Assembly (NCBI GenBank): GCA_017520845.1
Contig: JAFXEU010000052.1
Location: forward strand, 87,621-151,620
DNA: 64,000 nt
Source of the DNA: Kiritimatiellia bacterium
GTDB lineage: Bacteria > Verrucomicrobiota > Kiritimatiellia > RFP12 > UBA1067
Direction: 5' to 3'
In this document: positions 1 through 64,000 of the stretch, piece after piece
How the letters are laid out: every line of letters begins with the position of its first letter
Position numbering within the stretch: position 1 is the first letter of the stretch
Notes under the pieces: generated by a model
The model's input: the letters and a program-made list of their open reading frames with translations, nothing else
What the model was told of the DNA's origin: nothing
The model's database searches: none
Program-made: the position numbers and the translations under genes

Positions 1-3000
1 GACAACACCTCAATTCCGGTAATGCCGGGCGAAATCGCCTCAGGGACGGGACGTTGCGAGGTCGAATCGAATTTGCGCACCAGCATGGTGCCGAACACCG
101 CAATCTGCTGAGGATCGGCCGAGACTCCGACGCCCGGAATGACGCCGTCTCCGAAGAACACCTCATAGACGATATCCGTGAGATCGAGTTTTGCGTTCAC
201 CACGTCTTTGTTGTTGATCGCTTCGCTTGCAAGGAATTCCCAGTCGAGATCAAGATCGCCCTTGGCGAGGAAATCGCCCTCGAAAATATATGCGCGCTGA
301 GCCTTGTTCATCATCTTGTCGAACACCACGCGCTTGATCGGCAATCCCATCATCGTCTCGACGATCTCTCCGTTGTTTTCAACCTTTCTGGTTATCGTAT
401 AGGAGCGAACGACTCTGACGCGTTCATAGTCGTTGACCATAAGTCGGCCGACGCTGTTCGAAACATCGCCGCACTCTTCAGGTCCGAAGAGCTGGCTGCG
501 GTCCGAAACACCCGTCTCGAGGTTCATACGCGAGACGATCGGGCTTACATCCGTAAGCTCCATCTCGACCTTGCCCTGACGCCAGCCGACATCAACGTTC
601 GTCGCCGTGCCCATAGGCTCGCCGGGGGTGTACTTGCCGTCACCGTCAAGATCGTAGAACGCGACGATCGTGTTCTTGCCTTCCTTGACAAAGCCGTTGT
701 TGGTTTCCCCGAGGAAGAGTTCCAGCCTGTTGTTCTGCAACGCGGGAACGACGGAGTTGTACTTGAAGCGGAGAACCATCTGGGCCATACTGACGACCGC
801 CTGCTGGGCGTTCGTACCCGAAGCACCCTGATACTTCAAGGTGGTGAGATCAAGCGAATAGTCGCCGGTCTTGAGGTTGATCGTTCCGATACGCTCACCG
901 AGGTTGCAGATGAAACCGTTCTCACCCTTTTCATCCTGCGTTATGGTGATTACATTGGACTCGGCGAACTCGTTCCACGCGAACTCTCCGGCCTGAAGAA
1001 CGATATATTCAGATCCGTATCTGGAGTAGAGCGCCATATACGTCTCATAGTCGCCGACATAGTAACCCGTAGGCCACTCAAGCGCGAAGGCCGGATCGAC
1101 AGCCGTAAGATCGCCGACAAAGAAGCTGTAGTTGTCGTTGCGGTCGACTTCGGCAAATTCAAGCTTAAGCGATGTGCCGTTCACATATCCGGGCGTGAGG
1201 GTTCCCGAAACGGTCTTCTCTCCCCACGCGCCGATATAGGTCGTATTCTCGGACTCCTCGCCCGGCTGGACCGTGAATGTCGCATCAGGCTTGATGAGTT
1301 CAGAGTCGGTATACGTCTGAACGACTATCGGAGCGAGGGAACCCGACACCTGGGCTCCGCCGCCCTGGCCGTTGCCGCCCTGATTGTTCGGATCTTCGCC
1401 CGTAAGCGGCTGATTGCCGTTGTAACGGAGCGTGAGCTTCAAGGTCGGAATCGGCATATCCTTGATCTCGCTGTCGCCGACGACATGCGAAATATACGGG
1501 GGGGTGATCGACTTGACGAAGTCGTTGTAACGCGCCTCGGCGAAATTGCTCCAGCCGTCCTCGTCGTTATCGGAGGCGGCGTCCCACGCATAGCGGCTCG
1601 TATAGGCCTTACCCCAGGCGTCTTCCTGGATGTCGTCCATGAAGTCGTGGTCGGTGAAGATCTCGCCGGCGTAGAGCTCGCCGATCTTGAAGAAGTAGTC
1701 GAGATCGAATTCGCTTGCGCTCGTCGCGTCGGTCGGGCTGAACTTGACGCGGACTCCGTCGGCGTTCGTGAGTACAAAGACCTCGCTCAGGAGATACTCC
1801 GCCCAGTTGGAGAGGCCGTCTCCGTCATCGTCGTCGACGTCCGTCGAGTCGAAAATGCCGTACGTGTTCTCCCACCAGTCGGGCATATTGTCGCCGTCGG
1901 CGTCGATCGTGGCCCTGTAGTCGGAGTCGAAGCTCTTGTCAGGCTGCCAGCCGAGTCCGATATCGTACTTGTAGGCATCGCCCGCCGTCATTTCGATACC
2001 GTCGCGGACAACGATCGTATCCCAGTTGAGTTCATCCGTTCCAGGATCGATATTAGGCGAATAATTGGCTCTGCAGTACTCCTCCCAGGAATTGGGAAGA
2101 CCGTCGGCGTCATCGTCGAGACCGGTAAGTTCCCATGCGTCGGAAGCGGCGCGGTCCCACATCTTCTTGCAGGTCTTCGCGTAGGCATTGCCGAGCGGGA
2201 CGAGATCGGTCGTCGCGATAAACGAACTCCTGAGAGCGAATTCATTATAGAGCCGAATCCACTCGAACGCATCACCGAACTGCTCCACGATCTTCTCGGC
2301 GCGGAAGAGGCGCTGGTAAAGATCAAGGTGGAGATGGTACGAAGAATAAGGCTGAGCGGAATTGTTGAATGTATACTTCTGCAAACCGTGCATCTCTGCA
2401 GGCGTATATCCCGAACCGAAGAATTCCGTATAGAGGAACGAGTCAAGCGCCGAACCGTCGACGGGCGTCAAGTGCATGACCGTGTTCTTGATCCACGGAA
2501 TTACACGGTAGTCGTCATATACCTTACTCTTGAGGTTAGAGTTGAACCACCAGACGGGATTCATATCTTCTTCGATCGTACCGCTTCTGAGTTCGGCGGC
2601 ATTGTAGAGTCCCGCCGTGACGATATCCTCGTTTTCCCTGTAGTGCTTGCCGTTGACGACGTTTACAACCTGGCTCTCGAACGCGGCAGGCGTCTTGGCG
2701 ACATCGGCGGCGTTGACGGCGCCGGGCAGAGTCGCGAAGTTGTAGTGGAAGAGCAGTTCCGCGGGAAGCGTCTCGCGTCCGTCGTTGTTGTTGCGCGTTC
2801 CGTCGTTCATCCACGATCTTAGGACGTTGTCGCGGTTCTCGGAAGCCTTTTCAAAATCAAAGCGTTCACGGTAGTTGGCCTTGATTTCTTCAGCCGTGCG
2901 CGCACCGTCCCAAACGCGGACCTCGTCGACGTAACCGGCGAAGAACTCGCGGACGTTCTCGAACGATTCGGGATAGTGGTTGCCGTTCTCGTCGACGATA

Positions 3001-6000
3001 TAGGGCATGAACGCCGCGGCGGGCATATCCTTAACCGTAACATCGGAAGCTTTGACGGGTCTCGCGGCGATAAAGAGCGCCGAAGGAACGCTCGCGTAGC
3101 CGGGATGTTCGAAGCTGCCCGTCGAGCCGGGATCCTGGGCGATCATGATCACGCCGTTGGCGGGAACGAGGGACGTGGTGGCGCTGGAAACCTTTTCACC
3201 GTCGATATAGAGCGTCAGCACCGCTCCGTCGAAGGTAAGCGCGACATGCGCCCACTCGTCCACGTTGAGCTTGCGGCCCCAGACGTACTGGCAGCTCTTC
3301 GTCGTTTCAGAGCCGGATTCGATCGACTTGTTGTTGTCGAACATACCGTAAACCCTACCTTCCGCGTCGAGACCGATACGGAAGTTCGCGCGGATGGCGG
3401 CGGCATCGCTCGAGAGAGCGTCGCCGACATAGGCGGTCGAACGGTCGATGATCGTCTGGGCCTCGCCCTCCTTCTCGGGGCAGACCCAGCATTCGACCGT
3501 GAACTGCTTGAGAAGATCCTCGGCGTAGATCGGGCGCGACTGGGTCTGGGCCGAAAGGGCGTATGACTCCTTACCGTCGAACCAGAGGGCCTGACGGCGG
3601 GAAGGATCGTCGAACTTCAACGGATCCGTCTCGCGTGTAAAAGCCGTTACGATCTCGGCGCCGTCGTACTTGAAGTCGCCGTCGGTATCGTAACCCTCAC
3701 CCTCCTCGAAGCTGAACATGTAACCGAGGCTGCTGGAGATCACGTACGCGGCAGACTGGTACTGGCTCTTCGTGGAAGGATACCACGGCATCGAACCGAG
3801 AAGCCCCGGCGCTTTGTAGTACTGGCCGACAAAGCTCATCGGAGCCGTTCTCTCGGTGAACCACAACGGCGTCGGGTCGGTGTGGCGCGGCATCGAGTCG
3901 GCGACGTTCGCGATAACGCGCTCATCGTCGTTGCGGATTCCGTCGCCGTCGGAGTCGGCCATGGCGACGCCCTGGAGCCAGGGATACATGACGGGATCAT
4001 AGGCCATCGGAGCCTTGATCGGCTTTCCGTCGCAGGGGTCGCGGCCTCCGCGGCCTTCCGAGCCCTTGAAGGTCGAATAAATCCACTCGTTGTAGTACGC
4101 GTTGAAGGTCGTAAGCGAAGGATCCTCCATCTTCTCCATCTGCATCTGATTGTAAACGGCGGCGACCATATCGCCCTTCTTTCCGAAGTACGCCCAATGT
4201 GTCTCGTCGGGATCGTCATCGGAGTCGCTGTCGTCAACGTTCGCGCCGAGAATCGGATTCAAGCCGTGGAACATTTCATAGAAGTCGTCCATTCCGTCAC
4301 CGTCGGTATCGGCCATTCTCGGATCTGTCGCGATGTATCCCGAAACGGCCGAAGCGTAGGACATCTTCTTCGTTACGGGGAACATGTAGATCGGAGTCGA
4401 AATGACTCCACTTACCGTCGCGCGGTCCCAGGCGCGCACGGGCGGAGCGAAGTAACCGAGGTTTCTCCAGCCGTCAACCGTCCAAGGCTCGCGGACAAGC
4501 GGAGAATCCTCTTCCTTCTCGTAGTTGACGCACTCGTCGACCACGTCCTGGTCGAATCCGGCGTCGATCGCGGCCGTCGCGAACAATAAGGGATCCGTCG
4601 GATCGAACGCCACATAGCCGTAGAACTTCTGACTGTGGTTGGCGCTTACCATACCGGGCACGGTCATGGTAAGCCCGTTCTGAGTCACTTCAACATCACC
4701 GATCGTCGCGCTCTCGGTGAGGAGGCGGCCCATGAGCGGCGTGGAAATATCGTCGTAGCGGAAATGACGTACCGCCTGGATGTAATACTCCTGGTAGTTC
4801 TGGAGACCGTCGTGGTCGAAGTCGACATCACGCGCGACGCCGAGAAGATCGTCCCACGAAACGCCCTTTTCGATAACATCGGCTCCGGCGTCGCCGGGCC
4901 ATGTCGCGTCCATGCCGCCGGCGATATAGACGACGCTGCCCGTGTTGTTCGTGCTGACCGCGCGGTTGAAGATTCCGTCGGCGACGAAAGTTCCGGGATT
5001 TTCGTTCATATGCTTCGAGATTTCGGAGAACTTGCTCGCCGCGTCGGGATCGAGTCCGGGCGGAGGAACGACAGTCTTCGTGGCGGCGTCGACGGGTACG
5101 CCCGCATGCTGCATTTCCCAACCGTCGGGAATGCCGTCAAGATCGGTGTCGATCGTGCAGGGGTTCATGCCGCCGCCGCGGACGCACGTGAGCATGCCGT
5201 CGTCCACAGGCGTTCCGTAAATGAAGGCGAGTTCGAGCTCGTGGAAGAGCGCGCCCGCATTGTAGAAGTCCATCGGGAAGCTCGCGCCTTCCTGCGCGTC
5301 GTTGATGCCGTCGCCGTCCGTATCGGCAGCCTCGATGGCGAGCTGGATATCCTCCTTACCGCCCGGATTCGTCGGGAAGAACTTGTTGTACCAGCCCTTC
5401 GTCGTGCCGGGATGCTTGGCGTAAATGCTCGGGCAGGAACGGTAGACCTCGCAAGAATCGGTACCCGCATACTCGAGGGTGTATTCGAGATTGTCATCGT
5501 CGTAGTCGCGCATATCCTCTTCGCCGAATCCGTCCTCATCACCCTGAGGCGCGACGTTGGGATTACGCAGCATATAAAGTTCCCAGCCGTCGGGCACACC
5601 GTCTCCGTCGGTGTCGGCGCCGTGGTTCTTCATCGTGGTTTTGCCGCTGTTGGCCTCCTGGAAGGCCTTGTCGAGAAGCTCCGCGACAACGCCGTCGACC
5701 GTCTGGTTGGCGTTGTTCTGGGCGGCGTTGTTCGTAACGTTGCCCGTCACGTTTGTAGCGGTGTTGGTCGCCGCGTTGCCGGCGGCGTCGTCGATATTGT
5801 CATCCGTATTGTCGGTATCGATAATTTCAGGATTGATGACGCTCGGATTCGTTGTCTTGGTCTGGAGCGTCTTCCAGACGTCATTGGCGTCGAAGCCGGC
5901 CTCGCGGAGAACGTCGTGACGATACTTCATAACGAGGTATTCATCGTAAGCCGTGTATTCTCTCGTATTGACGGCCGCGCCGGTCATGTCTCCGCCGCGG

Positions 6001-9000
6001 AGCGCATTGTTCTTGTTGGGATCCCAACGCGGTGCGACATAACCGTCGATATTGCTCCATGCTGTGCGAGGATCAAAGCCGAGCGCCACACGAACCTGAT
6101 CGTGGAGAAGCACGAACCCGAAGCCGAATTCAAGATTCTGAATCGTGCCGCCCATCGCAAAGTCAGCTTTATCGCGAACGATGGCGCCGACGAGCTGACC
6201 GCCCCAGATGCCGTTCTCCCCTTCAAGGCCGTAGTAATGAGGTATTTCAGCATCCTCCTCTACTCCCGTCTCTGGATTCATCACCGACACCGTCTTGGTC
6301 AGACCCGTAACCGTCAAAGCGACAGTGCCCTTGACGTCTCTGATGAAGACAAAGGTGGAAGGATCAGGAATCTCATTGCCCTCATCGTCGAGCATCGTAC
6401 CCATCTGATAATCGACGCCGGCGGTAAGCTGCGGATAAAACGTAACCGTTCCGTCGTCATTCTTGACGCCTGGGACGGCACCCATCTGGAGATAAGCCAT
6501 AAAGTCGCCGTCAACGTTGGCCGTCTTGTCGGAAGGCGTGAGCGGATTGAGGTTCATCATAACCTCCCAGCCGTCGCACATTCCGTCGCCGTCGGTATCC
6601 CAATGGCAGGGGTTCGTGCCGATTGCAAGTTCTTCCAGATCGGAAAGTCCGTCCTTATCAAAGTCGGGATTGTCGCTGTACTGCTCGGCCGTGAGCGGTT
6701 CGCAGGGATTGAAGCGCGCTTCAACCTCATCGGCCGAAATCGGAGTACCCTTGAGGATGTTGTTGAAATCAAAGCGCTCGAATCTTACGTTCGTATTCGG
6801 AACGCGAGCCGTTACATGGGCGCGGTACCAGAGATAATATTCCCAACCGTCGGGGAAGCCGTCGCCGTCGGTATCCTCGACCGTCGGATCCATACGCTTG
6901 ATCTCTCTGCCGCGGGGCTCGGGGCTCCAGACAAGGAGATCGGCCGCCGTGGGCAGACTCGCTTCGTCGAACGTCGTGCCCTCGGCTTCGCTGCGCGCCT
7001 TCATGAACGCTCTCCACGCGAGAAGTTCGTTGGCGTTGACGAGATTGCCCTGATTGTTCTTCTTGGGATTGCCCTCGTCGTCGAAATCGCAGAAGCTGGG
7101 ATCGGACTTTACGACGTCAATCGCGTTGAGACCGGGATGGAAGCCGCGGATTTCAAGACGCGCGTTGAACTCGGGTCCGATGGGAGCGTAGTTGAAGTTG
7201 TTCTGTCCGCCCTCGTAAACTTTGGGCAGACGATCGCCGTCAAGGTTGAACCCGTTGAGAGCGATAAGATTGTTCTCGAGAATCGTTCCGCCCGAAAGAA
7301 GCTCGACCATATTGCCCGCGCCCCAGGTGTAGTGGGCGAAGATGTCGGGAATACCGTCGTAGTTGATATCGCCGAGATTGTCCTCACGGAAGTATTCGCG
7401 GGCGAAGACGGCCTCGACCTCGGTCTTGAGATAGTTGCCGTCGGGTGTCGTCTCGTTGGGAAGCGCTACGCGCCCGGGCGTCACGACGCCGCCGACTTCG
7501 GGGCTGAACGTCTCGCCGAGAATGCTGCTTTCGGTCTTGCTGTCCTGGGTTGTGGAATGGAGAATCCAGCAGTAGAAGAACGAATCCTTGACGTCGTTGT
7601 AAAGAACGTCGCCGGCCGCAAGAGGATAGTTGTAGAACGGACCGTTCACATTAGGCTGGTGGAAGCCCTCCTGGGTAATCGGAATATCCTGACCGTTGTC
7701 GAGACTGCCGTCGTCGAGCGGGGCGGCAACCTTATAACCGAACGCGAAAATGTCCACGTCCGTGGTCGTGCCGCAGTTCCAGGTAAGTCTGAAATTCTTG
7801 GCGCTCGAGAACGTCATGCCCTCGGCATACGTATGACCGGCGCCGATACCGTCGAGCGAAGCGTACTTGCGCGAGAGGGGCGAGGTCGCGAGGCCTCCGC
7901 CCGGACCGTGCGCGGAAGTAATGAGGAACTTCGAAGGTGTTACCGTATACTGATAAACATAGGTGGCGCTTCCGCCGTCCTTGTCCTCGACGAAGAACGT
8001 CACGTCGATATCGCCCTGGAGATTGCCGAAATCGGGCTCGAATTTACCGCTCTGACCCATTTCCGTGACATAGAAGGTCTGACCGTTCTCAGGACCGGTA
8101 ATCGTGATCTTGATACCCTCCTTCACGCCGTCGGACCATTTTTCGGTGAAATCGGCGTTGATGTCGCTCGCGGGGCCGAACGACCAGGAAATCGGACGGT
8201 CCTTGCAAACGCCTCCCGAAACGACCCAGCGGTTCGTATTCTCCGAGGTTATGGTACATGCGGGCGCGACGTTTGCCACGAGAACAAGTTTGTCGCCCGG
8301 CTTGTAATAATCACTCGCCACCGCGCCACTGGTCGGCAGCCTTTCGTCCGGAATCAGGGAGCCATTGGCATCCACCGCGCCGACGACTTCCGCCTTGATG
8401 GTAAAGCCGTAAACGGACGAATCAATTGTACCGTCAAGTTCTGTAATCGCGATACCGATAGGCGCCATACCGTCAAAATCGACGTAATAGACATTCTCGC
8501 CGTCGGCGGGATCTTTAGACTTGAAAGAATCATCAAGCTTAAAGCAACCGTAATTCGGCTTGTCCTTAACCTTATCCTCGACAGTGAGTTTAACTCTCAG
8601 TTTGCCGTCGAACCTGTCATCCCAATAGGTGAGTCCGACAATAACCTTTTTATTCTTCTCGTTTTCAAGATATACATCATCCGCCGAAACCTCGACAAAA
8701 GGATTGTCGAGCACATCGACATGAACCTCGTAGTCGGCGGCGGCGAAGCGCGTCATATCCTTATCCTTAACCTGCGCCCTGATCGTCCACCTACCCGCTC
8801 TGGGGAAGTTGAATTTGAACGGATTTTCATCCGGATTACCCTTGATCTCGACAGGATCAACGTAATTGGCTCCATCAAGCTTAACCGTCCACTTTACAAT
8901 AAAGAGGTCATTGGAATTGGTGGTGGTCATGTCGAATGCCCCGGCATCCGTAACGACAGCCTTAAACGTGCGCTCCATTCCCTTGGGGATCTTGTTGGGA

Positions 9001-11375
9001 TAAACGTAGCCGTCCGTCTCGGACTCGTTTCCGTTCATCTCAATCCAGTCGATGACGGGCTCCTCGTTGTAAACGGTAATATTGAGATAGTTTGAATCGA
9101 ACCCGCGGATGATATTGTTCTCGTTATACGTGCTGGACGTGCAGAGCACAACCTCAAACTGAACCGAAAGTCCACCGGAAGCTTCACTGTAACCGTCAAG
9201 GAACTGAATCTTCGAAGCGCTCGTCTCGGTGTTGTTCTTATTGATCGGAAGACCCTTGGTTCTCGACTTTTCGGTATCCTTGCAGACGACGAAGGTCGAG
9301 GATTTACCGAACATTCCGGAACTTATTTCATCATCGGTAACCTTCAAGAACGCGTAAATCGTATTGCCGGTATCGTTCGGCTCCGAAATGGTAATCTTAA
9401 ACGATCCCTGCTCGCCTTCGCGGAATTCAGCCTTGTCCGTCGTTTCGACTACGGTCGACGTGCGCGCCTCCTTAACCTTGGCGGTAAAGGTTCTTACTTC
9501 ACTCTCCTTGCCGCTTATGGGAGACTTGACCTTGATCTGGCTCTGGATGGCCTCGCCGGAGGTCGGGTAGTTCAAAACGGGAAGGACGGTCGTTCTTCTG
9601 TCGGCGCCCGTCGCCTTTTCATCGATGAGATAGAGCGCGCCGCCCTCGCCTACGGAGTAGCGCCCGTCGAGCGCAGTCCACAGATCCGTCGGACGGTACT
9701 TGACGAGAATCTCGTAGCCCGCGTCGAGATCGCTCGAGTCCGCGTACGTGTCTTCGACGACGAGATTGATCGGAGTATCGTCGCCGGAGATGGCGAAGAT
9801 TTCGGCGTTCTCCTCGGGCGTTACGATAACGGGCTTTTCGGCGACGACCTGCATGCCCGCATCCTTGTAATTCTCAAGGAACGCCTGCGCATCGGCGTCG
9901 TCGACCGAAGGCTTGAACACGATGCGCGATGTGCCTGTCGTGAAAGAATCGCCTCTCAGACAGAAGATGTAAACCTGCTTCTTGGCGGTCGAATTCGCGG
10001 GGATGGTGACGGTGGGGATTTCATAGTCGGGAAGAGCCGTAACCTCGGTCTCCGTTTCGGAGAAACGGATATATTTGCCGATGTCCTCCGCCGCGACGCC
10101 GTCGATGGTCGGGGTGATTTTCACGACCATATCCTTACCGTAGGCTTCAGAGAGATAAACGCTCATCACCGCGCCGTAAACCATATAGTTTCCGTTGGCG
10201 TACGCGATGGTACGGTCCGTCTCTACGGTAACCGTAGGCGGCAGAGGCTCGAGACACTTGACGGGCACCTCGATATAGTCTGTAATGCGGGTGCTCGTCG
10301 TTTTGGAGTAGTTGTAGTTCTTCCAGGGGCTCATGACGAGCTTGCAGGTCTGGCCGGAGCCGCCCGCGACGCCTTCAATCTGAAAATCTGCGGGGGTGAT
10401 CTGTCCGCCGGAGAAAACGACCTTGCCGATATTAACCGTCTTCTTGTTGGTTCCGGTCGCGTCCATGTCGAGCTCGACCGTCTCGTTGGACTTGACGCGC
10501 ACTACGCTCTCGTCCGTCGACCAGACGTAAAGCTCGATCTTCTTTTCCGGCGGAGCCTTGGCTGTGAGTTTCGGCGCAAGTCCGCCGCCTGTAATCGTCG
10601 ATCCGGCATGAACGGAGCGCCAGATGCCGCTCGCTCCTTCAACTTCCCAGGTTTCATCAAACCCGATCGTCTGCACATAGAAATTGCACTTTGCGAGCGA
10701 ATAATCCTGGACGGGATCGCCGCCGTCGGGAGACTCCACTCCGCCCCAGGTGGCTCTGTCGCTTTCGCTCATCGCCGATCTGGACCAGAACCAGAAATTG
10801 CAGCGGTTGCCGTAATCGCCGTTGGTGATCTCCCAATTGGTGAGATTTCTGATAAGGTACGACGGTTCGTCCGAACTGGAGTAATCAACAGAGCCGTCGG
10901 TGGCGGGACCGTTCTCGGTCGCGAGCACGATAGGAAACGCGACATCTCCAGGACGGGTCGTATACTTAAAGATAAGATCGGTAAACAATCCCGTATTGTC
11001 GTCTTCGCCGACGCCCTCTTCCCATGAATCGAGTACGGCGTAACGCTCCTGACCGGAGACATAGATGCCGATACCGAGCTTATATTCATCGGAGAGGATA
11101 TCAACGCCGCTGGAAGTTATGCCCGCGATATTCGGCTTGACTCGCCAGATCGAATCGTCCGCACCCCGGACGCGCCTGATAAGCCTAACCTTGAAGTAGA
11201 TGTCTTCGCCCGACGTCATCGGATTAGTGATGTCGACGTTGTACGACACCGAATTTCCTCTTTGATCGCACGGGCGGATCTCAAAGATATCGCCGTTGGC
11301 AATACCGAATGAGGCCCCGGCGGTCATAAGCCCCGTGGCTAACGTTATCACTTTAAGGAGTTTACTCTTAATCAT
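1..11375 (-). CDS. Giant secreted thrombospondin type 3 / LamG protein (3' end outside window)
   Basis: A single minus-strand frame is open from ATG at 11375 to the left edge (at least 3,791 codons); I checked the phase at about 8.5, 4.3, 1.8 and 0.01 kb and it is constant. A signal peptide (MIKSKLLKVITLATGLMTAG) is followed by beta-sandwich-like repeats with Calx-beta character, then by many calcium-type DTDGDGxPDGWE thrombospondin type 3 motifs spread over roughly 7.0-1.6 kb. A LamG-like domain (around 3.6-2.9 kb, with QALWFDG and WAHVALTFDG) lies between them. It is probably a cell-surface or secreted adhesin or carbohydrate-binding protein. The start is supported by AGAAGG 8-10 bases upstream. 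It lies 24 bases after the lipoprotein gene in the same orientation, so the two are probably co-transcribed. The C-terminal sorting or anchoring signal is outside the window. Confidence 0.85.
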   Translation of the reverse strand, partial: MIKSKLLKVITLATGLMTAGASFGIANGDIFEIRPCDQRGNSVSYNVDITNPMTSGEDIYFKVRLIRRVRGADDSIWRVKPNIAGITSSGVDILSDEYKLGIGIYVSGQERYAVLDSWEEGVGEDDNTGLFTDLIFKYTTRPGDVAFPIVLATENGPATDGSVDYSSSDEPSYLIRNLTNWEITNGDYGNRCNFWFWSRSAMSESDRATWGGVESPDGGDPVQDYSLAKCNFYVQTIGFDETWEVEGASGIWRSVHAGSTITGGGLAPKLTAKAPPEKKIELYVWSTDESVVRVKSNETVELDMDATGTNKKTVNIGKVVFSGGQITPADFQIEGVAGGSGQTCKLVMSPWKNYNYSKTTSTRITDYIEVPVKCLEPLPPTVTVETDRTIAYANGNYMVYGAVMSVYLSEAYGKDMVVKITPTIDGVAAEDIGKYIRFSETETEVTALPDYEIPTVTIPANSTAKKQVYIFCLRGDSFTTGTSRIVFKPSVDDADAQAFLENYKDAGMQVVAEKPVIVTPEENAEIFAISGDDTPINLVVEDTYADSSDLDAGYEILVKYRPTDLWTALDGRYSVGEGGALYLIDEKATGADRRTTVLPVLNYPTSGEAIQSQIKVKSPISGKESEVRTFTAKVKEARTSTVVETTDKAEFREGEQGSFKITISEPNDTGNTIYAFLKVTDDEISSGMFGKSSTFVVCKDTEKSRTKGLPINKNNTETSASKIQFLDGYSEASGGLSVQFEVVLCTSSTYNENNIIRGFDSNYLNITVYNEEPVIDWIEMNGNESETDGYVYPNKIPKGMERTFKAVVTDAGAFDMTTTNSNDLFIVKWTVKLDGANYVDPVEIKGNPDENPFKFNFPRAGRWTIRAQVKDKDMTRFAAADYEVHVDVLDNPFVEVSADDVYLENEKNKKVIVGLTYWDDRFDGKLRVKLTVEDKVKDKPNYGCFKLDDSFKSKDPADGENVYYVDFDGMAPIGIAITELDGTIDSSVYGFTIKAEVVGAVDANGSLIPDERLPTSGAVASDYYKPGDKLVLVANVAPACTITSENTNRWVVSGGVCKDRPISWSFGPASDINADFTEKWSDGVKEGIKITITGPENGQTFYVTEMGQSGKFEPDFGNLQGDIDVTFFVEDKDGGSATYVYQYTVTPSKFLITSAHGPGGGLATSPLSRKYASLDGIGAGHTYAEGMTFSSAKNFRLTWNCGTTTDVDIFAFGYKVAAPLDDGSLDNGQDIPITQEGFHQPNVNGPFYNYPLAAGDVLYNDVKDSFFYCWILHSTTQDSKTESSILGETFSPEVGGVVTPGRVALPNETTPDGNYLKTEVEAVFAREYFREDNLGDINYDGIPDIFAHYTWGAGNMVELLSGGTILENNLIALNGFNLDGDRLPKVYEGGQNNFNYAPIGPEFNARLEIRGFHPGLNAIDVVKSDPSFCDFDDEGNPKKNNQGNLVNANELLAWRAFMKARSEAEGTTFDEASLPTAADLLVWSPEPRGREIKRMDPTVEDTDGDGFPDGWEYYLWYRAHVTARVPNTNVRFERFDFNNILKGTPISADEVEARFNPCEPLTAEQYSDNPDFDKDGLSDLEELAIGTNPCHWDTDGDGMCDGWEVMMNLNPLTPSDKTANVDGDFMAYLQMGAVPGVKNDDGTVTFYPQLTAGVDYQMGTMLDDEGNEIPDPSTFVFIRDVKGTVALTVTGLTKTVSVMNPETGVEEDAEIPHYYGLEGENGIWGGQLVGAIVRDKADFAMGGTIQNLEFGFGFVLLHDQVRVALGFDPRTAWSNIDGYVAPRWDPNKNNALRGGDMTGAAVNTREYTAYDEYLVMKYRHDVLREAGFDANDVWKTLQTKTTNPSVINPEIIDTDNTDDNIDDAAGNAATNTATNVTGNVTNNAAQNNANQTVDGVVAELLDKAFQEANSGKTTMKNHGADTDGDGVPDGWELYMLRNPNVAPQGDEDGFGEEDMRDYDDDNLEYTLEYAGTDSCEVYRSCPSIYAKHPGTTKGWYNKFFPTNPGGKEDIQLAIEAADTDGDGINDAQEGASFPMDFYNAGALFHELELAFIYGTPVDDGMLTCVRGGGMNPCTIDTDLDGIPDGWEMQHAGVPVDAATKTVVPPPGLDPDAASKFSEISKHMNENPGTFVADGIFNRAVSTNNTGSVVYIAGGMDATWPGDAGADVIEKGVSWDDLLGVARDVDFDHDGLQNYQEYYIQAVRHFRYDDISTPLMGRLLTESATIGDVEVTQNGLTMTVPGMVSANHSQKFYGYVAFDPTDPLLFATAAIDAGFDQDVVDECVNYEKEEDSPLVREPWTVDGWRNLGYFAPPVRAWDRATVSGVISTPIYMFPVTKKMSYASAVSGYIATDPRMADTDGDGMDDFYEMFHGLNPILGANVDDSDSDDDPDETHWAYFGKKGDMVAAVYNQMQMEKMEDPSLTTFNAYYNEWIYSTFKGSEGRGGRDPCDGKPIKAPMAYDPVMYPWLQGVAMADSDGDGIRNDDERVIANVADSMPRHTDPTPLWFTERTAPMSFVGQYYKAPGLLGSMPWYPSTKSQYQSAAYVISSSLGYMFSFEEGEGYDTDGDFKYDGAEIVTAFTRETDPLKFDDPSRRQALWFDGKESYALSAQTQSRPIYAEDLLKQFTVECWVCPEKEGEAQTIIDRSTAYVGDALSSDAAAIRANFRIGLDAEGRVYGMFDNNKSIESGSETTKSCQYVWGRKLNVDEWAHVALTFDGAVLTLYIDGEKVSSATTSLVPANGVIMIAQDPGSTGSFEHPGYASVPSALFIAARPVKASDVTVKDMPAAAFMPYIVDENGNHYPESFENVREFFAGYVDEVRVWDGARTAEEIKANYRERFDFEKASENRDNVLRSWMNDGTRNNNDGRETLPAELLFHYNFATLPGAVNAADVAKTPAAFESQVVNVVNGKHYRENEDIVTAGLYNAAELRSGTIEEDMNPVWWFNSNLKSKVYDDYRVIPWIKNTVMHLTPVDGSALDSFLYTEFFGSGYTPAEMHGLQKYTFNNSAQPYSSYHLHLDLYQRLFRAEKIVEQFGDAFEWIRLYNEFALRSSFIATTDLVPLGNAYAKTCKKMWDRAASDAWELTGLDDDADGLPNSWEEYCRANYSPNIDPGTDELNWDTIVVRDGIEMTAGDAYKYDIGLGWQPDKSFDSDYRATIDADGDNMPDWWENTYGIFDSTDVDDDDGDGLSNWAEYLLSEVFVLTNADGVRVKFSPTDATSASEFDLDYFFKIGELYAGEIFTDHDFMDDIQEDAWGKAYTSRYAWDAASDNDEDGWSNFAEARYNDFVKSITPPYISHVVGDSEIKDMPIPTLKLTLRYNGNQPLTGEDPNNQGGNGQGGGAQVSGSLAPIVVQTYTDSELIKPDATFTVQPGEESENTTYIGAWGEKTVSGTLTPGYVNGTSLKLEFAEVDRNDNYSFFVGDLTAVDPAFALEWPTGYYVGDYETYMALYSRYGSEYIVLQAGEFAWNEFAESNVITITQDEKGENGFICNLGERIGTINLKTGDYSLDLTTLKYQGASGTNAQQAVVSMAQMVLRFKYNSVVPALQNNRLELFLGETNNGFVKEGKNTIVAFYDLDGDGKYTPGEPMGTATNVDVGWRQGKVEMELTDVSPIVSRMNLETGVSDRSQLFGPEECGDVSNSVGRLMVNDYERVRVVRSYTITRKVENNGEIVETMMGLPIKRVVFDKMMNKAQRAYIFEGDFLAKGDLDLDWEFLASEAINNKDVVNAKLDLTDIVYEVFFGDGVIPGVGVSADPQQIAVFGTMLVRKFDSTSQRPVPEAISPGITGIEVL

Positions 11376-11399
11376 GTTTTTTTCCCTTCTTAAAATCTT

Positions 11400-11927
11400 T
11401 TACCTGACGGCTTTCGCTTTTTCCTCTTCTACGAGTTTCTTATACGCTTCTAAATTGGCATTGGCCTCGGCCTTTAGTTTTCGCGCGCGGATGATCCGTC
11501 TCATTTCAGCCTGACGCCGCGCCTCGAGCCTTTCGAAATTCGCCTTCGATTCCTCGCACTTCCTCTCGAGTTCGGCGATGGTCTCGTCTGGGGCTTTGGC
11601 GTCCTTCGCCCTCTGAAGCTCCGCCTTTCTCACTTCGTATTCGCCGAGCGCGCGATTCACCTTCCTGATTTCCTCTTTGCTTTTCGCGGCGAGCTCCGCT
11701 TTGTAGGCCTCTTCGGTGGAATCTTTTTCGCGGACCGCGGTCACGTTGACGTCGAGCTTGAGTTCGCCCTTGCCCAGTTTATCGTTGACCCTGGCCGCCG
11801 CCTGCGCGTCGGTCAACGTCTCTTTTGGAACGTCAATCTTCCCGGGATTCTCCTCCTTGGAGCATCCCGAGAACATTGCGAACGCGGCCAGGGCCGTATA
11901 CAGATAGAACTTACGGCTCATTCTCAT
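11400..11927 (-). CDS. Coiled-coil lipoprotein
   Basis: This 175-residue protein has a short hydrophobic leader ending in a lipobox-like FSGC (Cys about 21), so it should be lipidated and membrane anchored. The rest is rich in Lys, Glu, Ala and Arg with heptad-like spacing (residues about 60-170), which predicts a long coiled coil. No enzymatic motif is visible. The start is supported by AAGGAG eight bases upstream. It overlaps the end of the upstream giant gene by 17 bases and is followed 24 bases later by the second giant gene, so it may tether or help export these surface proteins; that role is inferred from position only. Confidence 0.7.
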   Translation of the reverse strand: MRMSRKFYLYTALAAFAMFSGCSKEENPGKIDVPKETLTDAQAAARVNDKLGKGELKLDVNVTAVREKDSTEEAYKAELAAKSKEEIRKVNRALGEYEVRKAELQRAKDAKAPDETIAELERKCEESKANFERLEARRQAEMRRIIRARKLKAEANANLEAYKKLVEEEKAKAVR

Positions 11928-14900
11928 AGAAATTCTCCTTCTTCAAAGGCTCGACCGGGAACTGTTCCAGACGCGTATCCAGCGACCAGCTGAAGAAAAG
12001 CGCGTCGTTGGGATGCGCCAGGTGCCAATCGTACCAGCCGTTCGAATAGCCAGGCGTATCCTTGGAGAACGGATCCTTGATTTCAACGCTCGTGACGAAA
12101 TCTTCGTCGAACGAATCCTCCGTAAATACGAACCAGCGCTGCGGGATCCAGTTATCCTTGTTGCCGAGTTTATTGAATCCGTTGTTCAAAAAGCCTGTGA
12201 TCTTGAACGTGACGTTAGTCCATCTAGCCGAGGAATAAGAGTAATTCATGCTGTTCTCGCCCTTGCCGCGGCCTCTTAAAACGTAGGGTGCCCAAGCCGT
12301 GTTGTAATACATGCTCTCGGCGTTCTCCGTCTTGTTCGTGATATAAAGCTTAACGTCCATCTTGAAATTGGGCGCATCCGCGAGGTAGTCGACGCCGTCG
12401 ATGCTGACAGACCTCGTAATGGGCTGGGGCGGGCCTACCATTCCGCCGCGGAAGACGAAGTCGCCGGCGGTCGGATCGATGTCGAGCCAGTACATCTGGG
12501 TCAACGTGAGATTAGTCACGATATTGCCCGAAAGAGACTGATATTCGGCGAGCTTGATGTCGTCGGAATCGGGATTAGCCCATTCTCCGAACTTAAGGCT
12601 CTCGCCCTTCTCAAGCCAGTCTACGACGGCATCGCGGTACTTGTTGTCGGGCCCAAGGCCGTATTCGTTGACGAGCCGGTCATCCAACTTCGCGGAGGCG
12701 ACGACCGTAACGTTGTTCGAGGCTCCCACGCCGACTGTCGTCGTAAATATCCTCGGACCCGCGGGGGTCCAGGAGGCGGCGACGCCGTTTGTCGTCACTT
12801 TCGCGAGATCATACCAGCGGTCGACCGTGTATGTGATGTTCGTTCCCCTCTCGCTGCCCTTCGGGATAACGAGAATAACGTTGCCGTTCGTGTTTACCGC
12901 GTCGCCGACCGTCTGGCGGATATGTCCGAAAACGGTATCGAGGTTCGCGTAAAGGAGGATGGACGTTCCGTTCGGCGTCGGATGATCCGGATCGATCTGC
13001 TGACCGATGTTTATACGGCCGGGAGTGCACTGAACCAGATTGGTCCAATTGCCAATATCCTCGCCGCGCGACGTCATGACGCTGAGAGAGACTCCCTCTC
13101 CCTGATCATCGTTGCCGATGTAGATAAAGCGGCTTCCGGGCATCAACCTGTTGAGTATCTGGACATTGTTGGAAGGATTCTTCTCCTCATAGAGCGGAGT
13201 ACCCGGGGTGAACAGGCTCTTTCCTACAAACAGAATCTCATGCTCGACGATGCCGCTTGCGCGAACGAGCTGCACCCCGATCGGGTATGTATGGTAGAGG
13301 TTTCCGCTCTTGGCCATAGCCCAGCCCGCGTTCTGGATTTTCCAGACGCCGTCCAAAGTCCCGTCGTCATACTTGAGCCTGCCTGAAGAAGCCGACTTCT
13401 GATTGGCGATGACGCGGTAAACCATATTTGAGGCCATGCCGATAAGATTAGGCTTCGTAGAAGGAATCACGTCTCCGAATACCGCGACAGTGTTCGTCAC
13501 AACATGGCTGTCATCGGTCGCCTCTACCATCTTCACGCTCCAGCCGCCGATATCGGCCTCCGCGGGCACGGCGATTTCGACATACTGGTAGTCGCTGTCG
13601 GTATTCTCCACCGAGCCGCTCTCCGTTCCGTAGATGTTGACCTCGTTGATCCACGCCCAACCGGGCGCGACGGAGTCGAGAATCGAATATGCCGAGAAGC
13701 TGTCCTTGCCCGCATTCTTGTCGACACCCTTATACCACTCGGGCGTTACCCACGATCTGGCCTCGGAAAGGAAGTTTGTCTGTGGCGTCTGCGAACCCTT
13801 CGTGTAGTAGATGACTTCAAGTTCGTACTGAACCGTCGTGGACTTTTTGCTGATCGTCTCGATGACGGCGTCCTGCGCTAGCCTGTAGCTCGAACGGTAA
13901 AATCCGTTCGTATCGGTAGCCTCGGCGAGATAAGCCGACTTCGCGAGGTTGTTGGAGCGCCAGTTGTTGTAGCCCCACGGAATTTCTCCCTCGAACCAGT
14001 GGAGTTTAACGATGGGCTTGCGCGTCAGATCTATCTCGTCGGCGAGCTGCGACGGATAAACCTCGCACTGTACGCCCCAGCTCTCGCCCGCCATGGGCTG
14101 CTGTTCCATGCTCGGAACGTTCGGTATGTACGTCATCGTGTCGAGCCCGGTGCGGAAAGCTCCGACGCGGCGGAACTCGAACCTCGCGCGGATCGCCTCC
14201 GAAACGAGAACTTCGTCGATGAGAACCCTGACCGGCTCGTCGTAACCCTCCGGCGCGTAGTTGGGCGGATTCGCGGAAATGACGCCCTTTACTCCCGTAA
14301 CCGCGAGACGGAACGCCTTGTACTCCTTACCGGGCTCGGTCTTCTTCGTATATGTCGTGTATGTTGAATTGGAAACGATGAACTTCCCGATCTCAACCCA
14401 GTCGGAATTGAGCGCGCCCGTGTACGAGCCGTAGACCGTGACCTGTGCGGGCTGGGGATTGTCGACGTCGTACTTGCGCGCCTTGAACGAGATCTCGCCG
14501 ACCACGTTCGTCGCGAACGTCGGCGTCTGGAGGAACGGCTGATACTGTTTGTATTCCTCGCCCTGCAGAACGTAAACGTCGTCCGTCACGGAGTTGTTGA
14601 GCGCGAGCGACATGCCGTTCGGCAGGCCCGTCGTCCTGTCGTAAAGATACATTCTCTTCTCGAGATCGTCCGGCTCTCCGAGCGTTCTTAAGTTCCAGCC
14701 CCACCACGCGCGGTAATCGAGCATGGGCTCGTCGCGCGAGTAGACTTCCGTAATGTAGATTTCCGGGAAGTCATCGGGATTCGTCAGGCTCTGGCTCGTA
14801 TTAACGAGAGCCGGATCCATCACAAGACGCATGACGCCCTTGACGCCGTGAAGACCGAGATAGCAGTTCCTGACGCCGCCCTTGAGCTCCGCGTCGCTGA

Positions 14901-17900
14901 GAGCCGAGAAGCTGAAGTTGGTAACCGTCGTCCAGCGGTCTTCGTTGGTGTCGATACCGGACATCGTCGACTCCGAAACGTTGTTCGTGGCGATCTGCAG
15001 GAGGAGATTTACGTCCGGATGCGCGTTCTTGTATTTGAACGAGAACATGCCGAGACCCTCGCCGCGCAGGGCGTAGCTGCTCGTGTAGCGGCCGTCGTAC
15101 AGAGGTCCGCGGATGGACGAGGGGCTGTCGTCGGGCTTGGTTCTTCTGGCCGAAAGCATGATCGCGCCGTCCCGGATCCACGCCGTCGTGAACACGAAAT
15201 TCGTATAGCCGTTCTGGTACGTGTCGGGCTTCCAGTTGCCCAGCCCGACAGATTCCTGGGCATCGTCCCACTCGCCGCCGCGGAACTGCGAAATCTCGAT
15301 ATCGTCGATTACGATATCCGTCCTTAAGGCGCTGTCGCTCACCCCGCCCGCGGCGATCTTGACCGAGCAGTCGTCAAGCGAATAAATGTCGATCTCGAAG
15401 GGAGTCTGCCTGCCCGACTTGCCGAACGTATCGATCGTCCTCTCGGTTAAGAGCGTCCAGGGCGAAGACTTGCCCGCGGGAGCCGTGTAGATTTCAATCT
15501 TCTGCGTAGGTACGACCGCCTTAAAAAGCTCCTTCTCGACATCATACCCTAAGCGCTCCGACCACGTGACCCAATCGTCGTTGGCCATGGTCTCTACGCA
15601 ATCCGTCTCCGTGCCGCTGAAGGTGACCGCCAGATCCGAATACTGGTTGACCGAGTTCGCGACGATAGACGGCCTATCCTTCTTGTAATCCTGATATATC
15701 TGCCCCATGATCGAGGCGGGCTCCGACAGCACCTTAGGCCTGGCGAAAACGCCTTCGCTGTTCGCCGTTAAAAATCCGTACGTGCCCTGCGTCAGCTTGT
15801 CCGAACTCGTATCCAGAAGGACGATGTTGCTGAACTTCTGATTGCTCAGATTTTCCTTGACGGTCCACTGGCGCTTCATGCCGGCCGCGTCGCGCCTGAA
15901 TCCGGCCGCGAGACAGACGCCCTCGGTGCAGTTGGAAACCGAGAAATAAAGACCCTGATAGCCGAGTTCCCCGTCGCACTCCGGCCAGCTTATGTTGAAA
16001 TTTTTGGAGGTGTTCTCCTTGTATCCGATGCGGGTAGCCACGAACCTGCCGCCCTTTAAGCGCCAGCGGTAGAACGAAAGTCTCTGACCCTTGCGCTCGG
16101 CGGTATAATTACCCGAACCGTCGGTTCCCGCCGCGCGGATCTGCTCTACACGCAGTTCATACGCGCCGACTCTCGGACGGTAATACGCGAAAATCGAAAG
16201 CGACGCGTTACCCCTGAAGGCGGTATTCTTCTTGGTGTCGAACGCTCCGCCGACTACAACCGTATAGTTCGACATCGAAGATATCGAGCCCGCGTTGTAG
16301 TACGAAACATCATCGAAAATCATCTTCTGGGCCAGACGCGCGTTGAAGCTGATGGTCTCGATACCGCGCGGCGAATCGCTCGAGTCGACGATCTCGAGAT
16401 TGCCGAGCCCGTTGCCCATCATCTGCAGCGCGCGGTCTATCGCCTTGTTCTTCTTGGTCTTATCGGTATTATCCTTATAGTTGCCGTAAATGAACATGCC
16501 GTTGTTGATGTTCCAGCCGTTCGGAGACAGGGCGTTTATGAACTCAACGTAGTCCGAGGCCGCCATGGCCGTAGTCGTATCGAAACTCTCTTTCCAGAGC
16601 TTGCTCGTCTTGGCCATATCGACCCAGTTCGTCGCGCTTACCCTCGTCTCGATCGACTTGGGCGAAGCGCCGGTCTTACCCTCGTCCTCGGTAGAGTTGC
16701 CTACGAAAATCTCCGCGCCGTTCCTGTTGTTCGCGTCGTTCCACGTATTGAAATTCTGGTAATCGGCGCGGACTATCGTCATCGCCTTCGTCTCTTCGTC
16801 GATCTGGAAAAGGAGATAACCCGTAACGCCGTCGACCGGGAGAGTCGAGTACTCGGGCGCCGCGGTCTCGGTAAGCTTGTCGCTGACGGGAAGCTTCGTC
16901 CAGTTTTCAGCGATCTTGAAGTAATTCGTCGTCAGATTGCGCTCCGTAGCTCCGCTCACCTGCTCGTTCATGAACTCAAGGCGGTATTCAATACCGTTAT
17001 CGTTCTTGTCGAGCGTCTGATAAAGACCGCGCCACATCCCCTCGCCTACGAGTTCCATCGGAATTGAATTCGTCTTGTAAACGGTATCCGTGTAATCGTC
17101 TTCAATCTTTTCCGTGATAACGAGGTTAACGCGCTCAAAGTTGCTCTTGCCTTCGCGAAGACGGATAAACCAGTCCGTACCGCAGCTTTCGAGCTTTGTC
17201 GCCGAGTCGAAGCGGTTTGTTACCTGGGCCGTATTCTCGCTGTAATAGCCGCCGAGTTTCAGGTCTGCGCCCGAATAGTCGACATAATCGTAGAAGGGCG
17301 CGTTAAGCCACGAAACGAAATAATACTCGACGTCGCCGGGCTTGTCTTTCTCGAGCCTCATGGCTTCAACGGCCTTAAACCCGTTCTTATGGTCGAGAGT
17401 TACGCCCTTCCATTCGCTGACCTGCTGCTCGAGATAGCGCCAGCGGTAGAACATCTTTGACGCCACGACGAATTTGCCCGTATCAGCGTCGGGATCGGCG
17501 GCCGAAACGGTATATACCGGCTTCGCGCGGCCGATAATCTCGTCCTTCACCGACGGGAACGGTATGTCGAACGCGCCTTCAAATCCGAGAGTGCTCTTGC
17601 CGAACTTTCCGGGATCGAACGTGCCGTACGACTCAAGATCCATTCTCATCGAAGGATACGAGGCGATGACGTTGTCGATAAGGATGAACGCGCCGTCTTC
17701 GCCCGCACCATCCGCTAGCGAAGCTCTTCTGATTCTGAAGCGGATAGGCCCGTTGTGGTTGAGCTTGGCATATACGCGGAAGAAATTCCTGGCCGTTCCG
17801 CCGTTAGCGATATCGAGAGCCAGCTCCTCCGTCTCCACCGGCGCGTCGAAGCCGAGGGTGCCGTCGCGCCTGAGCGCGCATATCTTGACCGGCTTCCAAT

Positions 17901-20667
17901 CGGCGAACTCGTAGCGGTTTGTGTACCCTGGTATCTCGTCGTACAATTGAACTCCGTTTTCGCCTAAAACGGGATTTCCTTCCTCGTCGAAGCGCGGCTC
18001 GAGGCGCGTCGGTTCGCGCCGGGATATATTCTCGTCGCTCGGAACATTGATGCCGTTAGTCGTATTAGTACAAATTTCAACAACAATCTTATACTCGGTA
18101 CCATCTACCCCCGCAAGAGCGTTAACCGCGTCGAAATAAATCGTACCGATACCGTTCGTATAGCAAGGCGAATAAATCGCGGCGCCCTCAATATTGCGAA
18201 CAACGAGATGCGAAGATTCGCTCTGCTCTCCGTTAGGCAACGCCTCCGTCGACCAAGGGAGATAATTTCGCGCCGAGTTGAATGCACAATCTTGAGCATA
18301 CCAGTTTCCTATACGGACATTATCTAAATGCCATATTACCTGACCATTGCAAAGCTCTGTTACACCCACTCCAGACCAAAGCTCACTACTATCCGAAATT
18401 TTTAAGTAAGGAGCGCGACCGTTCTCATCCAACACCTCATTATGCACCCAGTAAGTACTATTAGCCGTATTCGTATTAGAATAATCCTGACCTCTGATAG
18501 CTCCATCACCATTACCCCAGTCATTCGCTAAAAGTACGCGCCCGCCGAGCGTCGGATTGCCGGTAGAGCCGCCAAGATTGCTGTCGGGAGATTCCTCGGT
18601 AATAACGACATCGACCTCCGCGCCTCTCAGGGGTTCATATCCGAACGCTCCGTTTTCAACAGGCGTTAAGCCGTCAACCTGAGCGACAAAGACATACCCC
18701 CCAAATTCCGTAGGAACAGCATTCGTAATCGACAATGTGACCGAAGAGAATGTATAGTAGGATTCACCGTAAACGGCCTCTCCCGCGTCCGCTTCGGCAG
18801 GCTCTTCGCCTTTAAGCCACGACACCTTAGTTACCGACGACTCTCTAAGCCAGCGGTTCTTAAAGTACGCTCCTGGCATAACCTTAGTTTCTTCGAATGA
18901 ATAAAGCGTGTTTTTAACCTGTAAATAATCAGCGGTCATCCATGCTACAGGAAGCGTTCCCTGTCTTACACGCATTTCGTCGATGCGACCAAATAGAGGA
19001 TTGGAGGACGCCAATCCACCGACTCTAAGCGGCGAATCAGTCGGCGCGGCGAATGTTGATGCCGTTTTACATGTATCCACCCTGACGCCATCTATCCAAA
19101 TCGTGGAAGAACCGATATCGCCGTCATTATGATCATACCAATCGTCAAAAATGATATCCATACGATGCCATGTAGTCTTCGAAATCGTCTTAGACAGACT
19201 GTCATCAACATGCAAGTCATCCTTATAAAAATACCTGACATCCTGATAATTACTCGCAGTTCTAAAACTTAAGCCCCACCTGTCTTGATCTGCTGTGGAA
19301 GTCTTTCGTGAAATAATCATCGCGTTTGCAGACGAATTTCCTGCAAGATAAACCCAGAACGAAGCCGTAAATGTTTTAGAGTGAGAACCTCTCTCTGCCC
19401 CGCTTTCAGGATCGATATTGCCGTTGAGAGTATTCATTGCATCAATACTCTCTCTGTTGGTAGCCGACAATATCGCGCCTCCATCATTACTCTTATTGCC
19501 GCGTGCCTTACCGATTGGACCATTATATGCCGAAGTGTTTGAACCAAATGTACCGACACCGCCATTCTTGGCATCTTCAGCATCATCCATGTGCCAGACG
19601 CCGAGATACGCGGACCAAACTTCCTTAGGATCAATCGCCGCGGGAGCCGTCTTATCAACAAGCTCGCCCCAGCACATCGTAATTGATGCGCCCTTGAAGT
19701 ATTGCGGAACTTTTACCCAGATAATGCTCTCGCCCGCAGTATCCCACGTATCAAACTCATGGGCGAGGAGATTGCCCTCAGAATCGATAAACCTGATATC
19801 CGATCCGTCCGCCTTGGCGTACTTATACTCAAAGCCCTTCGGCATACCCTCCCTGATCTTAATAAGCATCGGGAAGTTTACGAGCGGCGTCTCGTTAGTC
19901 GCGTTGATCGTGATTTTAGCGTGATACCCGAGCGAATCTAAATACTTATCGCTGTCGTCCCACGCCCAAAGCGTAACGGGAACTTTGGGAATGCTGCCTT
20001 CAGCAGGGCTACTATAGTTCGGCGAGGAGGGAATCTCAACCGTAACATAGTACGTTCCCGCCTCCGTAGGAACTGTAGCCGACCAGGGACCCGACGCGCT
20101 CGTTGAATATACTACCGTATAATCGCCGTCCTTAAGCTGGAATGGGGTCGTAACCACTACCGGCTTATTGGGAGTCTGCCCGACCTGCCAAGCCTTAAGT
20201 GTAATCGACTCGACGACCAATTCCGGCGGCAAAACGGTAACAGTTACATTAACAGGCGAATTATCCGTCAAGTCCGCCCACTTATACCCATCCTTAAGCG
20301 CAACTTGATACTTATGCGTTCCAACGTCTTTTACTGCAATTTCGCTTACTTCTACGCTGTCTTTAGTAATTGTTACGCCATTACCGCCACCATAAATCTT
20401 CTGCTCCTGACCATTATAAACTACACTATAAGTCTCGGTCGGTCTCTCAGGCAACAAATCGGTAATACGGATAATAACAATACCGCTACCACCGTTACCA
20501 CCGCGCTCATTTAAACGTCCGCCGCCACCGCCCGAACCGGTATTCTTAGCGCCATCGGTCGCCGATACTGGAGCAGTAGAAGAGCCGCTACCGCCATTAC
20601 CTCCGATTCCACTACCGCCCAACGCCGAGCTGTTGCCCGTACGAGATCCACCGCCGCCGCCTGCAGC
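11911..20667 (-). CDS. Giant secreted protein, C-terminal part (DUF2341, LamG), after the in-frame stop
   Basis: This is the in-frame continuation of the gene starting at 22275, separated from it by one TAA at 20670-20668. A nominal TTG start exists at 20622 inside the glycine-rich stretch, but it has no signal peptide, so the two parts almost certainly form one gene of about 3,450 codons. In order it holds the end of a glycine-rich domain (GIVIIRI), an MBG/Ig-like segment (about 20.4-20.0 kb), a DUF2341-type domain (YKYAKADGSDIRFIDSEG), a LamG/concanavalin-like domain (about 19.6-18.9 kb), then many beta-rich modules to residue ~2,900. It ends with NFYENEP and overlaps the lipoprotein start. 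The likely role is surface adhesion or glycan binding. Confidence 0.75.
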   Translation of the reverse strand, partial: AAGGGGGSRTGNSSALGGSGIGGNGGSGSSTAPVSATDGAKNTGSGGGGGRLNERGGNGGSGIVIIRITDLLPERPTETYSVVYNGQEQKIYGGGNGVTITKDSVEVSEIAVKDVGTHKYQVALKDGYKWADLTDNSPVNVTVTVLPPELVVESITLKAWQVGQTPNKPVVVTTPFQLKDGDYTVVYSTSASGPWSATVPTEAGTYYVTVEIPSSPNYSSPAEGSIPKVPVTLWAWDDSDKYLDSLGYHAKITINATNETPLVNFPMLIKIREGMPKGFEYKYAKADGSDIRFIDSEGNLLAHEFDTWDTAGESIIWVKVPQYFKGASITMCWGELVDKTAPAAIDPKEVWSAYLGVWHMDDAEDAKNGGVGTFGSNTSAYNGPIGKARGNKSNDGGAILSATNRESIDAMNTLNGNIDPESGAERGSHSKTFTASFWVYLAGNSSANAMIISRKTSTADQDRWGLSFRTASNYQDVRYFYKDDLHVDDSLSKTISKTTWHRMDIIFDDWYDHNDGDIGSSTIWIDGVRVDTCKTASTFAAPTDSPLRVGGLASSNPLFGRIDEMRVRQGTLPVAWMTADYLQVKNTLYSFEETKVMPGAYFKNRWLRESSVTKVSWLKGEEPAEADAGEAVYGESYYTFSSVTLSITNAVPTEFGGYVFVAQVDGLTPVENGAFGYEPLRGAEVDVVITEESPDSNLGGSTGNPTLGGRVLLANDWGNGDGAIRGQDYSNTNTANSTYWVHNEVLDENGRAPYLKISDSSELWSGVGVTELCNGQVIWHLDNVRIGNWYAQDCAFNSARNYLPWSTEALPNGEQSESSHLVVRNIEGAAIYSPCYTNGIGTIYFDAVNALAGVDGTEYKIVVEICTNTTNGINVPSDENISRREPTRLEPRFDEEGNPVLGENGVQLYDEIPGYTNRYEFADWKPVKICALRRDGTLGFDAPVETEELALDIANGGTARNFFRVYAKLNHNGPIRFRIRRASLADGAGEDGAFILIDNVIASYPSMRMDLESYGTFDPGKFGKSTLGFEGAFDIPFPSVKDEIIGRAKPVYTVSAADPDADTGKFVVASKMFYRWRYLEQQVSEWKGVTLDHKNGFKAVEAMRLEKDKPGDVEYYFVSWLNAPFYDYVDYSGADLKLGGYYSENTAQVTNRFDSATKLESCGTDWFIRLREGKSNFERVNLVITEKIEDDYTDTVYKTNSIPMELVGEGMWRGLYQTLDKNDNGIEYRLEFMNEQVSGATERNLTTNYFKIAENWTKLPVSDKLTETAAPEYSTLPVDGVTGYLLFQIDEETKAMTIVRADYQNFNTWNDANNRNGAEIFVGNSTEDEGKTGASPKSIETRVSATNWVDMAKTSKLWKESFDTTTAMAASDYVEFINALSPNGWNINNGMFIYGNYKDNTDKTKKNKAIDRALQMMGNGLGNLEIVDSSDSPRGIETISFNARLAQKMIFDDVSYYNAGSISSMSNYTVVVGGAFDTKKNTAFRGNASLSIFAYYRPRVGAYELRVEQIRAAGTDGSGNYTAERKGQRLSFYRWRLKGGRFVATRIGYKENTSKNFNISWPECDGELGYQGLYFSVSNCTEGVCLAAGFRRDAAGMKRQWTVKENLSNQKFSNIVLLDTSSDKLTQGTYGFLTANSEGVFARPKVLSEPASIMGQIYQDYKKDRPSIVANSVNQYSDLAVTFSGTETDCVETMANDDWVTWSERLGYDVEKELFKAVVPTQKIEIYTAPAGKSSPWTLLTERTIDTFGKSGRQTPFEIDIYSLDDCSVKIAAGGVSDSALRTDIVIDDIEISQFRGGEWDDAQESVGLGNWKPDTYQNGYTNFVFTTAWIRDGAIMLSARRTKPDDSPSSIRGPLYDGRYTSSYALRGEGLGMFSFKYKNAHPDVNLLLQIATNNVSESTMSGIDTNEDRWTTVTNFSFSALSDAELKGGVRNCYLGLHGVKGVMRLVMDPALVNTSQSLTNPDDFPEIYITEVYSRDEPMLDYRAWWGWNLRTLGEPDDLEKRMYLYDRTTGLPNGMSLALNNSVTDDVYVLQGEEYKQYQPFLQTPTFATNVVGEISFKARKYDVDNPQPAQVTVYGSYTGALNSDWVEIGKFIVSNSTYTTYTKKTEPGKEYKAFRLAVTGVKGVISANPPNYAPEGYDEPVRVLIDEVLVSEAIRARFEFRRVGAFRTGLDTMTYIPNVPSMEQQPMAGESWGVQCEVYPSQLADEIDLTRKPIVKLHWFEGEIPWGYNNWRSNNLAKSAYLAEATDTNGFYRSSYRLAQDAVIETISKKSTTVQYELEVIYYTKGSQTPQTNFLSEARSWVTPEWYKGVDKNAGKDSFSAYSILDSVAPGWAWINEVNIYGTESGSVENTDSDYQYVEIAVPAEADIGGWSVKMVEATDDSHVVTNTVAVFGDVIPSTKPNLIGMASNMVYRVIANQKSASSGRLKYDDGTLDGVWKIQNAGWAMAKSGNLYHTYPIGVQLVRASGIVEHEILFVGKSLFTPGTPLYEEKNPSNNVQILNRLMPGSRFIYIGNDDQGEGVSLSVMTSRGEDIGNWTNLVQCTPGRINIGQQIDPDHPTPNGTSILLYANLDTVFGHIRQTVGDAVNTNGNVILVIPKGSERGTNITYTVDRWYDLAKVTTNGVAASWTPAGPRIFTTTVGVGASNNVTVVASAKLDDRLVNEYGLGPDNKYRDAVVDWLEKGESLKFGEWANPDSDDIKLAEYQSLSGNIVTNLTLTQMYWLDIDPTAGDFVFRGGMVGPPQPITRSVSIDGVDYLADAPNFKMDVKLYITNKTENAESMYYNTAWAPYVLRGRGKGENSMNYSYSSARWTNVTFKITGFLNNGFNKLGNKDNWIPQRWFVFTEDSFDEDFVTSVEIKDPFSKDTPGYSNGWYDWHLAHPNDALFFSWSLDTRLEQFPVEPLKKENFYENEP

Positions 20668-20670
20668 TTA
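20668..20670 (-). other. Single in-frame stop codon (TAA) inside the giant gene
   Basis: The codons read GTA ATA TAA GCT GCA GGC GGC. A second copy of the same repeat at about 21.52-21.55 kb reads ATT TAT GCG GCC GGT GGC (IYAAGGGG), so the stop stands where Tyr (TAT or TAC) is expected. This is consistent with one substitution, a sequencing error, or readthrough. TAA is a normal stop elsewhere in the window (mnmG, dnaA). Confidence 0.85.
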
Positions 20671-22275
20671 TATTACCTCAACACCGGTAATAGACGAAAC
20701 TCTACCTGGACCGCCAGCGCCGCCTAAATTATTAGCAACCGAGGATCCCGCTACAGCCGCCTCGCCAGGTCCCCCGGCACCGCCGCCGCCACCGCCGACA
20801 CGACGCTGAGACCCTAAACCACCATTGTTGCCATACCCACCAAAAATAGACCCTGGCTGTTGGGCATCACCTCCAAATTGCGGAAGAACTGTAGAATTGC
20901 TATAATCCGAAGAACCGCCGCCGCCAGATCCGCCATTATTACCGGCAGATCTAATACCGCCACCGCCGCCGCCCAAAGCTTCATACTTTGCAATATCCGA
21001 AAGTGAAATCTTAGAGGACTCACCATTTCCACCATTACCCTGAGTCTCGGGTGAAATACCGCCCCTGCCGACTATAATATCGTAAGATCCGGCCTCTAAA
21101 TAAACCCCCGTTGCTTCTATCATACCGCCGGCACCGCCGCCGCCAGCACCACCTTGATTAAGATTAGCTCCGCCAGGATTCGCGCCCGCGCCGCCGCCAC
21201 CGACTACTAGAATGTCGGCTTTAACGGCCTTCGGCAATATAAATTGCGTTGATACTGCAGTTTCTGTAATCGAAAACACCTTATTTTCGACATTTTCTTC
21301 AACATTAATGACAGGAACATCAATCGTATAGCGAACAATAACAACGCCCGATCCGCCCGCGCCGCCGTACGAATTACCGCCGCCGCCAGAGCCACCACCG
21401 CCGCCAGAGCCCGTGCCCGCTTGACCGGATGAACCTGTAGAACCCGTTGCCGCGACACCACTACCGCCTACGCCGTTACTGCCGCCTACGCCGACAGCAC
21501 CGCCATTGGCATTACCGCCGCCGCCACCGGCCGCATAAATCTTATCTTCGCCTGAAATATCGTAAGATAAACCGTCTCCTCCGTTGCCGCCTGCAGAAGA
21601 GGTGGCGTTCTTGCCCGCGCCACCCGCGCCGCCGCCGCCGCCTTTATTATTACCATTACCCTTACCGCCGGCATTGCCAAAACCGCCCGATACGGAAGTC
21701 GCCTGCTGAGCGGCACCGACAGTGCCGCCGCCGCAAGCTCCGCCGCCCGAACCGCCGGCAGTACCTGCCGTGCCGTTATAATATCCGGCAGTACCGCCGC
21801 CGATCGCGGTATACGAAACGCCATTCAAAGTAAAAACCGTATTTGCGCCGTTAGAGCCGCGCGAATTAGCCGTCGCACAAACACCGCCCGCACCGACAGT
21901 AACCGTACCCGAAGCGACAGTAAGGCCTTCTTGATAAATTAAGCCGCCCGCGCCGCCGCCGCCGCCGCAGTTTCCGGAGCCCGAGCCGCCGCCGCCGACA
22001 ACGAGAATTCTGCCTGAGCCTGCGCGGATGACATTCTCCGTCGGAACCGTAAAATTCGCGGTCGTAGCAGTGTTCGTAAAGATGTGGATAAAGTCAACGG
22101 TTCCGTCGCCGTTATCGATTTTACGCACCTCGTCACCACCCGTCGCGGCGGAATATTTTTCGATGTCCGCTTGGCTTGCGACATCAAACGAGGCCCCGCG
22201 AGCAAAAAGCGACCCTATAACCGCGGTGAACGCGGTTAGCGTTTTTAAGAGGCCTCTAGCGCTTATCAACCTCAT
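20668..22275 (-). CDS. Giant glycine-rich secreted protein, N-terminal part, ending at an in-frame TAA
   Basis: The protein starts with a signal peptide (MRLISARGLLKTLTAFTAVI, cleavage probably near ARGA). It continues with two copies of a glycine-rich domain: ILVVGGGGSGS near residue 100 and ILVVGGGGAGA near residue 355, each followed by long Gly/Ala/Asn runs and a V(I/V)IVR strand. The frame stops at TAA 20670-20668 after GVEVI, but sense coding resumes at once in the same frame (AAGGGGGSRTG) and continues for 8.7 kb. An AAAGG sits about seven bases before the ATG. On its own this would be a secreted 535-residue product; I regard it as the 5' part of one interrupted gene. Gly-rich domains of this type are common in large envelope proteins of uncultured bacteria. 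Confidence 0.8.
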   Translation of the reverse strand: MRLISARGLLKTLTAFTAVIGSLFARGASFDVASQADIEKYSAATGGDEVRKIDNGDGTVDFIHIFTNTATTANFTVPTENVIRAGSGRILVVGGGGSGSGNCGGGGGAGGLIYQEGLTVASGTVTVGAGGVCATANSRGSNGANTVFTLNGVSYTAIGGGTAGYYNGTAGTAGGSGGGACGGGTVGAAQQATSVSGGFGNAGGKGNGNNKGGGGGAGGAGKNATSSAGGNGGDGLSYDISGEDKIYAAGGGGGNANGGAVGVGGSNGVGGSGVAATGSTGSSGQAGTGSGGGGGSGGGGNSYGGAGGSGVVIVRYTIDVPVINVEENVENKVFSITETAVSTQFILPKAVKADILVVGGGGAGANPGGANLNQGGAGGGGAGGMIEATGVYLEAGSYDIIVGRGGISPETQGNGGNGESSKISLSDIAKYEALGGGGGGIRSAGNNGGSGGGGSSDYSNSTVLPQFGGDAQQPGSIFGGYGNNGGLGSQRRVGGGGGGAGGPGEAAVAGSSVANNLGGAGGPGRVSSITGVEVI

Positions 22276-22496
22276 ATTTAGCCTTTATTTACGGGCATTT
22301 TACAACTTATCTACATTTTACCGTACGACAAATTCCACCCTGATTTTATCAAGGCAGAATCCTTTGTATACTAGTATCTAAGCCATATTATCATATCCAA
22401 CCGAAACGCGTCAATCAGAATTTCAATAACCCAAAGTTACCGAAACAACTCTTTCAAGGAACGAAGATTAATCATCCTCACACCTCTAAAGTTTCA
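22276..22496. other. AT-rich 5' flank of the giant operon, no gene seen
   Basis: About 220 bases without a convincing ORF lie upstream of the giant gene. They presumably carry the operon promoter, but I could not pick a -35/-10 pair with confidence. Confidence 0.4.
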
Positions 22497-22750
22497 TAAA
22501 CTCCGATGGTTGTTCAAAAGGGGGCTCACTAACGTTCCGCCCTATACGCTTCGCACATCCTAACCGCTGTATTTCTCTCATCCGGTTACTTTCTTTTATC
22601 TCTGGGGTTCCACCCCAGACCCCCTTCCCCAAATGCCGAAGGCATATACAAAAAACAATGTACAATAAAGCATACACCAATGCGGTTATAAAGCGCGTAG
22701 CCCATAACACGAAGCGTTAGCGAAGTGCATCGGTAACCTATCGGAGTTAA
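22497..22750. repeat. ~250-bp structured repeat, copy 1
   Basis: The first of three direct copies. The ends are imperfect inverted repeats: it begins TAAACTCCGATGG and ends CCTATCGGAGTTA. Inside are a conserved hairpin (CTGGGGT, 3-base loop, ACCCCAG), a short ATGCC/GGCAT hairpin, and a conserved right part with AAGCGTTAGCGAAGTGC. It has no coding capacity and looks like a MITE-like or REP-type non-autonomous element. It differs from copies 2 and 3 by scattered substitutions and a different right-end base. Confidence 0.8.
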
Positions 22751-22775
22751 TTAATTTTAAGGGATTCAATTCTTA

Positions 22776-23025
22776 TAAACTCCGATGGTTGTTCAAATGC
22801 CTCCACTAACGCTCCGGCTAAACGCTTCGCACGTCCTAACCGCTGTATTTCTGCTATTCATTTACTTTCTTTTATATCTGGGGTTCCACCCCAGACCCCT
22901 TCCACAAAATGCCGAAGGCATATACAAAAACAATGCACAGTAAAGCATACACCAATGCGGTTATAAAGCGCGTAGCCCATAACACGAAGCGTTAGCGAAG
23001 TGCATCGGTAACCTATCGGAGTTTA
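22776..23025. repeat. ~250-bp structured repeat, copy 2
   Basis: Same element and orientation as copy 1, 25 bases after it. It runs from TAAACTCCGATGG to CTATCGGAGTTTA and keeps both internal hairpins. It ends nine bases before the stop codon of the GxxExxY gene. Confidence 0.8.
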
Positions 23026-23034
23026 TCTAAAATC

Positions 23035-23427
23035 TCAAGAAGACGGCAAATTCGTTAATTCAAAAGTATCATATTGAAGTTCCTCTTTCCCGAAATTGAT
23101 TAGCATCGCATAAGGTATTTTTGTTGCGCGAACATAATGTATAACCTGCGCCCATTCAATCTTAGTGATTGATTTTATAGCTTTCAATTCAACAAGATAC
23201 GTCCGATCATAACAGGTAAAATCTGCGCGATATCGAGTTTTTAGACGTACGCCCTCATAATAAATATAAACCTCATCTTCCCGTATATATGGTATACCAT
23301 GTTTTTGAAACTCAACCTCCAAGGCATCACCATAAGTAGATTCTAAAAATCCATTTTTAAGAATATTATGCACCCGCATTGCACAACCTAAAATTGCAAA
23401 TGCCTTAGGATCATCTTTAAGTTTCAT
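23035..23427 (-). CDS. GxxExxY family protein
   Basis: This is a 130-residue protein with the family signature G26-x-x-E29-x-x-Y32. A PD-(D/E)xK-like core follows: Asp69 (RYRADF) and Glu80-x-Lys82 (VELKA), which points to the endonuclease-like fold of the PDDEXK_3/GxxExxY family. The biological role of that family is not established. I chose ATG at 23427 because AAAGGGG lies five bases upstream; a GTG two codons earlier has no such site. The gene sits exactly between two direct copies of the ~250-bp structured repeat (copy 2 at its 3' side, copy 3 at its 5' side), so it may travel with them or be a composite insertion. Confidence 0.85.
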   Translation of the reverse strand: MKLKDDPKAFAILGCAMRVHNILKNGFLESTYGDALEVEFQKHGIPYIREDEVYIYYEGVRLKTRYRADFTCYDRTYLVELKAIKSITKIEWAQVIHYVRATKIPYAMLINFGKEELQYDTFELTNLPSS

Positions 23428-23505
23428 AAACACCCCTTTCGCAAATTGATTATACCATAAAACAATTCCAATAAGACAATAAAACTTCTCATCCTCTTAA
23501 TTTCA

Positions 23506-23756
23506 TAAACTCCGATGGTTGTTCAAATGTCTCCGCTAACGCTCCGGCTATACGCTTCGCACATCCTAACCACTGTATTCTTGCTATTTATTTACTTTCT
23601 TTTATATCTGGGGTTTCACCCCAGACCCCCTCCACAAAATGCCGAAGGCATATACAAAAAACAATGTACAATAAAGCATACACCAATACGGTTATAAAGC
23701 GCGTAGCCCATAACACGAAGCGTTAGCGAAGTGCATCGGTAACCTATCGGAGTTTA
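23506..23756. repeat. ~250-bp structured repeat, copy 3
   Basis: Third direct copy, from TAAACTCCGATGG to CTATCGGAGTTTA, starting 78 bases upstream of the GxxExxY start codon. The CTGGGGT/ACCCCAG stem is preserved while its loop changes from TCC to TTC, so the hairpin itself seems to be under constraint. Confidence 0.8.
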
Positions 23757-23830
23757 TAAAATCTAAGCAACGCGCAGAATCTACAAATTCCACTCTCGAA
23801 CTTGAACTCAAAACTCCAACTAACTAAACC

Positions 23831-23858
23831 AAAAGCCCGCGACCTCTCAGCCACGGGC
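23831..23858 (-). terminator. Intrinsic terminator of the 606-residue secreted protein gene
   Basis: On the minus strand GCCCGTGGC and GGTCGCGGGC form a GC-rich stem, followed by TTTTGG. It lies about 40 bases after the stop codon at 23895. A near-identical terminator follows the next gene upstream (26172-26199). Confidence 0.75.
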
Positions 23859-23894
23859 CCCACTAACGACTAACGACTAATCACTACCGACTAA

Positions 23895-25715
23895 TCACCT
23901 AACAATAACCTTAAATCCCTTAATCGGATCCTGCGAATAATAAAGCGTCTTCTTATCCTCATCCCACTCGAGTTTTGCACGGCGACTGCGTTTCACATCC
24001 ACACCATCAGCCGTAACAACGAGCTTGCTGGCGGTCATCGTCATCGTCTTCATAGCATTTTTGGTATTATCATCAAGCGTTCCCTTAAACTGAATAAGAG
24101 GAACCAATTCAGCGTTCTTATTATAATTACTTACGTCTATATTCATCGTACAAGTGTCGCTACTATGCAAGAGACTAGCAAGCACATAAGAAGTTGAGTA
24201 AGGCGTTGCAGGAATCTTAATGTAATAGGTACCGCCTAATTTCATTTTTTTATAGCCAGAACCTTCTGCGGCTATAAGTCGAGCTTGACGATCCGGACCA
24301 TCAAAAAACCGCATTTTTTGAGTTGCAAGCACTTTGTCTGAATCATGCTTAACATGCCAAATCGCGTTTGATATTATGACCTCTTCAGCCCCATAAAAAT
24401 CTGTCGAACCATACGATGTATACAGTTCTCCATTCTGAACGGTAAGACTATTTCCAGTGCTGTAAGCGGGGTTATACTTGAAATACCCTTTCGTTGTCGA
24501 GGTAGACTTTTCTACAGATGTCTGCGGATTATTTAATACCACCTTATATCCGGCAGGTATATTTAATTCAAATGTACCATACTCATTCCTAGGTTCATCT
24601 ATATATGAAATTCCTATTTTATCCAATGTCAATGTGGGGCCTGGATTGGAACCTAAAGCCTCGCTATTATTCCAGAAGTGGTTATACGTAATCAACAAGC
24701 GAGCATTATACAATGTTACTGAAATATTCTTATCTAATTCAAACGCACCGTCATCAACAAATCCGTAGGTTTCACCATGCATATCAATACGATCAACGGA
24801 ATTTGTAAATCTTACACGAGTCCAATACCAGCCCCCGTTCCATGCTCCCGGATAACCAACACATTCATTTTGATGGTTCGCATCCCAGTTTCGAACATCC
24901 TTCCAACTGACGCCATCACCTTTGCCGGTCCACGTATAAACCGTCTTTTGAAGTTCTGTAGTTCTACGCGACTTTGTTGTTATTGCATATCCTGTCAATC
25001 CATCATAATATTTTTTTTGAGTACCATCGCTGTAACAAACAACAACTTGATAGGTAACAGAGTTATTAATATTATCAAGCGCAATCAAAGCGTCAAAGGT
25101 TCCATCATTTGAATTAAGTGTTGCCTCTACACTTTTATTAAGCACAGAACCATCAACAGCATAATTTACTCGAATCGAAGAAATACCTGCCGTGACATCA
25201 TAATTACCTAAAATCGAAAATCCAGCACTCGGTTTATAATTATGCTGCGCTTTTATATTTAAAACACCAGACAAAGGAACTACAATAAATACATCCGTAT
25301 TACTAAAATCTTCACCAGCCTTAAAAGCCTTATAAGTAATTCTAATTGCATGCTCACCAGCATAAAAATCTTCCAACGAAGTGTAACCCGTGTTTTCTAA
25401 TGATGCAGAAGCTATGTCTAAGTCACCTTCATTTTTTAATTTAAGCATTTGTTCTTTCGATATAATAACCTTTTCCTTTACGACCTCAGAGTTGCCATTC
25501 AACAATTCTATATGTAAATAAGCGTATCGCGTTGAAGATGTATTAGAATATCCTAGCACATAACTAAATGTCGCAGTTCCCTGTGCGTCAAAATTTAAAT
25601 CACTAACATTCAATTTAATATCCGCCCACACGCTGCCGACGCAAAGCGCGGCGAACAATGTAAGCGCGACCCGCTTCATTTTACGGAAGCACTTACTTAA
25701 TATTGTTAATTTCAT
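23895..25715 (-). CDS. Secreted protein of unknown function, 606 residues
   Basis: The N-terminus has a signal peptide in two parts (MKLTILSKCFRKMKRVALTLF, cleavage near VWA). The mature part is beta-rich and Asn/Thr/Tyr-rich, without a motif I recognise. It has Ig-like sections near residues 150-230 and a WTGKGDGVSWKDVRNWD segment near residue 265, the type of Trp/Asp sequence seen in autotransporter-like beta-helix passengers. The C-terminus has no lipobox or sorting signal that I can name. ATG 25715 is preferred over the internal ATG at 25679 because AAGGAC lies about eight bases upstream of it. A strong promoter and a leader ORF with an 18-base homopolymer precede it. Confidence 0.65.
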   Translation of the reverse strand: MKLTILSKCFRKMKRVALTLFAALCVGSVWADIKLNVSDLNFDAQGTATFSYVLGYSNTSSTRYAYLHIELLNGNSEVVKEKVIISKEQMLKLKNEGDLDIASASLENTGYTSLEDFYAGEHAIRITYKAFKAGEDFSNTDVFIVVPLSGVLNIKAQHNYKPSAGFSILGNYDVTAGISSIRVNYAVDGSVLNKSVEATLNSNDGTFDALIALDNINNSVTYQVVVCYSDGTQKKYYDGLTGYAITTKSRRTTELQKTVYTWTGKGDGVSWKDVRNWDANHQNECVGYPGAWNGGWYWTRVRFTNSVDRIDMHGETYGFVDDGAFELDKNISVTLYNARLLITYNHFWNNSEALGSNPGPTLTLDKIGISYIDEPRNEYGTFELNIPAGYKVVLNNPQTSVEKSTSTTKGYFKYNPAYSTGNSLTVQNGELYTSYGSTDFYGAEEVIISNAIWHVKHDSDKVLATQKMRFFDGPDRQARLIAAEGSGYKKMKLGGTYYIKIPATPYSTSYVLASLLHSSDTCTMNIDVSNYNKNAELVPLIQFKGTLDDNTKNAMKTMTMTASKLVVTADGVDVKRSRRAKLEWDEDKKTLYYSQDPIKGFKVIVR

Positions 25716-25755
25716 TTTAGCGTCCTTTTTTTATTTGTGAATAAACGAAAGCGCA

Positions 25756-25941
25756 CTATAGAGAAAATCTCCATAGTGACCTATCGTTCGAGATTTTAGT
25801 GGAATTATCGCGCCAAAACTGACGCGTAGTAAGTTTCTTAGATGATTGGGGGGGGGGGGGGGGGGTACAAGAACCGCATCCGCAGTCGTTAAACGCGGTT
25901 AAAACGCTATTCCCATTTATATTTATATATCCCATCCTCAT
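25756..25941 (-). CDS. Possible leader ORF with a polyproline run (61 residues)
   Basis: A small ORF begins MRMGYININGNSV directly downstream of a good promoter and ends 40 bases before the ATG of the 606-residue secreted protein. Its middle reads CGCGSC followed by consecutive Pro codons made by an 18-C run (18 G on the plus strand). Both other phases downstream of the tract also stop before the next gene, so slippage would change the leader peptide rather than fuse it to the next protein. Polyproline stretches slow ribosomes, so a regulatory leader is possible. The ORF may also be fortuitous. Confidence 0.35.
   Translation of the reverse strand: MRMGYININGNSVLTAFNDCGCGSCTPPPPPQSSKKLTTRQFWRDNSTKISNDRSLWRFSL
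25848..25865. repeat. Homopolymer tract, 18 G (18 C on the coding strand)
   Basis: Eighteen consecutive G residues, unique in the window. Such tracts are prone to slippage and are used for phase variation in other bacteria. The length may also be uncertain for technical reasons. Confidence 0.9.
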
Positions 25942-25953
25942 TATTTGATTTGC

Positions 25954-25982
25954 AGTATACGATTTTCCCTAAAACATTGCAA
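25954..25982 (-). promoter_or_regulatory. Sigma-70-type promoter for the leader ORF and 606-residue protein gene
   Basis: On the minus strand TTGCAA (25982-25977), a 17-base spacer and TATACT (25959-25954) match the -35/-10 consensus well. Transcription should start near 25947, a few bases before the leader ORF. Confidence 0.7.
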
Positions 25983-26171
25983 GCAAGAATTTTATAGCGA
26001 TTTTCCCCCGCAGGCCCCTCGCCCTTCTAGCACCTCTAGCCAATATAGCACATCTAACGACTATTGACTATTCCCTAACCACACTCTTCGACAGAACGTA
26101 CTCACTCTTCTCCAGTGTTGCTTTTTCTTCTCCCTTTTTGTACCGCTGCGGAACGGCCAACTCCCCAAAGC
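25983..26171. other. Intergenic stretch, no gene seen
   Basis: Between the promoter and the upstream gene's terminator lies AT-rich DNA with short near-repeats of the kind CTAACGACTA. I see no convincing ORF on either strand. Confidence 0.4.
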
Positions 26172-26199
26172 AAAAGCCCGCGACCTTTCGGCCACGGGC
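26172..26199 (-). terminator. Intrinsic terminator of the 610-residue secreted protein gene
   Basis: Minus strand GCCCGTGGCC, loop GAAA, GGTCGCGGGC, then TTTT. It is almost the same sequence as the terminator at 23831-23858, and lies about 30 bases past the stop codon at 26228. Confidence 0.75.
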
Positions 26200-26227
26200 T
26201 TCGCTTTGCTGAATCAAAGTTTAGAAC

Positions 26228-28060
26228 TTATTCCTGCACTGCAGAACCGGCGTCTGAACCAGTCGAACCGGCAGGCTTGATAACCAACTTAAAGGTTACA
26301 GCCTCGTTCTCCCCAGCTACGCCAGGAGTAAGATCGACAGTCTCCTTATTAACTGTATAGTTACTCGTAACCGTCGCGGTAGCTTCTCCGACCTTCGCCT
26401 CATAATCGGTCGCTTCTGCAGTTTCAGTCTCCATGAGAGGATTCGTCGCCTTGAAGCTGATATCCATGACACCATCCTCATCGAAGAACTTAGCATCACC
26501 AGCAAGGATAAACATCTCAACAGCTTCATTAAGCATTGCAACCGCAGGAGCACCCGTAAGCGTTTCCCCGTTAACCTTCACGGTCAGACCACCTGTAGGA
26601 TAGCTATTCTCCGGGAACGCCGCATCAATTGCCGCCTTAGCATTATCACTATACTCCGGAGTCTCAACACCACCAACGCTCGGATATGTAACCTCTTCTT
26701 CAATAGCCTTCGTTGTTACAGTAATCGTAACAGCCTCAGCAGGCATTGTGAAGGAGTATCCATTGCCACTAGGCGTAAGATCAGGACGAGTACTTGCGCC
26801 GGCAACTACAACACTCTCGATCGTATATCCAGTAGCAGCCACAACTGTAAATGTAACAACATTACCTTCGGCATATTCGGCTGAAAGGCCACCAACAGTT
26901 GCTTGAGCATTCGGAGTTACCGAGACAGCGTATGTTGTTATAGGATCTTCAGTACCACCATCGGCAACTACCTCAAAAGTAATTGTATCCGTGCCATCTT
27001 TCTTAAATGTCGCGGCATCATACGAGATATACCACGCATAATTTCCGTTATCTTCCTCGTCCGCTTTCTTTGTACCACCAACAAGTTTAGCTCCATCAGA
27101 AATCCACAATTTAGCGGTAAAATCTGTCGTTGTTTCTGGCAGAGTAAGCGTACCACTCAAAGCAAGTTCATTATATTCTCCAGAATCAAGCTTATATTGC
27201 GCACTAATGACAGCGCCCTCAACATCAGCTTCTTGTGACAAAGAGATTGTAACCTCATACGAAGCGCCTGCAAACGGATCCGTCGTCGTAAAGACGATAT
27301 CATCAACCGCACCCTTACCATCAAAGGCAACACCCTGAAGCTTCGTGCCATTTTTGGTGTTTTGTGCATCGATTAAAGAATCAAATGCGTCAACCTCTTC
27401 AACCACAACAGGAGTACCATCAACCCAAACATTAAACTTATCAAAGTCATTCTCCACAAACGACTTAATCGTCAAACGATGCCACGAGTCAGGCTCAATT
27501 ACCTTATCAGTAAGGTAATGCTTTGTTTTTAGAGACCCGTCAACCCACTCGCCTGCCGTAATAACGAGATTCGTCTTTGCTTCTGTTTCCTCGAAAACAC
27601 CATCAGCAAGTGAATCGGGAGACACATAAAGCCAAACGGCAAGTTTATCCGTCGTATTATTCTCCATGCTCGGTGCAACATCCGTAGCCGTAAACTGAAC
27701 TACAGAATCGAAGAAAATCGGAGCATCGGAAAGAGACTGCGGATCCTTAGAAGAGTCGGCATAGCGAAGGAGCGGCGCACTCGTATCAATAGCGAGAGCT
27801 TTAACAGAATCGCTACTTTCGGGATAAGTGCCAGATCCTACATAATTTGCAATATTTGTTACCGTAAACAGATTCTCTAACGTCGGCTCTGTATACCATC
27901 CATCCAAAACTCTATATTTCTCGACACCGTCTTCTTCGTCAGTGTACGTTCCAAATAATGAACCTTCACTGTATGACTCAAACGTTTCTGCTGTTAAGTC
28001 AGCCTTCGCACAAAGACCAACCGACACTGCCGCCATTGTTGTTATAAGTAATTTTTTCAT
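26228..28060 (-). CDS. Secreted multi-domain protein, 610 residues
   Basis: A signal peptide (MKKLLITTMAAVSVGLCAKA) precedes an acidic beta-rich protein. The first part (residues about 20-270) has LamG-like features (WHRLTIKSF, FNVWVDGTPV, FDGKGAVDDIVF). A later part (residues about 370-450) has bacterial repeat-like segments (TPNAQATVGG, VTFTVVAATGYTIESV, FTMPAEAVTITV) of the InlB B-repeat or fibronectin-like kind. It probably acts at the cell surface or outside the cell. AAGGAG nine bases upstream supports the start. It lies in the same orientation as the 606-residue protein and shares its style of terminator. Function unknown. Confidence 0.7.
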   Translation of the reverse strand: MKKLLITTMAAVSVGLCAKADLTAETFESYSEGSLFGTYTDEEDGVEKYRVLDGWYTEPTLENLFTVTNIANYVGSGTYPESSDSVKALAIDTSAPLLRYADSSKDPQSLSDAPIFFDSVVQFTATDVAPSMENNTTDKLAVWLYVSPDSLADGVFEETEAKTNLVITAGEWVDGSLKTKHYLTDKVIEPDSWHRLTIKSFVENDFDKFNVWVDGTPVVVEEVDAFDSLIDAQNTKNGTKLQGVAFDGKGAVDDIVFTTTDPFAGASYEVTISLSQEADVEGAVISAQYKLDSGEYNELALSGTLTLPETTTDFTAKLWISDGAKLVGGTKKADEEDNGNYAWYISYDAATFKKDGTDTITFEVVADGGTEDPITTYAVSVTPNAQATVGGLSAEYAEGNVVTFTVVAATGYTIESVVVAGASTRPDLTPSGNGYSFTMPAEAVTITVTTKAIEEEVTYPSVGGVETPEYSDNAKAAIDAAFPENSYPTGGLTVKVNGETLTGAPAVAMLNEAVEMFILAGDAKFFDEDGVMDISFKATNPLMETETAEATDYEAKVGEATATVTSNYTVNKETVDLTPGVAGENEAVTFKLVIKPAGSTGSDAGSAVQE

Positions 28061-28203
28061 AGTTATTTACTCCTTGCTTTGTTTCAGCATTACAAATTTT
28101 ATCAAAAATCCGCATCCCCCGCAAGGGGGAAATTTTTCCCTGTTAGAGGATGAGCAAAATGAGACACTTTCTTTTCTTAGAAAATGAGTTGAAACAGCAA
28201 TTA
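28061..28203. other. Intergenic, short GC hairpin
   Basis: Contains CCCCCGCAAGGGGG (28112-28126 region) followed by AAATTTTT on the plus strand. It has the shape of a terminator or REP-type hairpin, but no plus-strand gene precedes it. No ORF is supported. Confidence 0.4.
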
Positions 28204-28228
28204 TTCCCCAGGGGGGACAGTCCCCCTG
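28204..28228. repeat. REP-like palindrome at the 3' side of the RAYT gene
   Basis: Reads TCCCCA, GGGGGGACAGTCCCCC, TG. The core is a self-complementary G5-ACAGT-C5 hairpin. It is the inverted counterpart of the copy at 29663-29687, so the RAYT gene is framed by matching inverted ends. Confidence 0.75.
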
Positions 28229-28488
28229 TGCAGCGCCCAACATCGGCCACACTCCGCCATCTTCCGCCTCTTGCTACCTCTACCGCCCCCATCACGGCAA
28301 CGCTCCGCCCTCCGCCCGCGCTCCTCGCGCGGCAGTTCCCTTCGCTTTTCGCTCTTCTTTTATGTCTCTTTCGCTATCCGCCCTCATCAGGCCGTCGATG
28401 CGCTCAATTCAGCTTGCTCTATATCGTCAAGCTGCGCCGGGCCGTCCGCTCCTTTCCATCCGCGGATCCGGCTTCACTGTCCGTTCGG
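28229..28488. other. Non-coding 3' tail of the RAYT element
   Basis: This GC-rich stretch lies between the RAYT stop codon and the REP palindrome. On the minus strand it is purine-rich (many GGCGGA and GGAGCG words). Several open frames cross it but none has a ribosome site or recognisable protein. It is probably the structured tail of the element. Confidence 0.45.
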
Positions 28489-29637
28489 CTACGCCACTAT
28501 CGGCTCTCGCCAATCGAGCGCCTTGCAACGTTTCGCCGAGCGCGTTTTATGCATCGGATAATCCGTCGGCAAGCTCATTATCGTCTTCAATGCAAATTCA
28601 ACAGAACCGATAAATGCGCCTTTGAAAATCTTCAACGTTACCCGTATCGCCTGCGATGCACGTATCTGCCTTTTCCAAGGCTTCGTCTTTTCGTCATTCG
28701 ATTGATGCGGATGCTCGCGATAATACTCAGCTTTTGCAGATTCATCATCGTAATAGTCGCATATTGTTTGTAGTTTCTCGGCCGACAGATCATCAGGTAA
28801 TTTATCTGCGAATATCGCTTCTATTTTGGCTTTCGCTTCTGGCCATTTTAGACCAAGCATTTTCTCATACATCTTGCGGCATTGCCTGGCGGCGTCCCCC
28901 TCGCCCATAGCGGTTGCGAAACTGTTCCATCGCCATGCCGACGGAGTTGATGTTAATTTTGCCTTAACCGGATTATAGTCAATATATGCCGCGACAATCG
29001 ACAAAACTTGAGAAGTATTTTCGACCAGCCCGCTATAGAACCTACCTTGCCAAAGAGCGCCTTTATGACCGTAATCCTCGTTGAACATTTTAGTTACACG
29101 TTCTTTGAACGTTTTCATAAACTGTGAAATATTGTACATCCGACGGAAGTAGCGTTCTTTTTCTTCTTCTGCCATGTAGCCCGCTCCTGCGGCGCTTGCG
29201 GCATTCCAACGGTTCAGCGTCTTCTCTGCGGTTTTGGCATCGTAAAAAATATGAATACGACGCAAGAGTTCTTCATCGGAAAGCTTAAACCCAAGCGGTG
29301 GTCGAGGTAAGGCCTTAATAGGAACGTCATCGTCTTTTGACCAAATGGGTATACGGCATTCTGCTGGGCGCATACCGAAAGCGTAAGACGGAGGATCAAT
29401 ATCGGGATTGACGCGGTACTGTTTAGGTACGTTCGGGACGTGTACGAGCATATGGATATGATTATCCATTACGCACCAGGCGTAGAGCTCGACTCCGCTG
29501 AACGCGGCGGTTTTATACATTGCGCTAACGACACGCTCTTTAACAGCGTCGCTCTTTAAGAGCATTGCGCCATGGGCGATGCGCGTTGTAACATGATAGA
29601 TCCCGTTAGGGACACTGATTCTGTTTTTTCTGGCCAT
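28489..29637 (-). CDS. REP-associated tyrosine transposase (RAYT, IS200/Y1-like)
   Basis: This 382-residue protein is of the Y1_Tnp/RAYT family. It contains the HUH metal-binding motif as MDNHIHMLVHVP (His60, His62) and a downstream AYIDYNPVKA segment near residues 213-222 whose Tyr is the expected nucleophile. WRWNSF follows, as in many family members. Such proteins nick and rejoin single-stranded DNA at REP hairpins. The C-terminal 150 residues extend past the catalytic core and are basic (KTKPWKRQ, KTRSAKRCK). AAGGA lies about ten bases before the ATG. Inverted GGGGGACAGTCCCCC palindromes at 28204-28228 and 29663-29687 frame the gene, so it probably recognises them. The gene appears intact. 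Confidence 0.88.
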   Translation of the reverse strand: MARKNRISVPNGIYHVTTRIAHGAMLLKSDAVKERVVSAMYKTAAFSGVELYAWCVMDNHIHMLVHVPNVPKQYRVNPDIDPPSYAFGMRPAECRIPIWSKDDDVPIKALPRPPLGFKLSDEELLRRIHIFYDAKTAEKTLNRWNAASAAGAGYMAEEEKERYFRRMYNISQFMKTFKERVTKMFNEDYGHKGALWQGRFYSGLVENTSQVLSIVAAYIDYNPVKAKLTSTPSAWRWNSFATAMGEGDAARQCRKMYEKMLGLKWPEAKAKIEAIFADKLPDDLSAEKLQTICDYYDDESAKAEYYREHPHQSNDEKTKPWKRQIRASQAIRVTLKIFKGAFIGSVEFALKTIMSLPTDYPMHKTRSAKRCKALDWREPIVA

Positions 29638-29662
29638 GCGAGGTATCCTTTCTTTTTACACC

Positions 29663-29687
29663 TTAGGGGGACTGTCCCCCTTGGGGA
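29663..29687. repeat. REP-like palindrome at the 5' side of the RAYT gene
   Basis: Reads TTA, GGGGGACTGTCCCCC, TTGGGGAG. On the minus strand it is the same oriented sequence as the start of the element (TCCCCAAGGGGGACAGTCC and on), inverted relative to 28204-28228. Confidence 0.75.
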
Positions 29688-29717
29688 GATGGAAAGATTA
29701 TCGCATTTTTCAGAAAA

Positions 29718-29778
29718 AGAAGTGTTACATTTGTGTTACATTTTCGTTACATTTTTGTAACGTTAATGTAACACTTCT
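29718..29778. repeat. Nested inverted repeat with GTTACATTT units
   Basis: The outer arms AGAAGTGTTACAT (29718-29730) and ATGTAACACTTCT (29766-29778) pair perfectly over 13 bases. Inside is a second hairpin CGTTAC/GTAACG (29745-29762), and GTTACATTT occurs three times in tandem. It lies between two REP palindromes and could be part of the same mobile unit or a protein-binding array. Confidence 0.7.
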
Positions 29779-29783
29779 GCAAA

Positions 29784-29797
29784 GGGGACTGTCCCCC
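29784..29797. repeat. Third REP-like palindrome
   Basis: GGGGACTGTCCCCC, seven bases past the stop codon of the outer-membrane protein gene. On the minus strand it reads GGGGGACAGTCCCCTTT, so it may also serve as that gene's terminator. Confidence 0.65.
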
Positions 29798-29803
29798 GAA
29801 AAA

Positions 29804-30679
29804 TCAAAAACTGTATGAGAAGCCTATTTTTATTATTGGCCAATCACACTTCGCATAATATTCATCTGCCTTTTTAACGGAGTCTCTGGCTTGAGAATTT
29901 ATGAGATCAAATTGAGAAAAAGACCCAAACACCGTAAAATCAGGGCTTATCTCATATTTCACCGAAAATCCGAAAGTAATCGATCCGAATGCTCCACCCA
30001 TTACAAAATCATCTTCCGGCTCTTCATCATATCTGGCTATAAAACGCCGTTTGTCCAGCCACACGGTTTCGCAAAAAGGAGAAATCGTTAATTTCTCAGT
30101 GATTTTAAAGGGCTTGCGCACGCCCAATCTTACTCGAGCCCTGCGACTTGGAGAAACGATCCACAACCCGTCCCAATAAGGAATCAAATATTTATTTTTG
30201 AGATATTGCGCGACATACGGTCCCCATCCGTCAAGACTGGCGTCCTTATAGCCTATCGCAGGATTCCAAAGCAGACCGGCTTTCGTTTCAAGCATAATAT
30301 CATCAGACATTTTATAATCATACCCGAATCGCACAGCTCCCTCAAACTCATGAAAAAGCATACGATGGCTATCGCCCTGCTTATTGTGCAACGAACTTAT
30401 GAACCACGCATACCCGTCAACAAAATAAGCGTCATCCACCTCGGCTCGAAAAGAAAAGCAATTCGACAGATTCGGCCTCGTGTCGTAAATTGCACCGCTT
30501 GAACCTAAATATCCCGAAAGAAAAGTGGTTTCAAATTCACCGCTGAATTTCACTTCGGGTTTTGGGGTCAACCCGACTATATCATCAATGACTGCAAACG
30601 AGGAATACGAAACAAAAGAAATCGCCGCTACAGCCGATTTAGCCGCTGATCCGCACAAAAGGTTTTTTAATCTCTTCAT
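29804..30679 (-). CDS. Outer-membrane beta-barrel protein
   Basis: This 291-residue protein begins with a signal peptide (MKRLKNLLCGSAAKSAVAA, then FVSYSSFA). It continues with alternating amphipathic strands and aromatic girdle residues (FETTFLSGYLGSSG, AWFISSLHN, FGYDYKMSDDIMLETKAGL). It ends in IKIGFSYSF; a terminal Phe is typical of proteins inserted by the BAM machinery. The length suits a 10-12 strand barrel. The substrate is not evident. It lies 30 bases downstream of mnmE in the same orientation and may be co-transcribed with it, or be separate. Confidence 0.75.
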   Translation of the reverse strand: MKRLKNLLCGSAAKSAVAAISFVSYSSFAVIDDIVGLTPKPEVKFSGEFETTFLSGYLGSSGAIYDTRPNLSNCFSFRAEVDDAYFVDGYAWFISSLHNKQGDSHRMLFHEFEGAVRFGYDYKMSDDIMLETKAGLLWNPAIGYKDASLDGWGPYVAQYLKNKYLIPYWDGLWIVSPSRRARVRLGVRKPFKITEKLTISPFCETVWLDKRRFIARYDEEPEDDFVMGGAFGSITFGFSVKYEISPDFTVFGSFSQFDLINSQARDSVKKADEYYAKCDWPIIKIGFSYSF

Positions 30680-30709
30680 TTTCGTGACACGTCGAATCTG
30701 CCACAGCGG

Positions 30710-32029
30710 CTACTTGCCGACGCAGAAGCGGGAGAAGAGGGAATTTAAAAGATCGTCGCCGTAATCGGCGCCGACCGCCTCGCCCAGAATCTGGGAAGCG
30801 CGTCTTACTTCGTTGCCTAAGAGTACCGCGTCGCACGACTTGAAATCCGCTGCCGACAAAATGCCGCGCGCGCGGACGAGACTCGAGAGATAACGTTCGC
30901 CGTCGCCGCGTTCGACTTCGTCTGCGCTCGCCGCCAGACACTCAAGACGCGAAGCGATCTCAAGTTTAAGTTCTTCCACTCCCTCATGAGTGAGCGCCGA
31001 TACATTGAGACAGTCCCCGCGCTTCAGATCGCACTTGGGCGTGATCTTTATAACCTTCGACGGATCCAACTCGATACCGCATCCGTCCGCAAAATCGCCG
31101 AAGGCGATTACAATGTCCGCTTTCTTCGCGAGCTCTTCGCTGCGGCGGACGCCCTCGGCCTCAATCTCCCCGAAATTCTCTCCGCCTTTGCGGATACCCG
31201 CCGTATCGACAAGCTTAACGGGCCAGCCGCAGATATCCGCCCACGCCTCGATCGAATCGCGCGTCGTTCCCGCGACATCGGAGACAATAGCCCTCGCCTC
31301 CGAAAGAATCGCATTCAACAGAGAACTCTTACCGGCGTTCGGCGGGCCTAATAAAACGACGAGCGCACCATCACGCAGTATCCTACGCTCCTTAAGCCGC
31401 GACGCTTCCGCGTCGATGGCTTTTACGAGTGACAAAGTTTTCGCCTCAAGCTCCTCAAAAAACGAATCAGCGAGATCACCTTCGTCGACGTCGAGGGAAT
31501 ACTCAAGCTCGCTCGAAACCGCAACCGCCTCGTCATAAAACCGGCGGACCGTATGCCTGATGCCGGAAACGGATGATTCGTCCGCGACGAGCTCGCCGAG
31601 CGCCGCGTCCGCCGCACGCTCCGTTTTAGCGTCGATGAAATCAAGAAGCGCCTCCGCCTGTTCGAACGACATCTTGCCGTTCAAAAACGCACGCTCCGTA
31701 AATTCGCCGCGACGTGCGAGCCGTGCACCCGCGTGAACCGCCGCGTCTAAAATGCGCTGCGGCGCGACCGTACCGCCGTGACATTGAAACTCTACAACAT
31801 CTTCGCCGGTAAACGAATGAGGTGCTTTAAACGAAAGCAGAAGTCCCTCGTCGAGAATTTTACCGCCCTCGGAAAATCTCGCGAAGACGATACGTCCGAC
31901 GCGCGGATCCTTTGAAGAAATGGTCGAGGCGATTTCAAATGCGCACGGCCCCGATACCCTAACAACGGCAACGCCGCCGCGACCCAAAGGGGTAGCGACG
32001 GCGGCTATCGTATCTTCGCGCAAAGTCAT
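30710..32029 (-). CDS. mnmE: tRNA uridine-5-carboxymethylaminomethyl modification GTPase MnmE
   Basis: MnmE works with MnmG to modify the wobble uridine (U34) of certain tRNAs, using GTP, FAD and a folate-derived carbon. The 439-residue protein has the family order: an N-terminal folate-binding domain (DTIAAVATPLGRGGVAVVRV), a helical domain carrying a G domain near residue 228 (GPPNAGKSS, AGTTRDS, DTAGIR), and the invariant C-terminal Cys motif (FCVGK; the usual form is C-(I/L/V)-G-K). The ATG overlaps the stop codon of the antiporter gene (TAATG), so translation is probably coupled. Its partner gene mnmG is in this same window on the other strand. Confidence 0.97.
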   Translation of the reverse strand: MTLREDTIAAVATPLGRGGVAVVRVSGPCAFEIASTISSKDPRVGRIVFARFSEGGKILDEGLLLSFKAPHSFTGEDVVEFQCHGGTVAPQRILDAAVHAGARLARRGEFTERAFLNGKMSFEQAEALLDFIDAKTERAADAALGELVADESSVSGIRHTVRRFYDEAVAVSSELEYSLDVDEGDLADSFFEELEAKTLSLVKAIDAEASRLKERRILRDGALVVLLGPPNAGKSSLLNAILSEARAIVSDVAGTTRDSIEAWADICGWPVKLVDTAGIRKGGENFGEIEAEGVRRSEELAKKADIVIAFGDFADGCGIELDPSKVIKITPKCDLKRGDCLNVSALTHEGVEELKLEIASRLECLAASADEVERGDGERYLSSLVRARGILSAADFKSCDAVLLGNEVRRASQILGEAVGADYGDDLLNSLFSRFCVGK

Positions 32030-34335
32030 TACTTTTTACGGCGGAAGAACCTGCGCATTTCGTCGGCCGTCTGACAGGCGGCGAGACGCTCGGAACCGTT
32101 GTCGGCGCGAAGGGCGCGCGAGATGTAGCTCATAAGCTGCAGGTAAGGCGTCTGGGACTGATCGTTGGCGAGCGTAAGAACTATAATCTTAACCTGGCTC
32201 TTGTCTATCGTTTCGTAATCGGAAAGCATTCCGCCGTCTGAACCGGAATAATCGACGAGCGCCACGGCGCCGGCAATGCTTACGACATTTTTATCACGGC
32301 CGTGCGGAACGGCGATGCCGCGGTCAAGACCGGTAGGCATCGACGCCTCCCTGCGAAGAACGGCCTCAACCGCCGTTTCGACGTTCTTGACGTGATTGGG
32401 GCAGGCCTTCGCGACCTCTTCAACCATCTTGCGGATCGCCTCTTCCTTTGTCGCGGCCTTGAACTTGGGGAGCATTACGAATCCCTGGAGATAACGGCCT
32501 ACCGCTTCGGGACCGCGGGCGACTTTTTCGGGAGCCGAAATCATCTTCTCCATATCCTCGCGGCGGATCGGCTTGGCGATCGAACGGGCGAGATCGTTGA
32601 TCTGGCTGACGACTTCCATCCAAACGGTCATTACGATCGCCTCTTCGGCAGGAGTGCATTCAAAGCGGATTTTGTTCTCGTCGCGGCGGACCGAAATCTC
32701 GATCGCGTCTATCGCGACGTCCCAGATGTGATCGGCCTGGGAAAGACATGTTACGAAAAATCCCTCGTTGCGGAATTCATAAAGAAGTTTACCCATCATG
32801 ATTTCGGCGACGCCGACGTCGGCAAGTTCAAACTCGACCGCGCGCGAGCCGTCGGTCGAGGGCTTCGGATTTCTTACGCCTTTCTTCTTGGGCTTGAAAA
32901 GAGCGACAAGTCCGGGCGGCGCGACCATCGTCGTAACGAGAGTCATCATGATGCCGATACCGAAAATCTCCTGGGTTAGATAACCGGAGGAGAGACCCAA
33001 GCCCGCAATGATGAGCGCTACTTCTCCGCGCGGCACCATTCCCGCGCCGATTCGCAGAGACCCGAGCACATTAAAGCCGCAGCAGAGAGACGGAATCATG
33101 CAGCCGACAACTTTCGCCAAAACGGCAAGGGCCGTATAAATCGCCCCAAAGATAAGAACGCTCTTCGAACAGAGAGCCGAAACGTCGACCATCATACCCA
33201 TCACACAGAAGAAGATCGGCACGAGGAACGTGTAAACGGGAGTGAGCGTCTCCTGTACCATGTGCTTGATGTCGGTACGCGAAAGGGCGAGACCCATGAC
33301 ATACGCGCCGATGATCATCGCTAAACCCATGCATTCGAAGAAGCCCGCGAGAATAAGCGACAGGCCGAACGCCATCGTCGCGATAACCGTCGGCGAGCGG
33401 AATGTCGTCTTTAAGAATTTCGCGATATGACGCGCCGCGAGAATACCGATGATCGTGGCGCCGAGCCAGACGCCGAAAGATTTAAGCGCGACGAATCCGA
33501 TATGACCCCAATCGATTGATGAGCTTCCGCTCGCGCCGGACGCGAGATTCGCGGCGATAATTCCGTTGCCGATGGCAAGAACGACGAGACCTAAAACGTC
33601 GTCGACGACCGCGCCGGCCATGATGGTCGTACCTTCTTCGGAATCAAGTTTCTTTCGTTCCGAAAGAATACGCGCCGTAATGCCGACCGATGTCGCCGTA
33701 GACATAATACCCATATAAAGAGCCGCGGCGCTTGTCATCGTTATATTCTCATAGCCGGCGAAGAATTTGGGAAGGAAATACACGGCGCAGAGATCGCCCA
33801 GCAGGAACGAACCTACGACGCCGCCGATGCCGACGAGAGTTCCGACGAACGAATACCTGAGGAACATCTTGAGATTCGTCTCAAGGCCGGAAAGGAAAAG
33901 AAGAATGATCGAGGCGAGCGTTGCGATACCGTACAGGGCGGGACTCGTCGCGTCAAACGGCCCGTGGCCGGCGACCGTCCCAAACATTTCCCTTACTCCG
34001 GCGCCAACCGTATTCATCTCTCTGAGCGCCGCGCCGTGAAATAGACCGTATTTGAAAATCCCTTCGCCGAAACCGATTCCGCCCAAAGCCCACGGGCCGA
34101 TCACGATGCCTGCGGCAAGTTCACCGAGAATCGACGGCATTTTTAACATTGATGCAATCGACCCGCCGAGGCGCGCCGCAAAAATAATAATGCCGATCTG
34201 CAAAACGAGGAACATCATTTCCTCAACTCGCGGAAGTCCAAAATTAGGATAAGACGGACCGCCCTCTCCCGAAGCGTAAAGAGCACTCGCGGTAAGAGCG
34301 CACAATAACACAGCCAATATTCTTTTAATTTTCAT
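32029..34335 (-). CDS. CPA2-type cation/proton antiporter fused to a PTS EIIA-like domain
   Basis: The 768-residue protein starts with a signal-like segment. A Na+/H+ exchanger core of about 12 membrane helices follows (residues about 35-460; LGELAAGIVIGPWALGG, LFLSGLETNLKMFLRY, GAVVDDVLGLVVLAI). Its paired-Asp signature VVDDVLG fits CPA2/KefB-type transporters. The C-terminal third is cytosolic and ends with an EIIA(Fru/Ntr)-like domain (residues about 610-768) whose phosphorylatable His is in GIAVPHGRD. This suggests that ion transport is tuned by a phosphorelay or by sugar/nitrogen status. GGAG precedes the ATG. It is coupled to mnmE by a one-base overlap. Confidence 0.88.
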   Translation of the reverse strand: MKIKRILAVLLCALTASALYASGEGGPSYPNFGLPRVEEMMFLVLQIGIIIFAARLGGSIASMLKMPSILGELAAGIVIGPWALGGIGFGEGIFKYGLFHGAALREMNTVGAGVREMFGTVAGHGPFDATSPALYGIATLASIILLFLSGLETNLKMFLRYSFVGTLVGIGGVVGSFLLGDLCAVYFLPKFFAGYENITMTSAAALYMGIMSTATSVGITARILSERKKLDSEEGTTIMAGAVVDDVLGLVVLAIGNGIIAANLASGASGSSSIDWGHIGFVALKSFGVWLGATIIGILAARHIAKFLKTTFRSPTVIATMAFGLSLILAGFFECMGLAMIIGAYVMGLALSRTDIKHMVQETLTPVYTFLVPIFFCVMGMMVDVSALCSKSVLIFGAIYTALAVLAKVVGCMIPSLCCGFNVLGSLRIGAGMVPRGEVALIIAGLGLSSGYLTQEIFGIGIMMTLVTTMVAPPGLVALFKPKKKGVRNPKPSTDGSRAVEFELADVGVAEIMMGKLLYEFRNEGFFVTCLSQADHIWDVAIDAIEISVRRDENKIRFECTPAEEAIVMTVWMEVVSQINDLARSIAKPIRREDMEKMISAPEKVARGPEAVGRYLQGFVMLPKFKAATKEEAIRKMVEEVAKACPNHVKNVETAVEAVLRREASMPTGLDRGIAVPHGRDKNVVSIAGAVALVDYSGSDGGMLSDYETIDKSQVKIIVLTLANDQSQTPYLQLMSYISRALRADNGSERLAACQTADEMRRFFRRKK

Positions 34336-34361
34336 TTTTTATTTCTCCGTAAATCCTATTG

Positions 34362-35426
34362 TTATTTTTTATGCGGTGCGCAGGAAAAAAGTTCACTTAC
34401 GATTTTTTCGTAAGATTCGGCATTCTCCTCAAGAGACTCGACCATCTTGAACTGGTTGCGCGCCCTGATTAAATTGTGATCGGGATAAGCGGTATGGAAA
34501 TACACATCCCCGTTTATGTAGTCGGTCAGGAATCTTACGCCGACTTCAAACGTCGAAAGGCGCCCCGCGAAAACGAGATTGTCGATTTCTTCGCGTGTCA
34601 AAAACGCCGCACGCTCAATGTATCCGCGCGCAAGCGCCTCGAAATAATCTTTCTTCGAAAAAACCTTTGTTAAATCCGCTTCGTCCTCGGCTGCTGCGGC
34701 GGTCGATGTTCTTACCATGTCGCCGAAGTCGCTCAGCGCACTACCCGGCATAACGGTATCGAGATCGATTATCACAGCCGAACCGTCGGGCATTACCAGA
34801 ACGTTGTTTATTTTGCTGTCGTTGTGGATGACGCGCTCGGGTATAACGCCCTCGGCCATAAGTGAAACTATGCGCCCCGCCTCAAGTCGGCGCTTCTCGA
34901 CAAACTCAAGCTCGCGCGCGACGGAAGATGCGCGGCCGGCGACATCTTTCCGCACGGCCTCGTCGAGGGCCTTGATGCGATCGGGCGTATCATGGAATTT
35001 CGGCAGGACCTCTTCTAAACGCGGCGCAGGAAAATCAGAAAGATCATCATGAAATTTAGCGAAAGCCCTGCCGATATCGTAAGCCTGACGAGGAGAGGAG
35101 ACGACTTCGTTTACAGTACATCCGCCGTAAAATCTGTAAAGACGCCACGGCGCATTGTATCCGATGAAATCGATCGTCGTCACACCCTTTGATTTCAGGA
35201 ACGACGTCACCCTTATGAGAACGCGCTTTAAAAGTTCCTGTGACGGCGGATCGAAAATCGTCGTGTTGACACGCTGCAGAATATAGCTTTCGCCCGAGCG
35301 CGTGTCGACTTTAAACGTGTCGTTAATATGACCCGAACCGTACCGCGTTATCGCGGTACGGTCGGTTATTTCCATCGACTCTAAAATGGAGTCGATTTCT
35401 TCTGCGGTAAAAACTCCTCTTTCCAT
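34362..35426 (-). CDS. Aminoglycoside-phosphotransferase-fold sugar kinase, NahK-like
   Basis: The 354-residue protein has the APH/choline-kinase fold signature. The N-lobe contains GSGHINDTFKV and YILQRVN, a pattern typical of N-acetylhexosamine 1-kinase (NahK) relatives. The catalytic loop is VIHNDSKINNVLV near residue 200 and the metal-binding DLD is in VIIDLDTVMPG near residue 218. NahK phosphorylates GlcNAc or GalNAc at C1 in host-glycan breakdown; that substrate is inferred from the motif pattern. It lies between the ROK-like gene and the antiporter in the same orientation, which fits a sugar-use cluster. It could instead act on another small alcohol or amino sugar. Confidence 0.78.
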   Translation of the reverse strand: MERGVFTAEEIDSILESMEITDRTAITRYGSGHINDTFKVDTRSGESYILQRVNTTIFDPPSQELLKRVLIRVTSFLKSKGVTTIDFIGYNAPWRLYRFYGGCTVNEVVSSPRQAYDIGRAFAKFHDDLSDFPAPRLEEVLPKFHDTPDRIKALDEAVRKDVAGRASSVARELEFVEKRRLEAGRIVSLMAEGVIPERVIHNDSKINNVLVMPDGSAVIIDLDTVMPGSALSDFGDMVRTSTAAAAEDEADLTKVFSKKDYFEALARGYIERAAFLTREEIDNLVFAGRLSTFEVGVRFLTDYINGDVYFHTAYPDHNLIRARNQFKMVESLEENAESYEKIVSELFSCAPHKK

Positions 35427-35451
35427 TTAAAAGGAAAGTCCTCCGCGGAAA

Positions 35452-36900
35452 TTATTTCTTCTTGCCCTTGGCCTTGCAGCAGGCGGACTTGGCCGCGCAC
35501 TTGCCCTTGGCGATAACGGGAATCTGAGCCGCGGCGACGGACTGGCCGAGACGACGGGCCTTCTCGTCGGGCATGAAGATGTCGATCTTCTCGGCCCACT
35601 CGGGGTAGACGTCCTTGAGCATGGTCTTGGCCGTCTCGAGAATAACTTCGCCGCCGAGACCGGAGGTTACGCGGCCGAGAATCATCATGTTCTCGTAATC
35701 GTAGAACTCGTTGTACCACGGAATCGCGTGAGCGAGGAAGCGGCCGATCTGGATGTAGACCTTGAGAGCCTTATCGTCGCCCTTCTCCATCGCGGCCTGA
35801 ACGACCTTGAGTCGCTCGGGAAGAGCCATCGTCTTCGGGAACTTGAAGCCGTACTTCTCGGCGAGCCAGTTGACGGCCTGCTGCGAGAACGCCATCGCGC
35901 CTACGCCCGCATCGCCCGACCACTCGCACTTGGGAGCCTTGGGGTTGAAATCGACGGGAGCGAACGCGAGCTCGGAAATGCGACCCGTCATGCGACCCTT
36001 GGGATCGACATAGCCGACAGCCTCGGACGAACCCATCGCGACACCGAGAATACCCTTCTTGTTCATGGTAATCATGCCGGCGAGAGCGGTAACGTCACCG
36101 TCATTGTAGATCGCGAACGGAACGCCCCAATCCTTCTCGATGCGGAAGAACATATTCTGGGCGGTTTCGAACTTCGAAGGATTCTTCTCCTTGACCGCGC
36201 GGAAGAGAGAGGCGATACCCATCTTCTGACCGACGAGCGTACCGGCCGTCGAGCCGCCGATGGCGTCGACGCGCGGAAGAGCGGCGGCGGCGGCCTTAAG
36301 ACCTTCTGTAAGCTTCTGATAGTGATATTCGGGATCCGCATTGTTGCGGGGATCCCACGGGAACTCCTCGGAAAATACGACCTTACCCTTGTTAAGGGCG
36401 GAAATCTTGAAATCGGACGCGCCGAGGTCGAAACCGATACGGCAGCCGTCGGCAACGGTCTTGACGAGAGCGGGAGTCTCGTTCATCTCGGGCATCTTGT
36501 TGAGAGGGAGAATAACCGCCTCGACGGGACGACCGTAGATTGAAGTGAAGAAATCGTAATCGAACGCGCGCGCGCCCTTCTTCGTGTAGGCCTTTGCGAC
36601 AGGTTTTACGACAGCGTCGGGACCGGCGAGATAAAGCTTCCAGCCGCCGGCGGACCAGACGATGAACTTGGCAATACGCTCGACGACATAGGAGACCTCC
36701 TTGGCGGCGGCGGCGCTAAGATTCGACGGGATCGGAAGATCGTAGCGGTAGACCTTGCCGTCCTCGCGCTCCCACGCGACGGCAACGATGTCGGCCTTCT
36801 CGCCGATACCGCCATAAAGCTCCCACAACACGCTCATAGGCGCTACGAACTCGGTGTCGCACGTGCATGCGCCCTTACCCTTGCAGCATTTCTTGGCCAT
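35452..36900 (-). CDS. ROK/ASKHA-type sugar kinase-like protein with Cys/Lys-rich tails
   Basis: This 482-residue protein has an actin-like ATPase core: a phosphate-1 motif near residue 155 (IGFDLGASDFKIS), an Asn-Asp-Gly segment (AIYNDGDVTALAG) where ROK kinases place their catalytic Asp, and an adenosine-binding region (GRVTSGLGGEVILE). The first 150 residues form an extra domain. Both ends are odd: the start reads KKCCKGKGACTC and the end reads KGKCAAKSACCKAKGKKK. These tails could bind a metal or an acidic partner. The neighbour is the NahK-like kinase (26 bases downstream), so hexosamine metabolism is likely, but the substrate is not proven. Confidence 0.65.
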   Translation of the reverse strand: MAKKCCKGKGACTCDTEFVAPMSVLWELYGGIGEKADIVAVAWEREDGKVYRYDLPIPSNLSAAAAKEVSYVVERIAKFIVWSAGGWKLYLAGPDAVVKPVAKAYTKKGARAFDYDFFTSIYGRPVEAVILPLNKMPEMNETPALVKTVADGCRIGFDLGASDFKISALNKGKVVFSEEFPWDPRNNADPEYHYQKLTEGLKAAAAALPRVDAIGGSTAGTLVGQKMGIASLFRAVKEKNPSKFETAQNMFFRIEKDWGVPFAIYNDGDVTALAGMITMNKKGILGVAMGSSEAVGYVDPKGRMTGRISELAFAPVDFNPKAPKCEWSGDAGVGAMAFSQQAVNWLAEKYGFKFPKTMALPERLKVVQAAMEKGDDKALKVYIQIGRFLAHAIPWYNEFYDYENMMILGRVTSGLGGEVILETAKTMLKDVYPEWAEKIDIFMPDEKARRLGQSVAAAQIPVIAKGKCAAKSACCKAKGKKK

Positions 36901-36964
36901 CTCAGTTTCTCCTAGTTTTCTTTTTGGAATTTGGATTGTAAAATTTTATCCGATTATGATTTTA

Positions 36965-37822
36965 TCAAATAAAGTCAAAAGCCGCAAGAACCGCGCCCGT
37001 CACATCCACGAGCGACTCTACCCTCTGACGGATAAAATCCTCACGCGGTCCGAACACGATAAGCGGAACGGGATTGCGGGTATGCGTACGCTCCGTCATG
37101 TTTTCGATGTTGCCGTGATCGCTCGTCATAACGAGGGTTATCCCCGCCGCTTCCGTATATCTTACGAGAGACGAAAGGAATCTGTCGTACGTTTTCAGAA
37201 CGTTGCAGGCGCGCGCGTAGTCGAGCGAATGACCGGAAACGTCTGTTTGAAAATATTCGTAAAGTGTAAAATCATTTTCGCGCGCAATTGAAAAAAGATG
37301 TTCCGCCGCTCGTTGCGGAGGTATCACTCTTATGTCGGGATAACGGTCCTGAATCGTCTCGCGCGTCAGATCCTGCATGAGCGCGGCGTCTTCCATGAGA
37401 TCGTCGACGGTCGTTATCACCTCGGGCGTGGTGAGCGCCATCACGGTCGTGACCGACTTGTAGCGGCGGGACTCAAGCTCCTCGGCAGAATCGACCAGGT
37501 AGGCGTCGGCGAACCTTACCTTTTTGCCGCGACGCTTAAGCTGAAGAAAAAGATTGTTGTCCTCGATTATTTTTCTGAGCGACGGACCGGGAAAGCCTTC
37601 GCAGTGCTTGCCCATTGCCTTTGAACAGTTTACCCCCGTGAACATTGTCGCCTGTCCCGTCGCGGACTGCGGGAGACCCTCGACGCCGAGACAGGCGTCG
37701 ATACTCTTAGAATGCCTGGATATAAGACGGCACAAGGTCGGGCAGACCTCCGAATTGACCGGATTGTCCGCCGCGGCATCTCTTATGCCTACTCCGTCAA
37801 TAAATAGAAACAGTACCTTCAC
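36965..37822 (-). CDS. Alkaline phosphatase-superfamily enzyme, phosphoglyceromutase/phosphopentomutase-like
   Basis: The 285-residue protein begins FLFIDGVGI, whose Asp is the first metal ligand of the superfamily. LPQSATGQATMFTG follows near residue 50 (Ser or Thr nucleophile position, as in cofactor-independent phosphoglycerate mutase). The metal ligands are completed by DVSGHSLD and TSDHGNIENM, and His in RTHTRNPVPLIVFG. It is shorter than iPGM (about 510 residues) and lacks that enzyme's inserted domain, so it is more likely a phosphatase or phosphonate/metal enzyme. The start is GTG, three bases after the stop codon of the lipoprotein gene, so the two are probably translated together. 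Confidence 0.7.
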   Translation of the reverse strand: MKVLFLFIDGVGIRDAAADNPVNSEVCPTLCRLISRHSKSIDACLGVEGLPQSATGQATMFTGVNCSKAMGKHCEGFPGPSLRKIIEDNNLFLQLKRRGKKVRFADAYLVDSAEELESRRYKSVTTVMALTTPEVITTVDDLMEDAALMQDLTRETIQDRYPDIRVIPPQRAAEHLFSIARENDFTLYEYFQTDVSGHSLDYARACNVLKTYDRFLSSLVRYTEAAGITLVMTSDHGNIENMTERTHTRNPVPLIVFGPREDFIRQRVESLVDVTGAVLAAFDFI

Positions 37823-37825
37823 CGG

Positions 37826-38929
37826 TTACTTGCCCAACAATTTCCTCTCTAACTCTTTTACGCAAAAATCTATCGCCTTCTGTGGAACAGGTATCTTAAC
37901 GGCCGCCTTCGCGCCCTCTGCCTTAATATCAACCGTATTCAAAACTTCAAGCAACAGATTAATGTCTGATCTTGCATCTGAGCTGGTTGCAGTATCTCTG
38001 AATTGCGTAAATTGGGCTATTGCAGTCATGCGAATCATCTTCAACATTGCCGCAAGACCTTCCGCATCTTTAGTATCCCGCGTTTCAAGATTTGAAAAAA
38101 CCGTCACAGCCCCGCTCTTATCAGCTTTCAGGCCGAAATCCAACGTCTTAAACTCTTTGTAATTAATCTGATTAAACAACGCAGCTTCCTTCGTCATATC
38201 TTTAGAGTCGCTTTTTTCAGCTTTGTCAAATATTGCGCCGACATCAGCGACAGCCCCACCCAAAATAAGGTTTTTATCGTTTAATAAATCATCAAACTTC
38301 GTGCTCGCGTCAGCGTTATCACGGTAAAGCGCAATCTGGGTCTTAAGGATCTCTTCAGAACCGGCAAAAACCATCAATTGATCGTTGATCGATGTAAAAT
38401 ATGTAGCACTTATTCTATCGTTTAAAGGAGTCGGACATTTTAGTGACTTAACTCCAGAGACTTCAATCTCTTCAAATTTGATGTTATCTAAATTATTAGT
38501 CTTATTACTTACCGCTGCAAAAAGCTTACCGCCATCATGCTTTACATTGAAGACGACGGATATGTTCGATACATTGTGCAATCTTTGGATATTAGATAAA
38601 TCCAACTTGCCGATAGAAGCGACACACCAATTCATCTTTGAATTATCAAGCCCAGCCTCTTTGAGAAGTGCTTTGAACTCTTTCGCCTCGGATTCGCCCT
38701 TCGCAATATCATTGGCCAATGCCTTCTTATAAACTTCAAAAACCGGTGCAAAGGCTGGATTATCAATGTTATTTATAAAAACCACGAGCTGTGTATCCGC
38801 CGCGACCTTGGCGCTGTATTCGACTCTGTCCTTATCTGCACACGCCTTGTTCTTACAGCAATCATCGCCGCATCCGATAAGAGAAACGGCAATAACCGCC
38901 ACCGAGGTATACTTCAAAAAAATGTTCAT
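37826..38929 (-). CDS. Lipoprotein of unknown function
   Basis: Taking ATG 38929 as start gives 367 residues. I prefer it over a TTG three codons earlier because AAGGG lies ten bases upstream of the ATG. The leader MNIFLKYTSVAVIAVSLIGC ends in a lipobox (LIGC), followed by a Cys-rich start (GDDCCKNKACADK). The rest is soluble alpha/beta without a motif I know; phrases such as ADTQLVVFINNIDNPAF and AAVKIPVPQKAIDFCVKEL suggest a DUF3352-like or periplasmic scaffold fold, but that is only an impression. It is the first gene leftwards of the origin-side strand switch and has its own promoter. Confidence 0.65.
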   Translation of the reverse strand: MNIFLKYTSVAVIAVSLIGCGDDCCKNKACADKDRVEYSAKVAADTQLVVFINNIDNPAFAPVFEVYKKALANDIAKGESEAKEFKALLKEAGLDNSKMNWCVASIGKLDLSNIQRLHNVSNISVVFNVKHDGGKLFAAVSNKTNNLDNIKFEEIEVSGVKSLKCPTPLNDRISATYFTSINDQLMVFAGSEEILKTQIALYRDNADASTKFDDLLNDKNLILGGAVADVGAIFDKAEKSDSKDMTKEAALFNQINYKEFKTLDFGLKADKSGAVTVFSNLETRDTKDAEGLAAMLKMIRMTAIAQFTQFRDTATSSDARSDINLLLEVLNTVDIKAEGAKAAVKIPVPQKAIDFCVKELERKLLGK

Positions 38930-38995
38930 AATTGACAACCCTTTCAGTTAAGTATTTACATACAGACTTTTATAAATATACTTTTTAGCATTAAG

Positions 38996-39024
38996 ATTAT
39001 ACTAAACTGTGACGCAAATTACAA
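38996..39024 (-). promoter_or_regulatory. Promoter of the lipoprotein gene
   Basis: On the minus strand TTGTAA (39024-39019), a 17-base spacer and a perfect TATAAT (39001-38996) lie about 65 bases upstream of ATG 38929. Confidence 0.65.
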
Positions 39025-39058
39025 TGTTATTCACTTATAATTCTTATGTAGATAACTG

Positions 39059-39195
39059 TTAAATAAATGTTCATATAAGAAGATAACATTTATCTTGACA
39101 TAATTTATTTTTTATCATTATTCTCAAATGTATCAATTTTTTGCAACTTTTCATAACTTATGACTGTCGCATAATATTTATTAAATAAATGTTCA
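39059..39195. repeat. Direct repeats in the divergent mnmG/lipoprotein promoter region
   Basis: TTAAATAAATGTTCA occurs at 39059-39073 and 39181-39195. The second copy overlaps the -35 element of the mnmG promoter. The whole 38940-39241 region is very AT-rich and has no ORF; this is where transcription direction switches. Confidence 0.6.
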
Positions 39196-39220
39196 CAACA
39201 TACCCTATATTTGCTATAAT
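39192..39220 (+). promoter_or_regulatory. mnmG promoter
   Basis: TTCACA (39192-39197), 17-base spacer, TATAAT (39215-39220) preceded by TGC, an extended -10. The predicted start near 39227 leaves a leader of about 15 bases without a Shine-Dalgarno sequence before ATG 39242. Confidence 0.75.
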
Positions 39221-39241
39221 TTAACAAAATCAAATCTCTTT

Positions 39242-41191
39242 ATGGAAAATCCCACTACATACGACGTTATCATAATAGGCGGAGGTCACGCCGGATGCGA
39301 AGCGGCACTTGCCGCGTCGAGAATGGGCGCTGACACCCTGCTTATCACCTCTAAAAAAGAAGCCATTGCGAAAATGCCGTGCAATCCTTCAATCGGAGGT
39401 CTCGCTAAAAGTCACCTTGTCTATGAATTGGATGCTCTCGGCGGAGAGATGGGCAAAAATGCCGACGCTACTACCCTGCAGTCTAAAACGCTCAATTCAA
39501 GCAGAGGCCCGGCAGTCCAGGCTACACGTACTCAGTGTGCCAAAACCGAATATGCACTTCGAATGCAAAGTGTAATATTCTCCCAAAAAAACCTAACTGT
39601 TTTAGAAGACTCTGCAATAGAAATTCTCACTAACGATCAAACAGCTAACTCATCTACTATAACACCAAACTCCAAAATCATCAGACAGTGCATTGGAGTT
39701 AAAACCGAGTTACACGGCTGCATTAACTCTAAAACCGTAGTCATTACTTCAGGTACTTCTTTAAGAGGAAAAATTTGGATCGGTAAGGAAGGTACTGAGA
39801 GTGCCGGTGATAATCGCCCCGCAGTAAATAGGCTTTCGGAGTCTTTAGAAACACTAGGATTTAAACTAATCCGCTTAAAAACTGGCACTCCACCTAGATT
39901 AAAGGCTTCAAGTTGTGATTTTTCACTGTGTAAACGCCAGAATGGTGAGAATCCACGCCCATTGTTCCACGTGGAACACCAAAAAGAACCACTTTCAAGC
40001 TCATCATATTGTTCCACGTGGAACAAATATAAATCTAATATACTCACAGACGAATGTTCCACATGGAACAATCTAGTTGAAAATTCACCTTCTACTGCGT
40101 GTTCCACGTGGAACAAAAGCCAGAATTTACCCGAATATCCATGTTGGATGACACATACAAACAGTAAAACACATGAAATTATTCGGTCGAACCTAGATAA
40201 GTCTGCACTATATGGTGGTGCAATTGTCGGTACTGGTGTTAGATATTGCCCATCAATAGAAGATAAAATTGTAAGATTTGTAACTGCCGATGCACATCAT
40301 GTAATGCTTGAGCCTGAAGATTCAAAAGGAGAAATAATATATCCGAATGGATTGAGCTGCAGTCTGCCAAAAGAAATTCAGGAAAAAATGGTTCATTCGA
40401 TTGTGGGGCTGGAGAATGCTGAATTTCTCGCGTACGCTTACGCAATAGAATATGATGGTATTGACTCACGTGAACTTAAACATTCTTTAGAATCTAAACG
40501 TATAGCCGGATTGTTTTTTGCAGGTCAGGTAAACGGCACAACCGGTTATGAAGAGGCAGCCGCTCAAGGAATAATCGCCGGAATAAATGCTACGTTTTTA
40601 TCTAGAGGAGAAGAACCCTTAATTTTAAGTAGACAAGACGCTTATATCGGTGTGATGATAGACGATCTGGTAACAAAGGGTACAGATGAACCTTATCGTA
40701 TGTTCACCAGTCGAGCGGAACGACGCTTGATACTTAGGCAAGACAACGCAAGGTTCCGTTTGGTTAATGCCGCCGAAAGAATAGGTATTATTTCTGATGA
40801 ACAGATTACCGCTACAAAACTTGTTTATAACTTTATAACAAATCCCCAGGATAAAACCGTAAAAGATTTCATAAACTCTACCTCTTCAAGTAAATGTACT
40901 GTTGAACGTTGGTTCAGTAAAGAAGAAATTGAAAAAGAGATTTTGATTATGCGTCAATATACTCCTTATATAGAGCAGGAGGAAAAGGCGGCTCTTAGAG
41001 CCAAGGAAGATGAAAACATCAAGATCCCAAAATGGCTGAATTATGACAAATGTTTGGCAGTTCGTTACGAGAGCCGCGAAAAACTTAAAAAATACAGTCC
41101 TGAGACATTGGCTCAAGCAAGTAGAATTCCAGGCGTTAATCCGGCAGACATTGCAGTTTTGGCTATTATAATCAAGCGAGGTAAAATTTAA
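39242..41191 (+). CDS. mnmG: tRNA uridine-5-carboxymethylaminomethyl modification enzyme MnmG, with a parS-bearing insert
   Basis: MnmG is the FAD/NADH-dependent partner of MnmE in wobble-uridine modification. The 649-residue protein has the N-terminal dinucleotide fold ([15 protein letters not shown]), the family blocks [10 protein letters not shown] and [13 protein letters not shown], then [16 protein letters not shown] and [21 protein letters not shown]. Between GENPRPL and YPCWMTHT are about 40 extra residues (residues 241-292) relative to the usual family spacing. This insert is encoded by four parS-like palindromes and reads FHVEH once and CSTWN three times. The flanking conserved blocks are intact, so the enzyme is probably functional and the insert a surface loop. 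It heads the origin-proximal gene series mnmG-dnaA-dnaN. Confidence 0.96.
39963..40115. repeat. parS: Cluster of four parS-like ParB sites inside mnmG
   Basis: TGTTCCACGTGGAACA occurs at 39963-39978, 40010-40025 and 40100-40115. TGTTCCACATGGAACA (one change) occurs at 40055-40070. Start-to-start spacing is 47, 45 and 45 bases. The 16-mer is the known chromosomal parS palindrome class recognised by ParB in many bacteria. No parA or parB gene lies in the window. Confidence 0.9.
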
Positions 41192-41321
41192 CTTGTTTAC
41201 TTAAAAAAGTTATCAACATAGATTGTTAATAAGTTGATTATACAAGTAGACTACTTATTGTTGATAACTTCTGCTAGAGTATGGTATATTAACCATGCTG
41301 AAACTAGAGAAAGAAAAACAA
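41192..41321. promoter_or_regulatory. mnmG-dnaA intergenic region with DnaA-box-like sites
   Basis: TTATCAACA at 41210-41218 and the inverted form TGTTGATAA at 41259-41267 flank an AT-rich core. The second box overlaps the -35 element of the dnaA promoter. The sites are the same nonamer found in the other two clusters. Confidence 0.65.
41261..41290 (+). promoter_or_regulatory. dnaA promoter
   Basis: TTGATA (41261-41266), 18-base spacer, TATATT (41285-41290) preceded by TGG. The -35 is embedded in a DnaA-box-like site, which suggests autorepression by DnaA. Transcription should begin near 41297. Confidence 0.6.
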
Positions 41322-42758
41322 ATGAACAACAATGAAATCGATACAGTTTCCGTGGATTTATGGGAACGCGCCAAAACGATTTATCTGTCGACGTTGCGCA
41401 ATGACGAAGAGCGCTCCCAGGCAGAAAATTATTTCTCTATGATTTCGTCAATATCATTGATTGATGATATCCTCACAATATTTGTAAAGACAAGGTTCGG
41501 CGCGGAATATCTTCAGGAAAAATATGCCGATAAGTTAAAACTCTCTCTCGATCTTGCCGGTGCAAAAAAGGAAACAATACTTGAGTTCAAATTCGATCCC
41601 CGGTCGAACACTCAAATCATTCAACCTGTAACTCCGAAAGCGACGGTCGAAACGTTACAGGTTCAACAACCCGCCGCGTCGGTAAAACCTCAAGTTCCTT
41701 TTATTTCTACTCTTCCTCTTGAAGAAAATTACACTTTTGAAGAATTCGTTCAGGGTTCTTCAAACAGCTGGGCGTTCGCTGCAGCCAAGGGCGTCGCTAA
41801 CAATCCCGGTCAAAAAAGTTACAATCCTCTTTTCATTCACGGAGGGACGGGTCTAGGAAAAACCCATCTGATGCAGGCTATCGGCAATGAATTGAAGAAA
41901 AAGAATCCTTCAATGTCGATCTGCTACCTGACCGCCGAAACTTTTCTTAACGAATACGTCAACGCGCTGCAGCAGAAGGGTATGGAATCCTTCAGAGACA
42001 AATACCGCTCGATCGACGTTCTGCTGGTTGACGATATTCAATTCCTTCAAAAAGGTAAACAGTGCCAGGAGGAATTTTTCAACACGTTCAACGATCTGAC
42101 CTGGAAGCATAAACAGATCGTGATGACTTCGGACGTTTCTCCTAAAAATCTACCGGCGCTCGAAGAAAGACTGATTTCACGCTTTATCGGAGGAATGGTA
42201 CAGGAAATCGAGGCCCCGGGATATGAAACGCGCCTTGCCATTCTTAAAAAGAAGGCTGAAAATCTTATTCCTTCAATTCCTCAGTCTACGCTCGAATTTC
42301 TGGCAGACAACATTAAAAGCCACGTCAGAGCGATGGAAGGTGCGCTCGCCAAAGTTCATGTAACAATATCTATAAATCCCACTCAGGAATTGACCCAGGA
42401 GTTTCTTTCGATTATTCTTAAAGACTTCATAGAAAAAGAACAGACTCTCAAGAAACTCACAATAAGGGAAATACAGGAGTGTATCTGCAAAAAGTACGGA
42501 GTTTCCATCGGACAGATACTCTCATCGGACAGAACTGCGTCTCTTGTGACTCCGAGACAACTCGCAATGTATATTTCAAGAAAATATACCACGAAAAGTC
42601 TTCAGGAAATCGCAGCCGAATTCGATAAAAAGCATGCGACGATTCTTCACGGAGTCAAAACGATAGAAAAGCGTCTCGATGTCGAAGGCGAACTTAAAGG
42701 GATACTTGCTGAGGTTTTAGGAGAATTCGGATACAATATCGCCGATAAGATGGAATAA
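41322..42758 (+). CDS. dnaA: Chromosomal replication initiator DnaA
   Basis: DnaA binds origin boxes and melts the origin. Visible parts are domain I (DLWERAKTIYLSTL), a variable linker, the AAA+ domain with Walker A GGTGLGKTH near residue 174 and Walker B VLLVDDIQF near 233, and the C-terminal DNA-binding domain with the DnaA signature as FDKKHATILHGVKTI. That signature is a little unusual: the common form has R/K-D-H-(S/T)-T-V-L-H-A. I chose ATG 41322 (MNNNEID) because the predicted transcript start at about 41297 lies after the earlier ATG at 41295; the region before 41322 is purine-rich but has no strong Shine-Dalgarno site, so 41295 remains possible. It is flanked by DnaA-box-like sites on both sides. 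Confidence 0.96.
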   Translation: MNNNEIDTVSVDLWERAKTIYLSTLRNDEERSQAENYFSMISSISLIDDILTIFVKTRFGAEYLQEKYADKLKLSLDLAGAKKETILEFKFDPRSNTQIIQPVTPKATVETLQVQQPAASVKPQVPFISTLPLEENYTFEEFVQGSSNSWAFAAAKGVANNPGQKSYNPLFIHGGTGLGKTHLMQAIGNELKKKNPSMSICYLTAETFLNEYVNALQQKGMESFRDKYRSIDVLLVDDIQFLQKGKQCQEEFFNTFNDLTWKHKQIVMTSDVSPKNLPALEERLISRFIGGMVQEIEAPGYETRLAILKKKAENLIPSIPQSTLEFLADNIKSHVRAMEGALAKVHVTISINPTQELTQEFLSIILKDFIEKEQTLKKLTIREIQECICKKYGVSIGQILSSDRTASLVTPRQLAMYISRKYTTKSLQEIAAEFDKKHATILHGVKTIEKRLDVEGELKGILAEVLGEFGYNIADKME

Positions 42759-43031
42759 ACAATTTAATCTACAACAATGTAAATAAAGTGCGTTATTATC
42801 AACAGCTGTCTACAAAGAAATAAGTTATCAAAGCTATCATAAAAAAAAATGACAACAAATCAACATTGTCAAATCAAGAACGCTCCAGTAAAATAAAGGC
42901 TAAAATAAGTTATCAACATTGTCTACAACCATAATACTAATATATCCTCTTTAATTAATCACTATTATTTGATACAATTGATGACAACTGAAGAATTGTG
43001 AATTAAAATTTAGATTCAGAAAGATAAAAAA
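42759..43031. promoter_or_regulatory. dnaA-dnaN intergenic region, candidate oriC segment
   Basis: This 273-base AT-rich gap holds TTATCAACA at 42796-42804 and 42910-42918 and a weaker TTATCAAAG at 42825-42833, with runs of A/T suitable for unwinding. There is no ORF. Position between dnaA and dnaN is the classic oriC location in many bacteria. Confidence 0.6.
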
Positions 43032-44126
43032 ATGAAATTTAAAATTCTACGTTCAACGTTTATAGAAGGTTTGAAATCCGTTCAGAACATCGTAGCTTCC
43101 AAGGGCTCTCTTCCGATTCTTCAGAATGTTCTTCTTGAGGCTACCGGTAAAGAACTTAAGATGACGACGACGGATCTTGATATTTCCATAAAGGGTTCCG
43201 TCGAGTGTGAAGTGGTTGAGCACGGTGTTTCCACTCTTCCGGTAAAGCTTCTTTTCAATTCTGTTTCAAAGGTCGCCGAAGGAATAGTTGAAGTTGAAAT
43301 TGACGCCCGCGAAAGCGCTTCAATAACGGCCGGTTCCGCGAGATTCAAGATCGCCGGTCTTCCTGAATCCGATTTTCCGCGTCTTCCCCAGAGCGACGAT
43401 TCCTATGCGTACGAGCTGGAAAGCCAGACGCTTAAGGAAATGCTCCGCAAGACTTCTTATGCCGCGTCGCAGGACGATACGCGCCGTACGCTTAAGGGCG
43501 TTTTGATGAGTTTCAAGGACATGAAGCTTACTATGGTCGCTACCGACGGCCGCCGTCTCGCTCTTGTGGAAAAAGAAATGGAATTTCCATCCACCGCCGA
43601 ACGCGACATCGTTCTTCCTTCGAAAGCGGTCCAGGAACTTCAGCGCGCTCTCGGAGGCGAAGGAAACGTAAGAGTTATGGTTCAGAAGAGCCAGATATGT
43701 TTCGAAATAGGCAATATGAAAATCTATTCGAAGCTTATGGACGACGCTTATCCGAATTACGTTCAGGTTATTCCGAAGAGCTGCTCCGAAAGTATAACTG
43801 TCGACCGTCAGCTTCTTCTCAATGCTCTTGAGCGTGCCAGCGTAATGACTATGGACGAGGCTCACTCGACTAAACTCATTTTTGAGAACAACCGTCTTAC
43901 GGTAACATCGGCCGCTAATGAAATCGGATCTGCCAGCGATGAGGTACCGATTAAATTCGGCGGCGAAAAACTTGAAATCATGTTCAACCCCGGTTACGTT
44001 ATGGACCCGCTGAAGGCTATCGATGATGACGAAATCAAGATAGAGCTCAACAACGGGCATTCGCCTGCCGTAATCAAATGCTCTATTCCGTTCCTTTACG
44101 TTTTGATGCCTCTTCGCACTTCGTAA
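43032..44126 (+). CDS. dnaN: DNA polymerase III sliding clamp (beta subunit)
   Basis: The beta clamp tethers DNA polymerase III to DNA. The 364-residue length and three-domain layout are normal for the family: LQNVLLEATGKELKMTTTDLDISI in domain 1, LKGVLMSFKDMKLTMVATDGRRLA in domain 2, and the end FLYVLMPLRTS in place of the usual P-M-R-L/I tail. The start follows an AGAAAGATAAAAAA purine-rich leader. It follows dnaA by 273 bases in the same orientation. Confidence 0.96.
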   Translation: MKFKILRSTFIEGLKSVQNIVASKGSLPILQNVLLEATGKELKMTTTDLDISIKGSVECEVVEHGVSTLPVKLLFNSVSKVAEGIVEVEIDARESASITAGSARFKIAGLPESDFPRLPQSDDSYAYELESQTLKEMLRKTSYAASQDDTRRTLKGVLMSFKDMKLTMVATDGRRLALVEKEMEFPSTAERDIVLPSKAVQELQRALGGEGNVRVMVQKSQICFEIGNMKIYSKLMDDAYPNYVQVIPKSCSESITVDRQLLLNALERASVMTMDEAHSTKLIFENNRLTVTSAANEIGSASDEVPIKFGGEKLEIMFNPGYVMDPLKAIDDDEIKIELNNGHSPAVIKCSIPFLYVLMPLRTS

Positions 44127-44165
44127 TAAAAACAAATTTAAACTTAAAGGTCAAAGGGTGGGCCT

Positions 44166-45398
44166 ATGAGACTTTTTACAGACAAGAATTATCCCATTAT
44201 CGTTTCGTGCGCGAAAGAACTCTCCCGTTGGGTTGAGATCGAACTTCTTGATATGGGATATAAAATAGTCGAGGTTACCGAGAATACCGTAGTTGTTCGC
44301 GGCGACATGCGCGATGTAATGAGGCTTAACCTTCATTTGCGCTGCGCTCACCGCGTGCTCGTTCCTCTTCTTCGTGCGGACTGCCGCAATATTCGCGATC
44401 TTTATGAACTGGCTTACAGCATAGATTGGGAAAATCTCCTTGAGGCTGACGGTTATTTTTCAGTTTCTTCGATTGTTCATAATTATACGATTCGCGATAC
44501 GCGTCTGCCGTCGCTTTATACGAAGGACGCCATCGCCGACAGGATGCGCGATAAATGTCAGCGGCGCCCCGATTCGGGAGGCGCGAACATCGGAGCCGCC
44601 GTATTTGTGTATTGGGAGAAAAATCAGGTTATAATTTATCTCGACACATCCGGCGAACCTTTGTCGAAACGCGGTTACCGTAAAATTCCGGGTTCTGCGC
44701 CTATGCAGGAAACTTTGGCGGCTGCGTGTCTAATGGGAATGGGCTGGAAAGGGGATAAGCCTTTTCTCTCTCCCATGTGCGGCAGCGGTACTCCTGCGAT
44801 CGAGGCGGCGATGATTGCGCTTAACAGAGCTCCTGGTTCGTTAAAGGGTCATTTCGCTTTTCAATCGATTAAAGGTTATAATAGAATAATCTCCGGTGAA
44901 TCGGCGCCTAACGTCGCTCCGCGTCAACGTGCGGGCGCGTCGCCTGAACAGATCTGGAAGGAAATGATTCTCGAAGCGAAGGCCAAAGAGAAAAAAGAAG
45001 GTCTTCCTAAAATTATAGCTACCGATATTTCTCCGGAGGCCGTTGAAAACGCCCATTCCAACGCAATCGCCGCGGGGGTTGCCCAGTATATAGAATTTAA
45101 GGCATGCGATTTCGCCGATACTCCGATACCGGAGGAAAAGGGAGCTATTTTCTTTAATCCTGAATACGGTATACGTCTCGGTACGTTTGAAGAGCTTGCT
45201 CCCATATATGAGCGTATAGGAAAATTTCTTTCAGAAAAGTTAAACGGTTGGACTGGCGCGCTGATTACGGGAAATCCCGATCTCGCCCGTCTGGTAGATC
45301 TTTATTATAAAACTCGCATTCCATTCTTTAACGGGCCGATAGACTGCAGACTGTTTATATATCCCGGTTGCGAGGTGAAAGGGTATAATAAACAATGA
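44166..45398 (+). CDS. THUMP-type class I SAM-dependent RNA methyltransferase, RlmL/YpsC-like
   Basis: The 410-residue protein has an N-terminal ferredoxin-like/THUMP region (residues about 1-170; IVSCAKELSRWVEIEL, LRCAHRVLVPLL, PDSGGANI) and a Rossmann methyltransferase domain with the SAM motif PFLSPMCGSGTPAIEAAM near residue 200. This fits the family that makes m2G in 23S rRNA. The catalytic loop reads FFNPEYGIRLG, whereas most relatives have N-P-P-Y-G; the Pro-to-Glu change is unusual. It follows dnaN by 39 bases. Its stop overlaps the start of the next gene by four bases (ATGA). Confidence 0.85.
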   Translation: MRLFTDKNYPIIVSCAKELSRWVEIELLDMGYKIVEVTENTVVVRGDMRDVMRLNLHLRCAHRVLVPLLRADCRNIRDLYELAYSIDWENLLEADGYFSVSSIVHNYTIRDTRLPSLYTKDAIADRMRDKCQRRPDSGGANIGAAVFVYWEKNQVIIYLDTSGEPLSKRGYRKIPGSAPMQETLAAACLMGMGWKGDKPFLSPMCGSGTPAIEAAMIALNRAPGSLKGHFAFQSIKGYNRIISGESAPNVAPRQRAGASPEQIWKEMILEAKAKEKKEGLPKIIATDISPEAVENAHSNAIAAGVAQYIEFKACDFADTPIPEEKGAIFFNPEYGIRLGTFEELAPIYERIGKFLSEKLNGWTGALITGNPDLARLVDLYYKTRIPFFNGPIDCRLFIYPGCEVKGYNKQ

Positions 45399-46132
45399 GT
45401 CAGGGCGCTTTTGACTTCAACGAATTCATCGAGCCTAAGGGCAATCAGGCTGATGAAACGACGAAAATTTCCGAAAAAGAGGAAACTGTTGAAAACGAAC
45501 AGGCGGAAGAAATTTCCGAGGAGTTCGACGGCAGCGAGAATATAGATGTTCAAAAGGCGGTTGTGGAATCTTTGGCGGCGGATAAAGCCGCCTTGGATTG
45601 CGAGCTGGAAAATCTGAAAACCGCTTTAGCAGAAAAAGATACTCAGCTTGCCTCCCGAAACAGTGAAATAGATTTCTTGAAAGCGGAACTTTCTAAAAAG
45701 GATTTTGAAATTTCCGTTTTGAAAGTTGAACTTGCAAAGAAGAATTCTGAGCTCGCTAAAAATTTTGAAAAGCGGCTGGATGTCCAAGCGAGAAATCCGA
45801 ATGCGCTTGCGCTTCTTGATCGCGAAGTTGAACTTCCCGACCGTTTTCCCGGCGAAACTCGCGATCATGTTTTAGAAGTTATTAGGGAAGCGCGCGATAA
45901 GTCCGAATTTGAAGGTCGCCGTCGTCGTGCCCAGATTCTCGAGTCTGTCCTTGTCGCGAACGAGCCTAACGGCACGTTGGCTGAAAGACGTTCAAGCCTT
46001 GAGAAGGTTTTTTCCGAAAACAACAATATAATTTCGGGAACCGTAATCGAAAAGTTGAATGATTTGTCCATCGCGCACAAGGAGGGAGATGAATACCTCC
46101 TTGCGAGCGAAATTATTCTTCGTAATTTCTGA
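45395..46132 (+). CDS. Coiled-coil protein of unknown function
   Basis: The 245-residue protein starts at an ATG overlapping the methyltransferase stop (ATGA), so the two are translationally coupled. The N-terminal 60 residues are acidic and probably disordered. Residues about 55-125 form a leucine/lysine/glutamate heptad coiled coil (ALAEKDTQLASRNSEIDFL). The C-terminal part (residues about 140-245) is helical and more conserved looking (DREVELPDRFPGETRDHVLE). I do not recognise the family. Position next to the origin suggests a role in cell cycle or RNA processing, but this is only an inference. Confidence 0.75.
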   Translation: MSQGAFDFNEFIEPKGNQADETTKISEKEETVENEQAEEISEEFDGSENIDVQKAVVESLAADKAALDCELENLKTALAEKDTQLASRNSEIDFLKAELSKKDFEISVLKVELAKKNSELAKNFEKRLDVQARNPNALALLDREVELPDRFPGETRDHVLEVIREARDKSEFEGRRRRAQILESVLVANEPNGTLAERRSSLEKVFSENNNIISGTVIEKLNDLSIAHKEGDEYLLASEIILRNF

Positions 46133-46134
46133 TA

Positions 46135-46260
46135 TTACAATTTATTCATGTAAGTTTTATATGTACCGTCGGAATTGACGGTACATACTCTTACTTGGCC
46201 CCAATTGAAAATTGCGGTTGCGCCGAGACGCATACCGTTATTGTCGATAATCAACCCCAT
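46135..46260 (-). CDS. Small ORF, 41 residues, convergent with the coiled-coil gene
   Basis: It reads MGLIIDNNGMRLGATAIFN and ends TYMNKL. It starts just beside the DnaA-box cluster and ends three bases from the preceding plus-strand stop codon. AAGGGA touches the ATG, too close for a good ribosome site. The 3' half contains an 11-base inverted repeat (TATGTACCGTC / GACGGTACATA, 46160-46187), which could instead be a terminator for the plus-strand genes. It would be the only minus-strand gene right of the origin. Confidence 0.3.
   Translation of the reverse strand: MGLIIDNNGMRLGATAIFNWGQVRVCTVNSDGTYKTYMNKL
46160..46187. repeat. Perfect inverted repeat, possible terminator
   Basis: TATGTACCGTC, six-base loop, GACGGTACATA, about 28 bases after the coiled-coil gene stop. 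It is followed by CTCTTACTT rather than a clear T run, so termination is uncertain. Confidence 0.5.
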
Positions 46261-46275
46261 TCCCTTATTATGTAC

Positions 46276-46337
46276 TTATCAACAATATTATCAACAGTTG
46301 TTGATAAGTTGATAAGGTTGTTGATAACTGTTGATAA
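46276..46337. promoter_or_regulatory. Dense cluster of DnaA-box-like nonamers
   Basis: TTATCAACA at 46276-46284 and 46288-46296; its complement TGTTGATAA at 46299-46307, 46319-46327 and 46329-46337; and AGTTGATAA (one change) at 46307-46315. Six sites in 62 bases in both orientations. The same nonamer recurs around dnaA. It lies immediately upstream of the promoter of the HTH gene. Confidence 0.8.
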
Positions 46338-46345
46338 CTTCTCCC

Positions 46346-46374
46346 TTGTTAAATCCTGAATAATAGTCCATAAT
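46346..46374 (+). promoter_or_regulatory. Promoter of the HTH/zinc-ribbon gene
   Basis: TTGTTA (46346-46351), 17-base spacer, CATAAT (46369-46374). The expected start near 46381 is one base before the GTG start codon, and no Shine-Dalgarno site is visible, so the transcript may be leaderless. Confidence 0.5.
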
Positions 46375-46381
46375 ATATGTC

Positions 46382-46858
46382 GTGACAAATCTACATCCAG
46401 ATATTTGCAGAAAAATTAATGATGCGCGCAGAGAACGCGGCATCTCTCAAAGCCTGCTTGCCAAAGAAGTGGGTTGTAAACAATCTGCACTGTCGATGTT
46501 TGAACAGGGTGACGGTACTAAGCTTAATGACGAAGTTATCAAAAAGCTTTGCGATAAGTTCGGTATTAAGTTATCTACAGAAAAAGCTGCCGTAGAAATT
46601 CCGGTTGCGCCCGCCGTTCAAAGGGTTTTTGAAGTTGAGAAGGGTTATTGCCCTAATCCCAATTGTCCTTCCCATATAGCCTACGAGGTTGACGGGCGAA
46701 AATTCTTAAAGCCGGATCGTCGACTCCAGGATCCCGTGGGCGGAAAATTCTGCGCGATATGCGGAGAAGTGCTTGAGAAGCGCTGCCCTAACTGCGGCTC
46801 GCTTGTTCACGACGGAGCCGTCTGTTCCATTTGCGGCGAAAGCTATATTGCGATATAA
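46382..46858 (+). CDS. XRE-type HTH protein with a C-terminal zinc ribbon
   Basis: This 158-residue protein starts at GTG. Residues about 8-65 form a Cro/C1-type helix-turn-helix (INDARRERGISQSLLAKEVG, CKQSALSMFEQG). The C-terminal part has three Cys pairs: CPNPNC, CAICGEVLEKRCPNCG and CSICG, arranged as double zinc ribbons. It is therefore probably a DNA-binding regulator with structural zinc. The six DnaA-box-like sites directly upstream suggest DnaA control, or that the protein takes part in origin regulation. No close named family is evident to me. Confidence 0.8.
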   Translation: MTNLHPDICRKINDARRERGISQSLLAKEVGCKQSALSMFEQGDGTKLNDEVIKKLCDKFGIKLSTEKAAVEIPVAPAVQRVFEVEKGYCPNPNCPSHIAYEVDGRKFLKPDRRLQDPVGGKFCAICGEVLEKRCPNCGSLVHDGAVCSICGESYIAI

Positions 46859-46937
46859 TATTTCAGTTCAAATAAAAGTAGCGTGAGAATCGTAACGATT
46901 ATACGGGTACGCGACTTGATAATAGAAGGAGTATAGA

Positions 46938-47717
46938 ATGAAGAAATTCATTGTCTGTTGTTTCAGTATTATTGTTGCCGCGATATCCGCATTCGCGGCG
47001 GCGGACCAGGGCGCTAAGATAGATCCTTTCGACGCGGAGCTACTGGAGCCCAGATATTTTGCGGATGATGATCATCCTAACGGCGTAGAGTTTCTTCCTC
47101 CTCCCCCCGGATGGACGTCGGATCTTTTTACGGGCGACTATGTCGGCTACCTCTGGGGCAAGACCGTTCGCGGAACGGAGCGCGGCAAAAAGGCGGTCAT
47201 TCAATCCACGTTTCTTGTGGATGATTTCGTAGCGTTGTTTAATGATGCGTTCGGTTATGAAATTTCACGCGAGAAGACGCCTGCGATTTACAAGGTTCTG
47301 CGTAAAAGTCTAATTACCGCCCGCCTCGCTTCTCTTAAACCGAAAAGAAGTTTTAAACGCACGCGTCCTTTTGTTAGATACAATGAACCTACTCCCGTTC
47401 CCGAGACCGAAGAGAGGCTGCGCAATAACGGTTCGTATCCGTCAGGCCATTCTCTTCGCGGGTGGTGCATGGCGCTGCTGTTGGTTGAGATAAATCCGGA
47501 TTGCCAGAATAAGGTTTTAAAGCTTGGTCACGAGTGGGGAGAGAGCCGTGTAATTATCGGGTATCATTGGAAGAGCGATGTTGAGGCGGGTCGCGCGTTG
47601 GCGAGCGCCGTTTACGCGAGACTCCACACTTCCGAGGAATTTCTTTTGGATATGGCCGCCGCGCGCGAAGAGTTCAAGCGAATCAAAAGCAAGTCTGAAA
47701 AAGCTGACAAAAAATAA
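46938..47717 (+). CDS. Class A-type acid phosphatase (PAP2 superfamily)
   Basis: The 259-residue protein has a signal peptide (MKKFIVCCFSIIVAAISAFA) and the three phosphatase motifs in order: KRSFKRTRP (K-x6-R-P, near residue 134), PSGH (near 167) and ESRVIIGYHWKSD (S-R-x5-H-x3-D, near 202). These match periplasmic non-specific acid phosphatases of the PhoN/PhoC type. It should release phosphate from sugar or nucleotide esters in the periplasm. AAGGAG precedes the ATG. The GH35 gene begins 14 bases after the stop, so the two are probably co-transcribed. Confidence 0.9.
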   Translation: MKKFIVCCFSIIVAAISAFAAADQGAKIDPFDAELLEPRYFADDDHPNGVEFLPPPPGWTSDLFTGDYVGYLWGKTVRGTERGKKAVIQSTFLVDDFVALFNDAFGYEISREKTPAIYKVLRKSLITARLASLKPKRSFKRTRPFVRYNEPTPVPETEERLRNNGSYPSGHSLRGWCMALLLVEINPDCQNKVLKLGHEWGESRVIIGYHWKSDVEAGRALASAVYARLHTSEEFLLDMAAAREEFKRIKSKSEKADKK

Positions 47718-47731
47718 ACGGATAAAAAATC

Positions 47732-50353
47732 ATGAAGAGAGTTTTACTTGCTTTTGCTTTTGCGGTTGTTTCGCTTTTTGCCGCACATGGTGCGGATAAG
47801 AATGTCAATACCTTTGAAGTCGGCGACGGAGAGTTTCTTCTTGACGGGAAGCCGTTCGTGATCCGTTGCGGTGAGATGCACTTCGCGCGTGTACCCAAGG
47901 CGTATTGGCAGCATCGTTTGAAAATGATCCGAGCCTGCGGCTTTAATGCCGTCTGCGCGTATATGTTCTGGAACTATCACGAGATGACGGAAGGTAAAAT
48001 CGACTTTACCGGCGATCGCGATGTCGCCGAATTCTGCCGCCTCGCTCAAGCCGAAGGGTTGTGGGTTATTTTGCGTCCGGGTCCATACACGTGCGCGGAG
48101 TGGGATCTCGGGGGGCACCCCTGGTGGCTTTTGGTCAAGGACGGAATTCGTCTTCGCTCGACCGATCCTAAATATATGGTCCCCGCTAAGCGCTATCTCG
48201 CGGCGGTCGGGCGCGAGCTCGCGCCGCTTCAGATCACGAAGGGCGGACCGATCATCATGGTTCAGGCCGAGAATGAATACGGTAGCTACGGCGACGATCC
48301 CGGTTACATGCGCGAAATCTGGAAGGCCCTTAAAGACGGAGGATTTGAAGTTCCGCTTTTTGCGTGCAATGGGCGTGGCGCGATAAAGAAAGGCTACATT
48401 CCCGAGTTGCTTCCAATTGTAAATTTTGGATCCAATCCCGAGGCCGCTTTCGCGGAACTTAAAGAGCTCTCTCCCAAGAGTCCTTTGATGTGCGGCGAGT
48501 TTTATCCCGCATGGTTCGATTCGTGGGGGAAGATTCATCACGTCAAGAGCGCCGATGACTGCTTAAGGGATCTTAAGTACATGCTTGAACACAAGGCGAG
48601 CTTCTCGGTTTACATGGCTCACGGCGGAACTACGTTCGCCTGGTGGGCCGGGTGCAATTGGCCTTTCGTTCCCGAGGTTTCAAGCTACGATTACGACGCG
48701 CCCATTTCTGAAGCCGGTTGGACTAACGAAAAGTTTTTCGCGATGCGTAATCTCTTTGCGCAATTCTTAAACCCGGGCGAGACAATTCCTGAGCCGCCCG
48801 CTCCAATGCCGCTTCAAAAAGGCTCCGCTAAGTTGATAGCGAAGAGCGCGAATATTTATGATCTCGCTTCAGTGTCGAAGAGGCTCGAAAGCGACTCTCC
48901 CATAATATTCGAAAAGGCGGGGCTCGGCTACGGTCTCGCCGTTTACGAAACTTCGATTCCCGCGAATATGGGCGGTGAGCTTAAAGCGGACGTGCGCGAC
49001 CTTGGCGTTGTCAGAGTCGACGGAGTTGAGATGGGATTTCTCGATCGCCGCGATCCTAAGGTCACCGTTAAAATTCCGGCTTCTTCAAAACAGCGCAAAC
49101 TCGAAATTCTTGTCGAGCCGATGGGGCGCTATAATTTTTCCGAGAAAATGCACGAGGGCATAAAGGGTATCGTCGGCGACGTCAGACTTGACGGTAAAGT
49201 TCTTAAGGATTGGAAGACAGCTTACTTTACATACGATGAAGCGGTCGATTCCCCCAAGTTCGGCGAAGAGCGCGATTTAGCGTCGCTTAAGTCGACAAGC
49301 GCCGGAAGCGTCCATAAAATCAAAGTCAATCTTGAAGGCGGCAAGGATACGTTCCTCGATATGAGCGGTTTCCGCCGCGGGCTCGTAAGACTCAACGACC
49401 GCTGGCTCGGCCGCTATTGGGCAATCGGGCCGACTCAGACTATGTATGTTCCCGGCTGCTGGATAAAGGACGGAGAGAATGAACTTACGATAATCGATAC
49501 GGTCGGCTCGTTCATGAAGCCCAAATCGAAACTCATTTGGCGCTCGGAGCCGATACTCGACGTCAATTGCGTCGAGAATGATTACTTCAAACATGAACTG
49601 CGTAAAACGAGAGTCGGGCTTGACGCGTGGAAGGGAATGAAAGTCGCTTTCCTCGGAGACTCCATCACCGATCCCGCCCACATCGCCTGCACGAGCAACT
49701 ACTGGAATTTCATGATCGACGATCTCAATCTTGATGCGAAGGTTTATGGTGTGAGCGGCTGCACGTGGAAGGGACTTCCCGATCAGATCAATCGTATTCA
49801 CGAATCAATGGATACGGATTTTGACGCGATTTTCGTTTTCCTCGGAACGAACGATTACAACGCTAATGTTCCGCTCGGCGAATTTTACGATTATCGCGAC
49901 GAGGAGACGAACCGCAACGGAAAGAAAGTGGTATTGAAGCGCCGTTATTTAAACCGCGACGTTTCCGTTTTTGCGGGTAGGATCAATTTCGCGATGAATC
50001 GTCTTAAGTCGGAATTCCCGCAGTCGCAGATTATTTTGCTGACTCCTCTCCACCGCGCGTTCTTCAAATATAATGAAACGAATGTCCAGCCGCCCGAGTC
50101 GTTCCCGAACGAGCTAGGCCTTTACATCGACGAATATGTCGACATGCTTAAGCGCGCCGCTCAGATCTGGTCTGTTCCCGTAATTGATCTTTTCGGCGAG
50201 TCAGGTCTCATTCCCGAGAATGACAGCTATGGAGTTCTTTATTTCGGCAACTCAAAGACCGATCGTCTTCACCCGAACACGAACGGCCATAGACGCATCG
50301 CCGATCTCATCGAGGCTAAGCTCAACGTGCTCCCCGCGTCGTTCCGCAGATAG
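47732..50353 (+). CDS. Secreted GH35 beta-galactosidase fused to an SGNH/GDSL esterase
   Basis: The 873-residue protein starts with a signal peptide (MKRVLLAFAFAVVSLFAAHG). Residues about 30-350 are a GH35 TIM barrel: LRPGPYTCAEWDLGG, the acid/base Glu183 in QAENEYGS, and the nucleophile Glu257 in MCGEFYPAWFDSWG. Jelly-roll segments follow to residue ~600. The last ~240 residues are an SGNH hydrolase with block I as VAFLGDSITD, block III-like FVFLGTNDYN, and the catalytic D-x-x-H as DRLHPNTNGH. The enzyme probably removes terminal beta-galactose and an acyl (often acetyl) group from the same host or plant glycan. The fusion of both activities in one chain is less common than separate genes. 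Confidence 0.92.
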   Translation: MKRVLLAFAFAVVSLFAAHGADKNVNTFEVGDGEFLLDGKPFVIRCGEMHFARVPKAYWQHRLKMIRACGFNAVCAYMFWNYHEMTEGKIDFTGDRDVAEFCRLAQAEGLWVILRPGPYTCAEWDLGGHPWWLLVKDGIRLRSTDPKYMVPAKRYLAAVGRELAPLQITKGGPIIMVQAENEYGSYGDDPGYMREIWKALKDGGFEVPLFACNGRGAIKKGYIPELLPIVNFGSNPEAAFAELKELSPKSPLMCGEFYPAWFDSWGKIHHVKSADDCLRDLKYMLEHKASFSVYMAHGGTTFAWWAGCNWPFVPEVSSYDYDAPISEAGWTNEKFFAMRNLFAQFLNPGETIPEPPAPMPLQKGSAKLIAKSANIYDLASVSKRLESDSPIIFEKAGLGYGLAVYETSIPANMGGELKADVRDLGVVRVDGVEMGFLDRRDPKVTVKIPASSKQRKLEILVEPMGRYNFSEKMHEGIKGIVGDVRLDGKVLKDWKTAYFTYDEAVDSPKFGEERDLASLKSTSAGSVHKIKVNLEGGKDTFLDMSGFRRGLVRLNDRWLGRYWAIGPTQTMYVPGCWIKDGENELTIIDTVGSFMKPKSKLIWRSEPILDVNCVENDYFKHELRKTRVGLDAWKGMKVAFLGDSITDPAHIACTSNYWNFMIDDLNLDAKVYGVSGCTWKGLPDQINRIHESMDTDFDAIFVFLGTNDYNANVPLGEFYDYRDEETNRNGKKVVLKRRYLNRDVSVFAGRINFAMNRLKSEFPQSQIILLTPLHRAFFKYNETNVQPPESFPNELGLYIDEYVDMLKRAAQIWSVPVIDLFGESGLIPENDSYGVLYFGNSKTDRLHPNTNGHRRIADLIEAKLNVLPASFRR

Positions 50354-50928
50354 AAAACATCAAGTGTCAATGACAATAGCGGACCGAAATACCGAAGACA
50401 GAGAGTATCGGGCACTTTCCGCTGCGTGAGACCATTATCCGCGTTATCTTTTCGCTCTCCGTTGCAATTCAACCCGACGACCGGGCGGTGGATATTCCAT
50501 TACGTCCCTTGCGCACATGTCTATCGTGTAATGGGCGAGGCGGTCGCCAAGGCGTTTTCGTACGGCAGGGAGATCGGCCATTAAGCCGCGCATGGGAGAA
50601 ATTTGAAAATGGGGAGAGTATGAAACCCGAGACAATACCGATGACGATGGCGATTCGCGCGCTTAAGGCCGCGCTTCCCGAAACGGAGCGCGTCTCCGTC
50701 GCGATATGACATCCGGCGAGCGGAGCAACGGAAGGTTGAAGTTCGCCGGGTCTTCAATGTTAATGTTGCATTTGCGAAGGTAAAGACCGGTATCTAACAG
50801 AATGAGTTTATTGGATTTATGATTGATTCCGTCTTAACCGATGACGAGGATGTGTTTTCCTTCTGTGTTGATTCGTGAGCCGTTGGGTTTGACGTCTTTC
50901 AGGATGAAATATCACTCATTCACTCAAA
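50354..50928. other. Decayed accessory DNA, coding remnants
   Basis: No intact gene is supported. Minus-strand sections look like old coding sequence broken by stops: one reads FILKDVKPNGSRINTEGKHI (about 50.9-50.84 kb), the next NKLILLDTGLYLRKCNINIE (about 50.81-50.74 kb). A plus-strand 29-codon ORF (50620-50709, MKPETIPMTMAIRALKAALP) and a minus-strand 63-codon ORF (50444-50635) overlap here. I do not recognise any of them. Confidence 0.4.
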
Positions 50929-51025
50929 AATGGTATAATATCGGCATAGAATCAGTATAATATGAGTGCGAGCGAAAATCAGATTATCGTCTATCAGCCG
51001 AACGAGACCATCCGGCTGGATGTGC
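50929..51025 (+). repeat. Direct repeat unit A: promoter plus RhuM 5' end, copy 1
   Basis: About 95 bases are shared with 52267-52364: both contain TGGTATAATATCG (an extended -10), ATCAGT, an ATG, and codons for ENQI(I/V)VYQPN. The two copies flank the ORF6N-phospholipase D gene. Confidence 0.75.
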
Positions 51026-51099
51026 GTTTGCAGAAATGTTATCAGTGTGGGACTGTTGCCAGTAGCCAATTCCAATTTCCAATGAAGGAGACGGCATGA
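50962..51099 (+). pseudogene. RhuM-family 5' fragment, 45 codons
   Basis: The frame reads MSASENQIIVYQPNETIRLD and on to VRL, which matches the start of RhuM-family (PF13310) proteins. It then leaves the family at QKCYQCG and stops. The stop overlaps the next ATG (ATGA) at 51096, so the fragment could still be translated as a leader. An extended -10 TGGTATAAT is at 50932-50940. Confidence 0.6.
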
Positions 51100-51233
51100 T
51101 GGCGACTACAATGGCAATTGGCAACATTGGAATTGGCAACACTTCCAGATTGGCAACATTCAATAAATGCTTCGGCTTCATCAAGATGGACGCGGGCGAG
51201 ATTGAGCGCATCAAGAAGGCGGCGTTTGTGTAG
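51096..51233 (+). pseudogene. Remnant of an ORF6N/PLD gene (C-terminal 22 codons retained)
   Basis: A 45-codon frame starts at an ATG coupled to the preceding fragment, with AAGGAG six bases upstream. Its second half (51168-51233) reads CFGFIKMDAGEIERIKKAAF and is nearly the same as the 3' end of the intact ORF6N-PLD gene that follows. The first half holds the short repeated word ATTGGCAAC four times. It looks like the product of an internal deletion in an earlier copy of that gene. Confidence 0.6.
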
Positions 51234-51262
51234 TAAAGTTGCAATATGAAAGGCAAGACGAT

Positions 51263-52246
51263 ATGATGTCTGACGATAAAGCCACGACAAGGGCGAATCT
51301 TTCGTCCGATAAAATCCAGCGGAGCATTCTCACGATGCGTGGGGTTCAGGTCATGCTTGACAGGGACTTGGCTGAACTTTACGGCGTCCCCGTAAAACGT
51401 CTCAACGAGCAAGTACGACGGAACATGGATCGTTTCCCTGACGGTTTCATGTTTCAGTTGTCGGCATCAGAGTTTGCAGACTTGAAGTCGCAGATTGCGA
51501 CTTCAAGTCCAGAAGGGGAGTTGGAACACTTGAAGTCGCAGATTGCGACTTCAAGTTGGGGTGGTGTCCGCAAGCCGCCGAAGGTCTTTACCGAGCAAGG
51601 CGTTGCAATGCTTTCTGCCGTTCTGAATTCGCAGACGGCGGTATCGGTTTCCATCGCCATAATGGATGCATTCGTCAAGATGCGGCATTTTTTGGTCGCC
51701 AATGCCGAAGTTGTCTGCCGCATGAACATATTGGAAAAACGCCAGATTGCGACGGACGCGAAGGTTGATGAAATTCTTCGGCGCATCGATGTCGCTGAGC
51801 CGCCGTTGCAGGGCGTGTTCTATGACGGGCAGTTGTGGGACGCGAGGGCGTTGGTGCTGAAGCTGATCGGAAGCGCGAAGAAGTCGCTTATTCTGATCGA
51901 CAACTGGGCGACGGCGGAAACTCTTGACCTGTTCGCCAAGAAGCGCAAGGGTGTTAAAGTGACTATTATCACCTCGGAGCATTACGACAAAAAGCATGTG
52001 CCGCACCGCAAGATTTCGGACGCCGACATCGCGACCTTCAACGCGCAGTATCCGCATCTCGTAGTTCGCTACAATGAAACCTTTCACGATCGCTTTCTGA
52101 TTGTCGATGACAAGGAACTTTATCTGATAGGTGCGTCACTGAAAGATTTGGGCAAAAAGTGCTTTGGCTTCACCAAGATGGACGCGGGTGAGATTGACCG
52201 CATCAAGAAGGCGGCATTTGAGGGAATATTTAATCACAAATCATGA
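51263..52246 (+). CDS. ORF6N-domain protein fused to a phospholipase D-like domain
   Basis: Residues about 10-110 form an ORF6N (KilA-N-related, phage-type DNA-binding) domain: ILTMRGVQVMLDRDLAELYG, VRRNMDRFPDGFMF, then FTEQGVAMLSAVL. A linker leads to a PLD-like nuclease domain (residues about 190-320) with one H-x-D-type motif, FHDRFLIVDD, near residue 275. A single motif per chain suggests a homodimeric nuclease. I chose ATG 51263; AAAGG lies about ten bases upstream, while an upstream TTG lacks support. The LKSQIATSS segment is duplicated in frame at two identical DNA palindromes. It lies just upstream of the NurA-HerA operon but has its own orientation-matched flanks, so membership in that system is open. 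Confidence 0.82.
   Translation: MMSDDKATTRANLSSDKIQRSILTMRGVQVMLDRDLAELYGVPVKRLNEQVRRNMDRFPDGFMFQLSASEFADLKSQIATSSPEGELEHLKSQIATSSWGGVRKPPKVFTEQGVAMLSAVLNSQTAVSVSIAIMDAFVKMRHFLVANAEVVCRMNILEKRQIATDAKVDEILRRIDVAEPPLQGVFYDGQLWDARALVLKLIGSAKKSLILIDNWATAETLDLFAKKRKGVKVTIITSEHYDKKHVPHRKISDADIATFNAQYPHLVVRYNETFHDRFLIVDDKELYLIGASLKDLGKKCFGFTKMDAGEIDRIKKAAFEGIFNHKS
51480..51508. repeat. 29-base palindrome inside the ORF6N gene, copy 1
   Basis: The arms ACTTGAAGTCGCA and TGCGACTTCAAGT pair perfectly around GAT. It encodes LKSQIATSS. An identical copy starts 48 bases later. Confidence 0.9.
51528..51556. repeat. 29-base palindrome inside the ORF6N gene, copy 2
   Basis: Identical to 51480-51508, offset by 48 bases so the reading frame is kept and the same peptide is encoded again. 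Confidence 0.9.
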
Positions 52247-52266
52247 AATACGCAGAATATACGAAA

Positions 52267-52364
52267 ATATGGTATAATATCGCCATAAAATCAGTGTGAT
52301 ATGCGTGTGAGGGAAAACCAAATCGTCGTCTATCAGCCGAACAAATCCGTCCGGCTGATTGTGA
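52267..52364 (+). repeat. Direct repeat unit A, copy 2: promoter and RhuM 5' end
   Basis: The counterpart of 50929-51025. The extended -10 TGGTATAAT is at 52270-52278; no clear -35 is seen. It is the only promoter-like sequence close upstream of the six-gene operon. Confidence 0.7.
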
Positions 52365-52426
52365 GGCTCACGAATAAGGCAGTATTTATGTCGATAGTGC
52401 AACAACTTAGGGCAGAGGTACACTGA
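52301..52426 (+). pseudogene. RhuM-family 5' fragment acting as leader ORF of the operon, 41 codons
   Basis: The frame reads MRVRENQIVVYQPNKSVRLI, a RhuM-family start, then diverges (TNKAVFMSIVQQL) and stops at TGA 52424-52426, two bases before the ATG of the nuclease gene. Its position after the extended -10 and the tight spacing suggest the operon is expressed through this leader, perhaps by translational coupling. Confidence 0.55.
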
Positions 52427-52428
52427 AT

Positions 52429-53574
52429 ATGGGAGGCGTAACACAAGCGCTTGAGAAAATAACTGGGCGACATTGTTTTGAAACCTATCGCCGGTGTCTT
52501 GACAAGGAGAGGCAGTCTCTCCTTGAATATGACTATTGCGATCAGGAGTTCATGGCGCAACAGGGAGAATCGATCCGTTATGAAGGGGCGCGTGACATTT
52601 CGTCAATAGCGGCTGATTGGTTAGGGCACGATCCGGCATTTAAGTTGTTCTTGGATGGCTCGCGAAGGACATATAAAATTGTAGATATGCCGATTGGGTC
52701 ACAGGTCTTTCCAATCGTGGCTGGGCAGGTTGGTGTGGGCGTATGCAAAAGAGAGGTTCGGCGTGTTACTCCCTGCGAACTTATGTTTGATATTGTTCTG
52801 GCGGTTCCAGATAAAATCAATCCTGATGGCGGTGGGTCGCGACAGAACGCGGCGTATTGCGCAGATCTCCTCGATAAACTTAATCGAGAGCAGAATCGCG
52901 TACGAATCAATGATATTATTTTCTATTCTTCGCAGTTGAGAGACAGGGAGAATTTCGAGGACAAGGCTGTCTCGCGTATTCAGGAATATATGATCACTCA
53001 TGAGAAGGCTATGGTTGATAGGCTTGTCCAAAAGCGGATTCTGACTGATCGCTCATGGTTGATTAAGGATGGATCTCTTGAGTACTCTAAAGTTGCCGAC
53101 AAGGAAGACAAGTTCTCTTTCAATCGAATTCGTAATAACTTTCGCCGTGTAGTGGGTGTGTCAAAATCATTCAATCCTGAATTGGCGAAACTCAAGAGCA
53201 ACAAGAGTGCAGCTGGGCTTATTGCGCGCTTGCAGGCATGCGAGCGAACTCCCGCTGCTATGTACAAGAGTGAGCGTCTAGGTTTTTCGGCGTTTGCTGT
53301 TTGGTATCTACGTCTTCGTAAGCCACGATATGGTAGAGGCCCATTTGATGGGATTGTGAAGGTAGAGAAGGTCCTAATTACTGACCATGAGAAAGAATTT
53401 GGTTTGGAAAGTTCTGAAGTAGATAATATTAGTGCCTGGCTGTTGAACGAGCGCAATCCAGTATGTTATGGCAAGGATAGCCGTTGGGCGAATCATCTTT
53501 ATCCCGTGTATTTGACAGAAGCATATGTGAAAAGCAAATATCGCGGCGAGCAACATTTCGTCAATCTTTTTTAG
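52429..53574 (+). CDS. NurA-like nuclease, first gene of the six-gene operon
   Basis: NurA nucleases act with the HerA translocase on DNA ends. In this 381-residue protein the NurA-type first motif appears as FLDGSR (Asp76, Ser78), followed by PIVAGQVGVGV and a second acidic region (ELMFDIVLAVPDKINPDGGG). The C-terminal half has basic helices and ends EQHFVNLF. The assignment rests on this motif and on the HerA-like gene that follows after ten bases; it is weaker than for the ATPase. A DGSR-type nuclease next to HerA is a recurring pair in archaeal end resection and in bacterial defence loci. Confidence 0.6.
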   Translation: MGGVTQALEKITGRHCFETYRRCLDKERQSLLEYDYCDQEFMAQQGESIRYEGARDISSIAADWLGHDPAFKLFLDGSRRTYKIVDMPIGSQVFPIVAGQVGVGVCKREVRRVTPCELMFDIVLAVPDKINPDGGGSRQNAAYCADLLDKLNREQNRVRINDIIFYSSQLRDRENFEDKAVSRIQEYMITHEKAMVDRLVQKRILTDRSWLIKDGSLEYSKVADKEDKFSFNRIRNNFRRVVGVSKSFNPELAKLKSNKSAAGLIARLQACERTPAAMYKSERLGFSAFAVWYLRLRKPRYGRGPFDGIVKVEKVLITDHEKEFGLESSEVDNISAWLLNERNPVCYGKDSRWANHLYPVYLTEAYVKSKYRGEQHFVNLF

Positions 53575-53584
53575 GAGGTTTGTC

Positions 53585-55270
53585 ATGGAGAGAAAGGTTA
53601 TAGGCAAAGTCGCGGCACTCGAGAACAACCCGAGTACGATTGACCATTTTTACTTCTGGACAGACAAAGATACGCTTTTAAATCCATTCGATGTCGTAGT
53701 TGTAGAGCATGTCAGAGGTAGCAAGACATATGGCGTAGTTGAGGAGATTTCACATATAACGGATTCTGAGAGTTTTCTAGGCGAATACTTCTCGAATGAT
53801 TTTGGTTCTTTGGACGTTGTCCCTAATACTGAGCGCGTCGGAATGAACTTTGTGCTTGCGCGTGTGGTCAAGAACACTCAGAATATCTATATTCCGGTGC
53901 AGAATGGACAGCGGGTGTCGTTGGGAGGTCGTGAAGACATAGAGGAGGCTTTGGGTCTTGACGAGGTGAAAAACAAGACGGTTTGCGGGTATCTGCAGAT
54001 GTATGAAGGAGTTGACGGTGCCGAGGTGGATTTGCCTGTGTATGTGAACTCGGATTTCCTGATAGGCCCCGAGGGCGCGCACTTGAACATTTCCGGAATC
54101 TCTGGTTTGGCCACAAAAACTTCTTATGCAATGTTTCTTCTGAACGCTTTGCAGCAGAAGTACATGGCGACCAAGGAGAAGAAGTCTGTTGCTTATATCT
54201 TCTTAAATGTTAAGGGACGCGACCTTCTGACAATTGACCAGCCAGGACAGTCATTAAGTGATTTTGACAAAGCCATGTATAAAGACATGGGATTGGAGGA
54301 GAAACCGTTTCAAAACGTTCGGTATTTTTATCCTTACGGTGGGCGTGATACGATTAAGAGTTATGTTAGGCCCGAAGTGTTCGAAGTGCAACGCAAGGCA
54401 AAGCGAGCGAAGAAGTTTAAGTTTTCTTTCAAGGAAGATAAGGAAAACCTTGATCTGTTGTTCTCGAATGTGGATGACCCAACGCAAACGATGGAGTCGA
54501 TCATCAACTTTATTGTTTCGGAGCAAAAGCCATTTAATACGGTTGATTCGTGGGACAGCATGCTTGAAGCAATCCAAGAAATGGGAGAGAAGGGAGGTTC
54601 GGCGGCCAGCAAGGAAATTTCGGTCATGAGTTGGCGTAAATTTAAACGGATCGTTAAGAAGTCTATATCAATTGACAAGATGTTTACGGATGAAGTACGT
54701 CCGGAGAAAGATGAGGTTCGTCTTGAGTCCGCAATTCGTGGCATAAAACCAAATGAAGTGTTTGTGATAGATGTCGCTAAGCAAGACGAGAATATGCAGG
54801 CGTTTGTATTTGGCGCGGTTATGCAGGCTGTGACGCGGTTGAAACTTGGTGACTTTGATGAGGACATGACGGCGGAGGAACGCAAGCAGGTGCCGGACCG
54901 GATTGTGTTGTTTGTTGATGAGCTTAATAAGTATGCTGCGGCCGATGCGCCGAAGTCGTCGCCTATTCTGCGTCTGCTCCTTGACATTGCGGAGCGCGGC
55001 CGATCATTGGGTATTGTTCTGTTCTCGGCAGAACAGTTCAAGAGTTCGATCCACAAGCGCGTTTCTGGCAATTGCTCGACCCACGCATACGGGCGGACGA
55101 ACAGCGTTGAGGTCTCGGATAAGACCTATTCGTTCGTGCCGAACACATACAAGAATATGATGACACGCCTTAAACAGGGGCATTATATAATTCAGAATCC
55201 AGTTTTTCATTCATTGCTCAAAGTGCGCTTCCCTATGCCACTTTACAAACAGGACAAGGGGGATAATTGA
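53585..55270 (+). CDS. HerA/FtsK-like DNA translocase ATPase with atypical P-loop
   Basis: The 561-residue protein has an N-terminal HAS-barrel-like beta domain (residues about 1-120; GKVAALENNPSTIDHFYFW, FDVVVVEHVRGSKTYGVV) and a RecA-like motor. The Walker A position reads GISGLATKTS (residues 171-180), one residue longer than the usual form and lacking the Gly before Lys. Walker B is IVLFVDELNKY (Asp445, Glu446), followed by ERGRSLGIVLFSAEQ with the expected Arg and sensor residues. HerA proteins form hexamers that pump double-stranded DNA. AGGAGG precedes the ATG. It is placed directly after the NurA-like gene, and its stop is one base before the next ATG. Confidence 0.82.
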   Translation: MERKVIGKVAALENNPSTIDHFYFWTDKDTLLNPFDVVVVEHVRGSKTYGVVEEISHITDSESFLGEYFSNDFGSLDVVPNTERVGMNFVLARVVKNTQNIYIPVQNGQRVSLGGREDIEEALGLDEVKNKTVCGYLQMYEGVDGAEVDLPVYVNSDFLIGPEGAHLNISGISGLATKTSYAMFLLNALQQKYMATKEKKSVAYIFLNVKGRDLLTIDQPGQSLSDFDKAMYKDMGLEEKPFQNVRYFYPYGGRDTIKSYVRPEVFEVQRKAKRAKKFKFSFKEDKENLDLLFSNVDDPTQTMESIINFIVSEQKPFNTVDSWDSMLEAIQEMGEKGGSAASKEISVMSWRKFKRIVKKSISIDKMFTDEVRPEKDEVRLESAIRGIKPNEVFVIDVAKQDENMQAFVFGAVMQAVTRLKLGDFDEDMTAEERKQVPDRIVLFVDELNKYAAADAPKSSPILRLLLDIAERGRSLGIVLFSAEQFKSSIHKRVSGNCSTHAYGRTNSVEVSDKTYSFVPNTYKNMMTRLKQGHYIIQNPVFHSLLKVRFPMPLYKQDKGDN

Positions 55271-55271
55271 A

Positions 55272-55934
55272 ATGTCGGATAGATGTGACAACGGTTGTTG
55301 TAACATTAAAGAGCTTGCGCAATGGTTTTGGCCAGTGTTCAAGGATTTGTGCAAAAGACATAAGTTGCTTGTGTTTGTATGTGGGGTGTGGTATGGGTAC
55401 GTTGGGTGGCGTGATAAGAAGTCTAATAACCCATTTCTTTGGGCAGTGAAATCATTTTTGAAAGGATTTGATTGTAAGTTCTTATCGTGTATGATCCTTT
55501 GCTTGCTTGTGTCAGAAATTCCATTTGTTGTAACATTGGTCAACGGCAAGTGGGATTTTAGTAGTGTAGCATTGATTGTGCCGTTATTTTCTGCGTTGCC
55601 AGCATTGATGGGGATGGTCTTGTTAGATTATCTTTTAGAGCCTGATCTTAGTCGCACGATTTTATTCCCGGCGATATTGGCAATGATTTTCATGGCATTA
55701 TTTGGATATTATTACGGTGCAGTAAAGCCAAGTCTTGCCGGAATATATGTTGTTACGATGTGTGTCTTTTTTATGTCATGGTGCATTAAGGTGGGAGATC
55801 AACGAATGATAGAAAAGAACGATGATGCACAAAGCGTACTACCTAATGTGGCGAACGCGACACCGGATATTTCACATCAAGACGTGGTTCAGAGAGGCTC
55901 GAAAACGATAACCATAAACCGTCCTAAAGGGTGA
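55272..55934 (+). CDS. Small membrane protein of the operon
   Basis: This 220-residue protein has a Cys-rich start (MSDRCDNGCC) and three or four hydrophobic segments: about residues 35-48, 70-90, 95-120 and 130-165 (SSVALIVPLFSALPALMGMV; LFPAILAMIFMALFGYYYG). A soluble tail of about 50 residues ends in TITINRPKG. No enzymatic motif is visible. Membrane proteins in defence operons often serve as effectors or anchors, but that is only an inference here. Base composition is AT-rich compared with the housekeeping genes. It begins one base after the HerA gene and ends four bases before the DGQHR gene. Confidence 0.75.
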   Translation: MSDRCDNGCCNIKELAQWFWPVFKDLCKRHKLLVFVCGVWYGYVGWRDKKSNNPFLWAVKSFLKGFDCKFLSCMILCLLVSEIPFVVTLVNGKWDFSSVALIVPLFSALPALMGMVLLDYLLEPDLSRTILFPAILAMIFMALFGYYYGAVKPSLAGIYVVTMCVFFMSWCIKVGDQRMIEKNDDAQSVLPNVANATPDISHQDVVQRGSKTITINRPKG

Positions 55935-55938
55935 TTCT

Positions 55939-57246
55939 ATGATTCGATATGCAACAAAGGTAAGTCAACCGATTGGCGATTTCTATCTCGTTTCTTTGCC
56001 CGCGCGTGTGCTACGTGAGATGTGCTTTAGCCAGCCCTATGAAAGATATCGGCAGGATTCGTCAGGTAGTGTAGAAAATAGTTCTTGGTTTCAACGTGTC
56101 TTTAATAAAAGACGAACAAATCCTATTGCGGAATTTTTAAAGACTCAAGACGCCACATTGCCAGGAACCATTGTCTTGGCGGCAAATTATTCGGAGAATG
56201 GGGCGTTTATAACCGATGATGATACTGTTTTTCAGTCTGAAAAGTGTTGGAAAGCGAGAAGATGTTCTATCGGGTTTGACGGGCATCAAGATAGTTTGTA
56301 TGAATTGAACATTCCAAATAATCCTAAGTCGGCGATGGTGGTTGATGGGCAACATCGAATTGGAGGATTCAAAGATCAGAGTGATGAAGTCCTTTCGATG
56401 GAAGTTCCATGTGCGATCTTCTTAGACTTGCCGATTCCTTTACAAGCCTATGTTTTTGCAACGATCAATTTTAACCAAAAGCCTGTTAATAAAAGTTTGA
56501 ACTATGAGTTGTTTGCTTTTGATATTGATAATGAAAAACCAACGACTTGGTCTCCGGACAAGTTGGCGGTGTTTCTTTCCAGAAAATTGAATGTTGACAA
56601 AAATTCTCCTTTCTTCGGTCATATTAAAATTGGTGCCGTTGATCGCACTGAAGATGCTAAAGATCGTATTGTCGAGTGGAAGATATCAACTGCGACGATA
56701 GTTGCAGGCATATTATTGTTGATTACAAAGAATTCGCAAGACGATCGTAATAAATTGAACCAAATCCCAATAGGTAAAAGGGATCGTTCGGTGTTGATTG
56801 GATTTAATTGTGATGAAGAGAAGTTGCCATTGCGTACATTGTATATTTCTAATGATGATAATTTGATATATGTAATAATACTTAACTTCTTTACTGCAGT
56901 TAAAGGGTTACTCAATAGTGAAGATAATAACTTTGAGGTGTTCCAAAAAACGGCAGGTGTTACTGCGTTATTTAAGGTATTACAGATATTGCTGGTTGAT
57001 GTATTCAAGAATGATGCTATTGACTTGAGTAGTATTATGTGGGTTGAACGCTTTTCCTCACAGCAGAGGATCGTTGATTTCAATGATTCCTTATTGTTGG
57101 GCTCCTCTGGTTCCCATGCTGGAAGGATTCGTGATATGTTATTGTTAATGGCAGGACATGAGAAACTGGCTGATTTCAAGGATAAAGATTGTTACCATGA
57201 ATACGAACGTCTTTGGACAAACGCAAAGGTGATTCCCAATGCTTAA
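55939..57246 (+). CDS. DGQHR-domain protein (DndB-like)
   Basis: The 435-residue protein carries the DGQHR motif as MVVDGQHRIGGF (residues 136-140), followed by AYVFATINFNQKPVNKSL, a second conserved block of this family. DGQHR proteins include DndB, the repressor of DNA phosphorothioation genes, and relatives in DNA-modification and mobile-element loci; the fold is ParB/Srx-related and binds nucleotides. The C-terminal region (residues 250-435) is helical. No dndA/C/D/E genes lie nearby. Codons are strongly AT-rich. It overlaps the next gene by eight bases (ATGCTTAA). Confidence 0.82.
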   Translation: MIRYATKVSQPIGDFYLVSLPARVLREMCFSQPYERYRQDSSGSVENSSWFQRVFNKRRTNPIAEFLKTQDATLPGTIVLAANYSENGAFITDDDTVFQSEKCWKARRCSIGFDGHQDSLYELNIPNNPKSAMVVDGQHRIGGFKDQSDEVLSMEVPCAIFLDLPIPLQAYVFATINFNQKPVNKSLNYELFAFDIDNEKPTTWSPDKLAVFLSRKLNVDKNSPFFGHIKIGAVDRTEDAKDRIVEWKISTATIVAGILLLITKNSQDDRNKLNQIPIGKRDRSVLIGFNCDEEKLPLRTLYISNDDNLIYVIILNFFTAVKGLLNSEDNNFEVFQKTAGVTALFKVLQILLVDVFKNDAIDLSSIMWVERFSSQQRIVDFNDSLLLGSSGSHAGRIRDMLLLMAGHEKLADFKDKDCYHEYERLWTNAKVIPNA

Positions 57247-58807
57247 AGATCACGAACCGATATTTGGTAAGAACGTCATTGAGACGTTGTCTGAGGGGAT
57301 GTATGACAATCCCTTGTTTCTTTATCGTGAGTACGTTCAGAACTCGGCAGATGCAATCGATGCGGCTGTTGAGGCCGGAGTGCTTGAAAAAGATGATGGA
57401 CAGATTCAGATAACGATAGACTCCAACAAACGGCAAGTTGTATTCTTTGATAATGGAATCGGAATTGCGAAATGTAACGTCCCAGCGATGTTGGCGAATA
57501 TTGGTAACTCGAATAAGGACCGCTTGAAGAACAAGGGGTTTCGTGGCATTGGTCGTCTTGGCGGTCTTGGCTATTGCCGTATTGTTCGATTTGAAACTTC
57601 TGTCAAAGGCGAGTCGGAAAAAAGTGTCTTGGAGTGGGATGCCGATTCGCTCCATGCAATCCTTGTTGATCAGCGCGAACAGATCGATGCGGGAGAACTC
57701 ATCAAGCGCATAACAACCGTGCATACGGAGAAAGCTAATATCGATGAACACTTTTTCCGGGTGTCGTTGATAGACATTCTAGAGACAAGTGATGATCTGC
57801 TGGATGTAGAGGATGTCCGTAAGTATCTGTCGATGGTTGCCCCAGTCCCCTTTGACTACCAGCGTTTTAGGTTCGTTTCAGAGATAGAGGCCTTCATCAA
57901 AGAAAACAGACTGCCAAAACCTCATGAATATCAAGTGTATCTCAATGGTGATGAGATACGCAAGGGGTATGCGACACCATTGGTAATTGACGGTGGTACG
58001 AAGACTGTTGATGTGCTGGATGTGGTGTGTCGTCTTCTTAAGCATAATGGCAAAATGGTCGGGTGGTATTGGTTCTGTGTGAGTCGTTTTGAAGGTGTCC
58101 TCCCGAAAGCGTGTTGGCAGCGTTGTATTCGTTTGCGGAAGTCGAATATCCAGATCGGCGAAGCAGATTGTCTGTCCAATCACCCAAAGCGTGGACAGGC
58201 TCTTTGGAAGGAAGATCGCGGCAACAACTATTTCATGGGGGAAATCCATGCCCTGGACGAACGGTTGATTCCAAATTCACGGCGCGATTATTTTAATCAA
58301 GATGTTGCATGCCGCGAGTTTGAGGCGGCACTCGCCGATGAGTTTCTGCAACTTCACAGTTTGTATCATAAGGCCAGTGAGATTCGGTCGTCAGCGCAAA
58401 TCATTCAGCGCGCCAACGACGAACTTAAGGCGTTTCAAAAGAAGGATAGAGCAAGAGAATTTTTTGATTCTAAAGAACGAGAAAGAGAGCTTCGTCGGGT
58501 GGAAGAGCAGGTAAAAAAAGCTGAAAGGGCCTCTGCAGGTCTCGATCGGATGAGAAAGAGTTTGGCCGATCATGACGAGACGCCGTCGGCAGTAGTATTC
58601 GACGCTTATGACCGCGAGACGCCAAAGCTTAGCGCGTCCGCCCCAGCAAAAGAAACCTTGCCTAAGTCTGATTTTGTTAAAGACACGTTGCCAAATTCCA
58701 CGCGGAGGGTACTTGATCAGGTTTTTGCAGTGGTGGATGCGGTTTTGCCACCTGAAGATGCGAAACTGCTGAGAGCCGCAATTATGAAGAGATTTGGCCG
58801 AAAATGA
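57239..58807 (+). CDS. GHKL (Hsp90/MutL/MORC-type) ATPase
   Basis: The N-terminal 200 residues carry the ATP-binding motifs of the Bergerat fold: the N-box EYVQNSADAID (Glu31, Asn35, Asp38), the first Gly box DNGIGI (residues 71-76), and the lid box KGFRGIGRLGGLG (residues 99-111). The middle region (200-380) resembles an Hsp90/MutL transducer. The tail is a charged coiled coil (residues about 410-460; ERERELRRVEEQVKKAERAS) with a short C-terminal helical domain. GHKL ATPases of this shape are clamps that close around DNA or clients when ATP binds, so it may sense or hold foreign DNA for the HerA-NurA motor. Overlaps both neighbours (8 bases before, ATGA after). Confidence 0.85.
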   Translation: MLKDHEPIFGKNVIETLSEGMYDNPLFLYREYVQNSADAIDAAVEAGVLEKDDGQIQITIDSNKRQVVFFDNGIGIAKCNVPAMLANIGNSNKDRLKNKGFRGIGRLGGLGYCRIVRFETSVKGESEKSVLEWDADSLHAILVDQREQIDAGELIKRITTVHTEKANIDEHFFRVSLIDILETSDDLLDVEDVRKYLSMVAPVPFDYQRFRFVSEIEAFIKENRLPKPHEYQVYLNGDEIRKGYATPLVIDGGTKTVDVLDVVCRLLKHNGKMVGWYWFCVSRFEGVLPKACWQRCIRLRKSNIQIGEADCLSNHPKRGQALWKEDRGNNYFMGEIHALDERLIPNSRRDYFNQDVACREFEAALADEFLQLHSLYHKASEIRSSAQIIQRANDELKAFQKKDRAREFFDSKERERELRRVEEQVKKAERASAGLDRMRKSLADHDETPSAVVFDAYDRETPKLSASAPAKETLPKSDFVKDTLPNSTRRVLDQVFAVVDAVLPPEDAKLLRAAIMKRFGRK

Positions 58808-60819
58808 GCAATCGTAAAGTTCTGCTTATAGAGCCCAATTATAAGAATAAGTATCCTCCAATGGGGCTAATGAAGCTGGCGATGTATTATCGCCTGCAAG
58901 GTGATGATGTTACGTTCTGGAAGGGGGACTTCACTTCTTTTGTTGTCGAAGAACTTTTAAAAGATTTGTTTCGAAGGCTCGAAGAGGCGGTAAAGTTCTT
59001 TGATCAAGATGAAGATGCGGTATTTGACCTTACTCGTATTCGTGCTGAGACTCCAGCGATTCGGGATTACATTCGCACAGGTAAGATTGTTTCAGATTCT
59101 ACTTTAGAGTTGCTTGTTGAGACGACGCCGACATTAAGAAGATGGCTAGAAGATTATCGAGGTCGTTTTAAAACGAAGTGGTATTTCAAAGAACCTCGCT
59201 GGGATTTGGTCGGGGTTACAACACTTTTTACCTTTTATTGGGATATCACAATAGAAACGATAGAATTTGCTAAACGAATCTGTAAGGATTGGAAGCACAA
59301 TGTACATGTTGGTGGTGTCCTTGCGTCGGTGGTTCCTGAACGAGTCCAAAAGGCAACGGGTATAAAACCGCATTGTGGAATATTGAATATCACGCACTTT
59401 CGAGGTGACGCTGTTTTGCCCGCTCCGTTTGCAAAGACAGCGATTGATGCTTTGCCGTTAGATTATTCTATTCTTGACGAAATAGATTATCAATACCCTG
59501 AGACGGATGCATTTTATGGGTATGCAACGCGCGGATGTGTTAATCATTGCCCGTTTTGTGTTGTCCCGATCTTGGAGCCTGAATATCGTGATTTTATTCC
59601 GTTGAAAGAGCGCATTGAGTACGCAACGAAGGCGTTTGGCGAGCAACGTAATCTTTTGCTTCTGGACAATAACGTCTTTGCTTCGGCACAATTTAATAAG
59701 ATCATAGACGATATTAAGGCCTGTGGCTTTGGGCGGAATGATAAGTATGTGCGCCCCAATCAGCTCAAGATAGCCGTCCGTCAGTTGAAAAAGGGGTGGA
59801 ATGATCGCGCGTATTTACGGCGTATAGTCCGACTGTTGGGCGAGTACAAGGATTGGTCGGAACAGCACGAAAGCGAGGAGAGGTTCAATCGCTTGTTTTC
59901 ACTTTTGTCCAACAATGGGCTTCTACATGATTACACGGCGACAAGGGCTGGTGTATTGGCTGTATATAAAGAAATCAAAAATGATTATGATGCGTGGCAT
60001 AAGAAACGGTCGCGCCCGATCACTCGAATTGTAGATTTCAACCAAGGGCTTGACGCAAGGTTGGCAACACCAGCAAGGATGCGAAAGTTGTCTGAGATAT
60101 CTATTCGCCCGTTGCGCATTGCCTTTGATAATTGGGCTTTTCGATTGCATTATGTCCGGGCTATTAAATTGGGCGCCGAGAATGGAATTGTGAATTCCTC
60201 AAATTACCTGTTGTATAATTTCAAGGATAAGCCTGATGATTTATATAACAGACTGCGTATTAATATAGATTTGTGTGATGCTCTTGGAATAAATATTTAT
60301 TCATTTCCAATGAAGTATCACCCAATTACAGATCCTGATTATTTCTCTAATAGGGATTATATTGGTGAGCACTGGAATCGCAAGTACATACGTGCGATTC
60401 AGTCTGTTTTGAATTCGACTCACGGGAAAATTGGGAGAGGACGAACTTTCTTTTTTAAAGCCTTTGGTAGGAATCTTAAAGAATTTCATGAATTGCTAGA
60501 TATGCCAGAGGCATTTATTATTAGGCGTTGGGATGCGGAAATTAGTGGTCTTAAGGCAAGATGGCTTAGAGCTCGTAAGGCGATGTCAGTAAAGGAACGT
60601 GAGATTGCTAAGGATATTGTCAATGCGAATATCTTTAATGCGGACGATATAAAGAAGTTGCCTGTTCGTGTGGCAGATTTCTTGTCATACTACATGATTC
60701 GTAGGGAGGATATTCCTGATGTGTCGGCGCAAGATAAGAAGACTTACATCGCCGAATTTGAAGCATCATGTACATCTGAGGTGTCTGATCTATGCCGTCA
60801 ATTGCTGGCTCAATGTTAA
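58804..60819 (+). CDS. Radical SAM enzyme with a B12-binding-like N-terminal region
   Basis: The 671-residue protein starts VLLIEPNYKNKYPPMGLMKL, resembling the Rossmann cobalamin-binding domain of class B radical SAM enzymes, with an insertion at residues about 60-115. The core has GYATRGCVNHCPFCVVP: Cys245, Cys249 and Cys252 form the C-x3-C-x2-C that binds the 4Fe-4S cluster. Later landmarks are LLLDNNVFA and FNQGLDARLATPARM, as in B12-type radical SAM barrels. The C-terminal 150 residues are basic and helical. Such enzymes methylate or rearrange unreactive carbons; here DNA or a nucleotide is the likely target given the neighbours, but no direct evidence shows this. The ATG overlaps the GHKL stop (ATGA). 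Confidence 0.82.
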   Translation: MSNRKVLLIEPNYKNKYPPMGLMKLAMYYRLQGDDVTFWKGDFTSFVVEELLKDLFRRLEEAVKFFDQDEDAVFDLTRIRAETPAIRDYIRTGKIVSDSTLELLVETTPTLRRWLEDYRGRFKTKWYFKEPRWDLVGVTTLFTFYWDITIETIEFAKRICKDWKHNVHVGGVLASVVPERVQKATGIKPHCGILNITHFRGDAVLPAPFAKTAIDALPLDYSILDEIDYQYPETDAFYGYATRGCVNHCPFCVVPILEPEYRDFIPLKERIEYATKAFGEQRNLLLLDNNVFASAQFNKIIDDIKACGFGRNDKYVRPNQLKIAVRQLKKGWNDRAYLRRIVRLLGEYKDWSEQHESEERFNRLFSLLSNNGLLHDYTATRAGVLAVYKEIKNDYDAWHKKRSRPITRIVDFNQGLDARLATPARMRKLSEISIRPLRIAFDNWAFRLHYVRAIKLGAENGIVNSSNYLLYNFKDKPDDLYNRLRINIDLCDALGINIYSFPMKYHPITDPDYFSNRDYIGEHWNRKYIRAIQSVLNSTHGKIGRGRTFFFKAFGRNLKEFHELLDMPEAFIIRRWDAEISGLKARWLRARKAMSVKEREIAKDIVNANIFNADDIKKLPVRVADFLSYYMIRREDIPDVSAQDKKTYIAEFEASCTSEVSDLCRQLLAQC

Positions 60820-60827
60820 GGGGGCTC

Positions 60828-60944
60828 ATGACGAGTATATCTTTAACGTTGGTGCTCAATGTAGCCGGGCCGCGCGAATCGAAGGTTCAAGGACTTCAGG
60901 CAAGGACGAAGGTGGTTTTAAAAGAATTGCAGTTGGCGGCGTGA
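60828..60944 (+). CDS. Small ORF after the operon, 38 residues
   Basis: It starts eight bases after the radical SAM stop codon and reads MTSISLTLVLNVAGPRESKV, then a basic helix ending ELQLAA. GGGGG precedes it closely. It has no recognisable family and could be a tail gene of the operon or a remnant. Confidence 0.3.
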   Translation: MTSISLTLVLNVAGPRESKVQGLQARTKVVLKELQLAA

Positions 60945-60959
60945 CCAAGGTGGACATTC

Positions 60960-61127
60960 ATGTTGAATGAGGATGAGGCATGGCATAATACTGGCAGAGG
61001 GGGTGAAGAACTTGAAAAGATTGTCGCAAGGCACAAGATGCAGTTCCTGGAGTTGAAGGAGTCGTTCAATGTCAAGCGCATCGGCGAGTTGTTTTTGACA
61101 ACTGGGGGCTTGGAAGTGCGGGTATAA
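60960..61127 (+). CDS. Small ORF, 55 residues
   Basis: It reads MLNEDEAWHNTGRGGEELEK, then a helical charged part, ending GGLEVRV. AAGGTGG lies six bases upstream of the ATG, so translation is plausible. The stop codon directly abuts the next small ORF. Family unknown. Confidence 0.4.
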   Translation: MLNEDEAWHNTGRGGEELEKIVARHKMQFLELKESFNVKRIGELFLTTGGLEVRV

Positions 61128-61211
61128 ATGGCGGAAGTGAAGATGAGAATCTGCCCGTCGGCTGAAGTTGGCGGGGTGAAGTGGCCAGTGTGCGGTCGGG
61201 CTATCGCATAA
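61128..61211 (+). CDS. Small ORF, 27 residues
   Basis: It reads MAEVKMRICPSAEVGGVKWP and ends VCGRAIA; the two Cys positions could be half of a metal site. It begins on the base after the preceding stop. This is the weakest of the three small ORFs. The rest of 61212-61320 holds no gene; it leads into the ribosome site of the next gene. Confidence 0.25.
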   Translation: MAEVKMRICPSAEVGGVKWPVCGRAIA

Positions 61212-61320
61212 AATATCGTAGAAATGGGAACTCTCATTCCCCGCTATTCAACTATTGAGCGGACAGGTCATATTTGATACAATTGCTTTATAGTGAGTAG
61301 GGTAAAAAGGAGTTTTGTTT

Positions 61321-62808
61321 ATGATCAAAACATTGATTTTAACAGGCTGGGGTTGGAAGGAGTATCCTGTAGCCGCGGCACTCGCGCTTAAGGCAGTAGG
61401 TGGTGAAGCTGATGTTGCGGGGATGAGCCGCAGAAGATTGCCTGAGTTTTTGGAGTTGTATTCTCAAAAGCATAAGCAGATTATTTTAATAGGCGTTTCG
61501 TTAAGCGGAGACGAGGCGCGGCTTGCGTCGGCGCTTAAGGCGCTTAAAAAGCGCAATGTCGAGGTTGTGTGGATCAGCGCGATAGATTTTACTCCGTCAC
61601 AAAAAGAGTTGATTGCGCCATATCTAACAGCTAAGGTAAGTCTTGATAATGGCTTGGTTGATACCGTAGGAGAGGCTTTTAATGTTGATGTAGATTCTTT
61701 TGAGCCGTATGCTGTAGAGACGAAGAAGGTTTCTTCATCAGTTAAGGCTTGGCAGGAGCTTGTCGATGCCGCGATGTATTTTTATCGCAACTATCAAGAC
61801 GAAGAATCTTATGCGAAGGCAATTCGTTATCTTGCAACAGGAGTTGCAGAAAATGCTTGGGACAATGATGCCAAGCGGATTGTTGCGCATTATCGCCGGT
61901 ATGGAGGCCGGGAGCTTGTAGGCAAGAGCGCAAAAATGCGCACGCTCGTCGGGCGCATTAATCGCATCGCGTCGTTCCCTGATGCGCGCGTTTTGATACT
62001 TGGCGAATCTGGCACGGGTAAAGAGACGGTCGCTTTGCAGATTCACAATAAATCTGAACGCAAGGGCGAACCTTTTTACGCGTTCAATTGCGCGAGCGTC
62101 AATCCTGGGCTGTTGGAAAGCCGGTTCTTCGGGCATGAGAAGGGCGCGTTTACGGGGGCGGACAAGCGCGAGACGGGGCTATTCGAACTTGCGAACGGCG
62201 GAACGCTTTTCTTGGATGAGATCGGCGAGTTGCCGCTTGAGGCGCAGGGGTTATTGTTGCGCGTTCTCGAGGGCGGGCGGTTTATGCGCATGGCGGGTCA
62301 CGAAGAGATATCGGTAGATGTGAGGCTTATTACCGCGACGAATCGCAATCTGCCGAAGCGTGTCCGCGAAGGAAAGTTTCGTGAAGACCTTTATCAGCGG
62401 CTTAACGTGGTTCAGCTGAGAATCCCTTCGCTTCGTGAGCACAAAGAGGATATCCGTGATATTGCCGACGGTTGGTGGCTCCAGCATAACAAGGCGCATC
62501 TTGAGGAGGAGCAGATTGCCGCTTTGATGGAGTATGATTATCCGGGGAATGTCCGCGAGCTTTTGAATCTTTTAGAGCGGGCGACGGTTTTGGGAGAAGA
62601 GGATTTCACGGCGCTTGTAAATGAGCATAAGGAAATGAATGCGGGGCTTACCGATAACGCGGCGAGCGAACTTGCCTCGACACCAGATGAAATGGACGCA
62701 GTAATCCGCCTCCATGTCCGCCGCATTTTTGATAAATATGGCCAAAACCTCTCAAAAACCGCCGAAGCGCTCAAAGTCGCGCGAAATACGGTGAGGAGAT
62801 ATTTGTAA
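61321..62808 (+). CDS. Sigma-54-dependent transcriptional activator with an unusual N-terminal domain
   Basis: The AAA+ core has Walker A GESGTGKE near residue 228, the sigma-54 contact loop GAFTGA near residue 278, Walker B GGTLFLDEIGE and the sensor VRLITATNRNLP. A Fis-type helix-turn-helix ends the protein (LSKTAEALKVARNTVRRYL). The first 150 residues are neither a response-regulator receiver nor a PAS domain: they read LILTGWGWKEYPVAAALALK and later IILIGVSLSGDEARLASALK, a Rossmann-like fold, possibly DHH-phosphoesterase related, that could bind a nucleotide signal. I chose ATG 61321 because AAGGAG lies eight bases upstream; the TTG two codons earlier does not fit. Target genes are unknown; the adjacent operon is a candidate. 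Confidence 0.88.
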   Translation: MIKTLILTGWGWKEYPVAAALALKAVGGEADVAGMSRRRLPEFLELYSQKHKQIILIGVSLSGDEARLASALKALKKRNVEVVWISAIDFTPSQKELIAPYLTAKVSLDNGLVDTVGEAFNVDVDSFEPYAVETKKVSSSVKAWQELVDAAMYFYRNYQDEESYAKAIRYLATGVAENAWDNDAKRIVAHYRRYGGRELVGKSAKMRTLVGRINRIASFPDARVLILGESGTGKETVALQIHNKSERKGEPFYAFNCASVNPGLLESRFFGHEKGAFTGADKRETGLFELANGGTLFLDEIGELPLEAQGLLLRVLEGGRFMRMAGHEEISVDVRLITATNRNLPKRVREGKFREDLYQRLNVVQLRIPSLREHKEDIRDIADGWWLQHNKAHLEEEQIAALMEYDYPGNVRELLNLLERATVLGEEDFTALVNEHKEMNAGLTDNAASELASTPDEMDAVIRLHVRRIFDKYGQNLSKTAEALKVARNTVRRYL

Positions 62809-62819
62809 GGAGGAAGATT

Positions 62820-63375
62820 ATGAAAAATAATGAGATAGTTTTGTTTGAAGCGAAGGATGGTGTAATAACCCTGCCTGTAAGAATAGATACAGATACCGTG
62901 TGGCTTACTCAGGAGCAGATGTGTCAACTGTTTGGGCGTTCTCAACCGGTTATTGCAAGGCACATAAGTAACGCTTTCAATGATGGTGAAGTGGATAGGG
63001 AAGTGGCTTATGCAAAATTTGCATATACCACTCGCCATGGCGCAATGGCAGGTAAAACCCAAACTAAAGAAGTAGGTCTTTATAACCTCGATGTCATAAT
63101 TTCTGTCGGTTATCGCGTAAAGTCTCAGCGTGGCGTAGAGTTTAGGCGTTGGGCGACCTCGGTTTTGAAGGAACCACGGTTTCTCCGACGGCAACAAGCG
63201 CATCGCCGCCGGTTTGTTCCTGTATTTCTTAAAACGTAATAAGTTGCTACTCAGAAAGGACGGCTCGAAACGAATCGCAGATCATACCCTCGTAGCACTC
63301 ACAGTTATGATTGCCTGCTCTAAGCCTGAAGAAAAAGAGCTTATGGTTAATCTCGTAATGACGTTCTTGAAGTGA
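62820..63375 (+). pseudogene. RhuM family protein with Fic/DOC-like C-terminus, internally deleted and frameshifted
   Basis: The 5' part reads MKNNEIVLFEAKDGVITLPV, WLTQEQMCQLFGRSQPVIAR, GLYNLDVIISVGYRVKSQRG and FRRWATSVLKE, a typical RhuM (PF13310) N-terminal region. At about 63173 the original frame is lost and stops at 63239. Another frame then reads NHGFSDGNKRIAAGLFLYFL, KRIADHTLVALTVMIACS, ending TFLK at 63375. That tail carries the Fic-type core (normally HPFxDGNxR; here NHGFSDGNKR). The segment that should lie between is missing, so the gene is a deletion remnant of a RhuM-Fic fusion. AGGAGG lies upstream of the ATG. Confidence 0.8.
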
Positions 63376-63453
63376 GTTTATATCTCCCGCAGAGAGTACG
63401 GAGATAATAGGAATAAATGAAATTGATTTAATAATAAGTAAGGAGAGGGAAAT

Positions 63454-64000
63454 ATGAATATTACTGAATCAGAAGATAGATTGTTTAAAGAATGGGAGGC
63501 GAAAATAGCGAAAACGAAGGGAGATTTTGTAAGGGATGGAGTTGTTTGTGAAGAAGTATTTTTGAGAGAAAAGGTAAAGCTCGTTTTTATTTTGAAAGAG
63601 GCGAATGATTTGTATTCATCTTATAAATCTTTATCCGATTTTCTTAAGGATGGAGCTGGTAAGAATGGAGGTCATACATGGAATCCTGTCTGTAGATGGA
63701 TTGATGAGAACTTTAAATGTGGTCAATCTCGATCAGAAGTGCTGAAACGTATAGTTGCACTTAATTTAAAGAAAAAAGATGAGAAAAAGACAACTACAAA
63801 TATGATGGAGTTGCGGATGGTTGCGAGGCGTGATAAAGATTTTATTCGCAGACAATTAGATATCTATTCGCAATTTTCCCCTGTTATATTTGTATGTTGT
63901 GGAACAGGAATGTTTGATATTGTGGCAGAGGAGATTTACGGAATAAATACTGCCAATATTGATCATAATAAAAAGCCTACCGCATGTAGTGTTGGCGATA
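63454..64000 (+). CDS. Hypothetical protein, 3' end outside window
   Basis: The frame starts at ATG 63454 (AAGGAGAGGG about ten bases upstream) and stays open to the right edge (182 codons). It begins MNITESEDRLFKEWEAKIAK and contains VKLVFILKEANDLYSSYKSL, HTWNPVCRWID and SPVIFVCCGTGMFDIVAEE. The F-I-L-K-E-x-N-D and HTWN pattern reminds me of uncharacterised proteins with a uracil-DNA-glycosylase-like fold, but this is an impression only. It is AT-rich like the operon genes. No signal peptide or membrane segment. Confidence 0.65.
   Translation, partial: MNITESEDRLFKEWEAKIAKTKGDFVRDGVVCEEVFLREKVKLVFILKEANDLYSSYKSLSDFLKDGAGKNGGHTWNPVCRWIDENFKCGQSRSEVLKRIVALNLKKKDEKKTTTNMMELRMVARRDKDFIRRQLDIYSQFSPVIFVCCGTGMFDIVAEEIYGINTANIDHNKKPTACSVGD

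What the first reader, a model, noticed from the sequence alone, without database searches (positions are those of the whole stretch)
20620..20700. One TAA interrupts a ~3,450-codon surface-protein gene exactly at a repeat Tyr
The frame before and after the stop is the same, and the next codons continue the same glycine-rich motif. The paralogous repeat reads IYAAGGGG where this one reads I-stop-AAGGGG, so TAT or TAC became TAA. One nucleotide decides between a 535-residue and a giant secreted product. It may be a reversible on/off switch in the population, readthrough, or a sequence error.
Basis: seen in the sequence. Interest (0 to 1): 0.65.

Follow-up and report, generated by a model that had tools for sequence, protein, structure and literature searches.

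The report
Lone nonsense codon in giant surface gene
One assembled gut-bacterium genome carries a single stop codon inside a giant secreted-protein gene that its relatives mostly carry unbroken; it looks like an ordinary, very recent knock-out mutation or an assembly error, not a special switch.

Summary
The stop is real in the assembly: a minus-strand TAA at 20668-20670, codon 536 of a 3,454-codon frame (11911-22275) with no other internal stop. The nearest relative (G031, yak-gut Kiritimatiellae MAG) and the next (G030) both have TAT at this codon. Gene fragments from 46 other same-genus genomes were examined: 42 show no lesion, 2 have a lone TAG at other, unrelated positions (G032, G034), and 2 have frameshifts (G027, G048). 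No ortholog was seen to share this stop, TAA is the commonest stop in the window, none of 43 tRNA genes reads UAA, and no donor copy, slippage repeat or template exists at the site. Downstream codons show no relaxed constraint on this branch and no second lesion, so the stop is very young, or an error. The reading most consistent with the data is a recent strain-level nonsense allele, giving a truncated 535-residue secreted product that ends inside a glycine-rich domain. A consensus error in the MAG is the main rival and cannot be excluded without reads. Programmed readthrough or an evolved on/off switch has no positive support. The finding is ordinary, comparable to inlA premature-stop alleles in Listeria.

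The parts
20668..20670 (-). in-frame TAA, codon 536 of the giant frame
   Evidence: TAT in G031 and G030
20671..22275 (-). 535-codon 5' part: N-terminal signal-peptide-like stretch (judged by eye) and glycine-rich domains (Pfam Gly_rich_2); ATG start
11911..20667 (-). 2,918-codon continuation plus terminal TAA: rest of the second Gly_rich_2 domain, DUF2341, Laminin_G_3, long conserved C-terminal part; no signal peptide of its own seen
20464..21243 (-). second Gly_rich_2 domain (residues 345-604), cut by the stop at residue 536; the match covers it whole only when the stop is read through
11400..11927 (-). neighbouring 175-aa lipoprotein-like ORF, overlaps the end of the giant gene by 17 nt
3..11375 (-). 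second giant gene (B), uninterrupted here, 4,217 aa on the contig

Best explanation
A private one-base nonsense mutation (ancestral TAT, now TAA) in a giant secreted-protein gene that most of the genus keeps intact. Translation should end at residue 535, inside the second glycine-rich domain. The truncated product keeps the N-terminal secretion signal but lacks the DUF2341, lectin-like and C-terminal parts. The 2,918 codons downstream have no evident restart with a signal peptide, so they are probably silent. Shown: the stop, the relatives' codon, the absence of any second lesion or relaxed constraint, and intact orthologs. Inferred: that the base is real in the organism, and that the effect is loss of function.
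For: Two nearest orthologs have TAT. Of 46 other genomes whose gene fragments were examined, none was seen to share this stop and 42 show no lesion. After the stop, changes on the G000 branch match those on the G031 branch (nonsynonymous 44 v 46, synonymous 48 v 41), and about 48-89 neutral nonsense changes would be expected over the whole branch (own arithmetic), so a dead gene could be at most a few per cent of the branch old. No other interruption was found on the 184-kb contig by a same-frame screen. The C-terminal part has a single match in G000. In-frame starts after the stop look like internal codons without an evident ribosome-binding site (by eye). In-frame stops are rare in control genes (none in listed rpoB and rpoC rows), which argues mildly against a common substitution error.
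Against: No reads, second strain or proteome: the same pattern (no further lesions, no relaxed constraint) is what a consensus error would give. MAGs of this genus do carry indel-type faults, seen as split rpoB or rpoC matches. The excess of nonsense in this gene (3 in about 129,000 codons) over rpoB+rpoC (0 in about 111,000) is not significant (0.155).
Confidence: 0.55

Rival explanations
1. Consensus or base-calling error in the metagenome assembly; the organism has an intact gene.
For: Otherwise perfect 2,918-codon continuation, no relaxed constraint; the genome is a 116-contig assembly; relatives' genomes show frameshift-like faults even in rpoB and rpoC.
Against: rpoB and rpoC rows show 0 in-frame stops in the 49 and 51 of 61 genomes that matched, so substitution-type nonsense errors are not common; the rest of contig C45 has no similar interruption by the screen used.
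Confidence: 0.34
2. The stop is regularly read through, so both a short and a full-length secreted product are made.
For: Continuation stays under normal constraint.
Against: Stop not seen in any ortholog (TAT in G031 and G030); 0 of 43 tRNA genes has a UUA anticodon; RF2 present; TAA ends 17 of 31 listed window ORFs (two of these 31 are the two halves of this gene). From recalled knowledge TAA is the least leaky stop in bacteria.
Confidence: 0.06
3. Reversible on/off variation: sense and nonsense alleles of this gene alternate in populations.
For: Two other genomes of the genus carry lone in-frame TAGs in the same gene, G032 and G034.
Against: Three different positions; plain substitution, no slippage tract at the site, no second copy to act as donor or template; the nearby inverted repeats belong to a dispersed intergenic element upstream, not to the stop. 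Nonsense frequency not significantly above the rpoB+rpoC control.
Confidence: 0.05

Closest known systems
inlA premature-stop (PMSC) alleles of Listeria monocytogenes (PMC12427964, abstract and outline read; others in search listing)
   Same: A premature stop in a surface-protein gene leaves a truncated product, while other strains keep intact alleles.
   Different: There many isolates prove a strain polymorphism (36.1% of 546 food isolates in that abstract) and function was assayed; here one genome, an unrelated protein, no reads and no phenotype.
Shigella flexneri degenerate diguanylate cyclase genes with premature stops (PMC11327459, passages read)
   Same: Premature stops in otherwise conserved genes; that paper raises readthrough as one possible source of full-length bands.
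   Different: There products were detected by tagged expression; here nothing is known of products.

Membership tests
Recent nonsense (premature-stop) allele | single substitution from a sense codon that relatives keep | tested here: met
   TAT in G031 and G030, TAA here
Recent nonsense (premature-stop) allele | remaining frame intact, no added decay | tested here: met
Recent nonsense (premature-stop) allele | base present in the organism (reads or other isolates) | not testable with these tools
   no reads; one genome per species held; exact-pattern scan of viral contigs found 0
Programmed stop-codon readthrough or recoding | stop conserved at the position among orthologs | tested here: not met
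   not seen in any of 46 other genomes examined, though the low-complexity glycine-rich part is partly masked or missing there; Tyr seen in the motif in 14 of 16 fetched orthologs
Programmed stop-codon readthrough or recoding | suppressor tRNA or reassigned TAA | tested here: not met
   0 of 43 tRNAs; TAA commonest stop
Phase variation (slippage, inversion, gene conversion, DGR) | repeat tract, invertible segment, donor copy or template at the site | tested here: not met
   one RT gene on another contig but no template copy of the site

The most novel reading that the evidence does not exclude
This giant surface gene is switched off and on in populations of the genus by recurrent nonsense mutation and reversion at changing positions, the three lone-stop genomes (G000, G032, G034) being 'off' snapshots.
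Probability: 0.05. Interest if true: 0.5.

Novelty: new member of a known kind. Interest (0 to 1): 0.14.

Why it matters
If the base is real it is a young natural knock-out of a giant (about 3,450-residue) conserved secreted protein in an uncultured gut lineage, which could help show what the protein is for. If it is an error it is a reminder that single stops in giant genes of metagenome assemblies need read support. Either way it needs no new biology.

Tried and rejected
Genetic-code reassignment: rejected (TAA commonest stop; no matching tRNA). Two separate genes: rejected, because the stop cuts a Pfam domain that is matched whole when read through and orthologs are continuous. Gene conversion or DGR mutagenesis: rejected, no second copy longer than 27 nt of the 501-base stretch around the site in the genome. 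Conserved recoding site: rejected. Exact-pattern scan of viral contigs for other alleles: nothing; plasmid search: nothing. A nonsense excess over controls was looked for and is not significant. Stops listed for L098 and L108 are terminal, the one in L114 lies at the very start of the match, and those in L095 go with its frameshift or its end; none of these was counted as a lone internal stop. Frameshifts in contig C45 were not screened; the same-frame screen listed 8 other single-stop junctions, of which 7 were looked at and read as ordinary gene junctions (five, two).

Full report
What is there. The window lies in a 2.74-Mb, 116-contig genome (G000, contig C45). On the minus strand a frame of 3,455 codons runs from 22275 to 11911 with stops only at codon 536 (TAA, 20668-20670) and at the end. 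The first part matches Pfam Gly_rich_2, the rest Laminin_G_3 and DUF2341. When the stop is read through, the best Gly_rich_2 match covers residues 345-604, so the stop falls inside a domain.

What the codon was. The nearest relative, G031, aligns along the region and has TAT at the codon. Its contig has the same length and match as JAGCJE010000096.1, Kiritimatiellae bacterium RGIG9840 from yak rectum, which I take to be the same record. The next relative, G030, also has TAT. In 14 of 16 fetched orthologs a Tyr stands in this glycine-rich motif; the other two are L030, cut at a contig end, and L039, where no motif was found.

How often the gene is broken. Gene fragments from 46 other same-genus genomes were examined with tblastn (48 loci, two genomes giving two pieces each). 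Forty-two show no internal lesion. G032 and G034 each have one in-frame TAG far from this position; in G032 it stands where G000 has the second Trp of AWWGWN (by eye). G027 and G048 are frameshifted. Many fragments are cut at contig ends, and low-complexity masking makes the survey weaker in the glycine-rich part. The control genes rpoB and rpoC, matched in 49 and 51 of 61 genomes, show no in-frame stop in any listed row, but several are split across frames, which points to indel-type assembly faults. Three nonsense cases in about 129,000 codons against none in about 111,000 is not significant (0.155). The adjacent giant gene B also has one listed row with an internal TAG (G023) and one with a TGA beside a frame change (G050); these rows were not followed up, and those lists were cut by the tool.

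Age. Before the stop, G000-private against G031-private nonsynonymous changes are 19 v 11 and synonymous 19 v 15. After it they are 44 v 46 and 48 v 41. So the part beyond the stop shows no faster change on the G000 branch. Pairwise dN and dS after the stop are 0.105 and 0.50 over 1,308 codons, and 0.018 and 0.27 over the last 876; about 730 codons in between are not held for G031. With 1,073 nonsense-making substitutions available downstream, about 48 to 89 would be expected over the whole branch if it were neutral, depending on which dS is used; none is seen. A dead gene can therefore be at most about 3-6% of the branch old (own arithmetic, equal branches assumed).

Mechanism. No suppressor tRNA (0 of 43), RF2 present, TAA commonest stop in the window (17 of 31 listed ORFs), no donor or template, no tandem repeat at the stop. 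One reverse transcriptase gene lies on another contig but nothing links it here. Readthrough and programmed switching thus lack support. What remains is a very recent point mutation or a consensus error. I put the first at 0.55 and the second at 0.34; they cannot be told apart without reads.

Known comparison. The nearest known kind is the premature-stop allele of a surface-protein gene, as in Listeria inlA (PMC12427964, abstract and outline; listing). A library search for giant proteins together with Kiritimatiellota names returned one paper, seen only in the listing. I make no claim that this gene family is unpublished. A side result is that the giant gene, a small lipoprotein-like ORF and a second giant gene stand in the same order in several relatives.

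Noticed in passing
window 3-22275 (-); loci L024-L039, L121: Two giant secreted-protein genes (about 2,900-3,900 and 4,000+ codons) stand in tandem in many same-genus genomes, often with a small lipoprotein-like ORF between; a lipobox-type ORF right at the end of the first gene was found in 7 of 16 loci examined (L025, L027, L030, L031, L033, L034, L121).
   Followed up: partly
window 22490-23765: Three copies of a roughly 255-nt intergenic element with near-inverted ends upstream of the giant gene; 20 matches genome-wide, 71-100% identical, many partial. Looks MITE-like.
   Followed up: partly
L103 (G032) 10464; L094 (G034), 6875 on the reverse strand: Lone in-frame TAGs in orthologs of the giant gene, at different places from the window's stop.
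   Followed up: partly
rpoB/rpoC in G002, G009, G023, G006, G043, G047, G052: Matches split between frames or pieces, which suggests indel errors in these assemblies.
   Followed up: no
G042:C5, G003:C3, G051:C4: Open frames of 10,452 to 11,457 codons match the second giant gene.
   Followed up: no

Follow-up and report, generated by a model that had tools for sequence, protein, structure and literature searches.

Six nonamers resembling DnaA boxes lie within 62 bp in front of a gene coding an HTH/zinc-ribbon protein in a metagenome-assembled genome (2.74 Mb, 116 contigs) of Kiritimatiellae, a group of gut bacteria. We consider that the nonamers are probably DnaA boxes forming an upstream control region of this gene, through which DnaA would control its transcription. 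Among the three readings offered by the initial annotation (an initiation site displaced from dnaA, a titration site for DnaA, and control of the HTH gene by DnaA), the last was the best supported, with the array tracking the promoter of the gene. Comparison of sequences gave the array itself, its near-uniqueness in the genome, the class-wide identity of its motif as a DnaA box, the conserved promoter adjacent to it, and its association with the gene across families; from these we infer binding of DnaA to the array and the role of the HTH protein.

Nonamer array upstream of the HTH/zinc-ribbon gene

In the window (the whole stretch of DNA analyzed, 64 kb), the gene order on the + strand was mnmG, dnaA, dnaN, a gene for an RlmL-like methyltransferase, a gene for a coiled-coil protein, the nonamer array, the HTH/zinc-ribbon gene, and a PAP2 gene. 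The features around the array were as follows.

46276–46284, + strand: putative DnaA box 1, TTATCAACA, exact match
46288–46296, + strand: putative DnaA box 2, TTATCAACA, exact match
46299–46307, - strand: putative DnaA box 3, TTATCAACA, exact match, inverted pair with box 2
46307–46315, - strand: putative DnaA box 4, TTATCAACT, one mismatch, one base common to box 3
46319–46327, - strand: putative DnaA box 5, TTATCAACA, exact match
46329–46337, - strand: putative DnaA box 6, TTATCAACA, exact match
46346–46374, + strand: predicted sigma70-like promoter, TTGTTA-17-CATAAT, from sequence, conserved in the genus
46382–46858, + strand: XRE-type HTH and double zinc-ribbon protein, 158 aa, GTG start, from Pfam, cysteines and an AF2 model

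The cluster described in the initial annotation was thus recovered as five exact copies of TTATCAACA and one copy with a single mismatch in 62 bp, and the reported distance of 45–106 bp from the boxes to the GTG at 46382 was correct. The orientation of the boxes, however, was not alternating; the order was ++----, with two boxes on the + strand followed by four on the - strand.

Exact TTATCAACA occurred 10 times in the window, against 0.44 expected, and 30 times in the whole genome, where 9 of the 30 copies fell within the interval from the dnaA promoter to the HTH gene. Pairs were then searched with any base allowed at position 5 (TTATNAACA), counting direct or convergent boxes no more than 25 bp apart. 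Paired TTATNAACA was found at only two places genome-wide, the dnaA promoter and the array at 46276–46337; the control with the reversed pattern returned no pair in the whole genome.

Identity of the motif

The E. coli box TTATNCACA was rare in the window. Motif enrichment around dnaA in the genus was for TTATCAACA/TTATCTACA in the upstream region and for TTGTCNACA in the gap between dnaA and dnaN. To rule out that the motif belongs to the HTH protein, dnaA loci were chosen from 32 class members lacking the full-length HTH gene. The dnaA flanks of these members contained TTATNAACA 44 times, compared with 1.2 times in shuffles, which here and for the HTH promoters below preserve base composition only; the reversed motif appeared once in the same loci. 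Because TTATNAACA is enriched at dnaA without the HTH gene, it would be a DnaA box independent of that gene, and on this enrichment it is the DnaA box of the class. The HTH promoter therefore has what a DnaA-regulated promoter would have in this respect, multiple boxes matching the DnaA box of the organism itself.

The boxes in the HTH promoters were stricter than those at the origin. In the genus, HTH-promoter boxes had A in 96% at position 3 and in 98% at position 6, whereas origin boxes had G at position 3 in 64% and A, T or G at position 6. A different binder is therefore possible, and this somewhat different consensus between the HTH promoters and the dnaA-dnaN gap fits an explanation in which the nonamers are the operator of the HTH protein itself, which may act at the dnaA promoter too. 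Autoregulation is common among XRE proteins, and the motif does follow the HTH gene. Such autoregulation nevertheless seems quite improbable to us and is weaker than control by DnaA: the dnaA loci of class members lacking a full-length HTH gene are enriched in TTATNAACA, the array is placed upstream of the -35 element instead of over the -35 and -10 elements, and the half-site has the length and sequence of a DnaA box.

Promoter of the HTH gene and conservation of the array

The array ends directly upstream of TTGTTA-17-CATAAT, and the GTG at 46382 is located seven bases past the -10 element. CATAAT/TATAAT ended 7–11 nt ahead of the start codon in about 21–22 of the 28 genus members, and the spacing of the -35 element, the -10 element and the start codon was conserved. 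With the -10 element so close to the start codon, the transcript is predicted to start at or adjoining the GTG, and the HTH mRNA is probably leaderless. The boxes adjoin this promoter and are conserved with it, with some exceptions given below, as would be the case for a promoter regulated by DnaA.

Exact boxes were present in the HTH promoters of all 28 genus members (1–5 boxes; mean 2.7 per 200 bp), in 13 dnaA-linked HTH promoters of other genera (3–6; mean 4.1), in 8 HTH promoters on a contig other than that of dnaA (1–4; mean 2.75), and in 7 HTH promoters of family f3 (2–9; mean 4.9), compared with about 0.01–0.02 per 200 bp in shuffled HTH promoters. The control with other ORFs gave inflated box counts, as it takes in alternative ORFs overlapping the dnaA and HTH promoters. 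The array accompanied the HTH gene in six families, including cases of inversion and contigs separate from dnaA. In L007 the HTH gene was inverted and the array was turned along with it, and in L071/G058 the gene was divergent beside dnaA with the array still attached to the gene. In L089 and L090, short repeats such as GGGGACAGTCCCC and ACGAACCACGAATC were observed just upstream of the box array at the HTH gene.

Outside the order, the array was weaker or partly lost. The promoter was kept with the array absent in L018, L022 and L024, which are near the genus, and in L124 and L126 of family f6; promoters of L194 and L195 of family f3 also lacked the array, and no array was seen in L132 of family f6. 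These cases count against control by DnaA, with the reservation that the genomes compared were mostly draft assemblies from metagenomes, in which a missing gene or array may be an assembly gap.

Two lineages with gene copies away from dnaA and without the array (L018/L022/L024 and G019/G023) instead agree with the idea that titration (or inactivation) of DnaA near oriC is the chief function of the array, the HTH gene being a neighbor or a side target. The array is the densest in the genome, and some 3.4 kb separates it from the likely origin described below, so it would be doubled right after initiation. In these respects it resembles datA of E. coli and the oriC-proximal DnaA-box clusters of B. 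subtilis, which are sites of the titration or inactivation type, as its dense DnaA boxes lie outside the unwinding region and near oriC in the genus. Unlike those sites, however, the array moves with the promoter of one gene, keeping a fixed distance from it also on contigs separate from dnaA and in other genera and families, and six boxes are few, though perhaps strong. We therefore regard titration as an unlikely main function. It is possible as a second effect, which could add to promoter control because the array is near oriC in the genus.

The dnaA locus and the likely oriC

The features of the dnaA locus were as follows.

41210–41267, no strand assigned: dnaA-promoter boxes, TTATCAACA-N5-TGTTAATAA at 41210–41232 and TGTTGATAA at 41259–41267
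41295–42758, + strand: dnaA, Pfam Bac_DnaA, E=9e-64
42759–43031, + strand: dnaA-dnaN gap, AT-rich, likely oriC, with tandem boxes TTATCAACA TTGTCTACA near 42910 and a DnaA-trio-like track

The nonamer had been called sparse around dnaA. This held only in part: the dnaA promoter contains a pair and a third copy, and the gap contains two more TTATCAACA (at 42796 and 42910) plus diverged boxes. By eye, the DNA-binding domain near the C-terminus of DnaA reads KKHATILHG, where the corresponding segment of E. coli DnaA is RDHTTVLHA; this difference might accompany the change of the box from TTATCCACA to TTATNAACA.

In bacterial oriC, tandem boxes and DnaA-trios make up the basal unwinding system (PMC8287927). 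A counterpart of this system was found close to the array, in the dnaA-dnaN gap, where alignment of the genus revealed two adjacent boxes followed by trios of the TAATAATAA type. Strict runs of three or more trios, by a rule of our own that is narrower than the published one, were present in 8 of 28 dnaA-dnaN gaps and in 0 of 28 regions upstream of dnaA. The gap is thus likely the unwinding module, or oriC, conserved in the genus. The array is about 3.4–3.5 kb away from it.

That replication truly starts at the array, away from dnaA, is highly improbable, even though the dense boxes of the array are within a few kb of a broad skew change. Under the same strict rule, tandem boxes followed by at least three DnaA-trios on the same strand were found in none of the 28 HTH promoters, and the boxes adjoining the AT-rich promoter point in the direction opposite to those at the unwinding module, so that the array differs from the basal unwinding system in both the trio track and the box orientation. 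GC skew, which the initial annotation had proposed as a check, was informative where dnaA and the HTH gene were apart, with the switch at dnaA and not at the HTH gene. In G001, the skew switched at dnaA on the dnaA contig, and the HTH contig was mostly positive on both sides; in G016, in which both genes are on one contig 34 kb apart, the cumulative skew minimum was at dnaA. G061 and G008 were left out of the skew analysis as too noisy. In the contig of the window, the cumulative skew minimum was at 40172 and the best change points spanned 39.4–45.4 kb, which is compatible with the dnaA-dnaN gap but not sharp, with 40 kb and 45 kb not separable. When GC skew at four-fold sites was computed gene by gene and pooled across 28 genomes, transcription and codon bias kept it from resolving where the origin lies.

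parS-like sites also lay on the side of dnaA. In four genomes with dnaA and the HTH gene apart (G001, G008, G061 and G016), they were 9–24 kb from dnaA, and none were found on the HTH stretches examined.

In the genome of the window, all three parS-like GTTCCACGTGGAAC sites (39964–39977, 40011–40024 and 40101–40114) were inside mnmG (39242–41191), in a stretch that translates as repeats of CSTWN/FHVEH. Many relatives likewise had TTCCACGTGGAA sites inside mnmG, in either orientation of mnmG. This suggests a conserved cluster of ParB sites hidden in a protein-coding insertion of mnmG.

The HTH/zinc-ribbon protein and other genes of the window

The HTH protein matched Pfam HTH_3 (E=7e-11, 42.4 bits against a cut-off of 23), as expected of an XRE regulator, and its match to Pfam DZR was slightly under the cut-off. 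Eight cysteines, arranged in four pairs, were invariant across 37 relatives. The NCBIfam search gave no family above cut-off; an MqsA-type HTH/zinc antitoxin was rejected, with 18.7 bits against a cut-off of 61.8. The AF2 model (mean pLDDT 91, pTM 0.49) was confident in fold for each domain. Structural comparison returned clear relatives for the HTH part only, all of them generic XRE domains (HipB, SinR, MBF1), and the sequence search against solved structures gave no more than a marginal match, between the zinc part and Nop10. Full-length relatives occurred within the order, and some families scattered through the class also had them.

Further along the window, 47732–50353 codes one protein in which a family-35 glycosyl hydrolase is fused to a GDSL-type hydrolase domain. 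An ORF6N-domain protein (PF10543, E=1.9e-32), whose domain is of phage type, is coded at 51239–52246, a few kb away from the likely oriC, and the ORFs after it at 52429 and 53585 had no Pfam matches.

Proposed control of the HTH gene by DnaA

With a dense, conserved array of DnaA sites in its promoter, the HTH gene would probably be switched by the replication machinery. An established precedent is sda of B. subtilis, which is activated by DnaA boxes in its upstream region (PMC4447404). The arrangement here is similar in that DnaA boxes are directly upstream of a small regulatory gene, with DnaA serving as a transcription factor at sda (PMC4447404); it differs in its target, an unnamed and unrelated XRE/zinc-ribbon protein, in its box, TTATNAACA, in a promoter that is apparently leaderless, and in that the control is one we infer. 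Given this precedent and the array at the promoter, control by a DnaA oligomer is most likely here. DnaA would assemble, probably as a cooperative ATP-dependent oligomer, on the boxes between -45 and -106, immediately before the -35 element, and would set the rate of the leaderless HTH promoter. The output of the XRE/zinc-ribbon protein would then track the DnaA and replication state of the cell. As for the sign of control, the position of the array suggests activation or oligomer-gated control over simple occlusion of the -10 element.

More tentatively, and with doubt, the protein may be a class-wide cell-cycle regulator of Kiritimatiellae whose transcription follows DnaA via the array and which feeds back on replication or division. 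Such a DnaA-controlled circuit, if true, is not described in other bacteria. Our literature search found no paper on oriC of this phylum, and little or nothing is published on its replication control; the present analysis yields, for the class, a consensus for the DnaA box and a likely oriC. In this genome, the HTH gene is the one gene besides dnaA with a promoter built from paired DnaA boxes, and its product is therefore the leading candidate for a replication-linked regulator.
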